DNA from: Rhizobiales bacterium IMCC20636
Lineage (GTDB): Bacteria; Pseudomonadota; Alphaproteobacteria; Rhizobiales; GCA-2746425
Assembly: GCA_016865015.1 (NCBI GenBank)
Contig: CP018226.1
Location: 1,519,001 to 1,583,000 of the forward strand
Direction: 5' to 3'
Length of the DNA stretch: 64,000 nt
Position 1 is the stretch's first letter. Each line of letters opens with the position of its first letter. The notes under the pieces are model-generated. The model worked only from the letters and a program-made list of their open reading frames with translations. It searched no databases and was not told where the DNA came from. This document shows positions 1 through 64,000 of this stretch, one piece after another. Both the position numbers and the translations under genes were made by a program.

Positions 1-1
1 T

Positions 2-142
2 GCAGAAACCAAAGAACAGTTGGGCGGCTATTACCTGCTGGACTGCACTGATCTGGATGAAGCTTTGAACTATGCGGCGATGATTCCGACAGCAACTTAT
101 GGACGCATTGAAGTGCGACCTTTGATTATCTGGGACAATTAG
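2..142 (+). CDS. YCII-related (DGPF) protein, C-terminal fragment
   Basis: An open frame enters from the left edge and ends at TAG 140-142; 46 residues are visible. The segment LDEALNYAAMIPTATYGRIE followed by VRPLI is the typical C-terminal half of YCII/DGPF-domain proteins, small dimeric alpha-beta proteins with no firmly assigned reaction. The next gene is an ECF42-type sigma factor, and ECF42 factors are characteristically encoded beside DGPF proteins, which supports the call. The start and N-terminal half lie outside the window. Confidence 0.8.
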   Translation, partial: AETKEQLGGYYLLDCTDLDEALNYAAMIPTATYGRIEVRPLIIWDN

Positions 143-223
143 AACCTCGACCTGAGACAGGGCGGTTCTGGTGCCTGTATCTGCATATGTGATAATTCTG
201 TCTAAACATGAACAGAGCAATTT

Positions 224-1480
224 ATGCTGCCCCCACATTCTCTCCAGCAGGCCATTGAAAAGACCGTTCGAGACGAGTGGGGGCGCATTCTGGCTGCGCT
301 GGTGAAAACACTGGGTGATTTTCAACTGGCTGAAGACAGTCTGCAGGACGCGGTCATTTCGGCGATGCAGCACTGGCAGACCTACGGACTTCCGCGCAGT
401 CCCGCAGCCTGGCTGATCACCACGGCCCGGCGAAAGGCGATAGACAGGCTGCGCCGTGATCAAAACTTCAATTCCAAACAGGCGGAAATCTCTTATCTGC
501 TTGATCTGGAGCATCAGGCCGGGGATGCGTTTCAGCCGGAACTCATTCCGGACAAGCGTCTGGAAATGATTTTCACATGCTGCCATCCCGCCCTTGAGGA
601 AAAGACGCGGGTGGCCCTGACATTGCGAACGCTTGGCGGACTCACAACAGAGGAAATTGCTGCTGCGTTTCTGGACCGGCCCGATGCCATGGCGCAGCGT
701 CTTGTGCGGGCAAAAAAGAAGATAGCACTTGCAGGAATTCCCTATCAGGTTCCGGACCATCTGGTCCTTCCTGAGCGGCTGTCATCCGTTCTGGGTGTGC
801 TGTATCTGATCTTCAACGCAGGTTACACCGGCGGTGTTGGCGAGACCCCTGTCAGGTCAGATTTGACTGATGAAGCCATTCGCCTGACCCGCATCATTTG
901 CGAATTATTGCCCGATGAACCGGAAGTGGGCGGTCTGTTGGCGCTGATGCTGCTGCATGATTCCCGCCGTTTTTCGCGCGGTGATGCCAATGGCAATCTG
1001 GTGCCGCTGGAACTGCAAAACCGGAAACGTTGGGATGTCTCGAAAATCACCGAAGGGGCAGCGCTGCTGGAAGATATACTCCCGAAGCAACGTGTCGGAC
1101 CGTATCAGGTTCAGGCCGCGATCAGTGCTCTGCACGCACAAAGCGCTTCATGGGAGGAGACCGACTGGCCTCAAATCGAAGCGCTGTATCAGATGTTGTA
1201 CAGGATGCAGCCAACGCCAGTGGTCTATATCAATCTGGCCGTTGCGGTTTCTTATGCGCGCTCAACCGATGTTGCACTGACCATGCTGGATGCTGTTGCC
1301 GATGACGGGCGCCTGAACAGGTATCAGCCATTTTTCGCGGCCAAAGCGGATGTATTGAGCCGTGCTGGCAATCCAAGGGCGGCGAAAGCATGCTTTCAAA
1401 CCGCCATTGACCTGGCGACAAACTCTTTCGAGAGACAGTTCTTGCAACAAAAAATCCTCAGCCTTGATGAGGCTGAATAG
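224..1480 (+). CDS. ECF42-type RNA polymerase sigma factor with long C-terminal extension
   Basis: The 418-residue protein begins with sigma region 2 (about residues 10-80) and has a region 4 helix-turn-helix near residues 135-170 (LTTEEIAAAFLDRP). A long extension follows, with the hallmark LGVLYLIFNAGYTGG near residue 190 and TPR-like helices (INLAVAVSYARS and RAGNPRAAKACFQTAI). This is the DUF6596/SigJ-like layout of group ECF42, where the extension is thought to replace an anti-sigma factor in control. It lies 81 bp after the YCII fragment in the same direction, the usual pairing, and probably directs transcription of that DGPF gene. No strong Shine-Dalgarno precedes the ATG. The signal sensed cannot be read from the sequence. 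Confidence 0.92.
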   Translation: MLPPHSLQQAIEKTVRDEWGRILAALVKTLGDFQLAEDSLQDAVISAMQHWQTYGLPRSPAAWLITTARRKAIDRLRRDQNFNSKQAEISYLLDLEHQAGDAFQPELIPDKRLEMIFTCCHPALEEKTRVALTLRTLGGLTTEEIAAAFLDRPDAMAQRLVRAKKKIALAGIPYQVPDHLVLPERLSSVLGVLYLIFNAGYTGGVGETPVRSDLTDEAIRLTRIICELLPDEPEVGGLLALMLLHDSRRFSRGDANGNLVPLELQNRKRWDVSKITEGAALLEDILPKQRVGPYQVQAAISALHAQSASWEETDWPQIEALYQMLYRMQPTPVVYINLAVAVSYARSTDVALTMLDAVADDGRLNRYQPFFAAKADVLSRAGNPRAAKACFQTAIDLATNSFERQFLQQKILSLDEAE

Positions 1481-1510
1481 ATTTTTTGTCCCGAGCCCTG
1501 GGTGCCGAAC

Positions 1511-2647
1511 TCAGCTGTTTCCTTCTATCTGCTTCAATGCGGTTTCGATTTTACCGACTGCCGTGTCCACATCATCCATTTTGTCCAGTCCGAACAGGCC
1601 GAGGCGGAAGGTCGAGAAGTCGGATGGTTCATCGCACATCAGTGGCACACCAGCCGCGATCTGCATGCCCTGTGCAGCAAATTTCTTGCCGTTCTGGATG
1701 TCAGGGTCGGTGGTATAGCTGACAACGACACCCGGTGCTTCAAAACCAGAGGCGGCAACACTCTTATAGCCATGATCTGCCAGCAATTTGCGAACGCCCT
1801 GGCCAAGTTCCATCTGTTGGTCGCGCAGTTTTTCAAAGCCATGCTCGCGGCTTTCCAGCATTGTATTTCGAAAGCCGGTCAGTGCATCGGTGGGCATGGT
1901 GGAATGATAGGCATGGCCGCCCTTTTCATAGGCCTGCATGATCTGATGCCATTTGGCCAGATCGACAGCAAAGCTTGAACTTTTCGTTTCCGGCAGGACA
2001 TCCAGAGCCTTCTGGCTGAGCATGACGAGGCCGGAAGAGGGGGATGAGCTCCAGCCCTTTTGTGGAGCGCTTATCAGCACATCGACGCCGCAGGCTTTCA
2101 TGTCGACCCACAAAGCACCTGACGCGATGCAGTCGAGAACGAACAAGCCTCCCACAGAATGCGTGGCTTCAGCGACAGATTTCAAATAATCGTCGGGCAG
2201 CAAAATGCCGGAGGATGTTTCGACATGTGGTGCAAAGACCACATCAGGTTTTTTGTCGTGGATGGTCTTCACCACATCCTCGATGGGATGAGGCGCGAAG
2301 GGCGCAGGATGATCATTCCCGCTTTGACGTGCCTTCAGGACGGTCTGCTCAGACGGGATGTCGCCGGCTTCGAAAATCTGGGTCCAGCGATAAGAAAACC
2401 AGCCATTGCGCAGGACCAGTGTTTTCTTGCCGCCTGCGAATTGCCGCGCGACTGCCTCCATGGCGAATGTGCCGCCACCTGGAACCACAATAGCGGCCTC
2501 TGCATTGTAGACTTCTTTCAACATCGAAGAGATGTCGTTCATGACTTTCTGAAACGTCTGCGACATATGATTCAGGGAGCGGTCTGTAAACACGACAGAG
2601 AACTCCATCAGGCCATCGGGATCCACTGGAGATGAGGGATTGTTCAT
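1511..2647 (-). CDS. Class V PLP-dependent aminotransferase (alanine/serine-glyoxylate aminotransferase-like)
   Basis: A 378-residue fold-type I class V aminotransferase. VVPGGGTFAMEA near residue 55 forms part of the PLP phosphate pocket. D172 in LDCIAS fits the aspartate that pairs with the pyridine nitrogen, and K197 in SAPQKGWSS is the likely Schiff-base lysine. The family moves amino groups between alanine or serine and glyoxylate or pyruvate; the exact substrate pair is unknown. I chose ATG 2647 because AAGGA stands about 8 nt upstream; the frame continues 26 codons further, but those lack family similarity. The gene is divergent from lldD and convergent with the sigma factor gene. Confidence 0.85.
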   Translation of the reverse strand: MNNPSSPVDPDGLMEFSVVFTDRSLNHMSQTFQKVMNDISSMLKEVYNAEAAIVVPGGGTFAMEAVARQFAGGKKTLVLRNGWFSYRWTQIFEAGDIPSEQTVLKARQSGNDHPAPFAPHPIEDVVKTIHDKKPDVVFAPHVETSSGILLPDDYLKSVAEATHSVGGLFVLDCIASGALWVDMKACGVDVLISAPQKGWSSSPSSGLVMLSQKALDVLPETKSSSFAVDLAKWHQIMQAYEKGGHAYHSTMPTDALTGFRNTMLESREHGFEKLRDQQMELGQGVRKLLADHGYKSVAASGFEAPGVVVSYTTDPDIQNGKKFAAQGMQIAAGVPLMCDEPSDFSTFRLGLFGLDKMDDVDTAVGKIETALKQIEGNS

Positions 2648-2970
2648 GTGAGCTATCCTTAAATCAGAACTTGATTGGAAGATTTGTACCGGCAGGCTGA
2701 GCCATGACCCGTTTGTGGACATCATTATGATTTGTGCGCCAACAGCGCAACAGTTTGCTGTGCGGGCCTGTTGTTTATCACATGAAAACAGGCTTCTGTT
2801 GTTTCAGTGATGGCGCAGCAAAAACCTGTTTTTGAATTATAAATCGGGGGGCGCAACACGCTGAATGACAAGGGACCGGACAGCAATATGATGATGTTTC
2901 TGATTGAGCCGTTGCAACCGGTGGCCAGTTGGTTACGATGGCGGCGAATTTCCAGCTATTGCGAGTCTTT
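2648..2970. promoter_or_regulatory. Divergent intergenic region between aminotransferase and lldD
   Basis: These 323 bp separate two divergent genes and must hold both promoters. Three copies of a hexamer in alternating orientation are visible: CCTGTT at 2767-2772, AACAGG at 2787-2792 and CCTGTT at 2825-2830. They could be half-sites of a regulator. I see no convincing small gene. Promoter boxes are not clear enough to assign. Confidence 0.35.
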
Positions 2971-4119
2971 ATGCGCCTGAAACACTGTCACAATTTTCAT
3001 GATTTTCGCGAGCTGGCGCAAAGGCGCCTTCCTGGCCCAATCTTCAACTATATTGATGGTGCGGCGGATGATGAGACGACTTATCAGCGCAATACGGAAT
3101 CGTTTGAAGATTGCGATCTAATTCCGAATGTTCTGTCCGGCGTCAAGGATGTTGATATGTCCGTGACCGTCATGGGTCAAAAGCTGGACATGCCGATCTA
3201 CTGCTCGCCAACGGCGTTGCAGCGTCTGTTCCATCACGACGGAGAACGGGCCGTTGCTGCTGCGGCAGAAAAATATGGCACGATGTTCGGCGTGTCGTCG
3301 CTGGGGACCGTGAGCCTTGCGGAAGTGCGCAAGAAGCACAGCAATCCACAATGCTACCAGTTCTACTTCCACAAGGACCGTGGCCTCAACCGGGCCATGA
3401 TGCAAAGCGCCAAGGATGCCGGTGTGGAAGTGATGATGCTGACCGTTGACTCCATTACCGGAGGCAATCGGGAACGTGATCTGCGGACCGGATTTTCAAT
3501 TCCGTTTCGCCTCTCCCTGGGTGGCATGGTTCAGTTTGCCATGAAGCCAATGTGGGGCATCAATTATGTTACCCATGAGAAGTTTGCTCTGCCGCAATTG
3601 GATGATCATGTAGATATGAGCGGCGGGGCCTTGTCGATCGGGCGCTATTTTACGGAGATGCTCGACCCTTCGATGACCTGGGATGATGTTGCCAAGATGG
3701 TGCAGGAGTGGGATGGCCAGTTCTGTCTGAAGGGCGTGATGAGTGTGGCTGATGCCAAGCGCGCGGTCGAGATCGGTTGTACGGGGATCGTACTGTCCAA
3801 TCATGGCGGTCGTCAGTTGGATGGCTCGCGTGCACCGTTTGATCAGTTGGCGGAAATTGTTGACGCTGTGGGCGACGAGATTGATGTCATCATGGATAGT
3901 GGCGTGCAGCGTGGCACCCATGTTCTGAAAGCACTGTCGCTGGGCGCGAAAGCTGTTGGCGGGGGCCGGTTCTATCTGTATCCGCTGGCAGCGGCCGGAC
4001 AGCCCGGCGTGGAACGCGCACTTGAGCTGATGCGCACCGAGATTGAGCGCGGAATGCGGTTGATGGGTTGCAAGTCGGTTTCCGAATTGAACGCAGGCAA
4101 CCTTCGGTTCCGGAACTGA
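2971..4119 (+). CDS. lldD: FMN-dependent alpha-hydroxy-acid dehydrogenase (L-lactate dehydrogenase type)
   Basis: The 382-residue protein is the usual length for LldD. It carries the FMN_dh TIM barrel: FNYIDGAADDE at residues 25-35, the loop RERDLRTGFSIP near 167-178, and the active-site signature SNHGGRQLD at 276-284 with the presumed catalytic H278 and substrate-binding R281. LldD oxidises L-lactate to pyruvate and passes electrons to the respiratory chain at the inner membrane. ATG 2971 starts the conserved N-terminus (HNFHDFRELAQRRLPGPIF); the open frame runs 14 codons further up. Glycolate or mandelate oxidases share the fold, so the substrate is inferred. Confidence 0.85.
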   Translation: MRLKHCHNFHDFRELAQRRLPGPIFNYIDGAADDETTYQRNTESFEDCDLIPNVLSGVKDVDMSVTVMGQKLDMPIYCSPTALQRLFHHDGERAVAAAAEKYGTMFGVSSLGTVSLAEVRKKHSNPQCYQFYFHKDRGLNRAMMQSAKDAGVEVMMLTVDSITGGNRERDLRTGFSIPFRLSLGGMVQFAMKPMWGINYVTHEKFALPQLDDHVDMSGGALSIGRYFTEMLDPSMTWDDVAKMVQEWDGQFCLKGVMSVADAKRAVEIGCTGIVLSNHGGRQLDGSRAPFDQLAEIVDAVGDEIDVIMDSGVQRGTHVLKALSLGAKAVGGGRFYLYPLAAAGQPGVERALELMRTEIERGMRLMGCKSVSELNAGNLRFRN

Positions 4120-4145
4120 CACTTTTCAAAATGTCGATTGGAAGG

Positions 4146-4177
4146 GTCTTTCACACCTTAGGGGGGGCGTGAAAGAC
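4146..4177. terminator. Stem-loop between convergent genes
   Basis: GTCTTTCAC (4146-4154) and GTGAAAGAC (4169-4177) form a perfect 9-bp stem with a 14-nt loop, placed between the end of lldD and the end of the GlsB-like gene. Neither strand has a clear T-run after it, so it is a weak terminator candidate. Confidence 0.35.
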
Positions 4178-4195
4178 GGTCGTAATAGCTGTTTG

Positions 4196-4450
4196 TCAGG
4201 TTTTCTTAACGAGTTTGATCACAAACAGAAGCAGAACTGCACCTATCGTCGCGTGGATGATGGACCCAAACAGGCCGCCACCAATCTGGAGTCCCACTGC
4301 AGGCAGCACGAAGCCTGCAACGAAGGCACCAATTATGCCGACAATGATGTTGCCAAGCAGCCCAAAGCCGAAACCTGTGATGATCATGCCGGCCAACCAG
4401 CCAGCAATTGCACCGATCAGCAGAAATATAATGAGGCTTTCAATTCCCAT
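4196..4450 (-). CDS. GlsB/YeaQ/YmgE family stress-response membrane protein
   Basis: An 84-residue, very hydrophobic protein with three predicted membrane spans rich in glycine: IFLLIGAIAGWLAGMII, the segment around LLGNIIVGIIGAFVAGFVLP, and a C-terminal span around IGAVLLLFVIKL. These are the signature of the transglycosylase-associated/GlsB family, small inner-membrane proteins often induced by stress but of unknown mechanism. AAAGGA precedes the ATG at good spacing. It appears to be a single-gene unit. Confidence 0.9.
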   Translation of the reverse strand: MGIESLIIFLLIGAIAGWLAGMIITGFGFGLLGNIIVGIIGAFVAGFVLPAVGLQIGGGLFGSIIHATIGAVLLLFVIKLVKKT

Positions 4451-4513
4451 ATCGTTTTCCTTTCAGAATTAATGCTCAGTTCAAGCAATGAATTCATTGT
4501 GTAGCAAGGTGTG

Positions 4514-6277
4514 TCAAGCGGAAGAAAGACTGTCGTCCTGTTGTGCAGACAATTCGAGTATGGCCTGATGGTGATTGAGAAAGACTCTTCCTGTGAGTTT
4601 CTTGATGAAATCAGTTCCCGCCAGCCGGTCCATGACCGGGCCTTTCACCTCACTCAGGTGGAGTTTCACGTTCATGTCATTGAGACGATCATTGATTTCT
4701 TCCAGGGATTCCAGCGCACTCATATCGATGTGGTTGACCGCTGCGCATACCAGAACGACATGCTTCAGCGGTGGCCTTTCAGCAACTTCCCGTGCGATTG
4801 CATCTTCGAGAAACCGTGCATTGGCAAAATAAAGACTTTCATCGACCCTGAGCGACAATATCGTGTCCTGGGTGATGACCTTGTGACGCAGAATATTGCG
4901 GTAGTGCTCGGTTCCCGGAACCTGTCCAACAATCGCGATGTGCGGACGAGAGGAATTGTAAAGGTGCACCAGAAGCGAGATCAGGACACCGGCGATGACA
5001 CCCAATTCCACGCCAAACAGCAGCGTGACCAGCAATGTGGTGCAAACGGCTGCAAAATCTGCTTTGGAATAATGCCAGGTTTTCTTCAGAATTGAGAAAT
5101 CTACCAGCGACAGGACTGCAACGATAATGGTGGCTGCCAATGTTGCTTTGGGCAGGTAAGCGATGAAAGGCGTCAGGAACAGCGATGCCAGGGCAAGCCC
5201 GACTGCGGTGTATGCGCCAGCGGCTGGGGTGCGGGCACCGGCATCATAATTGACAACAGACCTTGAGAAACCGCCAGTTACAGGAAACCCGCCTGTGAAC
5301 GCAGCTCCCAGATTTGCCGCGCCGAGACCGATCAGTTCCTGATCAGGATCAATGCGTTGCCGCCGTTTGGCCGCAAGGGTCTGTGCCACAGATATCGATT
5401 CAACGAAGCCGATGATCGAAATAATGACGGCTGATCCGATGAGGTCGCGCCAGAGCGTTGTGGAGAAAGAGGGCAGGGTGAGCGGTGGCAATCCCTGTGG
5501 AATTTCGCCGATCAAAGCGACGCCTCTGGTGCTCAGGTCAAATGTCCATGCCAGTAAAATTGTGCCGATGACCGCAATCACAGGGCCGGTTTTTGCTGCA
5601 ATAGCTGCCAGATTTGAAGGAACGCGATAATGCTGGAGTAGTGGTTTCAGACCGCTCCGGATCCAGAACAGAAGCACCAAGGCTACAGCACCAAGAGCTG
5701 CGGTGTACACATTCGTGTTCTGCACATTGTGTGCCAGCGATGCCATTAGTTCTGGCAGATTGTGACCTTCGGCCGAAACACCAAGTATGTGTTTCAACTG
5801 GCTGGTTGCGATCAGAATGCCAGAGGCTGTGATAAACCCTGATATCACCGGATGGGACAGAAAATTTGCCAGAAAGCCCAAGCGCAGAATGCCAAGAAGT
5901 ACCAGGAACGCACCTGACAAGAATGCCAGCGTGAGAGCGGCTGTGACAAATTCTGCTGAGCCCGGGTCTGCGACTTTGCCAATTGCGACTGCGGTCATCA
6001 GCGAGACGACAGCGACTGGGCCGACTGCCAAGGCGCTGCTTGTGCCGAAAATGGCGTACAGAATGATGGGGATCATGGAGGCATAGATGCCCATTTGGGC
6101 AGGCAACCCTGCCAGCAACGCATAGGCAAGCGATTGTGGGATCAGCATGATCGTCACAATGATCGCTGCCATCAAATCATCGCTGAAAATCTGCCTGTTA
6201 TAGGTTTTGCTCCATGTCAGAATTGGCAAGTAGCGGGGAGCAGCTTTTCCCAATTTCTGAAAGGACTGTTTGATCAT
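4514..6277 (-). CDS. SulP family inorganic anion transporter with STAS domain
   Basis: The 587-residue protein starts with the conserved SulP segment (AAIIVTIMLIPQSLAYALLA near residue 37) and has 10-14 hydrophobic segments up to about residue 430. A cytoplasmic STAS domain follows (VDESLYFANARFLEDAI and HIDMSALESLEEI near residue 515). SulP proteins carry sulfate or other anions such as bicarbonate. Its start overlaps the stop of the TIGR01244 gene by one base (TGATG), so the two are translationally coupled. The position downstream of persulfide dioxygenase suggests movement of sulfate or another oxidised sulfur product; that substrate is inferred. Confidence 0.9.
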   Translation of the reverse strand: MIKQSFQKLGKAAPRYLPILTWSKTYNRQIFSDDLMAAIIVTIMLIPQSLAYALLAGLPAQMGIYASMIPIILYAIFGTSSALAVGPVAVVSLMTAVAIGKVADPGSAEFVTAALTLAFLSGAFLVLLGILRLGFLANFLSHPVISGFITASGILIATSQLKHILGVSAEGHNLPELMASLAHNVQNTNVYTAALGAVALVLLFWIRSGLKPLLQHYRVPSNLAAIAAKTGPVIAVIGTILLAWTFDLSTRGVALIGEIPQGLPPLTLPSFSTTLWRDLIGSAVIISIIGFVESISVAQTLAAKRRQRIDPDQELIGLGAANLGAAFTGGFPVTGGFSRSVVNYDAGARTPAAGAYTAVGLALASLFLTPFIAYLPKATLAATIIVAVLSLVDFSILKKTWHYSKADFAAVCTTLLVTLLFGVELGVIAGVLISLLVHLYNSSRPHIAIVGQVPGTEHYRNILRHKVITQDTILSLRVDESLYFANARFLEDAIAREVAERPPLKHVVLVCAAVNHIDMSALESLEEINDRLNDMNVKLHLSEVKGPVMDRLAGTDFIKKLTGRVFLNHHQAILELSAQQDDSLSSA

Positions 6278-6627
6278 CAGTTGGTGCTGTTATCGGTCAG
6301 TTGTTTCTGGACCTCCCAAATGGCAGCAGAACGAGCGCCGCTGCGGCAATATGCCAGTGCCGGAGCTGGCAGCGTGCGCAGAGCTGCCGCGAACTGGACA
6401 GCCTGTTGTTCCTGTATTCCGCTCGGCGATACCGGGATGTAACTGGTTTCCAAGCCCGCCTTTTTGGCAATTGATGCAAGGGTTGCAAAGTCCGGTTGAT
6501 CCGGGCTTTCGCCGTCCGGCCGATTGCAGATGATGGAGCGAAAGCCATCTGCGGCTAATTGCTCAATATCGTTCGCATTAATTTGCGCGCTGACAGACAG
6601 GTCGTCGCTTAGTTTCTTGTAGGTCAT
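6277..6627 (-). CDS. TIGR01244 family sulfur transferase / phosphatase-like protein
   Basis: This 116-residue protein begins LSDDLSVSAQI and contains the loop CRSGARS at residues 94-100, a C-x5-R active site with C94 and R99. The family is the DUF442 domain, found fused to or beside Blh-type metallo-hydrolases, and is thought to handle a sulfane-sulfur or phosphate intermediate on the cysteine. The gene lies between the dioxygenase (90 bp upstream, with a stem-loop in the gap) and sulP (1-bp overlap). Confidence 0.85.
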   Translation of the reverse strand: MTYKKLSDDLSVSAQINANDIEQLAADGFRSIICNRPDGESPDQPDFATLASIAKKAGLETSYIPVSPSGIQEQQAVQFAAALRTLPAPALAYCRSGARSAAIWEVQKQLTDNSTN

Positions 6628-6673
6628 GGCGATGGAATCCTCGCGCTGTTATGGGGTTGCAGATCATTGTAAA

Positions 6674-6709
6674 GGTGCTGGCATTCATTGTTCATGACTG
6701 GCCAGCACC
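6674..6709 (-). terminator. Stem-loop between persulfide dioxygenase and TIGR01244 genes
   Basis: GGTGCTGGC (6674-6682) and GCCAGCACC (6701-6709) make a perfect 9-bp GC-rich stem with an 18-nt loop. On the minus strand it is followed by only TTTAC, so it may be a leaky terminator or an mRNA-processing stem that lowers expression of the downstream TIGR01244-sulP pair. Confidence 0.5.
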
Positions 6710-6717
6710 CTGATGCT

Positions 6718-7602
6718 TCAAAGCTTGTTGATGGGCACCTTCAACATCGGGTTTCCGTCTTCATCGCGTGGAACCGTGCCTGCGCGCATATTGACCTGAA
6801 GTGACGGCAGAATGAGCTTTGGCATGTCGAGCGTTGCATCCCGTTCAGTTCGAAACTTGATGAATTGCTCGCGCGTGTTGTTGTTGCCAACGTGAATATT
6901 GTGCTGCCTTTCCTCGCCGACAGTGGTTTCCCAACTGATATCACGGCCATTGGGGCCATAATCATGGCACATGAACAAGCGCATTTCATCAGGCAAGGTC
7001 AAGACCTTCTGAATACTGTCATAGAGCATTCCTGCGTCGCCGCCTGGAAAATCTGCCCGGGCGGAACCGGCATCCGGCATGAACAAGGTGTCACCGACAA
7101 AAGCTGCATCGCCTATGACATGAACCATGCAGGCCGGGGTGTGGCCGGGGGTGTGAAATGTGAAAGCTTCCATTGAGCCAATGCGATAGGTGTCGCCATC
7201 CTTGAAAAGTGCATCAAACTGGGACCCGTCACGCTGGAACTCGGTGCCTTCGTTGAAGACTTTGCCAAACGTGTCCTGAACAACCATGATCTTGTCGCCG
7301 ATACCAATCTTGCCACCAAGCTTTTGCTGGATGTATGGCGCAGCCGACAGATGATCTGCATGAACATGGGTTTCAATAATCCATTCCAATTCGAGATCAT
7401 TATCAGTGATAAAGGAGATCATGCGGTCAGCATGGTCGTAGGTCAGTCGTCCCGCAGCATAATTAATGTCCATGACAGAATCGATGACAGCACAGGCTTT
7501 GGAGGCGGGATCTTTGGCCACATAACTGATTGTATTGGTTGCCTCATCAAAAAAGGCAGTGACGTCCGGGTGGACCGACATATTTACAGGAAAGCTGCTC
7601 AT
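6718..7602 (-). CDS. blh: MBL-fold persulfide dioxygenase (Blh/ETHE1-like)
   Basis: The 294-residue metallo-hydrolase carries the metal-ligand motif HVHADHLSAAPYIQ (near residues 78-91), the TPGHT loop with its histidine, VGDTLFMPDAGSARADFPGG with the ligand aspartate, and a distal MCHDYGPNG histidine. The GSARADF segment is typical of persulfide dioxygenases, which oxidise glutathione persulfide to sulfite with one mononuclear iron. The ATG follows AGGAGA at 6 nt. Its promoter contains a BigR/SqrR-type operator, and the repressor gene lies 1.3 kb away. Known regulons of this repressor contain exactly this gene type. Confidence 0.88.
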   Translation of the reverse strand: MSSFPVNMSVHPDVTAFFDEATNTISYVAKDPASKACAVIDSVMDINYAAGRLTYDHADRMISFITDNDLELEWIIETHVHADHLSAAPYIQQKLGGKIGIGDKIMVVQDTFGKVFNEGTEFQRDGSQFDALFKDGDTYRIGSMEAFTFHTPGHTPACMVHVIGDAAFVGDTLFMPDAGSARADFPGGDAGMLYDSIQKVLTLPDEMRLFMCHDYGPNGRDISWETTVGEERQHNIHVGNNNTREQFIKFRTERDATLDMPKLILPSLQVNMRAGTVPRDEDGNPMLKVPINKL

Positions 7603-7613
7603 TATATTCTCCT

Positions 7614-7654
7614 ATTCATATTACTGAATATAAATATTGTATTAGAGTATTCAA
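7614..7654 (-). promoter_or_regulatory. Promoter of persulfide dioxygenase with BigR/SqrR-type operator
   Basis: On the minus strand a -35 box TTGAAT (7654-7649) is followed after 16 nt by a -10 box TATATT (7632-7627). The inverted repeat TATTCA-N6-TGAATA (7613-7630), which equals ATTC-N8-GAAT (7614-7629), covers the -10 box and start region and abuts the Shine-Dalgarno. ATTC-N8-GAAT is, from memory, the reported binding consensus of SqrR in Rhodobacter. A bound repressor here would block polymerase. Confidence 0.75.
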
Positions 7655-7696
7655 CGGGTCAGAGTTTGCTTGATCTGTTGGACTTGTGCCAAATAA

Positions 7697-8137
7697 TCAG
7701 GCTATCACGGCATTGCTCTGGAAATGCTTGTTGGCTTGTCGTGCGACCACGATTCCGATGATCATGGCGATCACAAAAATCAAGGTTTCAGAGTAGCCCA
7801 GACCAAGTGCCGGGATTGCTCCGCCGGGGCAAAAGCCCGCAAGCCCCCAACCCACACCAAACGTGGCAGACCCTGCAATCAAACGGGTGTCGATGGAATT
7901 GTTTTTTGGTAGCACGAAGGCAGGCCCCAATGCCGGCTTTTGTTGACGGGCAAACACGATACGATAGCCGATAGCAGTGGTTATGAGCGCGCCGCCCATA
8001 ACAAAGATCAGGCTTGGATCCCAAGTTCCAAACACATCAAAAAAGTTGAGAACCTTTGCCGGATTTGCCATGCCCGAGATTGCAATTCCAATGCCGAATA
8101 TTGCGCCAATTATGATGGAAGACAGGGGACGTATCAT
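7697..8137 (-). CDS. YeeE/YedE family transporter half (DUF6691)
   Basis: A 146-residue membrane protein with four hydrophobic segments and the conserved GWGLAGFCPGGAIPALGLG around residue 97, which carries the family cysteine that relays sulfur ions. YeeE/YedE proteins import thiosulfate or related sulfur species; in many proteobacteria the carrier is split into two half-size genes, as here. It starts one base after the stop of the upstream half. The pair lies under a persulfide-sensing regulator, so uptake or export of reduced sulfur is the likely role. Confidence 0.88.
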   Translation of the reverse strand: MIRPLSSIIIGAIFGIGIAISGMANPAKVLNFFDVFGTWDPSLIFVMGGALITTAIGYRIVFARQQKPALGPAFVLPKNNSIDTRLIAGSATFGVGWGLAGFCPGGAIPALGLGYSETLIFVIAMIIGIVVARQANKHFQSNAVIA

Positions 8138-8138
8138 C

Positions 8139-8561
8139 TTACAATCCTACGACATGACGGGTGATGAAAACGGTGACGAATGTTGCAATCATGAATACGA
8201 CGGTTGCGACGATGGAACGCGGTGACAATCGGGCCATGCCGCAAACACCGTGGCCGCTTGTGCATCCGGAACCAAAGAAGACACCGACTCCGACAATGAA
8301 CCCGCCAATGATCATCGCACCGGTGCCGACCGGAACCGCGAATGGCACAGTTCCACCGAGCAGCAAGAACAGCGGAGGGGCTGCGATCGCGCCTGCCAGA
8401 AATGCCAAACGCCAACTCCAGTCTGAACCCAGAGGCGGAATGACGCCCGCCATTATGCCGGTCATTCCGGCAATACGGCCATGAACGGCCATCAGCAAAA
8501 TCGCTGCAATTCCAATCAGGACGCCGCCGCCCAGCGACGTCCACGGAGTGAATTCAGTCAT
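8139..8561 (-). CDS. YeeE/YedE family transporter half
   Basis: The 140-residue partner of the preceding gene product. It has four membrane segments and the conserved FFGSGCTSGHGVCGMARLS near residues 95-113, whose cysteines define the first half of the YeeE/YedE channel. The two halves together equal a full-length transporter, so they probably form a heterodimer in the inner membrane. The gene follows DUF2892 by 13 bp. Confidence 0.88.
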   Translation of the reverse strand: MTEFTPWTSLGGGVLIGIAAILLMAVHGRIAGMTGIMAGVIPPLGSDWSWRLAFLAGAIAAPPLFLLLGGTVPFAVPVGTGAMIIGGFIVGVGVFFGSGCTSGHGVCGMARLSPRSIVATVVFMIATFVTVFITRHVVGL

Positions 8562-8574
8562 GATTATTATCCCG

Positions 8575-8796
8575 TCAGGCTGATTTGCAGGTTTTGACGC
8601 CGAGAATCTTGTAGATTGGGCAGAACCTTAAAAAAGCTGTTGCGATCAGGATCACCCCAATAATCGGCAGTAGCCAAGCCATAACAGGGCCGGACAGGAG
8701 AGCTGACGAGGAAATAAAGGGAAGAATGATGAGAATAGCTCCGGCAATAAAACGGATGATGCGGTCAACAGAGCCGACATTTGCAGATTTGAACAT
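8575..8796 (-). CDS. DUF2892 (YgaP-like) small membrane protein
   Basis: A 73-residue protein with the family start NVGSVDRIIRFIAGAILI, a second hydrophobic helix, and a C-terminal TAFLRFCPIYKILGVKTC. DUF2892 is the membrane part of YgaP-type rhodanese proteins, and free-standing copies recur in sulfide-oxidation loci. It is the first gene of the leftward operon, divergent from the ArsR-type repressor. Confidence 0.88.
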   Translation of the reverse strand: MFKSANVGSVDRIIRFIAGAILIILPFISSSALLSGPVMAWLLPIIGVILIATAFLRFCPIYKILGVKTCKSA

Positions 8797-8869
8797 GGTA
8801 TAAATCCTTGCTGGTAATTGTATGAAGCTCTATTTATATAAACGATTATACATATTCAAGAGTGAAAAT
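8797..8869. promoter_or_regulatory. Divergent promoter region of DUF2892 operon and repressor gene
   Basis: This AT-rich gap holds a minus-strand TTGAAT box (8853-8858) followed by a TATA-rich stretch. ATTC-N8-AAAT lies at 8854-8869, one base off the ATTC-N8-GAAT operator seen at 7614-7629. It is a plausible weaker autoregulatory site that overlaps the likely repressor start. Confidence 0.45.
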
Positions 8870-9173
8870 TATTATGGATATTTCAGTTGGCGCGTTGGAG
8901 CCAAAAATCAGAGAAGCGTCAGAGTTGATGGGTATGCTGTCACAACCTGCACGGCTTCGCATATTGTGCATCTTGCTGGAAGGCGAGCAGAGTGTTCTGG
9001 CACTGGCAGATCTGGTGGATTTGTCGCAACCAGCGATGTCTCATCATCTGAAGAAGTTGCGGTCTGCCGATCTGGTGCAGACCCGCAGGGATGGGCAGAC
9101 AATTTATTATTCCCTCAAAGGCAGGGAAGTCGGCGCAATCCTGAAGACCCTTCATGGTCTTTATTGCTCCTGA
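8862..9173 (+). CDS. bigR: ArsR-family persulfide/sulfite-responsive repressor (BigR/SqrR type)
   Basis: A 103-residue winged-helix repressor with the DNA-recognition helix in LSQPAMSHHLKKLRSADLV. Numbered from GTG 8862, it has only two cysteines, C36 (RILCILLEGE) and C102 (GLYCS). Their 66-residue spacing equals that of the two sensing cysteines of SqrR (C41 and C107), which form a tetrasulfide link with persulfides and release DNA. An alternative start is ATG 8874, which removes four residues and keeps the spacing. It is divergent from the sulfur operon, and a perfect candidate operator lies at the dioxygenase promoter. Confidence 0.9.
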   Translation: MKIIMDISVGALEPKIREASELMGMLSQPARLRILCILLEGEQSVLALADLVDLSQPAMSHHLKKLRSADLVQTRRDGQTIYYSLKGREVGAILKTLHGLYCS

Positions 9174-9361
9174 CGATCTCAGGCGAAACGTCAGGGTTTC
9201 CAGAAAGTCACGACATCTGACTACGTGGCGCAGTCCCAGCACGGCGTGCTTAACGCGCATTTGACAGTTGCTCGAACTCGTCGTCAGAAGCGCGATGTTT
9301 TAACTTGCAAAAACGTGCAGAATATTGCACTAGCGGGCAATATGCCGCAAGGATTTTGCAT

Positions 9362-10135
9362 TTGACCCCTCCTGAATTGAATAACCCTGTTGTGCGTCAA
9401 TCTATTTTAAGACAGCGCGTTGAAGCGGGTGGCACTTTGGTGGCCAGATCTCTGGCTACAGAATTTGATGTGTCACCGGATACCATTCGGCGCGATATCC
9501 TGACGCTTGAAGAAACTGGATATGTGCAACGGGTGCGCGGTGGAGCGGTTCCCCTCGTGGCGCGTCCAACGCCCATATTTTCGCGATTGGTGACTGAGAA
9601 TCCCTCACGGGATGCCTTGGCGGAGAAGGCTGTCGGCTTGACCGCAGATGGTATGGTTCTGTTGTTTGATGGCGGTTCGACGTTGATATCCCTTGCGCAA
9701 AAATTACCGACAATGCCGAACAGTCTGGTGGTGACATCATCGCCGGCGATTGCTCTGGCAAGCTTGGCGAAAGCCATTCCAACGGTGCTGATTGGTGGGC
9801 GGATGAGCATTGCAGGCGGTTTGGCAGTGGGGGCCGAGACTGTAAAAGCTATCAGCCAGATATCAGCAGATTTGTGTTTTCTGGGTGCTTGCGCGCTGGA
9901 TCCGGAATCTGGGTTATGGGCCGATGATTTCGATGAAGCGGCCGTCAAGACACAGATATGCGCTTCCTCTGCCAGAGTCTGTGTTGTGACAACTTCAGAA
10001 AAACTTGGCCGTTCTGCCCGCCATCATGTCATAGGCTGCAAGGACATCGACCTGCTGGTAACCGATGCGACACATCAGGCCGTTTGCGCCTTTGAGACAG
10101 AAGGTCTGGAATTGCTCCATGTCTATAGCGCCTAA
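9362..10135 (+). CDS. DeoR/GlpR family transcriptional regulator
   Basis: A 257-residue protein with the DeoR helix-turn-helix (LVARSLATEFDVSPDTIRRD, then LEETGYVQRVRGGAV) and a DeoRC ligand-binding domain that usually senses a sugar phosphate (LLFDGGSTLISLAQKLP, then LVVTSSPAIALASLA). No ATG fits; I chose TTG 9362 because AAGGA at 9349-9353 sits 8 nt upstream. Its end overlaps the next gene, an MFS transporter, by 17 bp, so it probably controls that carrier. Confidence 0.85.
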   Translation: MTPPELNNPVVRQSILRQRVEAGGTLVARSLATEFDVSPDTIRRDILTLEETGYVQRVRGGAVPLVARPTPIFSRLVTENPSRDALAEKAVGLTADGMVLLFDGGSTLISLAQKLPTMPNSLVVTSSPAIALASLAKAIPTVLIGGRMSIAGGLAVGAETVKAISQISADLCFLGACALDPESGLWADDFDEAAVKTQICASSARVCVVTTSEKLGRSARHHVIGCKDIDLLVTDATHQAVCAFETEGLELLHVYSA

Positions 10136-11291
10136 AACTGGTCTTTCAACGCTACGTTCTCCCTGGCGGGCCGTTTCGGCAATGTTCATCCTGAATGGTG
10201 CCCTGTTTGGAATTTGGGCATCCCGGATTCCAGCTGCAGCCAGCCGACATGATTTGGCACCGGGTCATTTGGGCCTGCTTTTGCTGATGCTGGCTGCGGG
10301 CGCCATCGTGTCATTTCCGCTGGCGGGGCGCACCGTTGACCGGCTTGGCAGCGCGACCGTAACGCAGCGTATTGCGTTGGCATATCTGCTGTCCCTGGTG
10401 ATGATCGCCCTGATGCCGAGTGTCTGGCTGCTGGCGATTGCGCTGTTCTTGTTTGGTATGGCGCATGGAGCCATGGATGTTGCGATGAATGCGTGGGCGG
10501 CGGAAGTGGAGCGTAAAAGTGGACGTCCACTCATGTCATCCTTTCATGCCATGTTCAGCTTTGGTGCCGGATTGGGCGCTGCGAGCGGCTATTTTGCTGC
10601 CTCGGCAGATTTGTCGATGCTGGTCCATTTCGTTTTGGCAGCGGGTTTGTTTGGCGCCGTTACGCTCTGGTTTTCGTCAATTGGCTGGGTTTCCGACAAA
10701 ACCGCATCGGACGCCAAAAGCCCCGCATATTCCCTTCCAAAGGGGCCTTTGTTTTTTGTTGGATTCGTTGCCTTTTGCGCCTCAATCGGAGAGGGCGCAA
10801 TGGCTGACTGGAGCGCGATTTTTCTGGTTGAAGTGACCAAGGTGAATGAGGCCAACGCCGCGCTGGGATATACGCTGTTTTCATTGGCCATGGTCGTGAC
10901 ACGACTGATTGGTGACCGGATCATTGCTGTGCTCGGACCGGTTGCAGCAGCGCGCCTTGCCGGTTTTGTTGCGGCTATCGGCTCGGCGCTGGCAGTGATT
11001 TCTGCCGACTACATACTCGTATTGCTTGGGTTCGCTTTGATGGGAATTGGCTATGCAGTGGTGATGCCTCTGGCCTTCAGCCGCGCTGCAAATGACACGG
11101 AACTTGGGCAGGGGCGGGCCATCGCAAGTGTCGCGACACTCGCTTATGGGGGCATGCTGCTTGGTCCGCCCTTGATCGGGTTTGCGGCAGAAGTGACGTC
11201 CATTCGGGTGGCATTTTTGATTCTGACCTGTCTTGCGCTGGCAATCATCGTGTTTTCGGGAACATTGGGGAAAACCGGAACCAAGCCCTGA
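10119..11291 (+). CDS. MFS transporter (YbjJ-like)
   Basis: The 390-residue protein has about 12 hydrophobic segments. It starts with MFILNGALFGIWASRIP and contains the segment MDVAMNAWAAEVERKSGRPL, a pattern of the YbjJ-type branch of the major facilitator superfamily. The ATG at 10119 lies inside the end of the DeoR gene. Pairing with a DeoR regulator suggests a sugar or sugar-like substrate; this is inference. Confidence 0.85.
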   Translation: MSIAPKTGLSTLRSPWRAVSAMFILNGALFGIWASRIPAAASRHDLAPGHLGLLLLMLAAGAIVSFPLAGRTVDRLGSATVTQRIALAYLLSLVMIALMPSVWLLAIALFLFGMAHGAMDVAMNAWAAEVERKSGRPLMSSFHAMFSFGAGLGAASGYFAASADLSMLVHFVLAAGLFGAVTLWFSSIGWVSDKTASDAKSPAYSLPKGPLFFVGFVAFCASIGEGAMADWSAIFLVEVTKVNEANAALGYTLFSLAMVVTRLIGDRIIAVLGPVAAARLAGFVAAIGSALAVISADYILVLLGFALMGIGYAVVMPLAFSRAANDTELGQGRAIASVATLAYGGMLLGPPLIGFAAEVTSIRVAFLILTCLALAIIVFSGTLGKTGTKP

Positions 11292-11470
11292 TTTTGGGCA
11301 CTGAGATCGCATATCTGTGTAAAAATGTCGCAATCAGACAGATGCGAGACGCTGTTTCTTTTCAAAGCATTTGGTAACCATGTTACTCTGAACCTTGCGC
11401 TTCAAAGTTGAAGCAGGCTGAGTACAGTCGAGCAATAAGTTACGGATTTCAAAATTTCAGGGGTAAAAAA

Positions 11471-13099
11471 ATGACACAGGAGACAGAAACCGAGGATGAG
11501 GTTGCGCCGCATCCGATAGAAACTGACTTTGAGGTGGGACAACACAATATCACGCCATTTGGGCTGGATATTCACAATCCTGTGTTCATGATTTCCGGCC
11601 TGTCCATTGTGGCATTTGTGATGGTTACGCTGATGTTTCAGGAAGGGGCCACGGAGTTCTTTGGCTGGCTCCGACCTGCTTTGACCTCTACGTTTGACTG
11701 GTTCTTCCTGAGTGCCGCTAATGTATTTGTGCTGCTTTGTTTGTTCCTTTTGGTTTCGCCGCTGGGTTCAATCCGCCTTGGTGGCGACGATGCAAAACCT
11801 GACTATGGTTATGTCGGCTGGTTTGCCATGCTGTTTGCGGCGGGTATGGGCATCGGGCTGATGTTCTTCGGTGTTTCCGAACCCATGTCCCACTTTGCGT
11901 CGTCGATGGGCGGCGTGGCCGGCGAAGCAGGCGCTCGAACGGACTGGGCGCCTCTTGGTGCCGCCGCCGGTGACATCGATGCTGCACGTGATCTTGGTAT
12001 GGCGGCGAGTATCTTTCACTGGGCGATACATCCCTGGGCGATCTATGCTGTTGTTGCTCTGTCATTGGCATTCTTCACATATAATCGTGGCTTGCCACTG
12101 ACATTACGGTCGGCATTCTATCCTTTGCTGGGTGACAGGATCTGGGGCTGGTGGGGCCACGCTATCGATATTCTCGCAGTATTTGCGACCCTGTTCGGTC
12201 TGGCTACCTCACTGGGGTTTGGAACGGAACAGGCACTGGCCGGGCTGAATTATCTGTTTGGTTGGGGTACAGGTAATGGTGCGAAAGTGATCCTTATCGC
12301 AGCCATTACAGGCCTTGCGCTTCTTTCAGTTATTCGTGGACTTGATGGTGGCGTTAAAATTCTGTCGGAAATCAATATTGGGCTTGCGGCCTTGTTGCTG
12401 GTGTTTGTGATGCTGGTCGGGCCTACCGGTGATATCTTTGCATCCATTTTTTCTGGTGGTGCCGCCTATGTGACAAATTTTGTTCCATTGTCGATGCCAT
12501 TTGGACGTGAGGATGTGAACTTTTCCCAGGGCTGGACTTCGTTCTATTGGGCCTGGTGGATTTCATGGTCACCTTTCGTTGGCATGTTCATTGCCCGCGT
12601 TTCCCGTGGACGCACTGTGCGTGAGTTCATTTTCTGCGTCATCGTGATCCCGTCCGTCATCAGTGTTTTCTGGATGGGCGCTTTCGGTGGAACTGCAATT
12701 TCGCAGGTCGTGGCTGATGCTGCGGCTCCTGTGAAGGATGCTGCGTTGGAACTGAAACTGTTCGAGATGCTCAAACCTCTGCCGCTGGCAGGCATTACCT
12801 CTTTCCTAGGTATTGTTCTGGTGTTGGTATTCTTTGTCACATCATCGGATTCCGGCTCGCTTGTAATTGATACGATTACGGCTGGCGGGAAGACAGACGC
12901 ACCGGTTTCTCAACGTGTGTTCTGGTGTACGTTTGAAGGTATTGTCGCTGCGACATTGCTGCTTGTTGGCGGGGCAGGGGCCTTGACGGCCCTCCAGGCC
13001 ATGGCGGTCAGCACCGGCTTTCCGTTCACCATCGTCTTGCTGGCCATGTGTGTCAGTCTGGTGATTGGGCTGAACCAGAGCCGCAAACACGCGAAATAA
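11471..13099 (+). CDS. BCCT family transporter (betaine/choline/carnitine type)
   Basis: The 542-residue protein has twelve membrane segments and the family's conserved tryptophan-rich stretch (FYWAWWISWSPFVGMFIARV around residue 360) plus HWAIHPWAIYAVVALSLAF near residue 185. BCCT carriers import glycine betaine, choline or other quaternary amines with sodium or proton, often for osmoprotection. ATG 11471 follows AGGGG by 7 nt; the frame is open 21 codons further. It is a single-gene unit closed by a strong terminator. Confidence 0.9.
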   Translation: MTQETETEDEVAPHPIETDFEVGQHNITPFGLDIHNPVFMISGLSIVAFVMVTLMFQEGATEFFGWLRPALTSTFDWFFLSAANVFVLLCLFLLVSPLGSIRLGGDDAKPDYGYVGWFAMLFAAGMGIGLMFFGVSEPMSHFASSMGGVAGEAGARTDWAPLGAAAGDIDAARDLGMAASIFHWAIHPWAIYAVVALSLAFFTYNRGLPLTLRSAFYPLLGDRIWGWWGHAIDILAVFATLFGLATSLGFGTEQALAGLNYLFGWGTGNGAKVILIAAITGLALLSVIRGLDGGVKILSEINIGLAALLLVFVMLVGPTGDIFASIFSGGAAYVTNFVPLSMPFGREDVNFSQGWTSFYWAWWISWSPFVGMFIARVSRGRTVREFIFCVIVIPSVISVFWMGAFGGTAISQVVADAAAPVKDAALELKLFEMLKPLPLAGITSFLGIVLVLVFFVTSSDSGSLVIDTITAGGKTDAPVSQRVFWCTFEGIVAATLLLVGGAGALTALQAMAVSTGFPFTIVLLAMCVSLVIGLNQSRKHAK

Positions 13100-13103
13100 G
13101 AAA

Positions 13104-13134
13104 AAGCCTCCCGCAGAAACTCTGCGGGAGGCTT
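13104..13134. terminator. Bidirectional rho-independent terminator
   Basis: A perfect 14-bp stem, AAGCCTCCCGCAGA (13104-13117) with TCTGCGGGAGGCTT (13121-13134) and a 3-nt loop. The minus strand continues with TTTTTCTT and the plus strand with GATTT, so it serves the BCCT gene and the convergent secreted-protein gene. Confidence 0.9.
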
Positions 13135-13146
13135 GATTTCAGTGCA

Positions 13147-13650
13147 TTATCTGACACTGAATTTGCGGACATTGCCATTGCGCGTGCTGCAATAGAAACG
13201 ATGTTTGTTGCGGTTATTCCTGTTCGATACAACTCCGTTCACACTGTAGCGATTTTTGCCATCGTATGTGACGTGCTTTGTGTTGACCCGCGGTTTGGCA
13301 GGGAATTTGTTTCGAAACCATTTTCTGGCGGATTTATTGCAAGCTCTTGTGGCGGCTTTCACCCGGTTTTCATGCGCTCTTGAATATTGGCGATCGTTGT
13401 GATTGCTGGAACTTGAGGCTACGGCTGCCCCCAGTATACCGAGCAGTACTGCGCCCGCTATGACCTCACCGGGTTTCAGATCTCGCCGTTTGTTTCTCTT
13501 TTGTTTTACGGGCAGCACAAGATTTTCTTGACCAATGTTGGACGCTCCATAAGAAGAAGGTCCGCCAATGCCGGCAGAAAAGCCAGGTGTGGTGAGCAGA
13601 ACAGATGCTGATAAAATGATAGCGGCATATGGTTTTGTAATGTTGAACAT
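13147..13650 (-). CDS. Small secreted hypothetical protein, basic and Asn-rich
   Basis: A 167-residue protein whose ATG at 13650 sits 4 nt after GGAGG. A signal peptide (about residues 1-26) is followed by a short loop, a hydrophobic glycine/alanine-rich segment (VIAGAVLLGILGAAVASSSS near 62-81) and a basic C-terminal half with two cysteines, ending FYCSTRNGNVRKFSVR. It resembles other exported RcnB-like or SH3-like basic proteins only in composition; I do not recognise the family. Confidence 0.7.
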   Translation of the reverse strand: MFNITKPYAAIILSASVLLTTPGFSAGIGGPSSYGASNIGQENLVLPVKQKRNKRRDLKPGEVIAGAVLLGILGAAVASSSSNHNDRQYSRAHENRVKAATRACNKSARKWFRNKFPAKPRVNTKHVTYDGKNRYSVNGVVSNRNNRNKHRFYCSTRNGNVRKFSVR

Positions 13651-13796
13651 AATTCCTCCGATATATTGTTCAGGGAGCCAATCCGGCATTCGCTGCCGGT
13701 TTTGGCAAATCAGCGACGTTCAAATACGGTAAACCAACCTCACATTGCGCGTGAAGCTTTTTCTGGAGTTCAGAAATCTGATGATCGCGGATCACT

Positions 13797-13830
13797 TGTC
13801 ACGGACAGGGGAATAGCCCTGCCCGTGACA
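13797..13830 (-). terminator. Hairpin downstream of the glutathione transferase gene
   Basis: TGTCACGGACAGGG (13797-13810) pairs with CCCTGCCCGTGACA (13817-13830) with one mismatch and a 6-nt loop. It follows the stop of the glutathione transferase gene by 6 bp. There is no T-tract, so the terminator call is provisional. Confidence 0.5.
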
Positions 13831-13836
13831 GTGTGG

Positions 13837-14709
13837 TTATTCAGCCGCGAGTTTGTCAGCTGTCTTGTTTTCGAAGTCACTTGCATCATGGCGCTCGCGC
13901 AGTTGGCCATCGAGAGGACCGGACGTTCGGTTGACCATTCTGCCACGCTTGACTGCAGGGCGATCCGCGATCTGGTCTGCCCATCTGTTCACATGTTTGT
14001 AGGTTGATGCTTCCAGGAATTCGGCCGCTTCGTAGACCGTGTTGCGCACCAGAGCGCCGTACCAGGGCCAGATTGCGATATCCGCGATGCTGTAGGTGTC
14101 GCCGCCCATATATTGGTTTTCCGCCAGGCGACGATCCAATACATCCAATTGGCGTTTCACCTCCATTGTAAAGCGGTCAATGCAGTACTCGATTTTGACC
14201 GGGGCATAGGTGTAGAAATGGCCAAAGCCGCCACCAAGATAGGGCGCGCTTCCCATCTGCCAAAACAGCCAGGATAGACATTCGGTGCGTTGCGCGTGGT
14301 CTGTGGGCAGCAATGCGCCAAATTTTTCGGCGAGATACAACAATATCGAGCCTGATTCAAAGATCCGGGTCGGTTTCTCGGTGCTGTGATCCATGAGTGC
14401 CGGGATTTTGGAGTTCGGATTGATATCCACGAACCCGCTGCCAAACTGATCACCATTCCCGATATCAATGTAATGAGCGTCATATTCTGCGCCACTGTGA
14501 CCCAGAGCCAGAAGCTCTTCCAGCATGATCGTCACTTTGACGCCGTTCGGCGTCGCCAATGAATAGAGTTGGAATGGATGCTTGCCAACCGCCAGTGTCT
14601 TGTCATGAGTCGGGCCAGCCAGTGGACGGTTTGTCTTGGCAAATGCGCCGCCGTTTTCAGATTCCCATTTCCAGATTTTGGGCGGTGTGTAGTTTTCGGT
14701 GTCTGTCAT
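13837..14709 (-). CDS. yghU: Glutathione-dependent disulfide-bond oxidoreductase (YghU-like GST)
   Basis: At 290 residues it matches YghU (about 288). The N-terminus YTPPKIWKWE and AFAKTNRPLAGPTHDK is characteristic, followed by a thioredoxin-like half (HPFQLYSLATPNGVKVTIML) and a helical C-terminal half (YSIADIAIWPWYG). YghU reduces disulfides with two bound glutathiones in the cytoplasm. ATG 14709 is chosen because the conserved N-terminus begins there; the frame stays open 41 codons further without similarity. Confidence 0.9.
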   Translation of the reverse strand: MTDTENYTPPKIWKWESENGGAFAKTNRPLAGPTHDKTLAVGKHPFQLYSLATPNGVKVTIMLEELLALGHSGAEYDAHYIDIGNGDQFGSGFVDINPNSKIPALMDHSTEKPTRIFESGSILLYLAEKFGALLPTDHAQRTECLSWLFWQMGSAPYLGGGFGHFYTYAPVKIEYCIDRFTMEVKRQLDVLDRRLAENQYMGGDTYSIADIAIWPWYGALVRNTVYEAAEFLEASTYKHVNRWADQIADRPAVKRGRMVNRTSGPLDGQLRERHDASDFENKTADKLAAE

Positions 14710-15411
14710 TGAATGAGTCCCGGTCAAGGTTGGAGGGATGTCGCTGTCCGTTGAGGGCAGTGTTTTTCTGATTTGGAAGGCTTTCGTGGAGGGTGAATGG
14801 AGGGATAACCCCGGGGGGCAGCCTGGTTCCATAAATTCAGGGTTGGAGATATCGTCGTTTTGCTTTGGGTTCCATATATGGAGTTTTTGCCGAAAATGCC
14901 AAGCCCGCTGGGGGTGCGTATTGCGATGTGATGAAACTGATTTGCCCGCTAACCCGGATGGAGCGGAAACAGATTGTGATTAGCCGACCAGGTTGGATCT
15001 TTTGATAAACGGTGTGTGAGCCGTTGTCCTGAATGGGTTCAACCCAGCTGCGCAGACTAATTATGATGGCGCAATTCTTCAGTTATGTTGCAGTGCCACA
15101 TTGCTGCCTAGGTTACAGTCCAAACGCACGTCTTCGGTTGGGTAACAGCATTTGATTTGTTTCGTGGCAACCGAAAAACATACGTTCAAAGCTGTGTTGG
15201 GTATGGCTCCCTGCTATCTGGCTGCAAGTCTGAGGGGGTGAATTCGCTCCCCTGTCTTTCAGGCAATTGCCCCTAGATTGTGCACATCGGTGTTTGGTTG
15301 ATGATTGGTTAACCATCCGAGCGATATTAACCGGTTTTAACGAGATGTGTTGAAATTGATTCTTTTTCGGCTAAATGCTTGTGCATTAAGCTTTTCTTAA
15401 CGGACATATAC
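14710..15411. other. 700-bp intergenic region without a recognisable gene
   Basis: No open frame here has a credible start and composition. Visible elements are a perfect 12-bp palindrome TCCATATATGGA (14871-14882) and an AT-rich stretch with TTAACC motifs near 15308-15335 that may belong to the promoter of the next gene. I see no tRNA or structured RNA. Confidence 0.5.
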
Positions 15412-16440
15412 ATGAAAATCCGCCTCGTTGTTCTCTCTGCCTTGCTGTCACTCGGATCTTCGATTGCTGTTGCGCAACCGAAACTGCCGCAGGCGTGGAT
15501 TGAGGCGATTTCAGAGATTTCCGGCTCGTTTGAAAGTGGTGGTGCCAACAAGAATCAAAAGTTTTCAGCTGTCACAGGCGATTTCGACTGTCAGGGTCTG
15601 TCGCTGGGATTCCTGAACTGGCCGTTGGGAACCGGTTCGTTTTTTGAATTGCTTGAGGACGTTGATGCATCTGAGATCAAGGCCATCAGCGAAGAAGTGA
15701 TGCCGACATATGGCGATGAATGGGCCGAGATGATTTCTCTTGGAAAGGACGGCGAAATTGCGAAGGCTGTTTCCCAATCCAGAGCTTGGCAGACACCAGC
15801 CTATTCAGCCGGTGCGTGCAACGATGACAAGCGAAACGGTATCAAGTTTTCAGATAAGGTGCTTGCCAAAGAGATAAAGGCATTTTTGCTGCATGATACT
15901 GTCCGTGACGCGCAGATCGATGGCCTTCGGACTATTGCAAATGAAGCTTTTGCCAAGGCCGTGAAATGGGCGAAATTGCAGCGTGGGCCGGATGCTGCTC
16001 CGCAGTTCAATGAATTCGCGGTGTTCTTTGATTTGCGAACGCAGAACGGACTGAAATATGCCGATAGTCTGATGGCATTGGTATCGGAAACCAATGAATC
16101 CTATCGTTGGAAGCGGACCTATAATCGCGCTGCAACGTCGTGGATTCAGATCAGTTGGGATCAGGTTCACCCAAAACATGTCGAAGATGGCAAGCAGAAT
16201 GCCAAACATTGGCGCAAAGCCTTTGACCGTGGCGAGGTGTCAACCAGTGACAATCAGTTGCTGCTGCTGATTGCGATGCGTGGAATGCTGGCAAAACAGC
16301 CCTATACGACTGATACGATGAACCGAAAGGGTGTCATGGCCGTTGGCTTCGGCTGGGCACATACGCACTTCTTTGATCATCGCAGCACCTACAAGAAAAT
16401 GGATGCGATCTTTCATTCCCACGCAATGAATGGTTCCTGA
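15412..16440 (+). CDS. Secreted protein with lysozyme/chitosanase-like N-terminal motif, hypothetical
   Basis: The 342-residue protein has a clear signal peptide (residues 1-20, cleavage near AVA-QP). After it, SGSFESGG and GDFDCQGLSLGFLNWPLG place a glutamate and an aspartate about 17 residues apart before a G-x-S-x-G turn. That spacing recalls the catalytic pair of GH46 chitosanases and the lysozyme superfamily. The C-terminal third is basic with WAHTHFFDHRSTYKK. I do not recognise an exact family; a periplasmic or secreted peptidoglycan- or chitosan-cleaving enzyme is an inference. The start is ATG 15412, 33 nt inside the open frame, because it begins the signal peptide. Confidence 0.6.
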   Translation: MKIRLVVLSALLSLGSSIAVAQPKLPQAWIEAISEISGSFESGGANKNQKFSAVTGDFDCQGLSLGFLNWPLGTGSFFELLEDVDASEIKAISEEVMPTYGDEWAEMISLGKDGEIAKAVSQSRAWQTPAYSAGACNDDKRNGIKFSDKVLAKEIKAFLLHDTVRDAQIDGLRTIANEAFAKAVKWAKLQRGPDAAPQFNEFAVFFDLRTQNGLKYADSLMALVSETNESYRWKRTYNRAATSWIQISWDQVHPKHVEDGKQNAKHWRKAFDRGEVSTSDNQLLLLIAMRGMLAKQPYTTDTMNRKGVMAVGFGWAHTHFFDHRSTYKKMDAIFHSHAMNGS

Positions 16441-16821
16441 TTCCCACTGCGGATTTCACGATATTGCATCTCTCCCGCCGAGATTTTTTCTTTTTCGAGC
16501 GCTATCCAGACTGGGCTTGTGCGGCACAAGCGCGCCAATTTGAGCGAAAACCTGCCTTTTCGACCTTTCAGTTTTTTGCGTGATTTAAACTTGAGTATTT
16601 GACACTGGTTTAAACTGGTGTTTTATATGACAAACACAGTCAAGTTTAACTCACCCAGCCCGTTCCCGTGACATATTTCAAAAATCCTGACCTGCTAAAA
16701 TCAAAGCCGCTATCCATTTCTGTTTCAGAATTGTGTGAGGTTTTCATTGAGCTCAACACATTTGTTGGCAGCGAAACGATTTCCTTTGTCGCGTTACAGC
16801 AATTCTTTACAGGAGACGAAA
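16441..16821. other. 381-bp intergenic region upstream of the imelysin operon
   Basis: It holds the operator-like repeats described separately at 16585-16649 and, in its last 170 bp, an open stretch in frame with the imelysin gene but without a start signal. A T-rich run at 16485-16495 may end transcription of the preceding gene. No other gene is seen. Confidence 0.5.
16585..16649. promoter_or_regulatory. Nested palindromes upstream of the iron-type imelysin operon
   Basis: TTAAACTTGA (16585-16594) and TCAAGTTTAA (16640-16649) are a perfect 10-bp inverted repeat. Between them lies ACACTGGTTTAAACTGGTGT (16602-16621), an imperfect palindrome (8 of 10 pairs) that again contains TTTAAACT. Such clustered sites suggest an operator, plausibly for an iron-responsive regulator given the downstream genes. 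The match to a named box was not tested. Confidence 0.5.
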
Positions 16822-18111
16822 ATGATAATGACCCGCACAATCCGCAATATGGGAATGGCAAGCGTGTTGCTTCTGAGCACAGCGCTGACGGCTCTGCCAG
16901 CATTCGCCGAGACTTCAGCTGACGCTGTTGCGAAACATTATGCTGATATCGCTCAAGCCAAATTTGAGGATTCCCTGACAACTGCCAAGGCTTTGGGCGA
17001 GGCGATTGACGCATTTCTGACATCACCTTCTGCCGAAACCCAGCAAGCCGCGAAAGATGCCTGGCTCGCTGCGCGCGTTCCTTATCAGCAGACGGAAGTT
17101 TACCGGTTTGGCAATGCCATTGTGGATGATTGGGAAGGGCGGGTGAACGCCTGGCCTCTGGATGAAGGCCTCATCGATTATGTGGATGATTCCTACGGCA
17201 GCGAGAATGACGAGAACACATTGTACACTGCAAATGTCATTGCCAATGCGTCTGTCATCGTAAATGGCAAGAGTGTGGATGCCAGCGACATCACACCGGA
17301 TTTCCTGTCGTCGACCTTGCATGAGGCCGGTGAAGTGGAATCCAATGTCGCGACCGGATATCATGCAATTGAGTTTCTGCTCTGGGGGCAGGATTTGAAC
17401 GGCACCGACGCTGGTGCTGGTGAACGCCCCTGGACTGACTTTGCACAGGATGATTCTTGTACAAATGGCAATTGTGAGCGCCGCGCAGCCTATCTGAACG
17501 CCGCGTCAGACCTGTTGATTGCTGATCTTGAAGAGATGGTTGGCAATTGGAGTGCCGATGGTGCAGCACGTTTGAGCATTGTGGAAAGCCCGGATGCTGC
17601 GCTTTCGACAATTCTCACTGGAATGGGCTCGCTGTCTTATGGAGAACTGGCAGGAGAGCGCATGAAACTGGGTTTGCTGCTTGGCGACCCTGAGGAAGAG
17701 CATGATTGCTTCTCTGACAACACCCACAATTCGCATCTCTATGATGCTGTCGGCATCCAGAATGTCTACACCGGGTCCTATACCCGCATTGACGGAACCA
17801 CCCTCAGTGGTCCATCGATTTCGCAGATTGTAGCGGAACAGGATGATGCGGTTGACAATGAACTCAAGGCGAAGCTTGCGGTTACGATTGCGCGTATGCA
17901 GGACATGGCCCAACGCGCTGAATCCACTGAAGCGTATGACCAGATGATTGCCGAAGGGAACACTGCAGGCAATGCTGTTGTGCAGGCCGCGATTGATGGA
18001 CTCATTGACCAAACACGGTCTATTGAACGTGCAGTTTCTGCACTGCAGTTGAACCCGCTTGAGATTGAAGGTTCAGATAGTCTTGATAGCCCGGCTGCGG
18101 TGTTCGAATAG
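16822..18111 (+). CDS. Imelysin family protein (iron-regulated, IrpA-like)
   Basis: The 429-residue protein has a signal peptide (cleavage near AFA-ETS) and the imelysin GxHxxE motif in GYHAIEFLLWGQD near residue 180. Imelysins are periplasmic or surface proteins found in iron-regulated operons and are thought to bind iron or haem rather than act as peptidases. The ATG follows AGGAG by 6 nt; ATG 16828 is an alternative. It leads an operon with a di-heme oxidoreductase, a second imelysin and DUF1513, an arrangement also known from pseudomonads. Confidence 0.92.
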   Translation: MIMTRTIRNMGMASVLLLSTALTALPAFAETSADAVAKHYADIAQAKFEDSLTTAKALGEAIDAFLTSPSAETQQAAKDAWLAARVPYQQTEVYRFGNAIVDDWEGRVNAWPLDEGLIDYVDDSYGSENDENTLYTANVIANASVIVNGKSVDASDITPDFLSSTLHEAGEVESNVATGYHAIEFLLWGQDLNGTDAGAGERPWTDFAQDDSCTNGNCERRAAYLNAASDLLIADLEEMVGNWSADGAARLSIVESPDAALSTILTGMGSLSYGELAGERMKLGLLLGDPEEEHDCFSDNTHNSHLYDAVGIQNVYTGSYTRIDGTTLSGPSISQIVAEQDDAVDNELKAKLAVTIARMQDMAQRAESTEAYDQMIAEGNTAGNAVVQAAIDGLIDQTRSIERAVSALQLNPLEIEGSDSLDSPAAVFE

Positions 18112-18121
18112 TCCTTTGAAT

Positions 18122-19696
18122 ATGATGGCGAAATTCATGAGCCAAATTAGAACTGTATCTGACCACACAATGAGGCCGGCGAGTTTTCTCGCCGGTCTTC
18201 TCTGTTTGCTGTTTGCAATGGCAGAAGTGTCGGCGCAGAGCGACGCCGCGCGTTCCGATGTTCGCGCGGATTTATCTGCTGATGATTTGGAACGAGTGCG
18301 GGCAGTGACGGCCCCAACCACAGATTTTTCGAAGGCGGAAGCTTTTGAGATCAATCAGGGCGGGGCGGGCACATCGATGAAGGTTGTGAATGGGGATGCG
18401 TTTTCCCATTCGACAGCAACAATCAGTTTTGAAGATGAACAAAGATTTAAGCTCGGGAATGCGTTGTTTCGAAAATTGTGGGTGTCTTCTCCCGCAACGA
18501 CACAGGCTTCTGACGGTTTGGGGCCATTGTTCAATGCAAGGGCGTGCCAGAGCTGCCACCTGAAGGATGGTCGGGGGCATCCGCCCGAGGGCGATAGTGA
18601 TGCGACCTCGATGTTCTTGCGGCTCGCAATACCGGTTGATGTGTCGGAAGACGCGCGGAAATCAGGCGATTTCTTTGTCGGCAGTCTGCCTGACCCAACC
18701 TATGGCGGGCAACTTCAGGACCTGGCGGTGCCGGGTTTGCTGGCTGAAGGTAAGATGGTGATACATTATACTGAACGGGCTGTCGTTTTGGATGATGGCA
18801 CCGTTGTCTCTCTGAGAGAGCCAACTTATTCGGTCACTGACCTTGCTTATGGTCCGCTGCATCCCGACACCACTCTTTCGCCGCGCATTGCGCCGCCCAT
18901 GATTGGTATGGGGTTGATTGAAGCGATCGAAGCTGCGGATATTCACGCTGGTGCAGACCCTGACGATGCTGACGAAGATGGCATCTCCGGGCGTGTGGCG
19001 CTGGCTCAGGAAAAGGGCAGCGGGCGGATATTGACCGGTCGTTTCGGCTGGAAGGGTGAGAATGCCAGTGTGCGGCAACAGAGTGCTTCGGCATTTGCCG
19101 GTGACATCGGGATCTCATCTCCCGATGAGCCGCGTCACTTTGGTGATTGCACGCAAAACCAGTCTGAGTGCTGGTCCTTCCCGACAGGCGTACAGGCGCG
19201 GCTTGGTGATACTGAGGCGCCGGATCCGGTGCTGGATCTGGTGACGTTTTATTCTGAAAATCTGGCTGTTCCGGCACGCCGACAGGTTGAAGATGAATTG
19301 GTGTTGAAGGGGAAGGAGCTGTTCTACAGCGCTGGCTGTGTGTCCTGCCACACGCCCAAATTCGTCACGTCACGCACAGCCGAACAGCCCTCACATGCCT
19401 TCCAACTGATATGGCCTTATTCTGATTTTCTGTTGCACGACATGGGCAGCGGACTGGCCGATGGCCAACCTGTCGGTGTGGCCAATGGGCAGGAGTGGCG
19501 CACGCCGCCGCTTTGGGGAGTTGGATTGACCGAGACAGTGAATGGTCACACATTTTTCTTGCATGACGGACGGGCACGTAATTTGACGGAAGCCATCTTG
19601 TGGCATGACGGTGAGGCGGAAGCTGCGCGAGATTCGTTTGCCGCCATGGAAAAAACAGATCGCGATGCATTGATCGCCTTTTTGGAGAGTCTGTAA
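18122..19696 (+). CDS. Di-heme oxidoreductase family protein (thiol oxidoreductase, DUF1111)
   Basis: The 524-residue protein has an N-terminal signal segment (MRPASFLAGLLCLLFAM within the first 35 residues) and two c-type haem sites, CQSCH near residue 143 and CVSCH near residue 405. The family resembles the di-haem peroxidase MauG group and is typical of imelysin operons, where it may oxidise or reduce iron in the periplasm. The start is uncertain: ATG 18122 lies 10 bp after the imelysin stop, and 18137 and 18170 are alternatives. Confidence 0.9.
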   Translation: MMAKFMSQIRTVSDHTMRPASFLAGLLCLLFAMAEVSAQSDAARSDVRADLSADDLERVRAVTAPTTDFSKAEAFEINQGGAGTSMKVVNGDAFSHSTATISFEDEQRFKLGNALFRKLWVSSPATTQASDGLGPLFNARACQSCHLKDGRGHPPEGDSDATSMFLRLAIPVDVSEDARKSGDFFVGSLPDPTYGGQLQDLAVPGLLAEGKMVIHYTERAVVLDDGTVVSLREPTYSVTDLAYGPLHPDTTLSPRIAPPMIGMGLIEAIEAADIHAGADPDDADEDGISGRVALAQEKGSGRILTGRFGWKGENASVRQQSASAFAGDIGISSPDEPRHFGDCTQNQSECWSFPTGVQARLGDTEAPDPVLDLVTFYSENLAVPARRQVEDELVLKGKELFYSAGCVSCHTPKFVTSRTAEQPSHAFQLIWPYSDFLLHDMGSGLADGQPVGVANGQEWRTPPLWGVGLTETVNGHTFFLHDGRARNLTEAILWHDGEAEAARDSFAAMEKTDRDALIAFLESL

Positions 19697-19697
19697 A

Positions 19698-20795
19698 ATG
19701 AACTCTGTCAGGTGCCTTATTCTGGCTGTTTGCCTTTCCGTTGCGTCGTTGCAGGTTGCGTTTGGCAAAGACATTGATCAACTCGATGTCCCCGACATGG
19801 TTGGCAATCTGATCACCGGCGTTATTCGACCCGGATTTGCGGAGCTGGAACAAAGCGCTTCCACGATGTCGCAGCAAATGCAGATTTATTGTGAGATGCC
19901 AACAAGCGCAGGGTATGCGGACGTCAAAGAGGCGTTTGGTGGACTTGTGGCGCGTTGGGCACGGGTTGAGTTCATAAGATTGGGGCCGCTGGGTGCCGAC
20001 AATCGGCTTGAACGGATGCTGTTCTGGCCTGACCGACGCGGGCGTGGTCTGAAGCAGGTTCGTGATATCATCCGCCTGGAAGACACAACAGCGGTTGACC
20101 CAGAATCGCTTTCGCAAAAGAGCGTTGCGGTTCAGGGTCTGTTGGCCCTGGAATATGCGCTGTTTGCCGATGGTGCTGAAGCCGGGTTGAGCGCGACAAA
20201 CAGCCATCGCTGCGCCTATGCCAGTGCAATAGCGGGCGCTGTGGCGCAGCTTGCTGGTGAGTTGAACCAATTGTGGTTGTCGGAAAGTGATACCAGCATT
20301 TCTCATATCTGGTTGAACCCGTCGCCGACCAACGCTCTTTTTCGAGATGAAATGGAGCAATTTTCTGCGGTGTTGCGGATATTGGAGGACGGGTTTGAAA
20401 TTGTGTCGCATCAACGCCTTGAGCCTGTCTTGCGAGATGATATTACCAGCGCAAGACCGAAATCGGGACTGTTCTGGCGATCGGAAAACACCGTACCGGC
20501 TCTGATCGCGAATCTTGAAGGGTTTGGTGCTGTGCTGGCATCTGTCGGGCTTGAGCGACAGGTTGAAGGCGATGATCGCCGTACCATCGCAAGTCTTGCT
20601 TTTGAACTTGGTAATGCGAAGCGCGCACTGTCTGATGTGAGTATGCCGCTGCAGGAGATCGTGACCGTGCAGGCAACCTATGATCGTCTGGCCTATGCCC
20701 GGATTGTGGTGGAGAGCATGCTTTCAATTACGCGCGACCTGATCAAACCCATATTAGGGCTGTCATCGGGCTTTTCATCGTTGGATGGTGATTGA
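19698..20795 (+). CDS. Second imelysin family protein
   Basis: A 365-residue protein with a signal peptide (cleavage near AFG-KD) and an imelysin-like helical layout. It begins with a FAELEQSASTMSQQM helix and has ALEYALFADG where the GxHxxE region of the first imelysin lies, so the full metal motif is altered. It starts one base after the stop of the di-haem gene, so it is coupled. This divergent second copy is a regular part of the operon type; it may bind a different ligand or partner the first protein. Confidence 0.85.
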   Translation: MNSVRCLILAVCLSVASLQVAFGKDIDQLDVPDMVGNLITGVIRPGFAELEQSASTMSQQMQIYCEMPTSAGYADVKEAFGGLVARWARVEFIRLGPLGADNRLERMLFWPDRRGRGLKQVRDIIRLEDTTAVDPESLSQKSVAVQGLLALEYALFADGAEAGLSATNSHRCAYASAIAGAVAQLAGELNQLWLSESDTSISHIWLNPSPTNALFRDEMEQFSAVLRILEDGFEIVSHQRLEPVLRDDITSARPKSGLFWRSENTVPALIANLEGFGAVLASVGLERQVEGDDRRTIASLAFELGNAKRALSDVSMPLQEIVTVQATYDRLAYARIVVESMLSITRDLIKPILGLSSGFSSLDGD

Positions 20796-21892
20796 TGAAC
20801 TGCTTCGGCGTACCAAAGCTGGTTGACCGCCGCCAGTTTTTGAAATCCGCAGGTGGCCTGTTTCTGGCGGCACTTTCGCCCGGAGCTGCTTTTGCCATCG
20901 GTGCTTCAGATGCTGTTTTCGCGTCAGCCTACAGATCTGCTGATGGTGCTTACGGCGTTGCCACCCTGACAGACGGTGGTGATATTGTTCACCGCTATGA
21001 TCTGCCGGCCCGCGGGCATGATGTGGTCTGGAGTCCTGACAACAGTTTGATGGTTGCATTCGCCCGGCGGCCTGGGGTTTTTGCTGCCGTGATTGACGCG
21101 GATTCTGGGGCTGCGCCGTTTATTTTTCATGCGCCTGAAGGTCGGCATTTTTACGGCCATGGTGTGTTCTCAGCCGACGGCCGGTTGCTCTATGCAACTG
21201 AAAACGACTATGAAACCCCGCGCGGTGTCATCGGGATTTATGATGCAACTGACGGGTTTGTACGGCTCGGTGAGCTGGAGTCCCATGGTTTGGGCCCTCA
21301 CGATATGGAATTGCTGTCCGATGGTCATACGCTTGTGGTGGCCAATGGCGGTATCGAGACACATCCGGACTATCATCGCACCAAGCTGAACATACCCACG
21401 ATGCAGCCAAATCTGAGCTTCATTGATATCGCTACCGGTGATCTGAAGGCGCATTACAAACTGCCCGAACATCTGCATCAGTTATCTATCCGGCATTTGA
21501 CCATGCTGGATGACGATACGGTCTGGTTTGCCTGCCAGAACGAGGGAGATCAGAGCCAGTTGGTGCCGCTGATTGGGCAGGTTTCTTTCGCAACTGGCCG
21601 TTTTTCAACTGTTGATTTGCCGGAGACTGTTTTGGCGAGTTTGCGTGGCTATGTCGGTTCAATTGCCAGCAATGCCATTACCGGCCAGATTGCGATTACC
21701 TCGCCGCGGGGACATGTCGCTCATATTATTGATGGCGAGAGCCACGCTTTGGTAGATTCCAGGCGGATGTCCGATGTATGCGGTGTTCAATCCAACGGCT
21801 CAGCGTTCAGTTTTTCGAACGGTCTTGGCGAATTTGACGGGCAGGTGTCAAATGTCGGATGGGACAATCATCTGAGTGTGAGACGCGGCTGA
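20795..21892 (+). CDS. DUF1513 domain protein with Tat signal
   Basis: A 365-residue beta-propeller-like protein. The N-terminus LVDRRQFLKSAGGLFLAA is a twin-arginine signal, so it is exported folded. The body has repeats of the type WSPDNSLMVAFARRPG and HGVFSADGRLLYATENDYET, as in DUF1513. ATG 20795 overlaps the previous stop (TGATG). Conserved position at the end of imelysin/di-haem operons suggests a periplasmic role in iron handling. Confidence 0.9.
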   Translation: MNCFGVPKLVDRRQFLKSAGGLFLAALSPGAAFAIGASDAVFASAYRSADGAYGVATLTDGGDIVHRYDLPARGHDVVWSPDNSLMVAFARRPGVFAAVIDADSGAAPFIFHAPEGRHFYGHGVFSADGRLLYATENDYETPRGVIGIYDATDGFVRLGELESHGLGPHDMELLSDGHTLVVANGGIETHPDYHRTKLNIPTMQPNLSFIDIATGDLKAHYKLPEHLHQLSIRHLTMLDDDTVWFACQNEGDQSQLVPLIGQVSFATGRFSTVDLPETVLASLRGYVGSIASNAITGQIAITSPRGHVAHIIDGESHALVDSRRMSDVCGVQSNGSAFSFSNGLGEFDGQVSNVGWDNHLSVRRG

Positions 21893-22027
21893 TCCGGCTC
21901 TATTTGTGGTGCCTAAACCGAGACGTTCAATGAATGTCTCGCCGCCATTCCCTTCTGTTTCAGTCTGTCTTGATCGAGTCCATTCGAGGACACCTTTCAA
22001 CAAGCGGATCAAGCGGTGCCGCGATGG

Positions 22028-22080
22028 ACCCTCGGAACAAGTCCGAGGGTGACGGCAGTGGGGTAGGCACCATACTGCCG
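22028..22080. repeat. Alphaproteobacterial-type intergenic hairpin repeat
   Basis: ACCCTCGGA (22028-22036) and TCCGAGGGT (22042-22050) form a perfect 9-bp stem with a 5-nt loop, followed by GACGG. The GGACC(C)-stem-GGGTGACG layout matches the family of short palindromic repeats scattered between genes in many alphaproteobacterial genomes. A second stem, CGGCAGT (22053-22059) with ACTGCCG (22074-22080), follows at once. Confidence 0.7.
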
Positions 22081-22149
22081 CAGGTGGTGTCGCGCTGTCC
22101 GGCGGAGGTCAAACCTGGTGACGTGCTTTGCGAATAAACGGGAAAGACT

Positions 22150-22290
22150 CTAACCGCCGCCCTGGCTGTTGGGGTAGGGTGCCAGTTGCAATTGTTGATA
22201 AGCATCTCCAGCATTGCCCGGGGCCAATTGAAGTTGCTGGTAGCCGCCGACGATCGGAGGCGCGTCGTACTGGTAAGGTTGCGCCGCTGC
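22150..22290 (-). pseudogene. Former C-terminal tail of the repetitive secreted protein, beyond an in-frame TAG
   Basis: Directly after the TAG that ends the repetitive protein, the same reading frame stays open for 46 codons to a second TAG (22152-22150). The codons encode the same motif vocabulary: QYDAPPI, then GGYQQLQLAP and AYQQLQLAPYP. There is no start codon or ribosome site. This looks like the original C-terminus cut off by a recent amber mutation, or a tail made only by read-through. Confidence 0.75.
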
Positions 22291-24618
22291 CTAATTCTGA
22301 TTTCTAGGTGGAACCGCCGGCGGTGGGCCATTTGGATTGGGTGCCAACTGTAGCGTATGATATCCAGCAGGTGGTGGGGGCGCAAAATACTGGTTGTTCC
22401 CGTTTACCGGAGGCGCGTTGTACTGGTTGTTCCCGTTTATCGGTGGCGCGTTGTACTGGTTATTCCCGTATATCGGAGGCGCGTTGTACTGGTTGTTTCC
22501 GTTTACCGGAGGCGCGTTGTACTGGTTGTTTCCGTTTATCGGGGGCGCATCATACTGGTTGTTGCCATTTACCTGGTTGTTCAGGCCGCCTTGAACCGCA
22601 TTCTGCCTCTGGAGCTGAGGGCGGTTTTGTTGGAGCGGTGCAATCGCCAGATCCTGATATCGATTGTTCTGGTCTTGATTGCGCGCTCCACCTACTGGCA
22701 CCGGCTCATACCCATCATTCAGCTGCACATTCTGGTAAGGTCCGTTTTGCTGGTATTGAGGACGCACCTGACCTGCATTGCCATATTGGCCAATCTCGAT
22801 CCCCGGTTGCTGATACGGCCCATTGGGATTTTGCGGTACATTTTGATAGTATGGTTGAATGCCTCTGGCTCTCGGGTCGTTTGCGTATTGTCCCTGGCCG
22901 TTCGGGTTCAAGGGCTGCAGTGGCTGATATCCATCTCCGGCTGCATTTGCTGGCAGGTTTTGATACCCATCATTCAGCTGCAGATTCTGGTAAGGTCCGT
23001 TTTGCTGGTATTGAGGACGCACCTGACCTGCATTGTCATATTGGCCAATCTCGATCCCCGGTTGCTGATACGGCCCGTTGGGATTTTGCGGCGCATTTTG
23101 ATAATATGGTTGAATGCCTCTGGCTCTCGGGTCGTTTGCGTATTGTCCCTGGCCATTCGGGTTCAGTGGCTGCAGTGGCTGATAAGCATTGCCGCCAGCA
23201 TTTGCGGGCAGGTTCTGGTACCCGCCATTGCCATTGTTGTTGATGGCATTCGGCGGAATGGCCACATAGCCATCGCCGCCTGCATTGGCCGGTAGTGCCA
23301 CATAACCGTCGCCCGCATTTGCAGGCAGGTTCTGGTATCCGCCATTGCCGTTGTTGTTGATTGCATTTGGCGGAATGGCCACATAGCCATCTCCGCCTGC
23401 ATTGGCCGGAAGCGCCACATAACCGTCGCCCGCATTTGCAGGCAGGTTCTGGTATCCGCCATTGCCATTGTTGTTGATTGCATTTGGCGGGATGGCTACA
23501 TATCCGTCGCCAGCTGCGTTGGCAGGCAGGTTCTGATAGCCATCATTGAGTTGCAGGTTCTGGTAGGGTCCGTTCTGCTGGTATTGCGGGCGCAATTGGC
23601 CTGCATTGTCATATTGGCCGATCTCGATCCCCGGTTGCTGATATGGCCCATTAGGGTTTTGCGGCACATTTTGATAATAGGGTTGAATGCCTCTGGCCCT
23701 GGGATCATTTGCATACTGGTTCTGACCATTCTGATTCAATGGCTGCAGGGGTTGATAGCCATTTCCACCTGCATCGGCAGGCAGATTCTGGTAGCCGCCA
23801 TTGCCTGCGTTTGCTGGTAGTGCCTGATATCCGCCCACCCTGTTGTTTAAACCGGCCGGAACGGCATTCTGTCTGCGTAATTGGGGGCCGGCCGGCGGCG
23901 CCAATGGCAGGTTTTGATACCCTGCATCCGGTGGAAGTGCGACATAGCCATCTCCAGCATTGGCTGGCAAATTCTGATAGCCGCCATTCTGTATCTGATT
24001 GGCCAAGGGTAGGTTCTGATAATTCGGATTATTCTGAAGCGGGACTACATCATAAGGTCTGTTGTCCTGTTGTGCGGGGGCATCGGCGGGACGGTCCAGC
24101 GGATCCTGAACCCGGTCATAACCGTTTGCTGCCTGTCCTCCGATGGGATCTTCGAAACGCTCATATCCGCCGTTGTTATCACTGTCCGCGTAGCCGCCAT
24201 TGTCCGGGGCATCATAACCATTTCCATTGCCCTGATTGTCGCGGAAGACATTGTTGTCCATCGGCTGGTAGTTGTTACCGCCATTGTTCTGACTTCCGTT
24301 GTCGGATCCCGGTGCTTGTGGGACACGGCCGTAATCGCCATTGTTGGATGAACCGATATCATTGTCTCGGGTGCCGTAATTGCTGCCGCCTGAAGAGGAC
24401 CCGCCGGCGTCATTGTCACGACGCTGTTGTGCCCGGTGGGCAGCAGTGTGGTTGGCTTTTTGGATGAAAGAGGCTGGCGGAACGACCAGGTTTTCGAAAT
24501 GTCCCACCTGTCTCAGCCAGCCTGCAGCCTGTGCATCACTGTCACCCCCCATGAGTGCGAGGGGCACGGCGCATGTGATCAAGAGACTGCGGATAATTCT
24601 GTTGCGTGTGACAGTCAT
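22291..24618 (-). CDS. Large repetitive secreted protein, Asn/Gln/Gly/Tyr-rich
   Basis: The 775-residue protein has a signal peptide (about residues 1-31) and then almost only low-complexity repeats. A GQ/DN/S-rich stretch covers about residues 60-200. GYQNLPANAGDGYVALP-type units lie in the middle, three longer units carry NDPRARGIQPYYQN and GPYQQPGIEIGQY, and six copies of the 11-residue unit NGNNQYNAPPI lie near the end. ATG 24618 follows AGGAG by 8 nt. Composition resembles adhesive or matrix-forming intrinsically disordered proteins. No known family is recognised. The stop is an in-frame TAG with 46 similar codons beyond it. It lies 74 bp after, and on the same strand as, another exported protein. 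Confidence 0.8.
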   Translation of the reverse strand: MTVTRNRIIRSLLITCAVPLALMGGDSDAQAAGWLRQVGHFENLVVPPASFIQKANHTAAHRAQQRRDNDAGGSSSGGSNYGTRDNDIGSSNNGDYGRVPQAPGSDNGSQNNGGNNYQPMDNNVFRDNQGNGNGYDAPDNGGYADSDNNGGYERFEDPIGGQAANGYDRVQDPLDRPADAPAQQDNRPYDVVPLQNNPNYQNLPLANQIQNGGYQNLPANAGDGYVALPPDAGYQNLPLAPPAGPQLRRQNAVPAGLNNRVGGYQALPANAGNGGYQNLPADAGGNGYQPLQPLNQNGQNQYANDPRARGIQPYYQNVPQNPNGPYQQPGIEIGQYDNAGQLRPQYQQNGPYQNLQLNDGYQNLPANAAGDGYVAIPPNAINNNGNGGYQNLPANAGDGYVALPANAGGDGYVAIPPNAINNNGNGGYQNLPANAGDGYVALPANAGGDGYVAIPPNAINNNGNGGYQNLPANAGGNAYQPLQPLNPNGQGQYANDPRARGIQPYYQNAPQNPNGPYQQPGIEIGQYDNAGQVRPQYQQNGPYQNLQLNDGYQNLPANAAGDGYQPLQPLNPNGQGQYANDPRARGIQPYYQNVPQNPNGPYQQPGIEIGQYGNAGQVRPQYQQNGPYQNVQLNDGYEPVPVGGARNQDQNNRYQDLAIAPLQQNRPQLQRQNAVQGGLNNQVNGNNQYDAPPINGNNQYNAPPVNGNNQYNAPPIYGNNQYNAPPINGNNQYNAPPVNGNNQYFAPPPPAGYHTLQLAPNPNGPPPAVPPRNQN
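22385..22570. repeat. 33-bp tandem array in coding DNA (six units)
   Basis: Six near-identical 33-bp units, each encoding an 11-residue NGNNQYNAPP[IV] module. Units differ by few bases and stay in frame, which points to recent unequal crossing-over or replication slippage. Confidence 0.85.
22713..23758. repeat. Three dispersed copies of a ~218-bp coding repeat
   Basis: Copies lie at about 22713-22930, 22966-23184 and 23540-23758. The first two are nearly identical; the third, separated by the 117-bp array, is more diverged. Each encodes QYANDPRARGIQPYYQN and a GPYQQPGIEIGQY segment. Confidence 0.8.
23186..23510. repeat. 117-bp tandem repeat (about 2.7 units)
   Basis: A 39-residue unit (GGYQNLPANAGDGYVALP, then GGDGYVAIPPNAINN) is repeated in tandem with few base changes, sitting between two copies of the 218-bp repeat. 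Confidence 0.8.
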
Positions 24619-24692
24619 TTTCGTTGCTCCTGGCAAGTCCGGGACAGAGAGAGACGAGGCCCTCAGGCCGCGTTACTGATAATGTTACGCTC

Positions 24693-27044
24693 TCAATTCA
24701 TGTATGGTTTCAACTGCGCGATATCCAAATTCAGATTTATGGTAAAACTGGCGATTGCGACATGCTTCGTCTTTTCGGTCAGATTGTTTCGGATGTGAGT
24801 CTGGTCCTCCAGAGATTCATTCACATCCCATTTGTCCGGACGAAAGACATAGGTGAAACCAGTCGCAAACTCGTCCCATGTGCTGTTGTTTGCAGAGTTC
24901 TTTATGGTTGAAATACCATGGAGGACGGCTGCAACATTGATGTTGAGAGTCAGCGAATCCTGTAATCGCGCTTTTGGTGTGTCCACGACAAACAGCGTAT
25001 CGGTGATCATCAGGGGCATTGTCAGCGAAATATCTTTCATGTTGCGCAGGCTTGCCGTGTCTTCGTCCCACATATCCAGCGCACCGGAATATGTGCAATT
25101 GTCGATGGTCGAGACCGTCACAGCCAGACCGCAGCCCTCCCAACTATAGCTTGCGCCGCCCTTTTCAAATCCGCCTGAAATCCGATAATCAAGCGAACTG
25201 AAATTGACGTTTTTGCCAATGGATTCCGAGTAATTTCCGCCAAAGGATTCGATGCTCAAATCAATTCCCGATGTTGTATCCTTGCTGAATCCGGCGTCTG
25301 TTGATGTGTTGGTTGAAGTTGGTGAGACACGAATAGCAGGTCCACCATAAAGCCAAGTCTGATTGCGAAGACCGCCAATATAGAAGGTTCCTTCGGTATC
25401 GGAAATGGCTGGCTTCACGCCGTTTTTCAACATTTGGAGCATCGTCCCATCTGTTGTCCTGAGCCGAACGTAAAGCTTGCCATTGTCAACGAACGCATAG
25501 ACTTCCGGTCGCAGAGACAATTCGACGGTCTGTTGATCCACCGTATCTGTCTGGAACGGGCCTGCAATTATCTGTGGCTGTCGAGGTGCATCATATTTAT
25601 AGGACAATCCATAGACCTTACCTGGAACAGGTTCCTCTATATTGCCAAATCCCATGCGCATGGTCAGGTAATTCTCGCCGTTTCCGCCGCCAGATATCCA
25701 TGGTGTTTTCTGTTGCGCCAGACGCCGGGATTCTTCTTCTTCGAGACGCTGTTTTTCCTGCTCGGCGACCTGGCGATCAAGCGCCTTTATGTTTTCATCC
25801 ATCTGGACGAATGCATCGACATTGTCTTCGATGAAGCCCATGAACTCCTTCATGCCCTTAACCGATGAAAGAAGCCAATTGGTATCTGTTTGAGGTCCTG
25901 ATTTGGTCGTGACCGTCAATGTGGCACCCGAGAAAGCAAGCTTGAATTCGGGGCGAGCATCGGATGTTATGACATCAAAATAGCCGAACTGGTCTTTTGC
26001 GATGTTCCAGCGTCCATTGACTGTCAGCGCACCTTCAGGTCCAAACTTCGGTGCGGCTCCGTCGGTTGTGGATTCATCGACATAGAGAAATTTGTCAGGC
26101 TCCTGAACGTTTCGAATATAGTATTGTTCTTTATCTCCGATCTGTTCAAAGAACCATGTCGCCCCGCTTCTCGCTTGTGAGAGATCGACAATCTCAAACT
26201 CGCCATGCTGATTTGTTGTCAGCGCGCCTTTTCCTGTTTCCGGCACGACAAGAATGGAGTCATGGGGACTTTCCGTCCAAGGCTGATTCTTGAAAGCACG
26301 ACGTTCGGTGATAGCCGCAAGTTCAGGATTTTTTGGTGGTACCTTTGCCTCTGGTGGAATGACCGGGGGTGCCGATGGTGTAATCTCCGGCAGGACAGAA
26401 AGAGGGTTCTCTCTCGGCTGCTGTGGTTGGTTCTGAGGGGTTTGCCGGAACTGTTGTTGATTGTTCTGGTTTGGCAGGAATGCCTGTTGCTGCTGCCCCT
26501 GAAATTGTTGCTGGGCCTGGAATTGCTGGTTTGGGCCCTGGAATTGCTGTTGTTGCGGAGGTTGGAAGGCTTGCTGCTGCTGTGGCGGTTGAATACCAGC
26601 GTTTGCCAATATCTCGGGCCCGAGGCGCAAGGGGCCACTTTCGGGGAATGGAACCGTGTAAGAGCCGAGAATAGTCTGACCGGCTGCACCGAAAAACAGC
26701 TGTTCGGACCCGTAGGTTGCAACCGGTGTGGCATAGCCGTTAAGCGACACAGCTACGCGCTGGTATTGGCCATTTGTGATACGAAGAACATCGATATCCA
26801 TGCCAGAAGTGTTTTCGATCATTATTGTCTTGCGAGCCAATACAGCGGGATTTCCACCCCTGGGTTGCTGCCCGTTATTTGCCTGGGCAATCACGATCGG
26901 TTTGTCATTTGCGGGCTCATCCGTGGCAAAGCCATTTGTGGCTGCCATCACGGCGATTGTCAGTGCGGCGATGGGAACCAATGATGTGGTCCAAGCCAAC
27001 TTCCTGAAAAATGCGACTGATGAGTGTGTCGGCAGGGAATGCAT
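24693..27044 (-). CDS. Large secreted multi-domain protein with Gln-rich linker
   Basis: A 783-residue protein with signal segment RKLAWTTSLVPIAALTIAVM. In order: a small beta domain (KTIMIENTSGMDIDVLRI, about 65-140) resembling the VHL-beta-like domain of the gene at 28365; a Gln/Pro-rich linker (about 155-235); a beta-trefoil-like or ricin-like region (GATWFFEQIGDKEQYYI and WNIAKDQFGYFDVI, about 280-400); a short acidic coiled coil (AEQEKQRLEEEESRRLAQQ, near 455); and a 300-residue beta-rich C-terminal domain. ATG 27044 follows AGGAG by 7 nt. The C-terminal part could be a lectin, adhesin or toxin-like domain; I do not recognise it. Confidence 0.75.
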   Translation of the reverse strand: MHSLPTHSSVAFFRKLAWTTSLVPIAALTIAVMAATNGFATDEPANDKPIVIAQANNGQQPRGGNPAVLARKTIMIENTSGMDIDVLRITNGQYQRVAVSLNGYATPVATYGSEQLFFGAAGQTILGSYTVPFPESGPLRLGPEILANAGIQPPQQQQAFQPPQQQQFQGPNQQFQAQQQFQGQQQQAFLPNQNNQQQFRQTPQNQPQQPRENPLSVLPEITPSAPPVIPPEAKVPPKNPELAAITERRAFKNQPWTESPHDSILVVPETGKGALTTNQHGEFEIVDLSQARSGATWFFEQIGDKEQYYIRNVQEPDKFLYVDESTTDGAAPKFGPEGALTVNGRWNIAKDQFGYFDVITSDARPEFKLAFSGATLTVTTKSGPQTDTNWLLSSVKGMKEFMGFIEDNVDAFVQMDENIKALDRQVAEQEKQRLEEEESRRLAQQKTPWISGGGNGENYLTMRMGFGNIEEPVPGKVYGLSYKYDAPRQPQIIAGPFQTDTVDQQTVELSLRPEVYAFVDNGKLYVRLRTTDGTMLQMLKNGVKPAISDTEGTFYIGGLRNQTWLYGGPAIRVSPTSTNTSTDAGFSKDTTSGIDLSIESFGGNYSESIGKNVNFSSLDYRISGGFEKGGASYSWEGCGLAVTVSTIDNCTYSGALDMWDEDTASLRNMKDISLTMPLMITDTLFVVDTPKARLQDSLTLNINVAAVLHGISTIKNSANNSTWDEFATGFTYVFRPDKWDVNESLEDQTHIRNNLTEKTKHVAIASFTINLNLDIAQLKPYMN

Positions 27045-27170
27045 GATGAGACTCCTGTTAGGACCGGCGGTGTTGAAGCCAATGATTTCCAGATTGAATA
27101 TAAGTGAAGCGCTTTGCCTGTAAGTTGTCAAATATAAGCCCTTGCCCAATCCACGATTCAGACGACAAGA

Positions 27171-28184
27171 TTAACGGATCGCCGAGTGAGCACGCCCGGC
27201 CAAATCGTCGATGATGTGGCATTGAAGCGTGTCGGAATTCTCACTCAACAGGGCTAAATCCGCTTTGGTATGCAGGTCGATAATGCCATTAGAATAGAGC
27301 GCGCCTGATCCGGATATGATTTGAACCAGATAATCGGACGTTCCATTGCGCTTCACAACTGCGAGTGTCTCGGCGGCGCGATTGTCCAGGTGGACATCCA
27401 TTATCGTTCCATCATTGCATTGGTAGCGGACTGTTTCCCGGACCGATGGGTTTATGTGGGTTTCGGTTTCGCTCTGCCGGGTCGAGGCGCAACGCTCATG
27501 CAAGTCTGAGCGGGGGTAGTCAGTGGCGCAGATGATGCCGCCCCACTGGTAGCCATATCGGCCATCCCTGTATTGTATCTGCATCCAAGGGTAGCCATTC
27601 ATCATTTCGCTGGTTCGAGCGACGATGGTGAGGGCTTCATGTTCGAACAGGCTGGTGATGCGGTCGAAGTGCATGCCAGGACCGGCGCGCACGATACCTC
27701 CCCAAGACGCGGCGGGGTAAGGGTAGCTGGTTTCCGGTGTCAAATGAGTGTTGATGTCTGTGCGGGAGCGTTTGCTGAATGTCGCAGAAACGGTGCCAGA
27801 TAAATCATCATCCAGGTGCAGCATGTCCAGTTTGAGGCTGTTGCCTGTCTTCTGGAGGCTGATTTCGAAAACACGCCCGGCATATTGCCCGCCGATATTT
27901 CGGTCCCAACGACCGAAGCCATTGGCTGTTTCAGTGCCATAACCGGACAGCGTTACCTGCGCCTGCCACCCATTGTTGGCAGTGATCTGAAGCATTGGGG
28001 AAAAATTTGACGTTCGTTCAATGGTAACACTGCAATCGCCGCAATATCCGGCGTTAGAGCCTGTCTGGAGCCATTGGCCTGCCAACGATGCTGCGTTTGC
28101 ACTGCCTGCGCCAAGCCCGAACAGGGCCAATGCTGCGAGCAGATGGCGGCTGTGTTTACTGATGGTTGCGATAAAGTGTTTCAT
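27171..28184 (-). CDS. Secreted protein with SH3-like and MliC-like lysozyme-inhibitor domains
   Basis: The 337-residue protein has a signal peptide (cleavage near ANA-ASL), a first beta domain with CGDCSV (about 35-135), an SH3-like domain (SWGGIVRAGPGM, then YGYQWGGIIC, about 155-220) and a C-terminal domain (VRYQCNDGTIMDVHL, IISGSGALYSNGIIDLHTK, ending TLQC, about 250-325). The last has the layout of MliC/PliC inhibitors of C-type lysozyme. The SH3-like domain is closely similar to that of the divergent gene at 28365. It may protect the envelope against muramidases. Confidence 0.75.
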   Translation of the reverse strand: MKHFIATISKHSRHLLAALALFGLGAGSANAASLAGQWLQTGSNAGYCGDCSVTIERTSNFSPMLQITANNGWQAQVTLSGYGTETANGFGRWDRNIGGQYAGRVFEISLQKTGNSLKLDMLHLDDDLSGTVSATFSKRSRTDINTHLTPETSYPYPAASWGGIVRAGPGMHFDRITSLFEHEALTIVARTSEMMNGYPWMQIQYRDGRYGYQWGGIICATDYPRSDLHERCASTRQSETETHINPSVRETVRYQCNDGTIMDVHLDNRAAETLAVVKRNGTSDYLVQIISGSGALYSNGIIDLHTKADLALLSENSDTLQCHIIDDLAGRAHSAIR

Positions 28185-28364
28185 GATTTCCCCTCAAACT
28201 TGGTGATGTTTTGATGCTCATGTTGAATTTGGCATCTGAAATCTTGTTAAGGTTAAAGACCTGAACCAAAGGCGAAGGCGCTGTTCATGTTGCGTTCAGA
28301 AACGATCTAGCATCTAATAAGCTTCAAGCAATTCAATCTGTTGAGCAAGATGCAGGGGAAGAAA

Positions 28365-29753
28365 ATGGCTTCGATGAAGAACCGTAAAGTGATGTTGGCA
28401 TCCGGGGTTGTGGCGGCGCTACTAGTCGGCTCGGCCGCAGCGAGTGGCATTCCTCAGATAAAGAGCATGTCCCCCGGCTGGGACATGCTTGACGGAAAAG
28501 TGTTGAGTGACAACCTGCAGGGCGGGATGGTGCACAAGGTTCAGCAGCAAAGCCAACAGCAACGCGTGCAATTGCGGATCATCAATACATTGTCTGTCCC
28601 CGTTGATTATTATGTGGTGAATCCAGATACTGGCCAGACTCAGCGGATCAACACTTTGCAACCGGGCGCTGCCGCCGATCTTGGCAGTCAACCTGGACTG
28701 GGCTGGATTTTTGTTCAGAACCAGCAGCAGATACAATCCTATCAGACGCGCGGAGAAGCGTTTCAGGAACTGCGGATTGCAGCTCCCGGGCAGCAGCAGC
28801 CGCCCAGACTGGCGAACCAATATCAGCCGCCGATCAATTCACAGAACGCCCAGCAGCAACAGGCCCCACAGCAGCGGCAGGCCCAGCAACAACAGGCCCA
28901 GCAACAACAGGCCCAGCAACAACAGGCCCAGCAGCAATTGGGTCAATCTGGGGGGCAACCGCAACCACTTGGCCAACCACAAAGACTCGGTCAGGCGCAA
29001 TCAGCGGGTCAGTTACAGAACCAACAAATTGGACAACCGCAACGGTTGCAACAGTATGGACAGCCCGGTCAGCCGCAGCCATCTGGCCAGCAGCAGGGCT
29101 TCGGTCAACCACAGCCTTTGAATCCGCAACAACAATCGGGCCAACAACAGTTTGGCCAACAAGGCGGACAACAACAGCCGCAATATGGGCAATCCCAAGG
29201 ACAGCAGCAACAACAATTTGGTCAACCTCAAGGGCAGCCTTCGGGCCAGCAGCAGCGACTGCCTGTGCCGCCGGGCCTTTATCAAAGTTCCCTGACTCTG
29301 GAAGATTGCTCAGTTTCCTATTTCACGCCCGGAGCGCCGGAAATCGCGATCTGTCAGTATCTCGGCCGATTGGCGAATTCCGACCCCGGTGCCTATCAGA
29401 ACTATCTGGCAGGCATTCAAGTTCGAAACAATCAGTCTGGTGGCATTCAGGGTCAGCAACAACAGCAGGGCTTTGGCACCCAGAATCAAGGCTTTGGCAA
29501 TTCGGGGGGACGTTTTCCCGCGGCTTCATCGTGGGGCGGAATTGTCCGGTCTGCACCTTCCATGCAGTCCGACCGTCTGGACAGTCTTTCGGAAGGTGAA
29601 GTGATTACATTGCTTGCCGATACCGGCGTGCAGATGAATGGCTATAACTGGTTCCAGATTCAGTATCGCAATGGACAAAGCGGTTACCAGTGGGGTGGAA
29701 TCATTTGTGGTCAGACGCAGCCAATCCCTGGCACGTTTGAAATCTGTAATTGA
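28365..29753 (+). CDS. Secreted Gln-rich protein with C-terminal SH3-like domain
   Basis: The 462-residue protein has a signal peptide (RKVMLASGVVAALLVGSAAA), a VHL-beta-like domain (RVQLRIINTLSVPVDYYVV to about residue 140), and a long Gln-rich region (about 155-305) including tandem QQQAQ units encoded by repeated CAACAACAGGCCCAG. A small domain with two cysteines (LEDCSVSYF, IAICQYLG) and a C-terminal SH3-like domain (SWGGIVRSAPSM, GYQWGGIICG) follow. The start at 28365 is preceded by AGGGGA; TTG 28341 and ATG 28350 are alternatives. It is divergent from, and shares a domain with, the gene at 27171. Confidence 0.78.
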   Translation: MASMKNRKVMLASGVVAALLVGSAAASGIPQIKSMSPGWDMLDGKVLSDNLQGGMVHKVQQQSQQQRVQLRIINTLSVPVDYYVVNPDTGQTQRINTLQPGAAADLGSQPGLGWIFVQNQQQIQSYQTRGEAFQELRIAAPGQQQPPRLANQYQPPINSQNAQQQQAPQQRQAQQQQAQQQQAQQQQAQQQLGQSGGQPQPLGQPQRLGQAQSAGQLQNQQIGQPQRLQQYGQPGQPQPSGQQQGFGQPQPLNPQQQSGQQQFGQQGGQQQPQYGQSQGQQQQQFGQPQGQPSGQQQRLPVPPGLYQSSLTLEDCSVSYFTPGAPEIAICQYLGRLANSDPGAYQNYLAGIQVRNNQSGGIQGQQQQQGFGTQNQGFGNSGGRFPAASSWGGIVRSAPSMQSDRLDSLSEGEVITLLADTGVQMNGYNWFQIQYRNGQSGYQWGGIICGQTQPIPGTFEICN

Positions 29754-29787
29754 TGATGTCAGCCCTGCAAATCACAGGATTATCACT

Positions 29788-30699
29788 ATGAAACCCACCT
29801 CAAAAACTGGAACGGCATGGCGGTTTGCGCTGATGGGGGCTTTTGCTCTGATGAGTGGCGCCCAGGCGCAGGCATTGTCGATTTCAATTGCTCCTTCATG
29901 GGTCAATGAAAGTTCATACGGGTCGATTGTTGCGACCGATTGTGCGGCTGGAACCTGCGGCCGCAATATCGAGATTGCCTGCCAGGGAGAGGGGGCTCCG
30001 GCGATTGTTCGGTTGACGGGTCTGGCTTCGGGTAAACGGTTTCCGGTTCTGGAAGCCCCGTTGACGGTTTTGATTGACGGACAGCGCTTTACCAGAACGG
30101 CAACGACGTCTTTCGATCCAGCCTATGGTTTCATTCCACAATTTGTCATGCAGCCGGATGATCCGATGGTGGAGGCTCTGGCAGCGGGACAGTATGCGGA
30201 GTTCATTTTTGCCGAACGGGCTGGCACTGTCGAGTTGAAGGAATCTCGCTGGGCCTTGTCTGTTTTCGTGGCCCATTGCGAATGGCAACAGCCGCAGGCC
30301 AAAGCAGTTCTGAATGTGCTGCAATCGGGAGTGCCAGCCGGAGCTGCCGGGATTTATGACCGCCGCCGCCGGGGCTATGTTCTGGGATGTGCCAACACAC
30401 CTGGCTTGAATGGCCGAACAATGACGCTGGATGCGTCCAATGGGGATGGTGGCCATGTGTCCTTCCGTCTGCCGGAATTTGCCGATAATGGTCGGGAGTT
30501 TTCGCCACCGGTGATGGGAAATCTTGCGCCCTTCGGCGACGTCTTTGTCGATTTGTTCCTGATTGAGGGCGGCATGCCTTCCGACTGGCAGATCACAATG
30601 CGTCCTTCGCCAAATGGCAGCTATGCTCAGGCGGCACAGATGGATCTGGATGTGCCCGATTACGGCACGATCTCCTGTCGTGCAGATGCAATTTTCTGA
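29788..30699 (+). CDS. Secreted hypothetical protein, cysteine-containing beta domain
   Basis: The 303-residue protein has a signal peptide (cleavage near AQA-LS). The mature part holds paired cysteines (VATDCAAGTCGRN and IEIACQG) and a domain ending WALSVFVAHCEW near residue 170, followed by a second domain with VLGCANTPG and ending GTISCRADAIF. The terminal FVAHC motif is shared with the next two genes. It follows the SH3-like gene by 34 bp with AGGAT upstream of ATG, so it belongs to the same operon. Family unknown. Confidence 0.72.
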   Translation: MKPTSKTGTAWRFALMGAFALMSGAQAQALSISIAPSWVNESSYGSIVATDCAAGTCGRNIEIACQGEGAPAIVRLTGLASGKRFPVLEAPLTVLIDGQRFTRTATTSFDPAYGFIPQFVMQPDDPMVEALAAGQYAEFIFAERAGTVELKESRWALSVFVAHCEWQQPQAKAVLNVLQSGVPAGAAGIYDRRRRGYVLGCANTPGLNGRTMTLDASNGDGGHVSFRLPEFADNGREFSPPVMGNLAPFGDVFVDLFLIEGGMPSDWQITMRPSPNGSYAQAAQMDLDVPDYGTISCRADAIF

Positions 30700-30757
30700 T
30701 CTTCTGGATCGTTGGCAGGCTGGAAACGGCTTCCGCTCAAATGATGGACAACACGCT

Positions 30758-31594
30758 ATGAAGACCTTCCTGAAACATTTCATTGTCGGGCTGACTGTTG
30801 CCAGCTTTTGCTGGTCTGGAGCCGCCTTTGCTCAAACTGTGCAGTTTCAACAGGATAAAGTTGTGCTCTACAGTCAGTTTCCGATTACGGGCGTTCGCGT
30901 CAATCAGGAGCTTGTCCGCTTCAATATTCTTGCCGAGAATTCGATCGAAGTCATTCTTCAGGGTGATGAAAACGGTCTGTCTTGCACCAATGAATATGTG
31001 GTGTCGTTCAAGCAGGCGCCTGACGCGCGTTTGCTGGCCAATCATTGTCATGGCGCCGCACGGTTTGAAGTGCAGCCGGGCAGCAATGTGGAGGCGCTGG
31101 AGTATCATGATGGCAATGAAGATGTCGGATTCAACGAGTTGGCGAAAGGTCCGGGGCCACGGGTAAAACCGGTTCAGGACAATTTCGAATGGGGTTTTTC
31201 GGCCTTGCCAGATCCTGTGTTGTCCCTGGCGGTTCCTGAAACGGATAATGTTGTCTGGACGTCGAACTGCCTGCCGGATACGAAACGCATCAAGTCCTAC
31301 GTTCTTATGGTGCCGGAGGGCATTCAAAACGGCGTGACACCGGAGTTGACGTATCAGGTGGATGATCTGGAGCCGGTCAGCTACTCGCTGGGCGTCGAAG
31401 AGTTTCCATTTCTGGAAGGTGGTCCGGTTCCGACGTTGTATACCAATTCAAGCCATTCGCTGTTTTATCTGATGGCAAAGGGACACATAGTCAGCCTTGA
31501 TATGAACCGGCAGCTTCAGGCCAAGTTCTCCCTGCGCGGTTCTGCCAAACCCATTCGGGCGTTTCTGGCTGCCTGCCACAGTCTGGAAGACTGA
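30758..31594 (+). CDS. Secreted hypothetical protein, paralogue-like of neighbours
   Basis: The 278-residue protein has a signal peptide (cleavage near AFA-QT). Cysteines occur in NGLSCTNEYV, ANHCHGAARF, SNCLPDTK and the terminal FLAACHSLED. The C-terminal region (GHIVSLDMNRQLQAKFSLRG) ends in the same F-L-A-x-C pattern as the adjacent genes, which suggests a common beta-sandwich module. ATG 30758 is chosen because the signal peptide begins there. Family unknown. Confidence 0.7.
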   Translation: MKTFLKHFIVGLTVASFCWSGAAFAQTVQFQQDKVVLYSQFPITGVRVNQELVRFNILAENSIEVILQGDENGLSCTNEYVVSFKQAPDARLLANHCHGAARFEVQPGSNVEALEYHDGNEDVGFNELAKGPGPRVKPVQDNFEWGFSALPDPVLSLAVPETDNVVWTSNCLPDTKRIKSYVLMVPEGIQNGVTPELTYQVDDLEPVSYSLGVEEFPFLEGGPVPTLYTNSSHSLFYLMAKGHIVSLDMNRQLQAKFSLRGSAKPIRAFLAACHSLED

Positions 31595-31618
31595 TTTTCT
31601 TCAGGAGTGATACCAATC

Positions 31619-32539
31619 ATGTCACGATTTTCAAAACTCATCACATTGCTCGTTTTGCTGATGGCGACGGCCCTTCCGCTTCACAATTCAGAAGCCAGCA
31701 GCCGGGGTGTTGTGTGGAATTTTTACGCTTCTGCGGACGGTGCTTTGCTGTCGGCGGTATATACGGCTTCGTTTCTGGGCAGCGATGAGGTGACCAGGCG
31801 CGTGCTGATGACGGCCAATTGCAGTCCGGGCCGACCTGTGCCCTATGTCGCGGCGCTGATCAACCCGCCACAGGGACAGCCGATTGAACAACGTGCAGCT
31901 CTGATGGTGCGCTTCGAAAACGGAAACATGCTGTTTCTGGACGGATCACTGGACCGTCTGGCATCGGTCAACGCCGGAGACGACAAGCCTCGATATGGCT
32001 TTGATTTGCCGACAAGTTCTTCGCTCTTTGGTCTGCTGACGCAAAATGGCTCGCGTTATTTTCCCAAAGTGGATGTGGACCCCTGGGGCGGCGGCGTGGC
32101 GCTGGAGATATTTGACCGGGACCGGGACAAGGTGAGAAACTTTCTTGCGACGTGTGACCGGTTTGCACAACAGACCGCTGGTGCCGGTAATAATTACGGG
32201 GCACAGGCCGCTCAACCTCAATTGGGTGCCTGCCGCAGCATGTTGTATGCGCCCAACCCGTGGAATCCATCCCAGCAGGGTGGCCATACACAGGCTATTG
32301 CCAATGAGTTGTGCAGCCCGAATGAGGCTTCTGACCTTCCTGCACGATGCTTCCTGTATATCATGGCGGGCCGTGTCAACTGGGACGCAAATGGCCATCA
32401 GACAAGTTGGATTCCGGGGAACGCTTCCCGGCTTTGCGCCAGAACCCCTGTCGGGCTGGGCACCATTTCCTGTTTTGAGAACCAGATCAGAAACGGTGTT
32501 GCATGGCAGGCTGCTGCGGAGTTTTGCAGACAGAAATAA
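31619..32539 (+). CDS. Secreted cysteine-rich hypothetical protein
   Basis: The 306-residue protein has a signal peptide (LITLLVLLMATALPL, cleavage near SEA-SS). The first domain ends KVRNFLATCDRF near residue 175, the same closing motif as the two upstream genes. A C-terminal domain of about 100 residues has regularly spaced cysteines (GACRSML, NELCSPN, ARCFLYIM, RLCARTP, ISCFENQ, EFCRQK), likely disulfide-bonded. ATG 31619 lies 12 nt after AGGAG; GTG 31607 is an alternative. It is the last gene of the rightward secreted-protein operon. Confidence 0.72.
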   Translation: MSRFSKLITLLVLLMATALPLHNSEASSRGVVWNFYASADGALLSAVYTASFLGSDEVTRRVLMTANCSPGRPVPYVAALINPPQGQPIEQRAALMVRFENGNMLFLDGSLDRLASVNAGDDKPRYGFDLPTSSSLFGLLTQNGSRYFPKVDVDPWGGGVALEIFDRDRDKVRNFLATCDRFAQQTAGAGNNYGAQAAQPQLGACRSMLYAPNPWNPSQQGGHTQAIANELCSPNEASDLPARCFLYIMAGRVNWDANGHQTSWIPGNASRLCARTPVGLGTISCFENQIRNGVAWQAAAEFCRQK

Positions 32540-32671
32540 CGCCTGGGTGAAGGATTGATTGTTGTCCTGAATATCATTTTGGCATAGCCGTTTCACCACG
32601 GTTTCCATTGCGCTGTGCCGTGGCGCAACAAGGGCTGACATTCCTGTGATATTTCTGATAATCCACGCTGT

Positions 32672-33868
32672 ATGAACCCAATTCAGAATCATAGAGCCAT
32701 GTGGACGCTTGTGCTGTTGCTGGTTGGTGTGATGTCGACCTCTGCAATTGTTCCGTTCATGGGAGTCTATATTGTCGAGGGGCTTGGAAAAGACCCCTGG
32801 ATGATCAGCGTCTATTCAGCCATGTCCTTGTTGGTTGCAGTTTTCGTGAACCGTCGGTTTGGCGAATGGATTGATGCCGGGCGGCGTGTTGCGCCGCTTG
32901 TGCTGGTCTGTATCGTGGCGTTTGTCATTGCCAATTGCTCGATATTGATTGTGCAATCCTACTGGATTTTGGTGAGCGTCGCATTTCTGTGTTTTGGCGT
33001 AGCATCAGCTGCGCTCTCCACCATGTATAGTTTTGGCCGGCTCTATGCAGAGCGCGAAGGGCTGCATATTGAGCGCTATAATTCCTATTTGCGGTCGATG
33101 ACGTCTTTGGGGTGGATGGTGTCTCCGGCTGTTGCATTCTTTGTGGCCGGGCAATTCGGACATCTTGCGGTTTTCAAGTTGGCGTTGGGAATGGCCGCCT
33201 TGTGGGCGGTGTTGTGGTATTTCGTGATGCCTGGGGATTTTGCCGTGGAGCCGCGCGTGACAATTGACGATGCAGGACACGCGATACCAGATGTTCCTAA
33301 CCGACCGCTCTGGTATGCGGCTATTGCGTGTTTCTGTTTTTCGCTGGCGCATATTTTGTGCAGCAGTGCGCTGCCGCTGTTTTACATTCAGGAGGTCGGT
33401 CTGCCGACATTCGCGCCCGGGCTGTCGTTCTCGGTGAAAACCTTTGTGGAAATCATTGCCATTTTAAGTGCGCCGCTTCTGATGTTGCGGCTGGGTGCGC
33501 GCAATCTTCTGCTGGGTGCGGCTGTTCTGGGGCTGTTGGCATTTTGGGTGCTAGCTTCCGTTTCCAGCCTGTCCACGATGATCATGGGGTCTGTTCTGGA
33601 GGGGCTGTATTACGGAATTTTTGCCGGTGTGGGTATCACTTATGTGCAGAGCTTTGCCGCAGGTCGGATGGCCAGGGCGACATCGCTCTATATGAACGGC
33701 CTGTATCTGGGTGGGCTGATTGCATCGTCATCGATGGGATTGATCGCGCATTTTTATGATTTCAGAATGGCCATTCATTTGGCATCATTTGGTGCGATTG
33801 CTGCTTTCCTGGTGCTGTTGGCGACACGACGCAGCGATGTGCCAAAACAACTGACTGTCAGCGGATGA
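32672..33868 (+). CDS. MFS transporter (sugar-efflux SetB-like)
   Basis: The 398-residue carrier has twelve hydrophobic segments. The order of charged loops (RRFGEWIDAGRRVAPLVLV, then YNSYLRSMTSLGWMVSPAVA) recalls sugar-efflux carriers of the Set type. Its stop overlaps the start of the FAD oxidoreductase (ATGA), so it is the first gene of a coupled three-gene operon. The substrate is unknown; no link to the proposed tRNA role of the next two genes is evident. Confidence 0.85.
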   Translation: MNPIQNHRAMWTLVLLLVGVMSTSAIVPFMGVYIVEGLGKDPWMISVYSAMSLLVAVFVNRRFGEWIDAGRRVAPLVLVCIVAFVIANCSILIVQSYWILVSVAFLCFGVASAALSTMYSFGRLYAEREGLHIERYNSYLRSMTSLGWMVSPAVAFFVAGQFGHLAVFKLALGMAALWAVLWYFVMPGDFAVEPRVTIDDAGHAIPDVPNRPLWYAAIACFCFSLAHILCSSALPLFYIQEVGLPTFAPGLSFSVKTFVEIIAILSAPLLMLRLGARNLLLGAAVLGLLAFWVLASVSSLSTMIMGSVLEGLYYGIFAGVGITYVQSFAAGRMARATSLYMNGLYLGGLIASSSMGLIAHFYDFRMAIHLASFGAIAAFLVLLATRRSDVPKQLTVSG

Positions 33869-34926
33869 CAGACTTTGATGTGGTCATTGTCGGGCAGGGG
33901 CTGGCTGGGACAACGCTGGCCTTGCATCTAATTGCGGCCGGTCAGCGCGTGTTGGTGCTGGATGCCGGAACGCCCGTGACAGCCTCAAAGATTGCAGCCG
34001 GATTGATGACGCCGATTACCGGGCAGCGATTGACGTTGAGCTGGCGGGTGGACGAATTTTTGCCCTATGCGCGCGAATTTTATGCGCGGATCGAGCAGGA
34101 AACGGACCGGGCTTTTTGTCATGACCGGATCGCAGTGCGGTTGTTCACCAAGGAGGCTGAGCGTGCAGTCTTTGAGCGGCGACAGGCCGATCCGCAATTC
34201 AGGACACATCTGGCTGACGCGGCTGTCGATGCGGTTTTGCCGGACGATGTTGCGGACACAGAAGGCGGTGGGTTTTCGATGAATGCTGCGCAGCTGGATG
34301 TTGCCGCGTTTCTGGCAGCGGCAAGAGCGTTGCTGACTGTCGAGGAGGCCGCAGTGGACTGGGGTCGGGATGTGGCATTTGGCACGGATTCAGTGACCGT
34401 TCTGGGGCATTCATCCCGTTATCTGGTGTCGTGCGAAGGTTTTGCTGCTGCGGCGAATCCGTATTTTGGCTTTGTGCCGTTCAATGCTGCCAAGGGTGAT
34501 ATTCTGACGCTGCGGTTCAAGAGCCCGGTTCCAGCCTGCAGCCTGCATCGCGGCATGTGGCTGGCCCCGACCGATGACCCATTGGTGTTTCGACTGGGGG
34601 CCAGTTACGATTGGGCGCAACTGGATAATCTGCCGGATGCGGCGGCGGGGGCGATGCTGGAGGAAAAGCTGACAGCGTTTTTTCATGTGCCCTATGACAT
34701 CATAAATCATGAGGCTGCGGTGCGGCCCATTGTGCGGGAAAGCAAGGCTTTGATCGGGTTTCATCCAGCGCATCCGCAATTGGGGTTTTTCAACGCACTG
34801 GGGTCCAAGGGATCGTTGCACGGGCCGTGGTTTGCCCGGCTGTTTTGCGACTGTCTGGTGACTGGAACGCCTGTGCCAGCAGAGTTTGATGTGCAGCAAT
34901 ATGTGACGCCGGGAGATCCGGTCTGA
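33865..34926 (+). CDS. DAO-type FAD-dependent oxidoreductase, possible MnmC(o)/MnmL-like
   Basis: The 353-residue flavoprotein has the dinucleotide-binding motif VVIVGQGLAGTTLALHL and the early signature SKIAAGLMTPITGQRL. It ends with NALGSKGSLHGPWFARLFCD, the GSKG loop typical of the FAD domain of MnmC and its relatives. It overlaps the upstream carrier (ATGA) and the downstream YtqB-like methyltransferase (TGATG). A FAD oxidase coupled to a MnmM-type methylase could perform the two steps done by bifunctional MnmC: cmnm5U to nm5U, then mnm5U. A generic amino-acid oxidase remains possible. Confidence 0.75.
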   Translation: MTDFDVVIVGQGLAGTTLALHLIAAGQRVLVLDAGTPVTASKIAAGLMTPITGQRLTLSWRVDEFLPYAREFYARIEQETDRAFCHDRIAVRLFTKEAERAVFERRQADPQFRTHLADAAVDAVLPDDVADTEGGGFSMNAAQLDVAAFLAAARALLTVEEAAVDWGRDVAFGTDSVTVLGHSSRYLVSCEGFAAAANPYFGFVPFNAAKGDILTLRFKSPVPACSLHRGMWLAPTDDPLVFRLGASYDWAQLDNLPDAAAGAMLEEKLTAFFHVPYDIINHEAAVRPIVRESKALIGFHPAHPQLGFFNALGSKGSLHGPWFARLFCDCLVTGTPVPAEFDVQQYVTPGDPV

Positions 34927-35480
34927 TGCTGCGGGCGACAGATATGGCGCAGTTGTTGCTGACGCAAAGGCTCAAAACCGGCGATGTGGTTGTGGATGCC
35001 ACAGTCGGGAACGGGCATGACATTTTGTTTCTGGCAGATCAGGTGGGGCCGTCCGGTTGCGTGATTGGTTTTGATGTTCAACAGGCTGCGCTGGATCAGG
35101 CCGCAGCTCTGCTGGGGGGACGCTCCAATGTTCGGCTTGTCCATGCCGGGCATGAAAGGCTGGCAGAGCATCTGGCGGACGAGCATGTTCGTTTGGCTGC
35201 GGTGATGTTCAATCTGGGCTATCTGCCGGGGGCCGACAAAACCGTTACGACCGGTGCGGCAACAACTTTGGCAGCCTTGCAGCAGGCATTGGCGCTGCTG
35301 GGGATTGGCGGTGTGGTGACACTTGTACTCTATCCAGGCCATCCCGGCGGCGCGGAAGAGGCGCGGGCCGTTCTAGCCTTTTTGGAAAGTCTGGACAATG
35401 ATTTTGCCGTGAGCCGCTATCACAGGGTGAATGCGGTCAAGCCAGCGCCGGAATTGCTTGTGGTGGAGCGAAAGCGTTAA
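34926..35480 (+). CDS. mnmM: Class I SAM methyltransferase, YtqB/MnmM-like
   Basis: The 184-residue Rossmann methyltransferase has motif I VVDATVGNGHDILFLA, an acidic GFDVQQAALDQA loop, the motif NLGYLPGADKTVTT and the C-terminal VNAVKPAPELLVVERKR. This set matches the YtqB (rRNA methylase-like) family. YtqB of Bacillus was shown to be MnmM, which methylates nm5(s2)U34 in tRNA. Its start overlaps the stop of the FAD oxidoreductase, which supports a joint pathway. I am confident in the family and less so in the substrate. Confidence 0.8.
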   Translation: MLRATDMAQLLLTQRLKTGDVVVDATVGNGHDILFLADQVGPSGCVIGFDVQQAALDQAAALLGGRSNVRLVHAGHERLAEHLADEHVRLAAVMFNLGYLPGADKTVTTGAATTLAALQQALALLGIGGVVTLVLYPGHPGGAEEARAVLAFLESLDNDFAVSRYHRVNAVKPAPELLVVERKR

Positions 35481-35686
35481 GGCTCTGGTTCCGGGCCAAC
35501 TGACACCAGATTTTCCGACCGGGCGAAAAAAATTCGGAAAAAACTGCAAAGCCGGTTTGAAATTTATTGCGGCACGCTGCTTCAGATGCAATAAATAGAG
35601 CATCAGCAGAGTTGGTGATTGACCAGCAAGCTATTGTTTTTAAACCTTATATCTGTAGGTCGTTCGTTTGAAGCGATACCAAAATA

Positions 35687-35710
35687 CCCGGATGGCATAA
35701 CCAGTCCGGG
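35687..35710 (-). terminator. Rho-independent terminator of the 90-residue secreted protein gene
   Basis: CCCGGATGG (35687-35695) pairs with CCAGTCCGGG (35701-35710) with one bulged base. On the minus strand the stem is followed by TATTTT. It lies 38 bp past the stop of the gene ending at 35749. Confidence 0.7.
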
Positions 35711-35748
35711 CATTTGTGCGTCCGCATTGGGTACTGCATTTTGGAGGC

Positions 35749-36021
35749 TTATTTGCGCGCAGGGCGGACAGGCTGAATGGCGATGATGGCTGCTTTTGCC
35801 TGTTTGCGGGTCTGCTTCAGTTTGAACTTTGGCGTTGTCATGATGACAGCGCTGTGGACTTCGTCGCACTGATCCATGCCGTTGCTGGCACAGGGGACGG
35901 GGTGGCTGCCCTTGTTACATGAGTCGATGACGAGATCGTAACAGTCTGACAAAGGGCTGGCATTGGCTGTGCCTGTGAGGCTGACGGCGCCGACGATGGC
36001 GAGCGCGATGAGATGTTTCAT
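35749..36021 (-). CDS. Small secreted cysteine-containing hypothetical protein
   Basis: A 90-residue protein with a signal peptide (HLIALAIVGAVSLTGTANA) and four cysteines in the first half of the mature chain (SDCYDLVIDSCNKG, VPCASNGMDQCDE), probably two disulfides, then a basic tail. ATG 36021 follows AGGAAA; the frame is open 11 codons further up. It is a lone gene next to the prophage boundary. Family unknown. Confidence 0.68.
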   Translation of the reverse strand: MKHLIALAIVGAVSLTGTANASPLSDCYDLVIDSCNKGSHPVPCASNGMDQCDEVHSAVIMTTPKFKLKQTRKQAKAAIIAIQPVRPARK

Positions 36022-36447
36022 GGGTACGTTTCCTAAAATGTGGCTGCCCGGCATTTTGCCGTTGATGAGTGGTGCAACCTGTTGCTGTTGTTTCCGGCAG
36101 TGCTGAATTGCCCGCCGATGAACACAGGCTTAGCCCAAACTGGCTGAACGGTTTTTGAAGGCAGCGTTCAGCTTGTATTCAGGGTTTTCTGACGGTTTTG
36201 GCCCGTCGGATGATCAGAATAAAAAATTGGGAAAAAGCTGCTCGCGTTTGTTTTCCGCGCCTTGTTGTCGGATCTGGCTTGTGCAAGAAATAGATCATCG
36301 GGCGATGTGACGCTGTTAGCTGTTCCACCTCATGATGTTTCAAACTTTTGAAAGACCTATTTGTCGTGTGGTGCACCGGCTGACTGCCTTGGTGCGCCTG
36401 ATTGGCCGTTCTTTCATTGCCGAAATTCACGTAATAGCGAGTTCTTC
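36022..36447. other. Intergenic region at the left prophage boundary
   Basis: 426 bp with no recognised gene. It contains TGAACGGTTTT at 36145-36155, which recurs in the same orientation at 55111-55121 beyond the last phage gene and could be part of an attachment site. Promoter signals for the terminase gene are not clear. Confidence 0.4.
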
Positions 36448-36960
36448 ATGAACGAGAGCGAGATTTGTGCCGGGCAGGTGGAACGCGGGTTGGCGCTGAC
36501 GCAGGCGCAGCAGACTTTTGTGGTGGCGTATGTGGCGACCCACCAGGCGCTGGAAGCGTATCGCCTGGCATTTGATGTGCCGGATGCCGTGTCTGACGCA
36601 ATTGTCTGGCATGAGGCCAGTGCGGTGCTGGGCAATCATGATGTGATCTTGCGGATCATGGAGCTGCAGGAGGCGGCTGCTCTGGACGGGATGGGCGGTT
36701 TGGCAGAAGAGCAGGGGCAAGATTTGTCTGATGCGGATATTCGTGCGCTGACCCATGAGCTGGAAAAAGCCCGCGTCAAGGCAATGGGTGATGAGAAGGG
36801 TGCCAACACGGCTGTCTCTGCCACCATGGGCAAGGCGAAATTGCTCGGGCTGCTGTCGGAGAGGCGCGAGCCGCCAGCCAAAGGCGCGCCGCAGGGTGTG
36901 ACAGTCGCGATTATTGATTTTGCCAAGATGAGTGATGACCGGGATGCGACCACACGGTGA
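36448..36960 (+). CDS. Phage terminase small subunit-like protein
   Basis: The 170-residue protein has the N-terminal pattern LALTQAQQTFVVAYVATHQA and LEAYRLAF, followed by an A-x-x-LGNHDVILRIMEL helix, as in Terminase_2-type small subunits that bind the packaging site. The C-terminal half (MGKAKLLGLLSERREPPAKG) matches those of rhizobial prophage TerS proteins in style. ATG 36448 is chosen because homologous sequence starts near it. Unusually, the large subunit lies 2.5 kb downstream, after inserted cargo genes. Confidence 0.7.
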   Translation: MNESEICAGQVERGLALTQAQQTFVVAYVATHQALEAYRLAFDVPDAVSDAIVWHEASAVLGNHDVILRIMELQEAAALDGMGGLAEEQGQDLSDADIRALTHELEKARVKAMGDEKGANTAVSATMGKAKLLGLLSERREPPAKGAPQGVTVAIIDFAKMSDDRDATTR

Positions 36961-37013
36961 GTGGGGTCTGGGCGACGTCGCTTTGGCACAGGCGAAAAAT
37001 GCGTTTTTTGTTC

Positions 37014-37424
37014 TCAATGGTCGGCATCGCACAAATTATGATCTGCAAGGGATTCTATCACGGCGCAATTGGCGACGCTGTCTGCGCGGCAGGCCGAAAT
37101 ACGTTTCAGCTCACGTTCCAGGCGTCGCAGTTTGGCAATCCGTGAGCGAACCTCATTGAGGTTCCTGGCTGCAATGATGTCTGCATTTTTGCAGGGCTTT
37201 TCCGGATGTCCGTGCAGGTCCAGCAACCCTTTGATGTCTTCGATGGAAAATCCCAGTTCACGAGAATGTCGGATAAAGGAAAGCTGTTTGAAACCGTCTT
37301 TTGTGTAGCGTCTCTGATTGCCGTCAGACCGTTCTGGCGCATCAATCAAGCCCATTTGTTCATAGTAACGAATGGTGGGGATTTTAACGCCGGTCCGCTT
37401 TGATAATTCGCCAATTGAAAACAT
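37014..37424 (-). CDS. MerR-family heavy-metal-responsive regulator
   Basis: The 136-residue protein has the MerR winged helix (FSIGELSKRTGVKIPTIRYY), a dimerisation helix, and a C-terminal cysteine set: KPCKNAD near residue 78, ISACRADSVANC near 110-121 and a final HNLCDADH. This resembles the Cd/Pb/Zn sensors CadR, PbrR and ZntR. It is divergent from a CDF-like transporter with a classic MerR promoter between them. The pair is inserted between phage TerS and TerL. Confidence 0.9.
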   Translation of the reverse strand: MFSIGELSKRTGVKIPTIRYYEQMGLIDAPERSDGNQRRYTKDGFKQLSFIRHSRELGFSIEDIKGLLDLHGHPEKPCKNADIIAARNLNEVRSRIAKLRRLERELKRISACRADSVANCAVIESLADHNLCDADH

Positions 37425-37436
37425 TCAAATACCCTC

Positions 37437-37467
37437 TTGAACCTCTAGCCACTAGAGGAATTATATG
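37437..37467 (+). promoter_or_regulatory. MerR-type promoter/operator of the CDF transporter
   Basis: A -35 box TTGAAC (37437-37442) and a -10 box TATATG (37462-37467) are separated by 19 bp, the long spacer that MerR regulators untwist. A perfect dyad CCTCTAG-N3-CTAGAGG (37442-37458) lies in the spacer. Confidence 0.9.
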
Positions 37468-37497
37468 TTGTGCATTCGATTATGCAAGGAATGCGAC

Positions 37498-38202
37498 ATG
37501 ACAAAAGACGCCGTCTTGAAAGCACCGGTCAACACTACTGAAATCAAAGGGTGCGGATGCTCGGGCAATCCCAAATTTGACGGTGTGGACCCAGCCTATA
37601 AGCGCGTCCTCTGGTTGGTGATTGTCATCAATGCCGCGATGTTCATTGTTGAAATGTCGGCGGGAAAGCTGGCTGGCTCGCAAGCGCTGCAGGCTGATGC
37701 GCTGGACTTTTTGGGCGATGCGGTGACTTACGGGTTGAGCCTTGCGGTGATCGGCATGAGCCTGAAGATACGATCCACCGCCGCCTTGCTGAAGGGGTTC
37801 AGCCTGATGTTGATGGGGCTCTGGGTTTTTGGCTCGACTGTGTATCAGATCTTCATTCTTGGCGTGCCGAGAGCCGAGATCATGGGATTTATCGGCCTGC
37901 TGGCTCTTGCAGCCAATCTGGCCAGTGTGTTGCTTTTGATGCGCTACAAAGATGGCGATGCGAATGTCCGCTCCGTCTGGCTGTGTTCGCGAAACGACGC
38001 AATCGGAAACGTGGCCGTGATGGTGGCCAGTGTTGCGGTGTGGCTGACTATGTCGGCTTGGCCTGACCTCATTGTGGCCATCATCATGGCTGGCCTGTTC
38101 CTGCGCTCAGCCCAACTCATTCTTGTTCAGGCCTGGCAGGAATATCGCTTGGATGAGGCGGTGGGTGTTGTGGAAAGCCATGGGCGCGATGGTGCGTGTT
38201 GA
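37498..38202 (+). CDS. CDF-like cation transporter
   Basis: The 234-residue protein has a cysteine-bearing N-terminus (IKGCGCSGNPKFD) that may bind metal, then six membrane segments. ALQADALDFLGDAVTYGLSL and WLCSRNDAIGNVAVMVAS carry the acidic residues that form the CDF transport site. CDF carriers export Zn, Cd or Co from the cytoplasm by proton exchange. AAGGA stands 7 nt before the ATG. The short C-terminus lacks the usual cytoplasmic domain. Control by the adjacent MerR regulator is strongly implied. Confidence 0.88.
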   Translation: MTKDAVLKAPVNTTEIKGCGCSGNPKFDGVDPAYKRVLWLVIVINAAMFIVEMSAGKLAGSQALQADALDFLGDAVTYGLSLAVIGMSLKIRSTAALLKGFSLMLMGLWVFGSTVYQIFILGVPRAEIMGFIGLLALAANLASVLLLMRYKDGDANVRSVWLCSRNDAIGNVAVMVASVAVWLTMSAWPDLIVAIIMAGLFLRSAQLILVQAWQEYRLDEAVGVVESHGRDGAC

Positions 38203-38236
38203 CTAGGAAATAGTTCAACGCCGCCTTTCGCAGTGC

Positions 38237-38261
38237 GTTGCAAAACGATCCTTTTTGCAAC
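38237..38261. terminator. Hairpin after the CDF transporter gene
   Basis: GTTGCAAAA (38237-38245) pairs perfectly with TTTTGCAAC (38253-38261) around a 7-nt loop. There is no T-run after it. The right arm recurs at 39024-39032, so it may instead be an end of a small inserted element. Confidence 0.4.
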
Positions 38262-38306
38262 GACAGATAGGCAAGTTCAGAAGTGACTTAAGGACTTTGT
38301 AATGCA

Positions 38307-38786
38307 CTATTGAGAGCCGTCAAATTTAGCTGATTGCCTGCGAAGCTCTAATAGCTCTCTCAGTTTCTGTGCTATGCGGGAGACACCCAGTTCTGACGTG
38401 TCTTCGGTCACCAAACAATACAATTTCACGGTATCTTCCAACGCATCCTCGAGAGATTCAGATTTCTCCACCACGGCGTAATTTACCCCATTTGCAAGCG
38501 CCTCAATAAACCAGTCTTTTTGATCTTTTGCGTCTGAGAGCCAACGACTGACCGTTTCTGGCGTTGCCCGACAACCCTTAGCAACTTCGTCTCGCGATTC
38601 ACCACTTGCAAGGAGTAGGAGATTCAAGAGTCTGGATTCGTTGGGCCAACGATGTTCAAACTCGAGGACAAAGTTTTTCTGACAAAAGTGACACTTATAC
38701 CTTTGATGCCCACGGACTTTCCCATTTCTGACGACACTAGTTCCTAAGCAACTCGGACATTCGGGTTTGTTCATGTCAGCCATCAT
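38307..38786 (-). CDS. InsA-like zinc-ribbon/HTH protein, no transposase partner
   Basis: A 159-residue protein with a zinc ribbon, CPSCLGTSVVRNGKVRGHQR then YKCHFCQKNF, very like InsA of IS1, followed by a helix-turn-helix (SRDEVAKGCRATPETVSRWL). The C-terminal half (about 90-159), acidic then basic, is unlike InsA. There is no InsB-type DDE gene nearby, so this is not an intact IS1; a domesticated DNA-binding regulator is likely. ATG 38786, 38783 or 38774 could start it; the upstream 45-residue frame ends at 38776 and is probably coupled. The surrounding DNA is AT-rich. Confidence 0.7.
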   Translation of the reverse strand: MMADMNKPECPSCLGTSVVRNGKVRGHQRYKCHFCQKNFVLEFEHRWPNESRLLNLLLLASGESRDEVAKGCRATPETVSRWLSDAKDQKDWFIEALANGVNYAVVEKSESLEDALEDTVKLYCLVTEDTSELGVSRIAQKLRELLELRRQSAKFDGSQ

Positions 38787-38913
38787 CCACGCCCGCCTTT
38801 TTTTGTGCAGCAATCAACAGACGGATTTCTCGGAGAAGGCCAGCCGACGCGGCAACAAGTGCACCGGTGGCTGCAACAAATGCGGTAACTTCGATGATTT
38901 CCAATTCACACAC
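38776..38913 (-). CDS. 45-residue single-span membrane peptide, coupled to InsA-like gene
   Basis: A short frame from GTG 38913 (or TTG 38904) to TGA 38778-38776 encodes an acidic start (ELEIIEV), one hydrophobic helix (TAFVAATGALVAASAGLL) and a basic-amphipathic tail (REIRLLIAAQKKAGVDDG). It overlaps or abuts the start of the InsA-like gene, an arrangement typical of coupled pairs. Such peptides can be toxins, holin-like proteins or membrane anchors; none is proven. Start and expression are uncertain. Confidence 0.5.
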   Translation of the reverse strand: MCELEIIEVTAFVAATGALVAASAGLLREIRLLIAAQKKAGVDDG

Positions 38914-39473
38914 CTTTATTCTTGAACCAGAGCCCAAGTTAGTGAGTTTAGAGATCTATTCGCAAGTGTTGCTCATATCAAAAATTTTTAGATAGACGAA
39001 AAACAAAAAGGTTTTCACACTCTTTTTGCAACATCTAAATCAAGGGAATATCAGGATGAGGAAAACTGTTGAGAAAACCTTCGTATTTATAACGCCATTC
39101 AGGGCTATCTGAATTTTTTTCAGGCTTGAAAACATAGAATACCAGCCATTTTGCAGCCCAACACAACAGATGTTTGCCTTTTCTATGGAGTATTTGGGTA
39201 TGGGAAGTAGGCCATCACAACAAAGTAAATGAGCCCCGCTTGTTATTTTCCCGCGCCCTGCTGATGGTAAACACGACGGTCGTTTTGTGGCAATCGCATC
39301 TGCCGTCTGCTCATGCAGTATATCGGTGGTTAAAAGACAACGAAGTTCTTTGTCTACAACATGCTATCGCGAGACTACAGCAAACGGTCTTGATTTAAGA
39401 CATGCGGGTGTAAAGAAGATTGAGCGCAACAGTACTGCCAGCGTGAATGGGACCGATTATTCCAGGACCTCCG
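38914..39473. other. AT-rich region between cargo genes and TerL, with a terminase-like remnant
   Basis: No intact gene is seen in these 560 bp. CTTTTTGCAAC at 39022-39032 repeats 38251-38261. Near 39291-39398 one frame reads LPSAHAVYRWLKDNE and then HAIARLQQT, which resembles the helix-turn-helix of another class of terminase small subunit but without start or flanks. It may be a degraded TerS. Confidence 0.4.
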
Positions 39474-39950
39474 ATGACTGAAATCACGCTGCCGCATGAT
39501 TGGACGCCGCGGTTTTATCAGATTCCGGTGATGGCATATCTGGATGGGGGCGGGACGCGGGCGATGTCGTTGTGGCATCGGCGGGCGGGGAAGGATTCTG
39601 CCGGGTTGAATTATGCGGCCAAGGAAATGTTTCGCCGGCCCGGTGTGTACTGGCATTTGCTGCCGTCGCAGCGGCAAGCGCGCAAGGTGGTTTGGAACAA
39701 TGTCGACCGGCAGGGGCGGCGGATGATTGATCAGGCGTTTCCGGAAGCCTTGCGGGTGCGCAAGCTGAGCGATGAAATGCTGATCGAGTTCAAAAACGGC
39801 TCGGTCTGGCAGTTGGCGGGCGCCGATAATTATGATGCGCTGGTGGGGGCCAATCCGGTGGGGGTGGTGTTTTCCGAATGGGCGCTGACCAATCCGCAAT
39901 CGTGGGATTTCATTCGTCCGATCCTGATGGAAAATGGCGGCTGGGCCTAG
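39474..39950 (+). pseudogene. Terminase large subunit, ATPase part, cut by in-frame TAG
   Basis: The N-terminal 158 residues of a phage packaging motor: adenine-binding RFYQIPVMAY, Walker A SLWHRRAGKDSAG and Walker B VGVVFSEWAL. ATG 39474 follows AGGA at 7 nt. TAG at 39948-39950 ends the frame inside the conserved segment that reads GGWA-stop-FNTTPRGRNHA, just before the ATP-coupling motif. The frame continues without shift into the nuclease part. The fragment alone lacks the coupling motif and nuclease, so packaging should fail unless the stop is suppressed. Confidence 0.85.
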
Positions 39951-40802
39951 TTCAACACCACGCCGCGCGGGCGCAACCATGCGTTTCAGATGGCGGTGAT
40001 GGCACAGAAGAACCCGGCCTGGTATTTTGAACGTTTGACGGTGGAAGACACGAGGGTGCTGAACGCAGAGCATATTCAGGAAGAGCGGCTGTCGGGCATG
40101 TCTGAGGACAAGATTCAGCAGGAATATTACTGCTCGTTTGAAGCCGCCGAAGCGGTGCAGTTCATCACCTATGAGCATTTGCAGCAGGCGCTTGAGCGGG
40201 TGATGGAGGATCCGCAACGGCCGGTGATTTTTGGTCTGGATGTGGCCCGCTTTGGCGATGACCGCTCGGCGCTGGCGATGCGCCATGGCGACAAGTTGAT
40301 GAACATCATCACCTGGCAGGGGCTGGACACGATGCAAACTGCTTCGAAAGTGGCGGAGATTGCCGACCGAGCGCGCCCGGACCGGATTTTCGTGGATGGG
40401 GTGGGCGTTGGCGGCGGCGTGGTGGACCGTTTGCGGCAACTGGGTTTGCGGGCGGTGGATGTGAATGCCGGTGGCCGGGCGACAGACCAGGCGCGCTATT
40501 ACAACAAGCGCGCCGAATGCTGGGGCCGGATGCGTGACTGGCTGAAGGACAGGGGCGCGATTGCGGCCAATGCCGAGCTGGAGTTTGATTTGCTCGGCCC
40601 TGAATACAGTTATGACGCGAACAACCGCATTCAGCTTGAGAAGAAGGATGACATGAAGAAACGCGGCATTCCGTCGCCAGATCTGGGGGACGCGCTGGCA
40701 CTGACTTTTGCCGAGCGGGTTTCTCCGATGATGGCTTCATTGGCTGATCAGGCGGACCAGAATTCGCATGTGGTTCTGACTGACCCGCTGGGCGGGTTCT
40801 GA
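39951..40802 (+). pseudogene. Terminase large subunit, nuclease part after in-frame TAG
   Basis: The 283 codons after the TAG continue the TerL protein: FNTTPRGRNHAFQM, then the RNase H-like nuclease with acidic residues in IFGLDVARFGDDRSALAM, RIFVDGVGVGGGVVDRL and SPDLGDALALTF. The first ATG (39990) has no ribosome site, so separate translation is unlikely. All nuclease motifs remain intact, which suggests the stop is recent. With the upstream part the protein would be 442 residues, normal for this type. Confidence 0.85.
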
Positions 40803-40820
40803 GATTTTACAGGAAACGAT

Positions 40821-41489
40821 ATGGCAAGATTACCGGATTATCGCGCGCAGCGGGGACTGGATATTGGCTCAGCGCAGAAGCTTTCTGCTGACCGCTCGCG
40901 GCTGCAGCGGTTTGAACAGCTTGGTGGTGCTGTTGAAGAGGCCGGACAAGGTGCGATGCAGATCGCGAAACGCAATGCGGCGTTGCAGAGCAGCCAGGAC
41001 AAAACGGAAGCCCTCGAGAAACATCAACAGTTTCATGATCTCCTGCAACAGGGTCTGGATGCGGTTGCAAATGATGTGCCTGCAAATGGCAAGGGGCTTT
41101 TCCAGCACTTCATGAGCGATGTGTTTGAGGCGCAGGCGCGCACATTTCTGGATGATATTCCTGAGAGTCAGCAGGCATTGTTTGCCGAGCGGGTGGCCCA
41201 GGATGAAGAACTGTTTGCAGACAGAGCAGCGATGCGTGAGCGCGATCAGGGCTATGAATATGGGGCAGAAATGTTGGCAAACAGCCGCGCGCTGATGCTG
41301 GATTCTGTTGTGCCGGACAGTCTTGATGCGCATCTGCAGCGGTTTCTGGAGGTGGCAGAAGCTGCCCCATTGCCTGCAAATCTGCGCGCACAGATGGTTG
41401 ATGAGGGGACGCAGATTGCGCGGTTCAAAGCTGTGCGCAATGGGTTGATGGGCGGCGGGATAACCGACTTTGGATCGGTGTTGGTTTAG
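40821..41489 (+). pseudogene. Phage virion-associated protein, N-terminal part, ends at in-frame TAG
   Basis: A 222-residue, mostly helical protein with AGGAAA before its ATG. It begins ARLPDYRAQRGLDIGSAQKL and has long charged helices (ERVAQDEELFADRAAMRERD) in the manner of podophage internal or injected proteins. TAG 41487-41489 is followed by an in-frame open stretch of 311 codons with no ribosome site of its own, so the two parts probably once formed a 534-residue protein. I do not recognise the exact family. Confidence 0.65.
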
Positions 41490-42425
41490 GCCGAAACTGC
41501 CGGGCACATGTTTGAGAAATTTGAGAGGCTGGTTGTGGGAACAAATACTGAAACAGTGTCTGAGACAGTGCCAATTCGGCGTCCGCGACCGAAGCTGAAT
41601 CCGGTTGCAGAGGGGATTTTGACCGATATGTCTGATGAGGAACGGTTGATCCTTGCGGCGGAGATGGCCGGGTTCGACGGGCGCAGGCAGACGGAGACGG
41701 CAGAAGCCTTGCGCAAGGCGCGCTTTGATGTGCAACGAAGCATGGCGCTGGATCTGGAAGACATCAAAGCCGGGCGGCTTTCGACGGTCTGGACAGAGTA
41801 TGGATACCCCAAGCCGGTGCGCGATGTGCTTGGGGACGCGGCCTATCAGAGCTTTGTGGATGACCGGCTGGAAGCGGGCATGATTTCACATGCAACAGCT
41901 GGCCTGCATTTGATGCAGGATGATACGTTGCAGCGCATTGCTGATGGTTCAACAATGCCTGAAGCGCCGCATGAGAAGCTTGCCGAGTTGATGACGCCCA
42001 AGGTGCTGGCGGCCACGGCAGAGCGTGCCAAAGCAATATTGGAGATGCGCCGAACCAATCCGTCCGACTCTGTGTTGCTGTCTGCTGATTTAAGCCAGCG
42101 CAAAGCCCGGTTTGATGCAGCCTTTGAGGCTGGTGAGGCCGTTGATCCTGACGAAATGGATGCATTTCTGTTTTACCACGAAGCAGCACAACGGGAGCTC
42201 GGGATTGCAGAGACGGCCATCGAGATGCTCCCGACCAGTTGGGCGCGGCAGGTGGCAGATTGGTTTGACTCGCTGCCGGCTGACAATGGCACGCTGACTG
42301 ATCGACGGATGCGTGAGGCGGAGCTGAAACAGCTTTATGACGCGCTGCAAGACAGGTTTGGGCCGCGCACGGACGCCGTGATTGCCTATAGTCTGGCATG
42401 GGCAGACGAGGCTTCGGCAGGCTGA
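41490..42425 (+). pseudogene. Phage virion-associated protein, C-terminal part after TAG
   Basis: In-frame continuation of the preceding gene: 311 codons to TGA, helical and acidic throughout (MSDEERLILAAEMAGFDG, AELMTPKVLAATAERAKAIL, MREAELKQLYDALQDRFGP). The first internal ATG is 41508, preceded by GCCGGGCAC without a Shine-Dalgarno. It could be made separately from 41508, but interruption of one gene by an amber codon explains the layout better. Function is probably structural or DNA-ejection related, by position between TerL and portal. Confidence 0.6.
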
Positions 42426-42476
42426 ACTTCGGACCGGCACCAACTTCAAATTTTCCGGATATTGAAAGGGGAATTC

Positions 42477-42566
42477 ATGTTTCATGACACGAATTTGGCT
42501 GTTCTGTCGGCTGTTGCATGTGCGCTGGCGCTGGCCGCGGTGATTGCGTTTGCCCCGCCGATTTGA
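42477..42566 (+). CDS. 29-residue phage membrane peptide
   Basis: A tiny frame with a strong AAAGGGG ribosome site 6 nt before ATG. After FHDTN it is one hydrophobic helix (LAVLSAVACALALAAVIAFA) ending PPI. TGA 42564-42566 is followed one base later by the GTG of the next gene. The strong initiation signal makes it credible; the role is unknown, perhaps membrane-associated assembly or lysis timing. Confidence 0.6.
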   Translation: MFHDTNLAVLSAVACALALAAVIAFAPPI

Positions 42567-42567
42567 G

Positions 42568-43143
42568 GTGGGACCAGCCAATGTGCGCGATGTTTCTTAT
42601 ATTGCAGGCCAACTGAGATCGGCCGACCAGCGGGAAGTTTTCTGCCAGTTGCCGGCCGATGTCAGCACCGGGGACATTGGCCATATCTGCACCCGGCCGG
42701 GAACCAGTTTTGTCGCCTATTGGAAAGGCCGACCGGTGATGGTGTTTGGCTTTGATGCCATTACCCTAGCCGGGAATGCGCTGAATGCCTGGGCGTTTGG
42801 CACAAGGGACAGCTGTTACATCATGGGCGATCTGACCCGATGGGTGGTCGATACGCTGTTGCCGGACTGGCTCAGCAATGGCGTCACGCGCATCGAGGCG
42901 CGCTCCATCGCCAGCCACAGCACCGCGCATCGTTGGCTGAAAACCATTGGCGCGGTGGAAGAGGGGCCACTGACCGGCCTTGGCCGGGATGGCGAGGATT
43001 TCATTTTATTTGCATGGCACCGCAACCGGCTGGAGCAGACGCTTCGGCTGGTGGGCCGATTTACGGAGACTTTCAAAGATGTGCATGTCGAAACCGAAAA
43101 TTGCGAAACCAAAACCGTTGCCAACCGCACCAAGGCGCGATGA
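42568..43143 (+). CDS. GNAT-like phage internal virion protein
   Basis: A 191-residue protein with an acetyltransferase-like fold: VRDVSYIAGQLRSADQREVF at the start, FVAYWKGRPVMVFGFD in the core strands, and IEARSIASHSTAHRWLKTIG with EEGPLTGLGRDGEDFILFAW at the end. T7 gp13-type internal proteins and phage GNAT proteins share this layout. GTG 42568 is chosen because it lies one base after the upstream stop; TTG 42544 would add eight residues. Confidence 0.65.
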   Translation: MGPANVRDVSYIAGQLRSADQREVFCQLPADVSTGDIGHICTRPGTSFVAYWKGRPVMVFGFDAITLAGNALNAWAFGTRDSCYIMGDLTRWVVDTLLPDWLSNGVTRIEARSIASHSTAHRWLKTIGAVEEGPLTGLGRDGEDFILFAWHRNRLEQTLRLVGRFTETFKDVHVETENCETKTVANRTKAR

Positions 43144-43285
43144 AGAGGCCTCTCTGGTTCAGGATGCGCGCCGCCGTGCACGCAATGCAAGAGGCGTTGC
43201 CGGATCGGTGTTTACATCTGCGCTTGGGGATGTCGATTTTGGCCAGAATGTAAGCCGCGCGACACTGCTGGGACAGAGCGCCTAG
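43079..43285 (+). CDS. Small phage protein preceding portal
   Basis: A 68-residue basic protein (SKPKIAKPKPLPTAPRRDEE, RRRARNARGVAGSV, ending SRATLLGQSA). Short proteins with the same proline/lysine start and TLLG end are regularly encoded just before the portal gene of alphaproteobacterial podoviruses. ATG 43079 has GGAG 10 nt upstream and lies inside the GNAT gene. TAG is immediately followed by the portal ATG, a genuine terminal amber. Confidence 0.7.
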   Translation: MCMSKPKIAKPKPLPTAPRRDEEASLVQDARRRARNARGVAGSVFTSALGDVDFGQNVSRATLLGQSA

Positions 43286-45004
43286 ATGGGGGTGGTGGAA
43301 GACCTGCTGGACAGGCAGGCCGCCCTGGCCAAGGAGCGCTCCCAATGGGAGCAGCATTGGCTGGATGTTGCCAATTATGCATTGCCGAATGTGGATCGGT
43401 TCGACCGGATGTTCAACTCTGGTGCAGGCCAGCTAGACAGTTGGGCAAGTGGCCCCAATGGAGCTGATCGGGCACGCTCGATCTACGATACTACCAGCCT
43501 TTGGGCGGTGGATCGGGGTGTTGCGGGCTTTATGTCCTTGATTACACCGCAATCGGAAAACTGGCATGGCATCGCCAGTGCCGAGGTGATGAGCGATGAT
43601 GTGGATCATGCCACCGAGGTATGGTCGGACCGGTTCGCCAATTATCTGCACAAGATGCGCAACAACCCGCAGACCGGATTCTGGGTGGCCCACAAATCTG
43701 CCCTGCGCGCCATGTGGGCGCTGGGCACCGGCATCCAGTTTGTCAGCGAGAATTTGCAACGCGGTGCCGATGCGCCGATGTCCTATCGCTATGTGCAATT
43801 GTCAGAGAGTTATCTGGCAACCAATTATGAAGGGGTGGTCGATACCAATTTCCGCTGCTTCACCAAAACGGCGGCGCAATGTGTGGCCAAATGGGGTGCG
43901 CGCTGCTCGGCGGACGTGCGGGCCAAGGCAGCAGATGCGAAAACCCGCGACCAGATGGTTGAACTGGTGCATGCGGTTTTGCCACGGGCCGAACGTGGCT
44001 CTGGCCTCAATACCAGACGCAATGCGGCCTGGGCGGAGTTTTATCTTGAGCGGCGCAGCAAGCATGTGCTGCATGAGGGCGGCTACAATGCCTTTCCCTA
44101 TGTGGTCTATCACTGGAACCAGATGGGCCATCAAGCCTATTCGGAAGGGCCGATGGCGTTGGCTTTGGCCGAGGTGAAAAGCCTGAATGCGTTGTCAAAG
44201 GATGCGTTGATGGCCTCGCAGCAGGCGGTCAACCCGCCAACGGCCAGCATTGATGACGGGTTTGGACGGGTGAATTTGAACCCCGGCAAGAACAATCCTG
44301 GCCTGATGTCCCCGGAAGGACGGCTGCTGGTGCAGCCAATCGTGACTGCGCCGCGTCCGGACTTTGCCGAAAGCATTTTGAACATCAAGCGCGAGCAGAT
44401 CAAAGAAAGTCTCTATGTGAATCTGTGGCAGTTGCTGATGAACTCGCCTGGCATGACAGCCACGGAAGCGCTGATCCGTGCCGAGGAAAAAGGCCAGTTG
44501 TTGGGGCCTGCAGCGGCGTCGCTTTACACCGGCATTGCCCGTCTGGTGGATGTGGAAACTCAATATCTGGCAGACCGGGGTGCGTTTGAGCCGGATCAGC
44601 TGCTGGCACTGCCGGATGCGTTGCAGGGAAAGGACATTGCCGTGCAGATGGACACGCCTCTGGACCGGATGCGACGTTCTGGCGAGGTCACTGGCATGCA
44701 ACGCACGCTGGAGTTTGGCGCAAGCATTGCGCAACTCAAGCAGGATCCGAAAATTCTGGAGAAATTCAACGCCGACACAATGCTGGATACAGCACGCAAA
44801 GTGTTTGGTGCGCCCGCCGCTATGTTCAAAACCGAAGAGGAACTGGAAAGTGCCCGTGATGAGGTGGCACAGATGGAGCAGATGATGCAGGCCATGCAGT
44901 TGGCACAAGCAGGCGGCGCTGCCGCCAAAGCTGTGGGTGAGGGCGCGCGGGCGATTGAAGGATCGCCGACGCTGGCAGCCATGGCTGCGGGATCGCAGGA
45001 ATAA
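43286..45004 (+). CDS. Portal protein (T7-like head-tail connector)
   Basis: The 572-residue protein has the podovirus portal layout: LAKERSQWEQHWLDVANYAL and PNVDRF at the start, SIYDTTSLWAVDRGVAGFMS, a middle basic domain, and NPPTASIDDGFGRVNLNPGK before the C-terminal helical barrel, ending in a Gln/Met-rich MEQMMQAMQLAQ segment. Portals form the dodecameric ring through which DNA passes. It starts directly after the previous stop. The gene appears intact. Confidence 0.9.
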   Translation: MGVVEDLLDRQAALAKERSQWEQHWLDVANYALPNVDRFDRMFNSGAGQLDSWASGPNGADRARSIYDTTSLWAVDRGVAGFMSLITPQSENWHGIASAEVMSDDVDHATEVWSDRFANYLHKMRNNPQTGFWVAHKSALRAMWALGTGIQFVSENLQRGADAPMSYRYVQLSESYLATNYEGVVDTNFRCFTKTAAQCVAKWGARCSADVRAKAADAKTRDQMVELVHAVLPRAERGSGLNTRRNAAWAEFYLERRSKHVLHEGGYNAFPYVVYHWNQMGHQAYSEGPMALALAEVKSLNALSKDALMASQQAVNPPTASIDDGFGRVNLNPGKNNPGLMSPEGRLLVQPIVTAPRPDFAESILNIKREQIKESLYVNLWQLLMNSPGMTATEALIRAEEKGQLLGPAAASLYTGIARLVDVETQYLADRGAFEPDQLLALPDALQGKDIAVQMDTPLDRMRRSGEVTGMQRTLEFGASIAQLKQDPKILEKFNADTMLDTARKVFGAPAAMFKTEEELESARDEVAQMEQMMQAMQLAQAGGAAAKAVGEGARAIEGSPTLAAMAAGSQE

Positions 45005-45009
45005 TCAAG

Positions 45010-45342
45010 ATGATCAAACTCCGAGGGCTGTTTGCACGCGGCCTGCGCAGAAGCGCGGCTGCGCGGCTGTTGCTGGCCGGTGCGTATAGGCGTGTGCTGG
45101 TGACGGGCCATGCCTCCCAGCAGGACCGGGATCTGGTGCTGGCCGATCTGGCCAATCAAACCGGATATTACCGTGTTTCGACGGCAGAGACGCCGGATGC
45201 GGATTTGAGATTTGCAGAGGGCAAGAGGTTCGTGATGGCACGCATTCTCCACCATCTGCGGATGCCTCGTGAACTTCAGCAACAGCTGGAGGACGCGGCA
45301 CGGCAGGAGCAACTCACCAACACAGAAGAGGGTGAAATATGA
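45010..45342 (+). CDS. Bbp19-like phage protein
   Basis: The 110-residue protein matches the Bbp19 domain pattern: a basic leader, then VLADLANQTGYYRVS, and ADLRFAEGKRFVMARILHHL, as found after portal genes in BPP-1-like and related podoviruses. Function is unknown, probably head assembly. It lies between portal and scaffold, and its stop overlaps the next start (ATATGATG). Confidence 0.75.
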   Translation: MIKLRGLFARGLRRSAAARLLLAGAYRRVLVTGHASQQDRDLVLADLANQTGYYRVSTAETPDADLRFAEGKRFVMARILHHLRMPRELQQQLEDAARQEQLTNTEEGEI

Positions 45343-46223
45343 TGGACGAAACAGCTTCCGGTGCTGCCGGGCAGGGCGCTTCTCCAAACAGCATGGGCGG
45401 TGACAACGGATCTGCGACCGCTGCGATTGCTGCAAATCCTTTCGACGGTCTTCAGGCAGAAGGCAGCCGTGACTGGATTGAAAAAGCAGGAGTGAAAGAT
45501 GTTGAAAGCCTTGTGAAAATGGCACGCAATTCCGAACGTTTGATCGGGAAATCGTTCCAGAAACCGGGGCCGGAGGCAACGCAAAGTGAAATGGACGCAT
45601 TTTATCAGCGTCTGGGCCGTCCAACGGAGGTGTCGGGCTACGAACTGACACCGCCTGAGGACATGCCGGAAGATCTGCCATATGACACGGAATTTGCAGG
45701 AAAATTTGCAGAAACCGCGCATAAATTTGGCATGTCTGCTGAACAGGCCAAGGGTCTTCATGATTTCTATGTTCATGAGATGGTCGGCGGCTATCAGGCC
45801 GGTCTGGATGGCCATGTTGCCCAGTTGGAAGAGCGCACCAGTGCTGCCACAAGCCAGCTTGAAAAAGACTGGGGTGCGCAGCAGGGAACGCCGAAATTCA
45901 ATGAGCAGGTGACCCTGGCAGACAGGGCCATTCGTGAGTTGGGTGGAGACACGCTTCTGGACGGGTTTGAAGCGGCCGGCATGATTGGGCCGCAGGGCAT
46001 TATTCTCAATCCGGCCATTGCCAAGGCGATGGCCAATGTGGGGCGAGAATTGTTTGGCTCATCTGGCGGGCTGGCAATGGGTGGCAGCAGTTCTGCCGAC
46101 AACCCGTTTGCCAAGGACAGCCAGAATCTCACTCAGCAATCTGAACTTCAGCGCAATGATCCAAGACGCGCAAGGTCTCTCATTTTGGCGGCGGGCCGAG
46201 ATCCGTCCAATTGGGGCCTTTGA
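45339..46223 (+). CDS. Phage scaffolding-type protein
   Basis: The 294-residue acidic, helical protein has IEKAGVKDVESLVKMARNSE and YELTPPEDMPEDLPYDTEF, followed by FGMSAEQAKGLHDFYVHEM and a helix pair. This is the usual sequence style of capsid scaffolding proteins in podophages with Bbp19. The position between Bbp19 and major capsid protein agrees. The N-terminal 40 residues are glycine/alanine/serine-rich and likely disordered. Confidence 0.75.
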   Translation: MMDETASGAAGQGASPNSMGGDNGSATAAIAANPFDGLQAEGSRDWIEKAGVKDVESLVKMARNSERLIGKSFQKPGPEATQSEMDAFYQRLGRPTEVSGYELTPPEDMPEDLPYDTEFAGKFAETAHKFGMSAEQAKGLHDFYVHEMVGGYQAGLDGHVAQLEERTSAATSQLEKDWGAQQGTPKFNEQVTLADRAIRELGGDTLLDGFEAAGMIGPQGIILNPAIAKAMANVGRELFGSSGGLAMGGSSSADNPFAKDSQNLTQQSELQRNDPRRARSLILAAGRDPSNWGL

Positions 46224-46243
46224 TTCAAGGAAAGTCGTTACTT

Positions 46244-47269
46244 ATGGCACAGACACAAATTGCGGACCTGGTTACACCCGAGGTCTATCTGAATTACATG
46301 CAGGAAGATTATCCGGAACGGAACCGCCTGTTGCGCTCCGGAATTGTCGTTCCGCCCCCTGAAAATGTCCAAAGCCAGATGAATGCCGGTGGCACGGTGA
46401 TCAATATGCCATTCTGGGATGATCTGGGACGGGGAGAGCCCGACATCATGTCGGATGATCCAAACACCAGCGCAACGCCGGACAAGGTAAGCGCGGACAA
46501 GGACCAGGCGGTGAAGCATTTCTGGCATAAATCCTGGTCGAGCATGGATGTGGCAGGAATGGTGGCAACCGGTCGGGCCAAAGACCCGGTGCACCAGATT
46601 CTGAGCCGTATGGCGACCTGGTGGGAATCTGCTGAACAGGGCGCATTGATCGCCTCCACCAAGGGTGTGTTTGCGGATAATGCGGCCAATGACAGCGATG
46701 ACATGACCTATTCGATTTACAGTGATGTCGTTCCAAGCTCGATTGCGGCTGCCAATCGCATTTCCGGCGCTGCGGTGCGCCGGGCGCGGGTGACGATGGG
46801 TGACTATATGGACGAGTTTGCAGCCATTGCCGTGCATTCCGCCGTCTATGTGAACATGGCGGACAATGACGAGATTGAATTTATCAAACCATCTGACGCC
46901 ACCGAAATTGCCATGTTCCAGGGTATGGAAGTGGTGGTGGATGATCGTATGCCGGTGACCTCTGGGAGCAATTCTCCGGCCTATACCTGCTACCTGTTTG
47001 GCCGTGGCGCATTTGCCTTTGCCGATGGGGCCGGAGCTGATCTCGTGGCTTTTGAGACCGACCGGGAACCGGCTGTGGGGAATGGTGGCGGTCAGGACAC
47101 CGTGCATACAAGGCGTCATGCGTTGTTGCATCCGCGTGGTGTGAAATTCACCAGTGCGAGCGTAGCGGCACTTTCCCCCTCATGGGCGGAACTTGCGGCT
47201 TCGGCGAACTGGGATCGTGTTTACAATCGCAAGAACATTCGTCTGGCTCAATTGGTGGTCAACGCCTGA
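46244..47269 (+). CDS. Major capsid protein
   Basis: The 341-residue protein has the HK97-type N-terminal pattern (TQIADLVTPEVYLNYMQED), GGTVINMPFWDDLGRGEPDI, DKDQAVKHFWHKSWSSMDVA and a C-terminal RRHALLHPRGVKFTSASV with RKNIRLAQLVVNA. ATG 46244 follows AAGGAAA. A rho-independent terminator lies directly after it, which fits high-level capsid expression. Confidence 0.88.
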   Translation: MAQTQIADLVTPEVYLNYMQEDYPERNRLLRSGIVVPPPENVQSQMNAGGTVINMPFWDDLGRGEPDIMSDDPNTSATPDKVSADKDQAVKHFWHKSWSSMDVAGMVATGRAKDPVHQILSRMATWWESAEQGALIASTKGVFADNAANDSDDMTYSIYSDVVPSSIAAANRISGAAVRRARVTMGDYMDEFAAIAVHSAVYVNMADNDEIEFIKPSDATEIAMFQGMEVVVDDRMPVTSGSNSPAYTCYLFGRGAFAFADGAGADLVAFETDREPAVGNGGGQDTVHTRRHALLHPRGVKFTSASVAALSPSWAELAASANWDRVYNRKNIRLAQLVVNA

Positions 47270-47332
47270 CGTCCGGATCGTATGGCCAACTGGTTGCGAA
47301 AAATATCCGGCATTGACCAAACCGGACCAGAT

Positions 47333-47361
47333 GGGGTCGGCAGTTTGCCGGCCCCTTTTTT
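47333..47361 (+). terminator. Rho-independent terminator after capsid gene
   Basis: GGGGTCGGCA (47333-47342) pairs with TGCCGGCCCC (47346-47355) with one G-T wobble and a 3-nt loop, followed by six T's. Confidence 0.85.
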
Positions 47362-47376
47362 ATTGGAGTTTTGAAA

Positions 47377-47619
47377 ATGGCAAAATCAACAACTGTCGAG
47401 CCCGGGACCGCGCAACTGAAAAAACTGATTGCCTGTGAGCCTGATACTGCGCGCGCAGCGCATTTCCGGAGGGTGCTGGAGGGAACGGCACCCTTGGAGG
47501 CGTTGACCGGCAAGAGCGATCTGCAGCGGGAACGGCGGAATGCCCTGATTGCTGCGCTGCCGCCGATCAGGCCAGTGAATACCGCTTCACCAGCACAATT
47601 TTCCGGGAAAGGAGCTTAG
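47377..47619 (+). CDS. Small phage hypothetical protein
   Basis: An 80-residue protein with GGAG 8 nt before ATG. It has two basic helices (ARAAHFRRVLEGTAPLEALT, LQRERRNALIAALPPI) and ends with TAG, 3 bp before the next gene. Located between capsid and tail tubular A, so a head-completion or connector role is possible. Family not recognised. Confidence 0.6.
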   Translation: MAKSTTVEPGTAQLKKLIACEPDTARAAHFRRVLEGTAPLEALTGKSDLQRERRNALIAALPPIRPVNTASPAQFSGKGA

Positions 47620-47622
47620 GTC

Positions 47623-48210
47623 ATGCCATCCAGTTTGGCTGAAATCGATGTCTGGAACATGGCGCTGGACATGCTTCATGAAGCGCCTGTCTCATCACCC
47701 AGTGAAGATACCAGTGTGCGCTTGTGGTTTTCCCGCAATTTTGGCCAGACGCGGGATAGTGAAATGCGGAAATTTGCCTGGAATTTTGCGCTGGCGCGCG
47801 TGCAACTTGCTGCCAGTGTCGAGGTTCCTGCGTGGCGATGGCGCTACCGATATGAATTGCCGGGTGATTGTCTGCGCATGATGGCCCTGCGTCAGGACGG
47901 GGCATTGAATGGCGCGCTGATACCCTATGAGCTGGAAGGTGATGCAGTGCTGACTGACGCGCCAGCACCGTTAAGATTGCGCTACATCAAGCGCGTCACA
48001 ACAACCGGCCTTTGGGATGCCCTTTTTGTGGATGTGGTGGCTGCCAAACTGGCGGCCAAGATGGCCCACTGGCTGACTGGAAAAAGCTCATATGTGCAAA
48101 TCGCAGAGCAGATCTATCAGCAGACCTTGCGGGACGCACGGCGGATCGATGCGCTGGAACAGTTTCAGGAAGATCTGGATCAGAACAACGTCATTCTGGT
48201 GCGCGGCTGA
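47623..48210 (+). CDS. Tail tubular protein A-like (T7 gp11 type)
   Basis: The 195-residue protein has the gp11 pattern: LAEIDVWNMALDMLHEAPVS, LWFSRNFGQTRDSEMRKFAW, then WRWRYRYELPGDCLRMMAL and LRYIKRVTTTGLWDALFVDV. In T7 this adaptor forms the upper ring of the tail below the portal. Its TGA overlaps the start of the tail tubular B gene (TGATG). Confidence 0.85.
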   Translation: MPSSLAEIDVWNMALDMLHEAPVSSPSEDTSVRLWFSRNFGQTRDSEMRKFAWNFALARVQLAASVEVPAWRWRYRYELPGDCLRMMALRQDGALNGALIPYELEGDAVLTDAPAPLRLRYIKRVTTTGLWDALFVDVVAAKLAAKMAHWLTGKSSYVQIAEQIYQQTLRDARRIDALEQFQEDLDQNNVILVRG

Positions 48211-50645
48211 TGAGTGTTTATCCAATTCAGGCCAATTTTACCCGCGGTGAACTGGGCCCCCGATTGCATGGTCGCACAGACCTTGATCATTACCGGGCCG
48301 GTCTGGTGAGTGCGTTGAACTGGCAGGTGATGAAGGAGGGCGGGGTGCGGCGGCGTGTCGGCACGTTGTTCGCCGGTGCGGTCAAGGACAGTTCCAAGCA
48401 GGTTCGACTTGGCAAATTCGAATTCTCGACATCGCAAAGTTACATTCTGGAATTTGGAGAGGAATATATTCGGTTCTGGACGAATGGTGGCCGGGTGGAA
48501 GTGGCCGATGTACCGGTTGAGGTGGTGACGCCGTATCAGGAAGCTGATCTGTCCAAAATCCGCACAGCGGGTGCTGGTGATGAAGTTTACATGGTTTGCG
48601 AGGGATATGCCCCACGCATCCTGACACGCCTGTCTGAAACAAGCTGGGCATTGTCAAAATATGTTGCAAAAGATGGTCCCTATCTGGATGCGCATGATGG
48701 ACAGACAGTTTTGACCCCATCAGCACGGAATGTGCTTTCTTCGGGATCAATCAGCTCCAGCGGAAGTGGTGAAGCGAACCTGCTGGACCTCAATCCTAAA
48801 ACGGACTGGGCGCAGGGCGGTGGAGCGGTTTCGACCGTCACGATCAATCTTGGTCCGGGCAATGCCGAGGTCAGTGACTCCTACAGTTTGCAGGCTGATG
48901 ACGTTGCCCCAAATCAAGCGCCCTCGGAATTCAAACTGCATGGCTCCAACGATAATTACACCTGGGTTTCATTGGACAGCCGGTCCAATGAAACAGGTTG
49001 GGGACGTCATGAGATCCGACATTTTGATTTCGATAACACGATTGCCTTTCGCTATTATCGTCTGACGATTACTGCGGCAGAAGATGAAACCGACAAGCGG
49101 ATTTCAGAGTGGTTCATCAACAGGGCTGCCGAGGATCAGACACCATTTGCCATTACCGCCTCATCAACTGACGGGATCAACAATGATGCGGGATTTCAAT
49201 CCAGTGATGTGGGGCGATCGTTACAGGTCACAGGCTCGGACGGGTACACACGCTGGTGCCAGATAACGAGTGTGACATCACCAACTGAAATCCTGGTTCG
49301 AATGTATGGCAAATGCCTACCTGATACGGATTCCTTCAGCCGTTGGAAACTTTCACAATGGTCGGACGAGCTGGGCTGGCCGCAGCAGATTGCGTTTTTC
49401 GAAGACCGGTTGACATTTGGAGCGACCGCATCGTTTCCGCGTACGCTGTGGTCAAGCCAAACAGGTGATTATGACAATATGGGGATCAGCTCCCCCAATG
49501 AGGATACCGATGCGCTGAACATGACCATGAATGGTGGTCAGTTGAACCAGATCCAATGGGTGGCAGAGGGGTTTGATCTGCTGGTTGGCACATCTGGTGC
49601 GACGCGATCAATTCGTGCCAATGACGGCAACAGTGCCATAACCAATGAAAACAAGCGACAGCGGCGGGAAACCCAGGAGAAATGCGCTGCAATTGAACCG
49701 GTTTTTGTTGGTGAAACCGCGTTCTTCGTCGAGGCTTCGCGAAAATCCATTCATGAGTTTTTCTACGATTTCAACAATAATGGGTATCGGACGCCGGAAC
49801 TGTCTATTCTTTCCAGGCATCTGCTCAATGCCAGGATTACCGAGTTGAGCTGGCAGGCTTCGCCGGAGGGGTTGCTGTATGCGGTGACTGAAGATGGTAG
49901 ATTGGCGGTGACAGTGCTGGAAAAAGCACAACAGGTGGCTGGCATGACCCCGTTTGAAATTGCCGGCAGCTCGGCTGATGCAACTGGCGTGGTAGAGTCT
50001 GTTCAGACAATCTCCGGTGATACTGCCGATCAGACATGGCTGGTGGTGCGCCGGACCATCAATGGCAGTTCTGTTCGCTACATCGAGTATTTCAGCAATT
50101 GGGAAGACGGCAATGCGGTGGAAGACGGAGTGTTTGCCGATAGTGCGCTGCGCTATTCAGGCGAGCCGGTCATATCGATCAGCGGTGCGGACCATCTTGA
50201 AGGCGCACTGGTGGGTGTTCTGGCCGATGGGATAGATCTGGGTGACATTGCTGTGAGCGGCGGGATTGTTGCGTTGCCGGACGATTTGTCGGCTTCAAGA
50301 ATTACCATCGGGCTGCGGTATAAATCCTCCGGCGAGACGCTTCGTCTTCCACAGGCTGGCAACCGGGATGGAACGGCGTTGGGGCGCCGAAAGATCATCA
50401 ATACCGTTGCCGTGGATGTTCAGGAAACTGCAGGGTTGAAAGTTGGAACCGCGGCGCGACTGGAAGATGTCACATCGCGGGCCATGACGGATAATCTGAA
50501 CAGTCCGCATCCGCTTGTGAGTGGGGTTCGTTCTGTCCCAAGTCAGGATAATTGGCGAAACGGTGGCGCATGTCGTTTCGAAACAGATGCAATGTATCCG
50601 GCGACCGTTCGAGCGGTTTTGCTGGGTGTGGAAGGAGAACCATAA
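48210..50645 (+). CDS. Tail tubular protein B-like nozzle with discoidin-like insertion
   Basis: The 811-residue protein begins YPIQANFTRGELGPRLHGRT and has MKEGGVRRRVGT and FEFSTSQSYILEFGEEYIRF, the start of gp12-type nozzle proteins. Later it has GWPQQIAFFEDRLTFGAT and WVAEGFDLLVGTSGATRSI. Between about residues 180 and 310 lies an F5/8 type C-like domain (KTDWAQGGGAVSTVTINLGP, SEFKLHGSNDNYTWVSLDSR, AFRYYRLTI), which may bind surface sugars. The nozzle forms the lower tail. The gene overlaps both neighbours by a few bases. Confidence 0.85.
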   Translation: MSVYPIQANFTRGELGPRLHGRTDLDHYRAGLVSALNWQVMKEGGVRRRVGTLFAGAVKDSSKQVRLGKFEFSTSQSYILEFGEEYIRFWTNGGRVEVADVPVEVVTPYQEADLSKIRTAGAGDEVYMVCEGYAPRILTRLSETSWALSKYVAKDGPYLDAHDGQTVLTPSARNVLSSGSISSSGSGEANLLDLNPKTDWAQGGGAVSTVTINLGPGNAEVSDSYSLQADDVAPNQAPSEFKLHGSNDNYTWVSLDSRSNETGWGRHEIRHFDFDNTIAFRYYRLTITAAEDETDKRISEWFINRAAEDQTPFAITASSTDGINNDAGFQSSDVGRSLQVTGSDGYTRWCQITSVTSPTEILVRMYGKCLPDTDSFSRWKLSQWSDELGWPQQIAFFEDRLTFGATASFPRTLWSSQTGDYDNMGISSPNEDTDALNMTMNGGQLNQIQWVAEGFDLLVGTSGATRSIRANDGNSAITNENKRQRRETQEKCAAIEPVFVGETAFFVEASRKSIHEFFYDFNNNGYRTPELSILSRHLLNARITELSWQASPEGLLYAVTEDGRLAVTVLEKAQQVAGMTPFEIAGSSADATGVVESVQTISGDTADQTWLVVRRTINGSSVRYIEYFSNWEDGNAVEDGVFADSALRYSGEPVISISGADHLEGALVGVLADGIDLGDIAVSGGIVALPDDLSASRITIGLRYKSSGETLRLPQAGNRDGTALGRRKIINTVAVDVQETAGLKVGTAARLEDVTSRAMTDNLNSPHPLVSGVRSVPSQDNWRNGGACRFETDAMYPATVRAVLLGVEGEP

Positions 50646-51112
50646 TGTGTGGTCCATTGGAAATACTTGGTGCTGCGGCAAGCCTTGCTGGTGGTGCCAT
50701 GAAGGGCATTTCCGGATATCAGCAGCAACAGGCGATGGCAGCCCAATCGCGAGCCAATGCGGATATGTTGAAACGTCAGGCTTTGCTGGAGCGCGACAAG
50801 ACCTCCCATGAAGGACGTCAATTCCGGAAAAACGCACACCGCCTCGCTGCGAAACAGGTCGCGTCTGCCTCAGCCAGTGGATTCCGGATTGATGGGTCGA
50901 CCCTGGATTTCATTGAAGGGGCAGCTGCTGAAAGTGATCTGGATTTGCAGGCGATCCGATATGGCGGGCAAATTCGGGCAAACAATCTGCAGCTTCAGGC
51001 GCAACAATTGCGACATGATGCAAAGAGCCAGTCGAAAGCCTCTGGCTTGGCATTCATTTCACCTGTCATAAGTTCGGCTTCCAGACTTGGGCGCGGCTTT
51101 GCCATGTCATAA
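50645..51112 (+). CDS. Internal virion protein (T7 gp14-like)
   Basis: The 155-residue protein begins CGPLEILGAAASLAGGAMKG, a glycine/alanine-rich hydrophobic segment, followed by a Gln-rich helix and the conserved ASASGFRIDGSTLDFIEGAA. This is the gp14 type of small internal core protein that inserts in the host membrane during DNA ejection. Its ATG overlaps the previous stop (TAATG). Confidence 0.8.
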   Translation: MCGPLEILGAAASLAGGAMKGISGYQQQQAMAAQSRANADMLKRQALLERDKTSHEGRQFRKNAHRLAAKQVASASASGFRIDGSTLDFIEGAAAESDLDLQAIRYGGQIRANNLQLQAQQLRHDAKSQSKASGLAFISPVISSASRLGRGFAMS

Positions 51113-51196
51113 TTCAGCGATTTACGTTTAAGTTTGCCTGCGTTCGGTGAGGGCTGCACCTTACCGGCCAAATCAAAATCACCCGAACTGACAGCT

Positions 51197-51216
51197 GCCG
51201 CAAGGCGGCTTTTTTT
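51197..51216 (+). terminator. Rho-independent terminator after internal virion protein gene
   Basis: GCCGC (51197-51201) and GCGGC (51205-51209) with a 3-nt loop, followed by seven T's. The stem is short, so termination may be partial before the fibre gene. Confidence 0.7.
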
Positions 51217-51229
51217 ATGGAAACACACA

Positions 51230-52603
51230 ATGACCGAGACAGTATCCAAGAATTTCCAGCAATGGGTTGGAGATGGGAGTACCGATGCCTACACCCTGTC
51301 AAATGTGACATTGCTGGATGATACACATCTTGCTGTTTATCTTGATGACACCATTCAGGCGGTTGCCACTGATTACACTGTGAGCATGGATTCCCAGATC
51401 GCAACGGTGACATTTCTGACGCCACCTGCCACGGGACAACGCGTTTCGATTGTCCGAGAGGAGCCCTTCGAGCAGAACACGGATTTGACCACCGTGAATA
51501 CATTTCGGGCTGAGGGATTTGAAGGGGCACTGGATGCGATTGTCCGGCAGATTTTTCGCTTGTGGCATCGTTTAACGCGTTCACTGTCGCTTCCGGACAG
51601 CAATCTGGATGGAGCTGGACAATTTGATGCGCGATCAAACAGGATCGGCAATGTTGCAGACCCGACTGACGAGCAGGATGCTGTGACCAAGGCCTTTGCA
51701 GATAGTAATTATGCGCATCAGGCTACTGCTGGCGGTGATATGTTCAAGGCGGTGTATGACACAGACGGCGATGGTAAAGTCAATGAGGCAGTGACCGCAG
51801 ATGTGGTGCCATGGAGTGGCCTGACCGGTGTTCCTGTCAGCTTCATGCCTTCAAGTCATACGCATACTGCATCTGACACTGCTGATTTCAGCACTGTGGT
51901 TGACGCAAGAATTACCAATTCTGCACAAGATATGGCCATTTGGGAAACCGGCACCGGAGCCACTGAAGGGGCTGTCAGCCCCGCGAAAGTGGCGGCAGCC
52001 ATCGCCGCGCTGGCGACCGGCGGCGGTGACATGATCAAGGCCAATTACGACAGCAATAATGATGGAAAAGTTGATGCAGCGGATATGGCGGATGGTGCGC
52101 CATGGGCAGGACTGACCGGTGTGCCGGCTACGTTTGTACCATCATCACATAGCCATACAGCGTCGGATGTGATCGATTTCAGTGCTGCGGCAGATGTCAG
52201 GATATCTGACGCAATCGGGGCATCGGTACAGGCTTATGATTTGGATACAGCCAAAACCGATATTGCCCAGACGTTTACGGCTCTGCAGGCCTGCAGTGTT
52301 GAAACCTTGACGGATGGCACAACCATAACGCCGACCGGAACAAGAAACCTTCACCAGGTTACTTTGGGGGGCAACCGTGTTCTAGCCAATCCGACCAGCA
52401 TTACGGCGGGGGCGACATATCTTTTCAAAATTGCACAGGATGGCACCGGATCGCGAACGCTTGCATGGGGCGCAGCTTATGAGTTTCCGGGTGGAACGAC
52501 CCCGACACTCAGCATAGGCGAAAATGATCTAGATGTATTTTCCGGCGTGTCGTTCGATGGAACGACCATCCAAATGGTGACAGCAGGGCAGGAATTCAGC
52601 TGA
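51230..52603 (+). CDS. Tail fibre protein with T7-type N-terminus
   Basis: The 457-residue protein starts with the T7 tail-fibre attachment domain (VSKNFQQWVGDGSTDAYTLS, VTFLTPPATGQRVSIVREEP, FEGALDAIVRQIFRL, about 5-110). Then two related repeats of about 85 residues occur (YDTDGDGKVNEA and YDSNNDGKVDAADMADGAPW, each leading to GLTGVP and SSH-HTASD). A C-terminal beta domain follows (LGGNRVLANPTSITAG). ATG 51230 is chosen because the fibre domain begins there. It determines host binding. Confidence 0.85.
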   Translation: MTETVSKNFQQWVGDGSTDAYTLSNVTLLDDTHLAVYLDDTIQAVATDYTVSMDSQIATVTFLTPPATGQRVSIVREEPFEQNTDLTTVNTFRAEGFEGALDAIVRQIFRLWHRLTRSLSLPDSNLDGAGQFDARSNRIGNVADPTDEQDAVTKAFADSNYAHQATAGGDMFKAVYDTDGDGKVNEAVTADVVPWSGLTGVPVSFMPSSHTHTASDTADFSTVVDARITNSAQDMAIWETGTGATEGAVSPAKVAAAIAALATGGGDMIKANYDSNNDGKVDAADMADGAPWAGLTGVPATFVPSSHSHTASDVIDFSAAADVRISDAIGASVQAYDLDTAKTDIAQTFTALQACSVETLTDGTTITPTGTRNLHQVTLGGNRVLANPTSITAGATYLFKIAQDGTGSRTLAWGAAYEFPGGTTPTLSIGENDLDVFSGVSFDGTTIQMVTAGQEFS

Positions 52604-52788
52604 TGGTTACACGAGATAGAGGCCTTTTGAGTTGTGAGGATTTGATATTCAATCGTCATGACGGTTGCATGAGCGCAGTGAGCGCTGATTTCCGAAAAAT
52701 TGAAAAGGAGATGCTACGGGGAGGTGCAACAACCATTCCAGCACGTTTGATGAACAGTTCTTGGAAGCAAGCAAAGGATTTTGCGTAA
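52603..52788 (+). CDS. Small phage hypothetical protein after tail fibre
   Basis: A 61-residue protein coupled at both ends: its ATG overlaps the fibre stop (TGATG) and its TAA overlaps the next ATG (TAATG). It has a basic start, then DFRKIEKEMLRGGATTIP. No family recognised; a fibre chaperone is possible by position. Confidence 0.5.
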   Translation: MVTRDRGLLSCEDLIFNRHDGCMSAVSADFRKIEKEMLRGGATTIPARLMNSSWKQAKDFA

Positions 52789-53459
52789 TGTTTGCAATGC
52801 ACGGAATGATGGCTGGTGGCGTATATCGAGGCGTTTCGACTCCAGAAGAAAATTTCGAGGTGACAGACAGCTACTCAACGTCGGCAAACTTATCTAGCTA
52901 CACCTTATCTAACGCTAATATTGGGATGGCGGACGACAGCAGAGTTATATACGTCGCGGCCATATATGCGAGGGGTGCCTTAGGGAACCCGACTTGTACG
53001 GTAGGTGGAACCAACCTTAATATTATCATCTCCGATTTAAATAATGGCGCAAACAACCACTCTGTTGTTCTGTTTGCTGGTGTCATAGATGCTTCGCACG
53101 GTACCACAGCCGATGTCATTGTTGATCCATCAGGCTCAGCGGAAGCGATGGGCTTCGTGGTTTGCGCCTCCTATAATAATTCTGCTGGCGCAATCGCCTC
53201 TGACACGGCGCAAAGCACAAGCAATACGATCAGCGGTTTGACCGTCAGTACTGGCGGAGTTGGAATTTGCGCGTTTTACGGTCAAAACAATGTGAACGCT
53301 GCTACTTTTACCAATGCGACAGAGATATTTGTCCACGGTGATAATATTAATTCTGGTGGAGCTGTGGGCAAAATTCTTGGTTCTTCATCATCTAATGTAA
53401 TCTGTAATCTAAGCCCTACGGCCACAGGAAAATACTCAATTGCAGCTGCATTCAGATAA
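52788..53459 (+). CDS. Distal tail/fibre-associated hypothetical protein
   Basis: A 223-residue Ser/Asn/Gly/Thr-rich beta protein without charged clusters (VTDSYSTSANLSSYTLSNAN, STSNTISGLTVSTGGVGICA, ending ATGKYSIAAAFR). This sequence style is found in phage tip or receptor-binding proteins. AAGGA precedes ATG at about 8 nt. The base composition is more AT-rich than neighbouring phage genes, which suggests recent acquisition. Confidence 0.6.
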   Translation: MFAMHGMMAGGVYRGVSTPEENFEVTDSYSTSANLSSYTLSNANIGMADDSRVIYVAAIYARGALGNPTCTVGGTNLNIIISDLNNGANNHSVVLFAGVIDASHGTTADVIVDPSGSAEAMGFVVCASYNNSAGAIASDTAQSTSNTISGLTVSTGGVGICAFYGQNNVNAATFTNATEIFVHGDNINSGGAVGKILGSSSSNVICNLSPTATGKYSIAAAFR

Positions 53460-53590
53460 AGCCAGATCGGTTCATCAGAGCTTTGGCGTTTTTCGTTTTT
53501 TGCCTCACCAAGCGAACAATCGTCCCTGATGTGTTTGAGAGTGTCAAGCAGTAGTGCGGATTGACACAAATTTCAACGAACGGAGTTTCA

Positions 53591-54220
53591 ATGGCTGATC
53601 TTATCAAAGGCGATACGGCGCTGATTGTTGATGAATGCAAGGCGCGGGGCGTTTTGCGTAATCAGTGCGCGTATGTGCTGGCGACTGCTTTTTGGGAGAC
53701 CGCGCGGACGATGAAGCCCGTGCGGGAATATGGCAGTGAAATCTATCTGAAGACAAAGCGTTATTATCCATATGTCGGCATGGGGTATGTGCAACTGACA
53801 TGGGAGGCGAATTACAAACGTGCCAGCGATGAGCTTGGTGTCGATTTTCTGGCAGATCCCCGCAAGCTGCTGGAAGCAGAATATGCGGTCAGAATTCTCG
53901 TCAAGGGGATGGTCGAGGGCTGGTTCACTGGCAAAAAGCTTTCACACTATATCACATTGCAAAAATCCGACTTTCTCAATGCTCGCCGTATCATCAATGG
54001 CACAGATCGGAATGGAGAGATTGCGGTGATTGCCGAAAACTATGATCAGACACTCACTGAGGCAGGTTATGGAGTCACCAATGATCGGATGAAGACAGCT
54101 TTGCCTGGCTATCGCGATGACAGGTTACCTGGCGCGCAACCGCCCGGTCCGCCGGGCAGTCACAAAACATTCTGGATCAATCTAGCCGCTCTTTTTGGGC
54201 GGCTTTTTTACAGGAGATAG
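53591..54220 (+). CDS. Phage endolysin, GH19/lysozyme-like
   Basis: The 209-residue enzyme has LATAFWETARTMKPVREYG with a candidate catalytic glutamate and then YYPYVGMGYVQLTWEANYKR, the YxGRGxxQLT-type motif of GH19 chitinase/lysozyme endolysins. AEYAVRILVKGMVEGWFTGK and LNARRIINGTDR complete the pattern. A short hydrophobic C-terminus (FWINLAALFGRLF) may aid membrane contact. ATG 53591 follows GGAG. The last codons overlap a terminator hairpin. Confidence 0.85.
   Translation: MADLIKGDTALIVDECKARGVLRNQCAYVLATAFWETARTMKPVREYGSEIYLKTKRYYPYVGMGYVQLTWEANYKRASDELGVDFLADPRKLLEAEYAVRILVKGMVEGWFTGKKLSHYITLQKSDFLNARRIINGTDRNGEIAVIAENYDQTLTEAGYGVTNDRMKTALPGYRDDRLPGAQPPGPPGSHKTFWINLAALFGRLFYRR
54184..54210 (+). 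terminator. Rho-independent terminator embedded in the endolysin 3' end
   Basis: AGCCGC (54184-54189) pairs with GCGGCT (54199-54204) and is followed by T's to 54209. It lies in the last 37 bases of the endolysin frame, so it encodes the protein end and a stop for transcription at once. Confidence 0.65.
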
Positions 54221-54224
54221 AGCT

Positions 54225-54425
54225 TTGAAAGGTTTTCGGACCCTTATTGTAAATGCCGCAATTGTAGCGGTGCCGGTTATTGTTGAAACACTAGCGTTTC
54301 TGGACGCTTTTGATTGGCGTTCGGTTTTGCCTTCCGAGAAGGCTGGATGGCTGATTATGGTGATCGGCCTGTTGAATATCTGGCTGCGTTTTTTGACGAC
54401 GACGCCTGTTGGTCAAAGGTCTTGA
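54225..54425 (+). CDS. Small phage membrane protein, holin-like
   Basis: A 66-residue protein from TTG 54225, 7 nt after AGGAGA. Two hydrophobic segments (LIVNAAIVAVPVIVETLAFL and AGWLIMVIGLLNIWLRFL) separated by a short acidic loop, typical of small holins or holin partners. Its stop overlaps the start of the 3TM holin by TTGA. Confidence 0.65.
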   Translation: MKGFRTLIVNAAIVAVPVIVETLAFLDAFDWRSVLPSEKAGWLIMVIGLLNIWLRFLTTTPVGQRS

Positions 54426-54808
54426 TCGCCCGGTTGATTGCCTGGGTCACAGGTGGCGCTTTGGATCGCATTGGCGGTCATCTCAAGGATGCCTATCTAG
54501 CCAAAACCCAGGCGCAAACCAATGTGCAAAAGCTTGAAGCCGATATCCGAATTCATCAGTTGGAAGCCCAGCAGAATTTGTTATTGGCCGAGCAAAACAA
54601 GGGGCTGACACGTTGGATCAGACCAGCCATTGCATTCCCGTTTGTCACATATCTTTGGAAGGTGGTGCTGCTGGATAAGGTGTTTGGCTTGGGACGCACT
54701 GATCCGCTGTCAGCTGAACTGGGTGAAATCATGATGGTGATGATCGGTGCGTATTTTCTGACAAGGCCGTTCGAGACATTTCTCGGGCGTTTTGGCTCTT
54801 CGCGGTGA
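54422..54808 (+). CDS. 3TM-type holin
   Basis: The 128-residue protein has a start helix (IARLIAWVTGGALDRIGGHL), a Gln-rich coiled segment (VQKLEADIRIHQLEAQQNLL), then RWIRPAIAFPFVTYLWKVVL and a second span GEIMMVMIGAYFLTRPFETF. The NxxRWIRP-like turn between coil and spans is typical of the Holin_3TM family. No ATG exists; TTG 54422 overlaps the upstream stop (TTGA). Confidence 0.75.
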   Translation: MIARLIAWVTGGALDRIGGHLKDAYLAKTQAQTNVQKLEADIRIHQLEAQQNLLLAEQNKGLTRWIRPAIAFPFVTYLWKVVLLDKVFGLGRTDPLSAELGEIMMVMIGAYFLTRPFETFLGRFGSSR

Positions 54809-54850
54809 AGATGAGATGGCATCGTCTCGCAATGCAGTGGATGGAGCAAT

Positions 54851-55105
54851 ATGACCAACCAATCAATTGATGTGCAACTGGCTCTGCTGTCTCAAAAGAT
54901 ACAGATCATGATGGATGAAAGTCGGAGATCGACTGCAGATATGAGGACCGAGATCCGGAGTCTGAAATCAGATATGGCTGATATCAAAACTCAGGCTGCA
55001 AGGTGGAAAGGTGCCTTCGCGGTTATGCTTGGCGCGGCCGCTTTTGTCATTGGCCTCATAACTGTCTGGGAAAAGCTAGGTGCTTTGTTCAAAGCCCAAT
55101 CGTGA
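54851..55105 (+). CDS. Small phage protein with coiled coil and membrane span
   Basis: The 84-residue protein has a long coiled coil (LLSQKIQIMMDESRRSTADM, then EIRSLKSDMADIKTQ) and one C-terminal span (GAFAVMLGAAAFVIGLITVW). GGAG lies 5 nt before ATG. It is the last gene of the lysis cassette; haemolysin XhlA-like or spanin-like roles are possible. Confidence 0.65.
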   Translation: MTNQSIDVQLALLSQKIQIMMDESRRSTADMRTEIRSLKSDMADIKTQAARWKGAFAVMLGAAAFVIGLITVWEKLGALFKAQS

Positions 55106-55441
55106 TCGGTTGAACGGTTTTCATTTCGGAAAACAAACCAGCTGCCCCACTCAGGAGTTTCAAGTGGGATGGCTGGTTTTGTCTGTCTTAGTATTTGGGC
55201 TGTTTCATACCCAGTACGTCAAGGTCATACTGATCGATTTTGCGTCCTTGATTTGTCGCTAATCCGGCGCGAACACCTGCGAAAAATATGTCGATGAAGT
55301 TTGGTTTTTTCGAAGTCATATATCTATCTCCAATTCATCGAAACAGATAGCTGCTCACCAAGCCGTTCACCAGTGCAGATCAAACGCGGCTGCTATGCAA
55401 AAACTGCAACCTGGTTTGCGCAATGCGGTTTTTTCACACCC
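55106..55441. other. Intergenic region at the right prophage boundary
   Basis: 336 bp without a recognised gene. It contains TGAACGGTTTT (55111-55121), the same 11-mer as at 36145-36155, a terminator at 55136-55180, and an AT-rich stretch around 55280-55340. Confidence 0.45.
55136..55180 (+). terminator. Terminator after the phage lysis cassette
   Basis: AACCAGC (55136-55142) pairs with GCTGGTT (55172-55178) and CCCACT (55146-55151) with AGTGGG (55163-55168), with a 3-nt internal loop between; T's follow. Confidence 0.75.
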
Positions 55442-56635
55442 TCATGTGCGGCGCCGGTCCAGTTGTTGCTGCAATGCTGCGACGTATTTTTCAAATTTCC
55501 AATTCTCCTCCAGAGCCTGCAGAGCCAAATCTTTCTGGGTCTGTGGCGCCAATCCGCCGACGGGTGGGTCATTGTCAAGACTTGTCGGGAAGGCATAACA
55601 ATCTGCAGCGCATGTAACGGCGTTTTCTATTTCATGAACAGTTAATTTGTCTCTCAATTTTGCTTCCAGTAATACCGGATAGATGAGCCTGCACATGCCA
55701 ATCCGGTCGATTGTTTCCATTGGCTGGCCAAAGGCTGACGACACCTGCAGAAGATTTGCCATTCGGGCAAGGTCTGTCGTCTTGTTCGCGCCTGCTGCAT
55801 GATACAAAGCCGGATTGAAGAACAGAAGATCGCCCTTGTTCAGGTCGAGCTGGACGCAACGGGTCTCAAAAACCTCCCGAAAATCCTCACGTGTATAGGC
55901 CACATAACCGGCACCGTAGCGCTGGGAAAAGGGCAGGAGTTTTGTCGGGCCGCTTTCGATTGGCATGTCACAATGGGCTATGCCGGCCTGCAATGTCAGA
56001 GCCGCTGACATGTGGTGCAGATGTGGTGGATATTTTGCTGCCTGATCTGACGGCAAAAATCCCAAATGATAATCCCGATGGGCCTCCTGCGCTTCACCGC
56101 CTGGACGGACCAGATTAATCTGCGATGCCATTTTATAGTTGGGGCCAAGCCAGGCTTCGCATCCCAAGGCCACCATGTCGTTGCCAAAATAGCTTGCAAA
56201 TACCAGCGGGTTTTGCTCGCACAATTTCTGCATGGAATTCCAAATGCGGTCATTTGCACCTGCTTTTGCAAAGTGATCACCGCCTGAACCCGATAGCTTT
56301 TCGCGCGCGATGATCTGGTTGAAAATCTCGCTGGCAGCATCGAGCACCGTCTTATCCTGAAATGCATTTCGAATGACGAATGTGCCAGCCCCCTGAAGCA
56401 GGACCTGGCCCAGTTCCGCTAATACGGTTTGTCGCCCTTCGGCTGCCGTGAACAATTCGTGCAATTGATCTGCGTGATAGATGGGAATGTTTTTTTCAAT
56501 TGCGGATGCGCTTGGCACATCAACCTCAAGAGTTTCCCCTTTCAGCGAGCCCAGAAACTCTGACAGAGAGGCAGTTTGCTTGGTGTACCAACTGATGGGT
56601 TCGGGTGTGTAGCCTGTGTTATCAAGGGCTGACAT
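55442..56635 (-). CDS. Phytanoyl-CoA dioxygenase (PhyH) family protein
   Basis: The 397-residue Fe(II)/2-oxoglutarate oxygenase has the H-x-D pair in EAHRDYHLGFLP near residue 215 and a distal histidine in FFNPALYHAAGANKT near 305, with an arginine nearby for 2-oxoglutarate. VVALGCEAWLGPNYKM-type sequence (here MVALGCEAWLGPNYK) and LTLQAGIAHCDMPIESGP complete the double-stranded helix. The ATG follows GGAGGAG. It is divergent from a LacI-type regulator that probably controls it. The substrate is unknown; relatives hydroxylate small osmolytes, phosphonates and lipids. Confidence 0.85.
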   Translation of the reverse strand: MSALDNTGYTPEPISWYTKQTASLSEFLGSLKGETLEVDVPSASAIEKNIPIYHADQLHELFTAAEGRQTVLAELGQVLLQGAGTFVIRNAFQDKTVLDAASEIFNQIIAREKLSGSGGDHFAKAGANDRIWNSMQKLCEQNPLVFASYFGNDMVALGCEAWLGPNYKMASQINLVRPGGEAQEAHRDYHLGFLPSDQAAKYPPHLHHMSAALTLQAGIAHCDMPIESGPTKLLPFSQRYGAGYVAYTREDFREVFETRCVQLDLNKGDLLFFNPALYHAAGANKTTDLARMANLLQVSSAFGQPMETIDRIGMCRLIYPVLLEAKLRDKLTVHEIENAVTCAADCYAFPTSLDNDPPVGGLAPQTQKDLALQALEENWKFEKYVAALQQQLDRRRT

Positions 56636-56736
56636 GGTGGTCTCCTCCGTTTCCTCTTTGACAGGATACAGAATGTGCGGCATGCACTCACTGCAAGAAA
56701 CCATCAAAAAACCATCAAAATGGATCGAGAATCGAC

Positions 56737-57765
56737 TTGGGCTCACACAGGTTTCTGGTGAAGGAAATTGCAATCCAGGCAGGCGTCAGCACGGCAACGG
56801 TTGATCGTGTTCTGAACAATCGTTTGCATGTGAGGCATCAAACGCGCATTCGGGTTATGCGCGCCTTGGAAGAGTTGGAGCGGCTTCAGGACAGTTTAAA
56901 CATGTCCGGTGACAGATTTCTCATTGATGTTGTTGTTGAGGCTCCTGATCGATTTGCCGAGATTGTCCGCGAGGCCGTGGAGGCGGAAATCATCAGTTTC
57001 CGGCCAGCATTGGTTCGCCCGAGATTTCATCTGAGAGAGACCTGGACAACGCCGGATCTGGTTGCGCGGGTCAAGCGGATTGGCAATAGTGGCAGCAAGG
57101 GCGTGCTTCTCAAAGCCAAGAACCTGTCTGATATTCGCTGCGCAATTGGAGTGTTGCACAAGCAGAACGTCCCAACCGCAACATTGGTGACAGATATTCC
57201 GGACAGCGCCCGCATCGCCTATGCAGGGATGGATAATGTTTGTGCAGGTGAAACTGCGTCCTATCTGATGTCACGTTTTGTTGTTGCTCTTGGGGGAACC
57301 GTTCTTGTGACGATCAGTCACGACGATTTTCTTGGAGAAGCGGATCGTGTGGCAAGTTTCCGGCAGGCTATCTTGGTTGCGCGGCCGGATTTGAAACTGG
57401 CACAGATCAGCTGTGGTCATGCTCAATCGACGACCACAAGAAGACAGGTCTCGGACTTGTTGGAGCGGGGCGCCAGGATCACAGGCGTATATTCGGCCGG
57501 TGGGGGCAACCGCGCAATCCTTGAAGCATTTGATACCCACAGTGCTCCTGAACCTGTGGTTATCGGGCATGATCTGGACGACGAAAACCGCGTTTTGTTG
57601 CGGGCAGGGCGCATCAGTGCCCTTATTGTGCATGACCTTAATCAAGATATCAGGCAGGCATTTGCCGGATTTATCAGTTTCCACAAACCGAAATTCAAAA
57701 CTGAGGCTGTGCGGTTTTCTACCGTACAAATCGTGACGCCCGCCAATATTCCTGAGATCGTATGA
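56737..57765 (+). CDS. LacI-family-type transcriptional regulator
   Basis: The 342-residue protein has the LacI helix-turn-helix (LVKEIAIQAGVSTATVDRVL) and a periplasmic-binding-like sensor (GVYSAGGGNRAILEAFDTHS, VVIGHDLDDENRVLLRAGRI). The VDRVLNNR hinge and GVYSAGGGN-type pocket resemble regulators of sugar or inositol use. TTG 56737 is chosen because no ATG is in frame before the HTH; GTG 56758 would be too late. It is divergent from the PhyH gene at 100 bp. Confidence 0.85.
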   Translation: MGSHRFLVKEIAIQAGVSTATVDRVLNNRLHVRHQTRIRVMRALEELERLQDSLNMSGDRFLIDVVVEAPDRFAEIVREAVEAEIISFRPALVRPRFHLRETWTTPDLVARVKRIGNSGSKGVLLKAKNLSDIRCAIGVLHKQNVPTATLVTDIPDSARIAYAGMDNVCAGETASYLMSRFVVALGGTVLVTISHDDFLGEADRVASFRQAILVARPDLKLAQISCGHAQSTTTRRQVSDLLERGARITGVYSAGGGNRAILEAFDTHSAPEPVVIGHDLDDENRVLLRAGRISALIVHDLNQDIRQAFAGFISFHKPKFKTEAVRFSTVQIVTPANIPEIV

Positions 57766-57880
57766 TGGGGCGCAGAATTGCGTTGTCTCGACACCGTGCC
57801 AACACAAGAAAGAAGGCTTAAGCGACACTGAAGTCTCGCCTGTTCGGGCTGCATCAATGGATGGAGACTGGTAGATTGAT

Positions 57881-59119
57881 TCAACTTTTGCGTTTTTCAG
57901 TCGGTTTGGCAGCCTTGGTGGCAAGTCTTAAAAATTGTGGCGATGTTCTGATCAGCGCGACGAAACGTCTGTCACGTCTTGGTGTCAGACCTGGCCGAGC
58001 CAATGAGCGAATGATTGTGAACACCACCAGCATGCCGTGTATCAAACTTGTGTAGAGAAAGATTGCGGGCGAGCCAAACTGTTCGGCAAATACCGCGGCA
58101 AAAAACGGACCGCCAATGGCTCCCGCTGAAAAGAAAAACATCAAACCAGCTGCCACCAGCACGTATTGATCGTCTTTGGCCTGATCGTTGGCGTGGGCTG
58201 CAGACAGGGCGTAGAGCGGCATGGCAAATGCACCAAATGCGAAAATTCCGATCATGCTTCCGGTTTGGGAACTTGTCCCCAGCATTGATAATGTAACGCT
58301 TGCAGCGATGGCACCACAGGTGGCAATCATCAGCGCAATGCGGCGATTATAGCGATCGGACAGCCAACCCAGCGGATATTGCAGCAATATGCCACCAGCA
58401 ATTCCAACGCTCATGAACAATGCGATGCCGGTTTCATCAAATCCAACATCCTGAGCATACAACGGTCCGATGTTTCGGAAGGCTGACATGGTCAGACCGA
58501 TTGTAAAGCAGCCGAAACAAGCCAAGGGTGAAATCGCCCAAATGGCCTTCAGATCAAATCTGAAATTCTCAGGTGGTTTTGGACTGGATTTGTCAGACAG
58601 GGAAATCGGTACAATGGACAGGCAATACAGCATCGCCGCGACCGAAAAGATTGCAAAACTCATGACGCCAAAAGCCGGGATCAGAAACTGGCTGCTGGTG
58701 ACCGCAAGCAGATCTATGATCCTGTAGACCGACAGAACGCGGGCGCGGTTGTGCTTTTGTGCTTTGGAATTGATCCAGCTTTCAACAGTGGTGAAGAGAC
58801 CCGAGAAGCAAAACCCCATGACAAAACGCATGGCCACCCAGAGAAGGGAATCGATTGCCAGCACCATCAGCAGTGTGCAGACCGCTGACATGGCTGCCAG
58901 TGCCGCAAAAGTCCGGATGTGGCCAACTGATTGCAACAGGCGTGGCGCATAGATGCAGGCCAACAAAAAGCCGGTTGAATACCCTGCGCCAATCAGGCCG
59001 ATATCAAGCGGTGAAAACCCTTCTGCAGTTCCCCGCAGAGTGATCAGCGTGCCTTGAAGGCCGTTGCCTGCCAGCAATATGCCAGCAGCAATGAGAAGGG
59101 GGAGGAGGGCAAGTGGCAT
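57881..59119 (-). CDS. MFS transporter (YcaD-like)
   Basis: The 412-residue carrier has twelve spans. LLIAAGILLAGNGLQGTLIT and LRGTAEGFSPLDIGLIGAGY at the start and MRFVMGFCFSGLFTTVESWI are characteristic of the YcaD branch. GGILLQYPLGWLSDRYNRRI is the classic MFS loop motif. Substrate unknown. It is convergent with the LacI-type regulator gene and apparently monocistronic. Confidence 0.87.
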   Translation of the reverse strand: MPLALLPLLIAAGILLAGNGLQGTLITLRGTAEGFSPLDIGLIGAGYSTGFLLACIYAPRLLQSVGHIRTFAALAAMSAVCTLLMVLAIDSLLWVAMRFVMGFCFSGLFTTVESWINSKAQKHNRARVLSVYRIIDLLAVTSSQFLIPAFGVMSFAIFSVAAMLYCLSIVPISLSDKSSPKPPENFRFDLKAIWAISPLACFGCFTIGLTMSAFRNIGPLYAQDVGFDETGIALFMSVGIAGGILLQYPLGWLSDRYNRRIALMIATCGAIAASVTLSMLGTSSQTGSMIGIFAFGAFAMPLYALSAAHANDQAKDDQYVLVAAGLMFFFSAGAIGGPFFAAVFAEQFGSPAIFLYTSLIHGMLVVFTIIRSLARPGLTPRRDRRFVALIRTSPQFLRLATKAAKPTEKRKS

Positions 59120-59211
59120 TACAGGTTACTCATGTCGATACTGACAGTATCAAGCGCCTCATGCCTGGAAATGTCCAGCCTGAGAGATGCGAATTGATGT
59201 GTGCTCAGAGC

Positions 59212-60345
59212 CTATGCAAGTACGGTTCTTTCAAGAAACCAATAGGCACCCACAGCTGCAATTATCAATGAGCCGGGAATAATGATGGCCGATCTGTACC
59301 AATCCTTGTTGCGGAACCAGAAGCCAACAGTCAGAAAGCAAAGCAGAATGACACTGATCTGGCCGAGTTCCACACCGACATTGAAAGATATCAACCCGGT
59401 GACAAAGTGGGATCTGGAGAGGCCGATTTCAGTCAGAACACTGGCAAAACCAAGGCCATGCAGAAGGCCAAATCCAAATATGACAAAGGGACGCCATTTG
59501 CTCAAATGGTCCATGAAGATGTTTTCCACACAGATATAGACAATTGATGCTGCAATCAGTGGTTCGACAATGTTTGCCGGAACAGAGACCAGTCCCAGTA
59601 TCCCCAACGCCAGTGTGATGGTGTGGGCGAGTGTGAAGGCTGATACCTGCCAGAGCAAAGGTGATAAATTTGTGCTCAACAGGAACAGCCCGACCACGAA
59701 CAGAATATGGTCCAGTCCTTTGGGAACGATGTGTTGGTAGCCGATGATGGTATAGTCAATAATGACATCCCAGGTGCTTTGGGGCGTTGGGCCGCGAATT
59801 GAAATGGGATCACTGGCGGCACCATTCTGCAGGTATCCGGTATAGCCTTCGCCATTCTCGCTCAATGGACCGCGCAGAACAATGGCTCCGAGGGCTGAGT
59901 CCCATGAAACCATGATGTCTTGTGCATCATCCGGTAAATCACCAGTAATCTTGAGCCTGGACACACGGGCTATGGAGAGATCTCCGATGTCCGGTACTGT
60001 CACGCTTTGGATTGTTTTGTTTAACTCAACGTCATCGGCGGATATGGAAATTTGTGACAAGAGCGTTTCGCTCTCGGCAAACAGCTTTTCCTGAAACTCT
60101 TCTGCATCGAGTGCCCTCAGAGCATTATACTGATCGGCGTTGGGGGATTGATCGGTATCGTCATGCTCTGATCCAATGCCGGCCAAAGCCGCCTCAAGGT
60201 TCAAGGCAATATCAAGTTCATAGGTTGAAAAATCCGAATTGAACGTGAGATCGGCAATTGCAGGCTGGATCTCATGGGCACGGGAGAGGCCGGTCGAGCC
60301 AATAAATGATGCAATTGTAACTAGGACAACCAATGTTGCTGACAT
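59212..60345 (-). CDS. HupE/UreJ family protein, probable metal permease
   Basis: The 377-residue protein has an export signal (LVVLVTIASFIGSTGLSRA), an extracytoplasmic N-terminal half, and six C-terminal spans. GLDHILFVVGLFLL, FTLAHTITLALGILGL and GFGLLHGLGFASVLTEIGLS carry the histidine and aspartate motifs of HupE/UreJ nickel or cobalt permeases. The start is uncertain: ATG 60345 leaves room for divergent promoters, while ATG 60444 would add 33 residues; neither has a clear ribosome site. It is divergent from a DUF4198 gene, a common partner in metal uptake. Confidence 0.8.
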   Translation of the reverse strand: MSATLVVLVTIASFIGSTGLSRAHEIQPAIADLTFNSDFSTYELDIALNLEAALAGIGSEHDDTDQSPNADQYNALRALDAEEFQEKLFAESETLLSQISISADDVELNKTIQSVTVPDIGDLSIARVSRLKITGDLPDDAQDIMVSWDSALGAIVLRGPLSENGEGYTGYLQNGAASDPISIRGPTPQSTWDVIIDYTIIGYQHIVPKGLDHILFVVGLFLLSTNLSPLLWQVSAFTLAHTITLALGILGLVSVPANIVEPLIAASIVYICVENIFMDHLSKWRPFVIFGFGLLHGLGFASVLTEIGLSRSHFVTGLISFNVGVELGQISVILLCFLTVGFWFRNKDWYRSAIIIPGSLIIAAVGAYWFLERTVLA

Positions 60346-60498
60346 TAAACTGTTGCAAGAGGTGGGATCTGAATAGAATCTGTTGGCGAACAACCGCCTC
60401 GATTTGTGTGTCAGAATGCAGGTGACAGAATGCAACATGGTCATGGAATAGTCCGCAAAAGTAGTGATGAGGCCCCGAGCCTCCATAGAGAGAGTTTT

Positions 60499-61368
60499 AT
60501 GCATCGGGTAATAAATTCTGCAACTGAATTTCGTATTATTCATGTTCTGGCAATGGTTGGATGTTTTGCTGGGTATGTCGTGGATACGAGCGCACATGAA
60601 TTCTGGATCGAACCTGATGCCTCACAAATAGAAATTGGCGCAGGCTTTTCCGCCACCCTGAATGTCGGGCAGGACCTTGCGGGCAGCACCTACTCATATC
60701 TTCCGCAACGGTTTGAGCGCTTCACTGTCACTTCAGGTGGATCGACCAAGCCGGTGGAAAGCCGCGTGGGCGATAATCCTGCGCTTCAGATGAGCGTTGA
60801 TCAGCCCGGCCTTCAGATTATCGCATATCAGTCCAAGATCGAGGGTTTGACTTACACCAGCCCCGAAAAATTCGAGCAGTTTCTGGATTATGAGGGGCTT
60901 GATTGGGTGCTGGAAGAGCACAAGCGACGTGGGCTTCCTCCGGAAAACTTCAGAGAAAACTATTCACGGTTTGCCAAATCTCTCGTGCAGGTGGGTCCTT
61001 ATAATCCCGATACGTCAAGCGAAGACCGTGCGGTCGGGTTGCCGATTGAACTGGTTGCGCTCAATTCACCTTTTGACCCAGAGCGTGAGCAAATAGACGT
61101 GCAGTTGTTGAGATCTGGTCAGCCTCTGGACAACATCCAGATTGCGACGTTTCAGCGCAACAGTGATGGGTCTGTTTCCAGACGTCTGACGCGCAGCAAT
61201 GCGGACGGATTAGCTGAAATCCAGATTAGTGGTGATGGGTTCATTCTCATTAGTGCGGTACAGATGGAAGCTGTCGAACCAGACCAAGAGACCGTTGCAT
61301 TGAATGGTCGCGTCCCTGTTTGGCAGAGCCTTTGGGCATCTCTCAGCTTTCAACTGAATACAGATTGA
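60499..61368 (+). CDS. DUF4198 domain protein, probable metal-uptake partner
   Basis: The 289-residue protein has a signal or anchor segment (VLAMVGCFAGYVVDTSA), then AHEFWIEPDASQIEIGAGFS, the HEFW start typical of DUF4198 periplasmic proteins linked to Ni/Co transport. The mature N-terminal histidine may bind metal. SRRLTRSNADGLAEIQISGD near the end is the usual carboxypeptidase-like beta domain. AGAGAG precedes ATG. Divergent pairing with HupE/UreJ supports a joint role. Confidence 0.83.
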   Translation: MHRVINSATEFRIIHVLAMVGCFAGYVVDTSAHEFWIEPDASQIEIGAGFSATLNVGQDLAGSTYSYLPQRFERFTVTSGGSTKPVESRVGDNPALQMSVDQPGLQIIAYQSKIEGLTYTSPEKFEQFLDYEGLDWVLEEHKRRGLPPENFRENYSRFAKSLVQVGPYNPDTSSEDRAVGLPIELVALNSPFDPEREQIDVQLLRSGQPLDNIQIATFQRNSDGSVSRRLTRSNADGLAEIQISGDGFILISAVQMEAVEPDQETVALNGRVPVWQSLWASLSFQLNTD

Positions 61369-61499
61369 GTTTTAAAAAACCAACATTAACAATAGTTAAT
61401 CGGCCGGAGGTAATCCGTAACGGGTTTGCTCGCGTAACTCCTACATCAAGCGCTTGATCAAAACTTTTTTGAAATCCAATTGCTCAGGGAGCACCCCAG

Positions 61500-61988
61500 A
61501 TGAAACTGTTAAAAACTGTAATGGCTGGCATTTTCGCACTCGCGTTCACCGCATCCGTGCATGCCGGAGGCCATAGCAAGGACATTGTCGACACAGCTGT
61601 CGATGCCGGTTCGTTCCAAACATTGGTGGCTGCTGTCACTGCCGCTGATCTCGTTGACACCTTGAAGAGCGAAGGCCCGTTCACTGTATTCGCACCAACC
61701 GATGAAGCTTTTGCTGCATTGCCAGCGGGCACCGTGGAAGATCTGCTGAAGCCTGAAAACAAGGACAAGCTGGTCGCAATTCTCACCTATCACGTTGTGC
61801 CAGGCAAGGTCATGGCGGCTGACATAGCTGGCAAGGAAATGATGGCTGCGACTGTTCAAGGGGCAGAAATTGACATCAACGCCATGAATGGTGTGATGAT
61901 CAATGATGCGACCGTCGTAACTGCTGATGTTGAAGCTTCCAACGGCGTCATCCACGTGATCGACAAGGTTCTTCTCCCAGCCATGTAA
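61500..61988 (+). CDS. Secreted fasciclin-domain protein
   Basis: The 162-residue protein has a signal peptide (cleavage near VHA-GG) and one FAS1 domain: [40 protein letters not shown] with both H1-type motifs, [10 protein letters not shown], and [17 protein letters not shown] at the end. Single-FAS1 proteins are periplasmic or surface adhesion-type proteins; function is not fixed. AGGGAG lies about 9 nt before ATG. Confidence 0.93.
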
Positions 61989-62052
61989 AATTCTATTTAA
62001 TCACCGGACGACGTCCCCTATTCGTCTGGTGGTTAGCTGAATTGAATATAAG

Positions 62053-62085
62053 CCGCCAGCACCGCTCGGTGCTGGCGGTTTTTTT
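62053..62085 (+). terminator. Rho-independent terminator after fasciclin gene
   Basis: A perfect 12-bp stem CCGCCAGCACCG (62053-62064) with CGGTGCTGGCGG (62067-62078) and a 2-nt loop, followed by seven T's. Confidence 0.93.
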
Positions 62086-62233
62086 GTGTCCGGATTTTGA
62101 ATAACACAGACTTTGGAATTGTCTGGCCGCCGCAGAAACTTGAGAAAACCGCCAATCGGCAATTGCGAGCGGGCATTGATCTGTCGTAGAAGGTGCTAAA
62201 TTCTCATTTGACATTGAAGGAACGATCAGCCCT

Positions 62234-63889
62234 ATGGCGCGGCAATTTATCTATCATATGAGCGGGCTTTCAAAGACCTATTCCGGCGGCAAGAAGGTGC
62301 TCGACAACATTCACCTGTCTTTCTACCCGGATGCAAAAATTGGTGTTCTTGGCCCAAACGGCTCCGGTAAATCGACCCTGTTGCGCATCATGGCCGGTCT
62401 CGACAACGACTATACCGGTGAAGCGTGGGCTGCGGATGGTGCGAAGATCGGTTATCTTCCTCAGGAGCCGGTGTTGGATGAGTCCAAAGATGTTCTTGGC
62501 AATGTCATGGAAGGCGTTGAAGAGAAGCAGGCGATACTGGACCGCTATAACGAACTGATGATGAATTATTCTGATGAGACCGCCGATGAGGGCGCGAAGC
62601 TTCAGGACATTATCGATGCTCAGGATCTTTGGGATCTGGACAGCAAGGTTGAAATGGCGATGGAGGCCTTGCGCTGCCCGCCCGGAGATTCTGCCGTCGA
62701 TAATCTATCCGGCGGTGAAAAACGCAGGGTGGCTCTGTGCAAATTGCTGTTGTCAGAACCGGATCTGCTGCTGCTTGATGAGCCGACAAACCATCTGGAT
62801 GCTGAATCGGTTGCCTGGCTTGAGAAGCATCTCGTTGCCTTCAAGGGATCTGTTTTGATCATCACCCATGATCGCTATTTCCTCGATAATGTGACTGGTT
62901 GGATCCTGGAGCTCGACCGCGGAAGCGGCATTCCATATGAGGGCAATTACTCAGCCTATCTGGATGCGAAAGCCAAGCGCATGTTTCAAGAAGGGCGTGA
63001 AGATGAAGCCCGTCATCGTGCATTGGAGCGTGAGCGGGAATGGATCGCCGCCAGTCCGAAGGCCCGCCAAACCAAATCAAAGGCACGTATCAAGGCCTAT
63101 GATGAATTGGTGGAACGCAGTGATGCGCGCAAGCCGGGACAAGCACAAATCCTTATTCCGCCAGGCGAAAGATTGGGGCAGGTGGTTATTGAGATGGATG
63201 GCGTCTCAAAAGGCTATGGCGATCAACTGCTGATCGATGATCTGTCATTCAAACTGCCCCCGGGCGGTATTGTTGGGGTCATCGGTCCCAATGGCGCTGG
63301 TAAAACCACCTTGTTCAGAATGCTCACGGGGCAGGAAGAGCCTGATTCTGGTTCGGTGCGCCTGGGTGAGACGGTCAAGCTTGGTTATGTCGACCAGTCA
63401 CGCGACACACTTGATGCGAGCAAGAATGTCTGGGAAGAAATTTCCGGCGGTGATGAAGTCATCAAGCTTGGCAAACATGAGATGAACAGCCGTGCTTATG
63501 TCAGTACGTTCAACTTCAAAGGTGGCGACCAGCAGCAGAAGGTTGGGAATTTGTCGGGCGGTCAACGGAACCGTGTGCATTTGGCAAAGATGCTAAAATC
63601 AGGCTCGAATGTTCTGTTGCTCGATGAGCCGACCAATGATCTTGATACGGAAACGCTGGGCGCTCTTGAAGATGCGTTGGAAGATTTTGCCGGTTGCGCC
63701 GTGGTCATTTCGCATGATCGAATGTTCCTCGATCGGTTGGCGACCCACATGCTGGCCTTTGAAGGCGATAGCCACGTGGAATGGTTTGAAGGCAATTATG
63801 CCGATTATGAGGAAGACAAGAAGCGGCGACTGGGCGCAGATGCGGTGGAAAACCCACGCCGGCTCAAATACAAGCCATTTACCCGTTAG
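62234..63889 (+). CDS. ettA: Energy-dependent translational throttle protein EttA (ABC-F)
   Basis: At 551 residues it equals EttA. Two ABC domains: Walker [10 protein letters not shown] and GPNGAGKTT, signatures LSGGEKRR and LSGGQRNR, Walker [13 protein letters not shown] and [11 protein letters not shown]. The arm insertion ([20 protein letters not shown]) and linker ([20 protein letters not shown]) are EttA features. EttA binds the ribosomal E site and gates the first peptide bond by ATP/ADP ratio. AAGGAA precedes ATG. It is monocistronic. Confidence 0.97.
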
Positions 63890-64000
63890 ACTGCGCAATA
63901 TCTGGTCGCTCCCGGGCGGCCAGATACGCCAACAGCGCGATGCCGAGGCAGATCGCATAGAACCAGAATAACATCTGGAACGCGCTAACCGGCGCGTTCT
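63879..64000 (-). CDS. Membrane protein, C-terminal fragment
   Basis: A minus-strand frame enters from the right edge and ends at TAA 63881-63879, overlapping the end of ettA by 11 bp in convergent orientation. The visible 39 residues ([35 protein letters not shown]) are one membrane span and a short cytoplasmic tail, as at the end of an MFS or similar carrier. The family cannot be fixed from this part. Confidence 0.65.

Follow-up and report, generated by a model that had tools for sequence, protein, structure and literature searches.

The window (the whole 64,000-nucleotide stretch of DNA analyzed here) carries a gene for a DAO-fold flavoprotein oxidase that overlaps a gene for the tRNA methyltransferase MnmM. 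The data suggest that the two proteins jointly fill the role of the bifunctional MnmC in split form, converting cmnm5U through nm5U to mnm5U, a reading to which we assign a probability of about 0.83. The gene identities, the conserved pairing, the fusion of the two genes in some organisms and the presence of mnmE and mnmG in the host are established by computation. We also consider it likely that the pair represents a third pathway leading from cmnm5U to mnm5U, in which a separate clade of the glycine oxidase fold has teamed with MnmM in Pseudomonadota and has been fused to it, apparently twice, so that the two activities of MnmC were re-invented with a different methyltransferase and in reverse domain order. 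The available part of the 2023 MnmM paper gives the oxidase for the MnmC(o) step in organisms with MnmM as unknown (PMC9976899). The pair offers a concrete candidate for this step in some Pseudomonadota, unlike the radical-SAM neighbor of MnmM in Bacilli, and a proteobacterium without mnmC need not be without mnm5U.

Organization of the locus

Three tightly packed genes follow each other head to tail on the forward strand:

32672..33868, + strand: MFS transporter gene (sugar-efflux-like; Pfam MFS_1, 78.5 bits)
33865..34926, + strand: DAO-fold oxidase gene (353 aa; ATG start)
34924..34928, + strand: TGATG, the one-base overlap of the oxidase stop (TGA, 34924-34926) and the MnmM start (ATG, 34926-34928)
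34926..35480, + strand: gene for MnmM (YtqB), tRNA nm5(s2)U34 methyltransferase (184 aa; ATG start)

The initial annotation had described a DAO flavoprotein with a GSKG loop overlapping an MnmM-like methylase by one base, and both open frames, the TGATG junction and the profile matches bear this out. The overlap probably couples translation of the two genes. The 3' end of the MFS gene overlaps the start of the oxidase gene by four bases (ATGA); its product probably stands outside the pathway from cmnm5U to mnm5U.

The methyltransferase

The downstream protein passes the NCBIfam equivalog model NF053511 (190.9 bits, cut-off 135) as well as Pfam PF06962 (134.1 bits, cut-off 22.7), and its best relatives of solved structure are the YtqB-type entries 8h0s, 4pon and 8h1a. 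According to the part available of the B. subtilis MnmM study (PMC9976899), activity needs D34, N101, Y104, K110, Y141 and H144. These residues are retained in all six alphaproteobacterial MnmM rows, that of the window included, and among 29 rows from another proteobacterial family, f231, Y104 is replaced by Trp in 6 and K110 by His in 3. The same portion of that study reports that K11E nearly abolished activity and that Lys11 contacts U33 (PMC9976899). At this position the window protein has Gln, the six alphaproteobacterial rows have Q (three) or H (three), and three Bacilli rows have H or R; because the position varies among Bacilli too, Lys11 was not counted as MnmM-defining. MnmM is presumed to be active in this host.

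Conservation and fusion of the gene pair

Among 61 sampled relatives from the order, full-length MnmM was found in six (the window's own genome counted; a 62-residue match in G417 was left out, hence 6/61 and not 7/61). The oxidase, which was sought in these genomes only beside MnmM, lies directly upstream of it in 6/6, and the other five oxidases are 54-81% identical to that of the window. An MFS gene also precedes the pair in three genomes of the same genus (G385, with loci L021/L058, and those of L057 and L059). The pair in G425 and G408 has other neighbors, with an amidase and an EamA transporter upstream. No MnmM match was present in the same-genus draft G388. Within the order, MnmM (6 of the 61 genomes) and MnmC(m) (13 of the 61) never occur together, but this mutual exclusion was rejected as evidence, the chance probability being 0.22; neither was found in 42/61. 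A search of 385 genomes gave matches at E<=0.001 in 225, where only the window's own was over the cut-off and the others, as listed, were short. The related loci from the genome collection comprised one true relative (L021, in G385) and four short FAD-motif matches (L022-L025), which were set aside, and the plasmid collection had no oxidase at E<=1e-10.

The whole-genome samples for MnmM are all Pseudomonadota. Across 398 such genomes, with the best five oxidase candidates scored in most of them, oxidase and MnmM occurred together in 36, oxidase without MnmM in two (both beside a contig end) and MnmM without oxidase in two. Within the 36 pair genomes, the genes are adjacent in 23 (<150 bases between matches), fused in six, separated by 696-1239 bases in six and placed on different contigs in one; in G520 they are unlinked. 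Most of this co-occurrence falls in the single family f231, so the 36 genomes are not independent. Within the phylum sample, at least 20 members of the order gave no hit to the oxidase at E<=1e-30. G528, a single contig, has MnmM but no oxidase at E<=1e-30, MnmC(m) or TIGR01212, and therefore MnmM can exist without this partner. The association is more than chance, as it recurs in five other relatives and in another proteobacterial family. Gene-pair conservation had been proposed as a check together with the initial annotation, and both samples (6/6 full-length-MnmM genomes among the 61; 36 of 398 Pseudomonadota) agree with it. The view of the pair as an alphaproteobacterial version of the pathway holds in that it is found there. 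However, it is not found only there, since most examples, six of them fused, come from the other family of Pseudomonadota.

MnmC(m) (PF05430) was absent from all 37 MnmM genomes searched again; 43 had been found, six were left out of the PF05430 and TIGR01212 searches, and several of those searched are incomplete drafts. TIGR01212 exceeded its cut-off in 2/37, both from f231, and at E<=1e-6 it matched in 22/38 genomes, with 2 over the cut-off. The same family was over its cut-off in 6/14 control genomes, and it is therefore not a clean mark of MnmL.

The fused forms, six of the 36, have oxidase and MnmM in one open frame with the oxidase N-terminal, and in all six the MnmM domain scores over its cut-off and follows the oxidase domain. 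On the MnmM tree, which was built without L092 (interrupted frame), the fused label requires two changes, the second fusion (L135) being a long branch. A structure model of the fused protein was poor (pLDDT 51.1, five rows) and was not used. Because of the fusions, the pathway can be tested with one gene, and they suggest that the same two-step enzyme evolved convergently.

The oxidase

The upstream protein is a member of Pfam DAO (91.8 bits, cut-off 27.9). It falls under the cut-offs of both MnmC(o)/MnmC1 (TIGR03197, 54.4 bits versus 174.2) and ThiO (TIGR02352, 44.0 bits versus 250.8), the former score being the higher of the two. Its AlphaFold model has a pLDDT of 91.0 and matches glycine oxidase, iminodiacetate oxidase, MnmC and sarcosine oxidase, all enzymes of glycine or N-substituted glycine; with VIA-align, Z was 36.7 for glycine oxidase and 33.0 for E. 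coli MnmC. Three features could be placed on the sequence:

33892..33909, + strand: FAD-binding glycine motif GQGLAG, residues 10-15 (from the oxidase alignment)
34723..34725, + strand: Arg287, aligned with E. coli MnmC Arg567
34801..34812, + strand: GSKG loop, residues 313-316 (GSRG in E. coli MnmC)

The alignment, A1, has 28 rows; it omits L083, a near-copy of L082, and L086, L088, L089 and L091, in which the oxidase match is partial. G10, G12, L13 and A14 of the glycine motif are invariant in 28/28 rows and G15 is conserved in at least 90%; G10 and G12 align with G271 and G273 of E. coli MnmC. The position of Arg287 is R in 28/28. Its counterpart Arg567 is listed as FAD-binding and >98% conserved in bifunctional MnmC in the available part of a study of that enzyme (PMC3648344). 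The GSKG loop sits inside FNALGSKGS (residues 309-317) and aligns with LGSRGL of E. coli MnmC; G313 and S314 are invariant in the 28 rows, and K315 and G316 are conserved in at least 90%. The same study, in its available part, gives eight oxidase-domain positions as >98% conserved in MnmC, namely G271, G273, G287, G518, R567, G578, G619 and R653 (PMC3648344). In an alignment against MnmC as the sole other oxidase family, the window oxidase matches seven of the eight, mostly fold-wide FAD-binding sites, and Arg653 of MnmC has no aligned partner. Among the conserved residues of the oxidase itself, too, most are FAD-binding residues shared across the fold.

It is possible, though we regard it as doubtful, that the oxidase is a true MnmC(o) that has diverged after separating from an ancestral MnmC in which MnmM took the place of the methyltransferase half; this alternative concerns descent and not function. 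Weak similarity extends across most of the domain, and the GSRG/GSKG loop is common to both, with like sequence after the loop in E. coli MnmC. However, the score is far under the TIGR03197 equivalog cut-off, and an alphaproteobacterial MnmC (L129) lacks GSRG. In the DAO tree, the oxidases form their own clade (94/99) apart from two MnmC(o) rows, although branches are long and the join is unsure, outgroup joins being flagged as long-branch meetings. By its score under the TIGR03197 cut-off, the oxidase is no member of MnmC(o), and it is MnmC(o)-like in its proposed function.

Much less probable is that the flavoprotein belongs to thiamine or amino acid metabolism, as a glycine oxidase (ThiO) or some other oxidase of small amines, and stands beside MnmM for no functional reason. 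Glycine oxidases are its best matches in both fold and profile comparison (70.8 bits versus 54.4 bits for MnmC), and TIGR02352 matches 28/28 family members at E<=0.001, the best E-value being 2.1e-35 for ThiO and 2.1e-29 for MnmC(o). However, the window protein itself scores far from the ThiO cut-off and higher on MnmC(o), and no thiamine-synthesis family matched any of the six neighboring proteins scanned. The near-perfect co-occurrence with MnmM, the fusion and the retention of the pair while its neighbors change also argue against this alternative.

Pathway genes in the host and proposed mechanism

The host genome, which is a single contig, encodes MnmE and MnmG, which score 262.5 and 814.3 bits, respectively, each above its cut-off. 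Its best match to MnmC(m) (PF05430) reaches 12.2 bits against a cut-off of 22, and its best match to MnmC(o) (TIGR03197, searched in the window's genome only) 64.6 bits against 174.2. A complete mnmC elsewhere in this genome was considered and rejected, as no MnmC domain is over its cut-off, and TIGR01212 gave no match at E<=1e-6 in it (G000). Absence of mnmC together with presence of mnmE and mnmG, another check suggested at the outset, is thus what these scores indicate. With MnmM over its cut-off and the pair conserved, they are in line with the split, mnmC-less branch from cmnm5U to mnm5U that was originally proposed.

In the proposed pathway, MnmE-MnmG adds a carboxymethylaminomethyl group to C5 of the wobble uridine, giving cmnm5U. 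What the oxidase acts on and yields, and in which order the steps run, are proposals: the flavoprotein would oxidize the N-substituted glycine of cmnm5(s2)U34, leaving nm5(s2)U34 and, by analogy with MnmC, releasing the carboxymethyl part as glyoxylate. MnmM would then methylate nm5U with SAM to mnm5U. Slightly less probable even than the ThiO alternative is that MnmEG itself supplies MnmM with nm5U, using ammonium, and that the oxidase has another tRNA-modification role, for example on some other intermediate at the wobble position. Synthesis of nm5U by MnmEG from ammonium is stated in the available parts of two papers (PMC9976899, PMC3648344), and G528 has MnmM with no oxidase ortholog, TIGR01212 or MnmC(m) found. 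On the other side, the partner has the fold of a glycine-type amine oxidase, whose chemistry is what removal of the carboxymethyl part of cmnm5U requires, and in some genomes it is fused to the next enzyme of the cmnm5U route.

Comparison with known systems

The split pair resembles E. coli MnmC in the proposed activities, FAD-dependent oxidation of cmnm5U followed by SAM-dependent methylation of nm5U, and in the common fold of the oxidase domain (Z 33.0). E. coli MnmC, however, is one bifunctional protein with MnmC(m) N-terminal and MnmC(o) C-terminal, whereas the window has two genes; its methyltransferase belongs to PF05430 and that of the window is MnmM; and the fused relatives from the other family have the oxidase before the methyltransferase, the reverse of the MnmC order. 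ThiO is the closest fold and profile match, but the window oxidase differs from it in scoring under the ThiO cut-off and in being conserved with MnmM.

As in the MnmL-MnmM pair of Bacilli, MnmM comes second in a tight unit of two genes, but there the partner is a radical-SAM protein (TIGR01212) and here a DAO flavoprotein. The TIGR01212 gene lies directly before MnmM in 3/3 Bacilli records (Listeria, Anoxybacillus and Enterococcus). We take this neighbor to be MnmL, which, with its role, was reportedly described by Jaroch et al. in 2024. The initial annotation had assumed that in Bacillus MnmM works with a FAD enzyme encoded elsewhere; the radical-SAM neighbor in all three records, none of them from Bacillus itself, lends this no support, and it was rejected as the model. 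YurR, at first considered as the partner in Bacillus, was dropped, as nothing relevant was found in the literature and the Bacilli records show the radical-SAM neighbor. A review, in the part available, lists MnmL for nm5s2U, citing Jaroch et al. 2024 (PMC12548931).

Other members of the order have a stand-alone MnmC(m) (PF05430, MnmC2), which is also a split arrangement but with a methyltransferase of another family than MnmM. PF05430 was located at 13 places in the order, and of the five fetched, L129 is a fused MnmC and L130-L133 are stand-alone; each of these four has a gene for a DAO oxidase that points away from MnmC(m) on the opposite strand. The oxidases of L131-L133 differ from that of the window in scoring higher on ThiO (189.5, 122.7 and 118.9 bits, still under the cut-off), and they fall outside its clade.

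Organization of the oxidase-MnmM pair

The initial annotation placed two overlapping genes in this region, coding for a DAO-fold flavoprotein (designated here the oxidase) and an MnmM-like methyltransferase, and both reading frames were borne out, with the stop of the first and the start of the second sharing one base (TGATG):

32672-33868: MFS transporter gene, overlapping the oxidase ORF by four bases
33865-34926, + strand: oxidase, 353 aa; Pfam DAO flavoprotein, 91.8 bits
34926-35480, + strand: MnmM, 184 aa; NF053511, 190.9 bits (cut-off 135)

Judged by its sequence, the methyltransferase is nearly certain to be MnmM by family, and its nearest solved structures were those of YtqB. The best reading of the pair is that it represents a split replacement of MnmC, as had been proposed for the step from cmnm5U to mnm5U; the role of the oxidase in this replacement is the part that we infer.

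The host genome (one contig of 4,790,321 bases, completeness 100%) contained a single copy of MnmM, and mnmE and mnmG adjoined each other at 125518-128755, both above cut-off. In this genome the best match to the MnmC methyltransferase domain (PF05430) scored 12.2 bits (cut-off 22), and none of 59 FAD-protein matches (E<=1) reached the cut-off for the MnmC oxidase domain, MnmC(o), the best scoring 64.6 bits. The check proposed in the initial annotation, for absence of mnmC and presence of mnmE and mnmG, came out as expected, with no MnmC domain above cut-off. The radical-SAM family TIGR01212 had no match in the genome at E<=1e-6.

Distribution and linkage

Among 385 genomes of the class, MnmM was detected above cut-off only in the window's genome. 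Full-length MnmM occurred in 6 of 61 nearer relatives (the window's own genome included), four in the genus and two in other families, and in all six the oxidase was directly upstream, so that the gene pair proved to be conserved. The other five oxidases were 54-81% identical to that of the window (80% in L021, a locus of the same genus). The gene 5' of the pair was an MFS gene in all four genus members, an amidase in G425 and an EamA transporter in G408; the pair was therefore retained despite changing neighbors. One draft genome of the same genus, G388, had no MnmM match.

In a sample of 398 Pseudomonadota genomes, MnmM was found in 38 (E<=1e-15; 37 of these above cut-off) and the oxidase, searched with the family profile A1, also in 38 (E<=1e-30). 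They occurred together in 36 genomes, which are mostly from one family and hence not independent: the window's and 35 from f231, perhaps Mariprofundaceae (Zetaproteobacteria). For this reason the Fisher test of co-occurrence does not give a usable probability. In both oxidase-only genomes the oxidase lay beside a contig end, and in MnmM-only G628 MnmM was a fragment at a contig start; G528, a single contig with MnmM only, is a true exception. In the 36 genomes the genes were adjacent in 23, fused in 6, separated by 696-1239 bases between matches in 6 and on separate contigs in 1. In one f231 genus, g377, an extra gene lay between them (L145:572-1612, L146:5531-6619), which in L146 encoded a cyclic-nucleotide-binding domain. 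The upstream protein of G528 (L063) was similar to that in a Neisseria gonorrhoeae record, and this genome, Neisseria-like by that protein, had MnmM without an oxidase ortholog, TIGR01212 or MnmC(m) above threshold; in the N. gonorrhoeae record itself (L092) the MnmM frame was interrupted.

The fused forms (G472, G478, G496, G550, G620 and G649) were single open frames of about 550-580 residues, with the oxidase followed by MnmM, whereas MnmC has the reverse domain order and a methyltransferase of another family. That the oxidase is naturally joined in one protein to the next enzyme of the route strongly argues for a shared pathway. In the MnmM tree (39 rows, those from outside the window's order and f231 being only three Bacilli and G528), the MnmMs of the order and f231 formed one clade (99/96). 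The fused state required two changes on this tree, and two separate fusions would be its simplest reading, though not a certain one, because G496, which carries the second fusion, sits on a long branch.

In B. subtilis MnmM, changes at D34, N101, Y104, K110, Y141 and H144 are described as nearly abolishing activity (PMC9976899). All six residues were retained in six alphaproteobacterial MnmM rows; of 29 rows from f231, 6 carried Trp in place of Y104 and 3 carried His in place of K110. Position K11, which varies in Bacilli also, was occupied by Gln or His in the alphaproteobacterial proteins.

Candidates for the oxidase step

PF05430 was absent from all 37 re-searched genomes (out of 43 MnmM genomes found, several being incomplete drafts), and TIGR01212 was above cut-off in two, so that 35 of 37 had neither; both were also absent from G388, the 38th genome searched. 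The MnmC(o) search covered the window's genome. The two TIGR01212 genes, in f231 genomes G688 (L095) and G615 (L096), scored 386.8 and 385.9 bits and occurred alongside the oxidase-MnmM pair; it is possible that these organisms have a double route or that TIGR01212 has another function there. A TIGR01212-like stretch in L097 (G507:C53:1328-1846; 58.7 bits) contained eight in-frame TGA codons; it might stem from a contaminant in which TGA codes for a residue, or be the remains of a decayed gene. In four relatives a stand-alone MnmC(m) gene adjoined a divergent DAO oxidase gene, perhaps another split version of MnmC:

L130:518-2482
L131:1751-3630
L132:2208-4107
L133:2502-4464

The top NCBIfam match of the window's oxidase was TIGR03197 (MnmC_Cterm), at 54.4 bits against a cut-off of 174.2, and the ThiO model scored 44.0 bits, under its cut-off of 250.8. 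Its structure model (pLDDT 91.0, pTM 0.91) gave VIA-align Z scores of 36.7 with glycine oxidase, 36.1 with CmiS2, 33.4 with iminodiacetate oxidase and 33.0 with MnmC (Foldseek was alike); the substrate cannot be read from such a shared fold. Many of these fold matches take their names from glycine or N-substituted glycines, a kind of group that cmnm5U is described as bearing (PMC3648344).

MnmC Arg567 corresponded to oxidase Arg287, present in 28 of 28 rows of the family alignment, and MnmC Arg653 had no aligned partner in the oxidase. The family consensus loop is FNGFGSKGS, compared with AALGSRGL in E. coli MnmC. Filing the oxidase as MnmC(o) was rejected because its clade was separate from MnmC(o) (in a tree with long branches), the alphaproteobacterial MnmC of L129 lacked this loop, and the matched positions (7 of 8 that are >98% conserved in MnmC(o)) are mostly FAD-binding and do not discriminate.

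Comparison with Bacilli

In Listeria, Anoxybacillus and Enterococcus records, an annotated TIGR01212 radical-SAM gene was directly upstream of MnmM. We take this protein to be MnmL, for which Jaroch et al. 2024 is reportedly the source. A 2025 review (PMC12548931) gives MnmL for nm5s2U, citing Jaroch et al. 2024. The neighbor of MnmM in these Bacilli is therefore a linked radical-SAM gene and not, as the initial annotation had it for Bacillus, an unlinked FAD enzyme; in the window, MnmM is instead linked to a DAO flavoprotein. No report of the oxidase-MnmM pair was found in the accessible portions of the literature on MnmM, MnmC, MnmL and YtqB. However, part of this finding may already be known, since the abstract of Jaroch et al. 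2024 is said to mention fusion proteins and alternate arrangements.

Neighboring regions

Of three consecutive ORFs (29638-32539) located 5' of the MFS gene, 31607-32539 was tested and matched no Pfam or NCBIfam model; its match to L021 was limited to residues 260-310. A prophage-like region was observed at 39447-52603:

39447-39950 and 39990-40802: one gene broken by an in-frame stop
43286-45004: head-tail connector, 271.1 bits
46211-47269: capsid match, under cut-off
51134-52603: T7 tail-fibre N-terminal domain

Neither piece of the broken gene, which we assume to be terminase-like, matched in Pfam; its L021 equivalent is a single 442-aa frame. Beside this region, at 37014-38202, a MerR-type metal regulator (- strand) adjoined a cation-efflux gene (+ strand).
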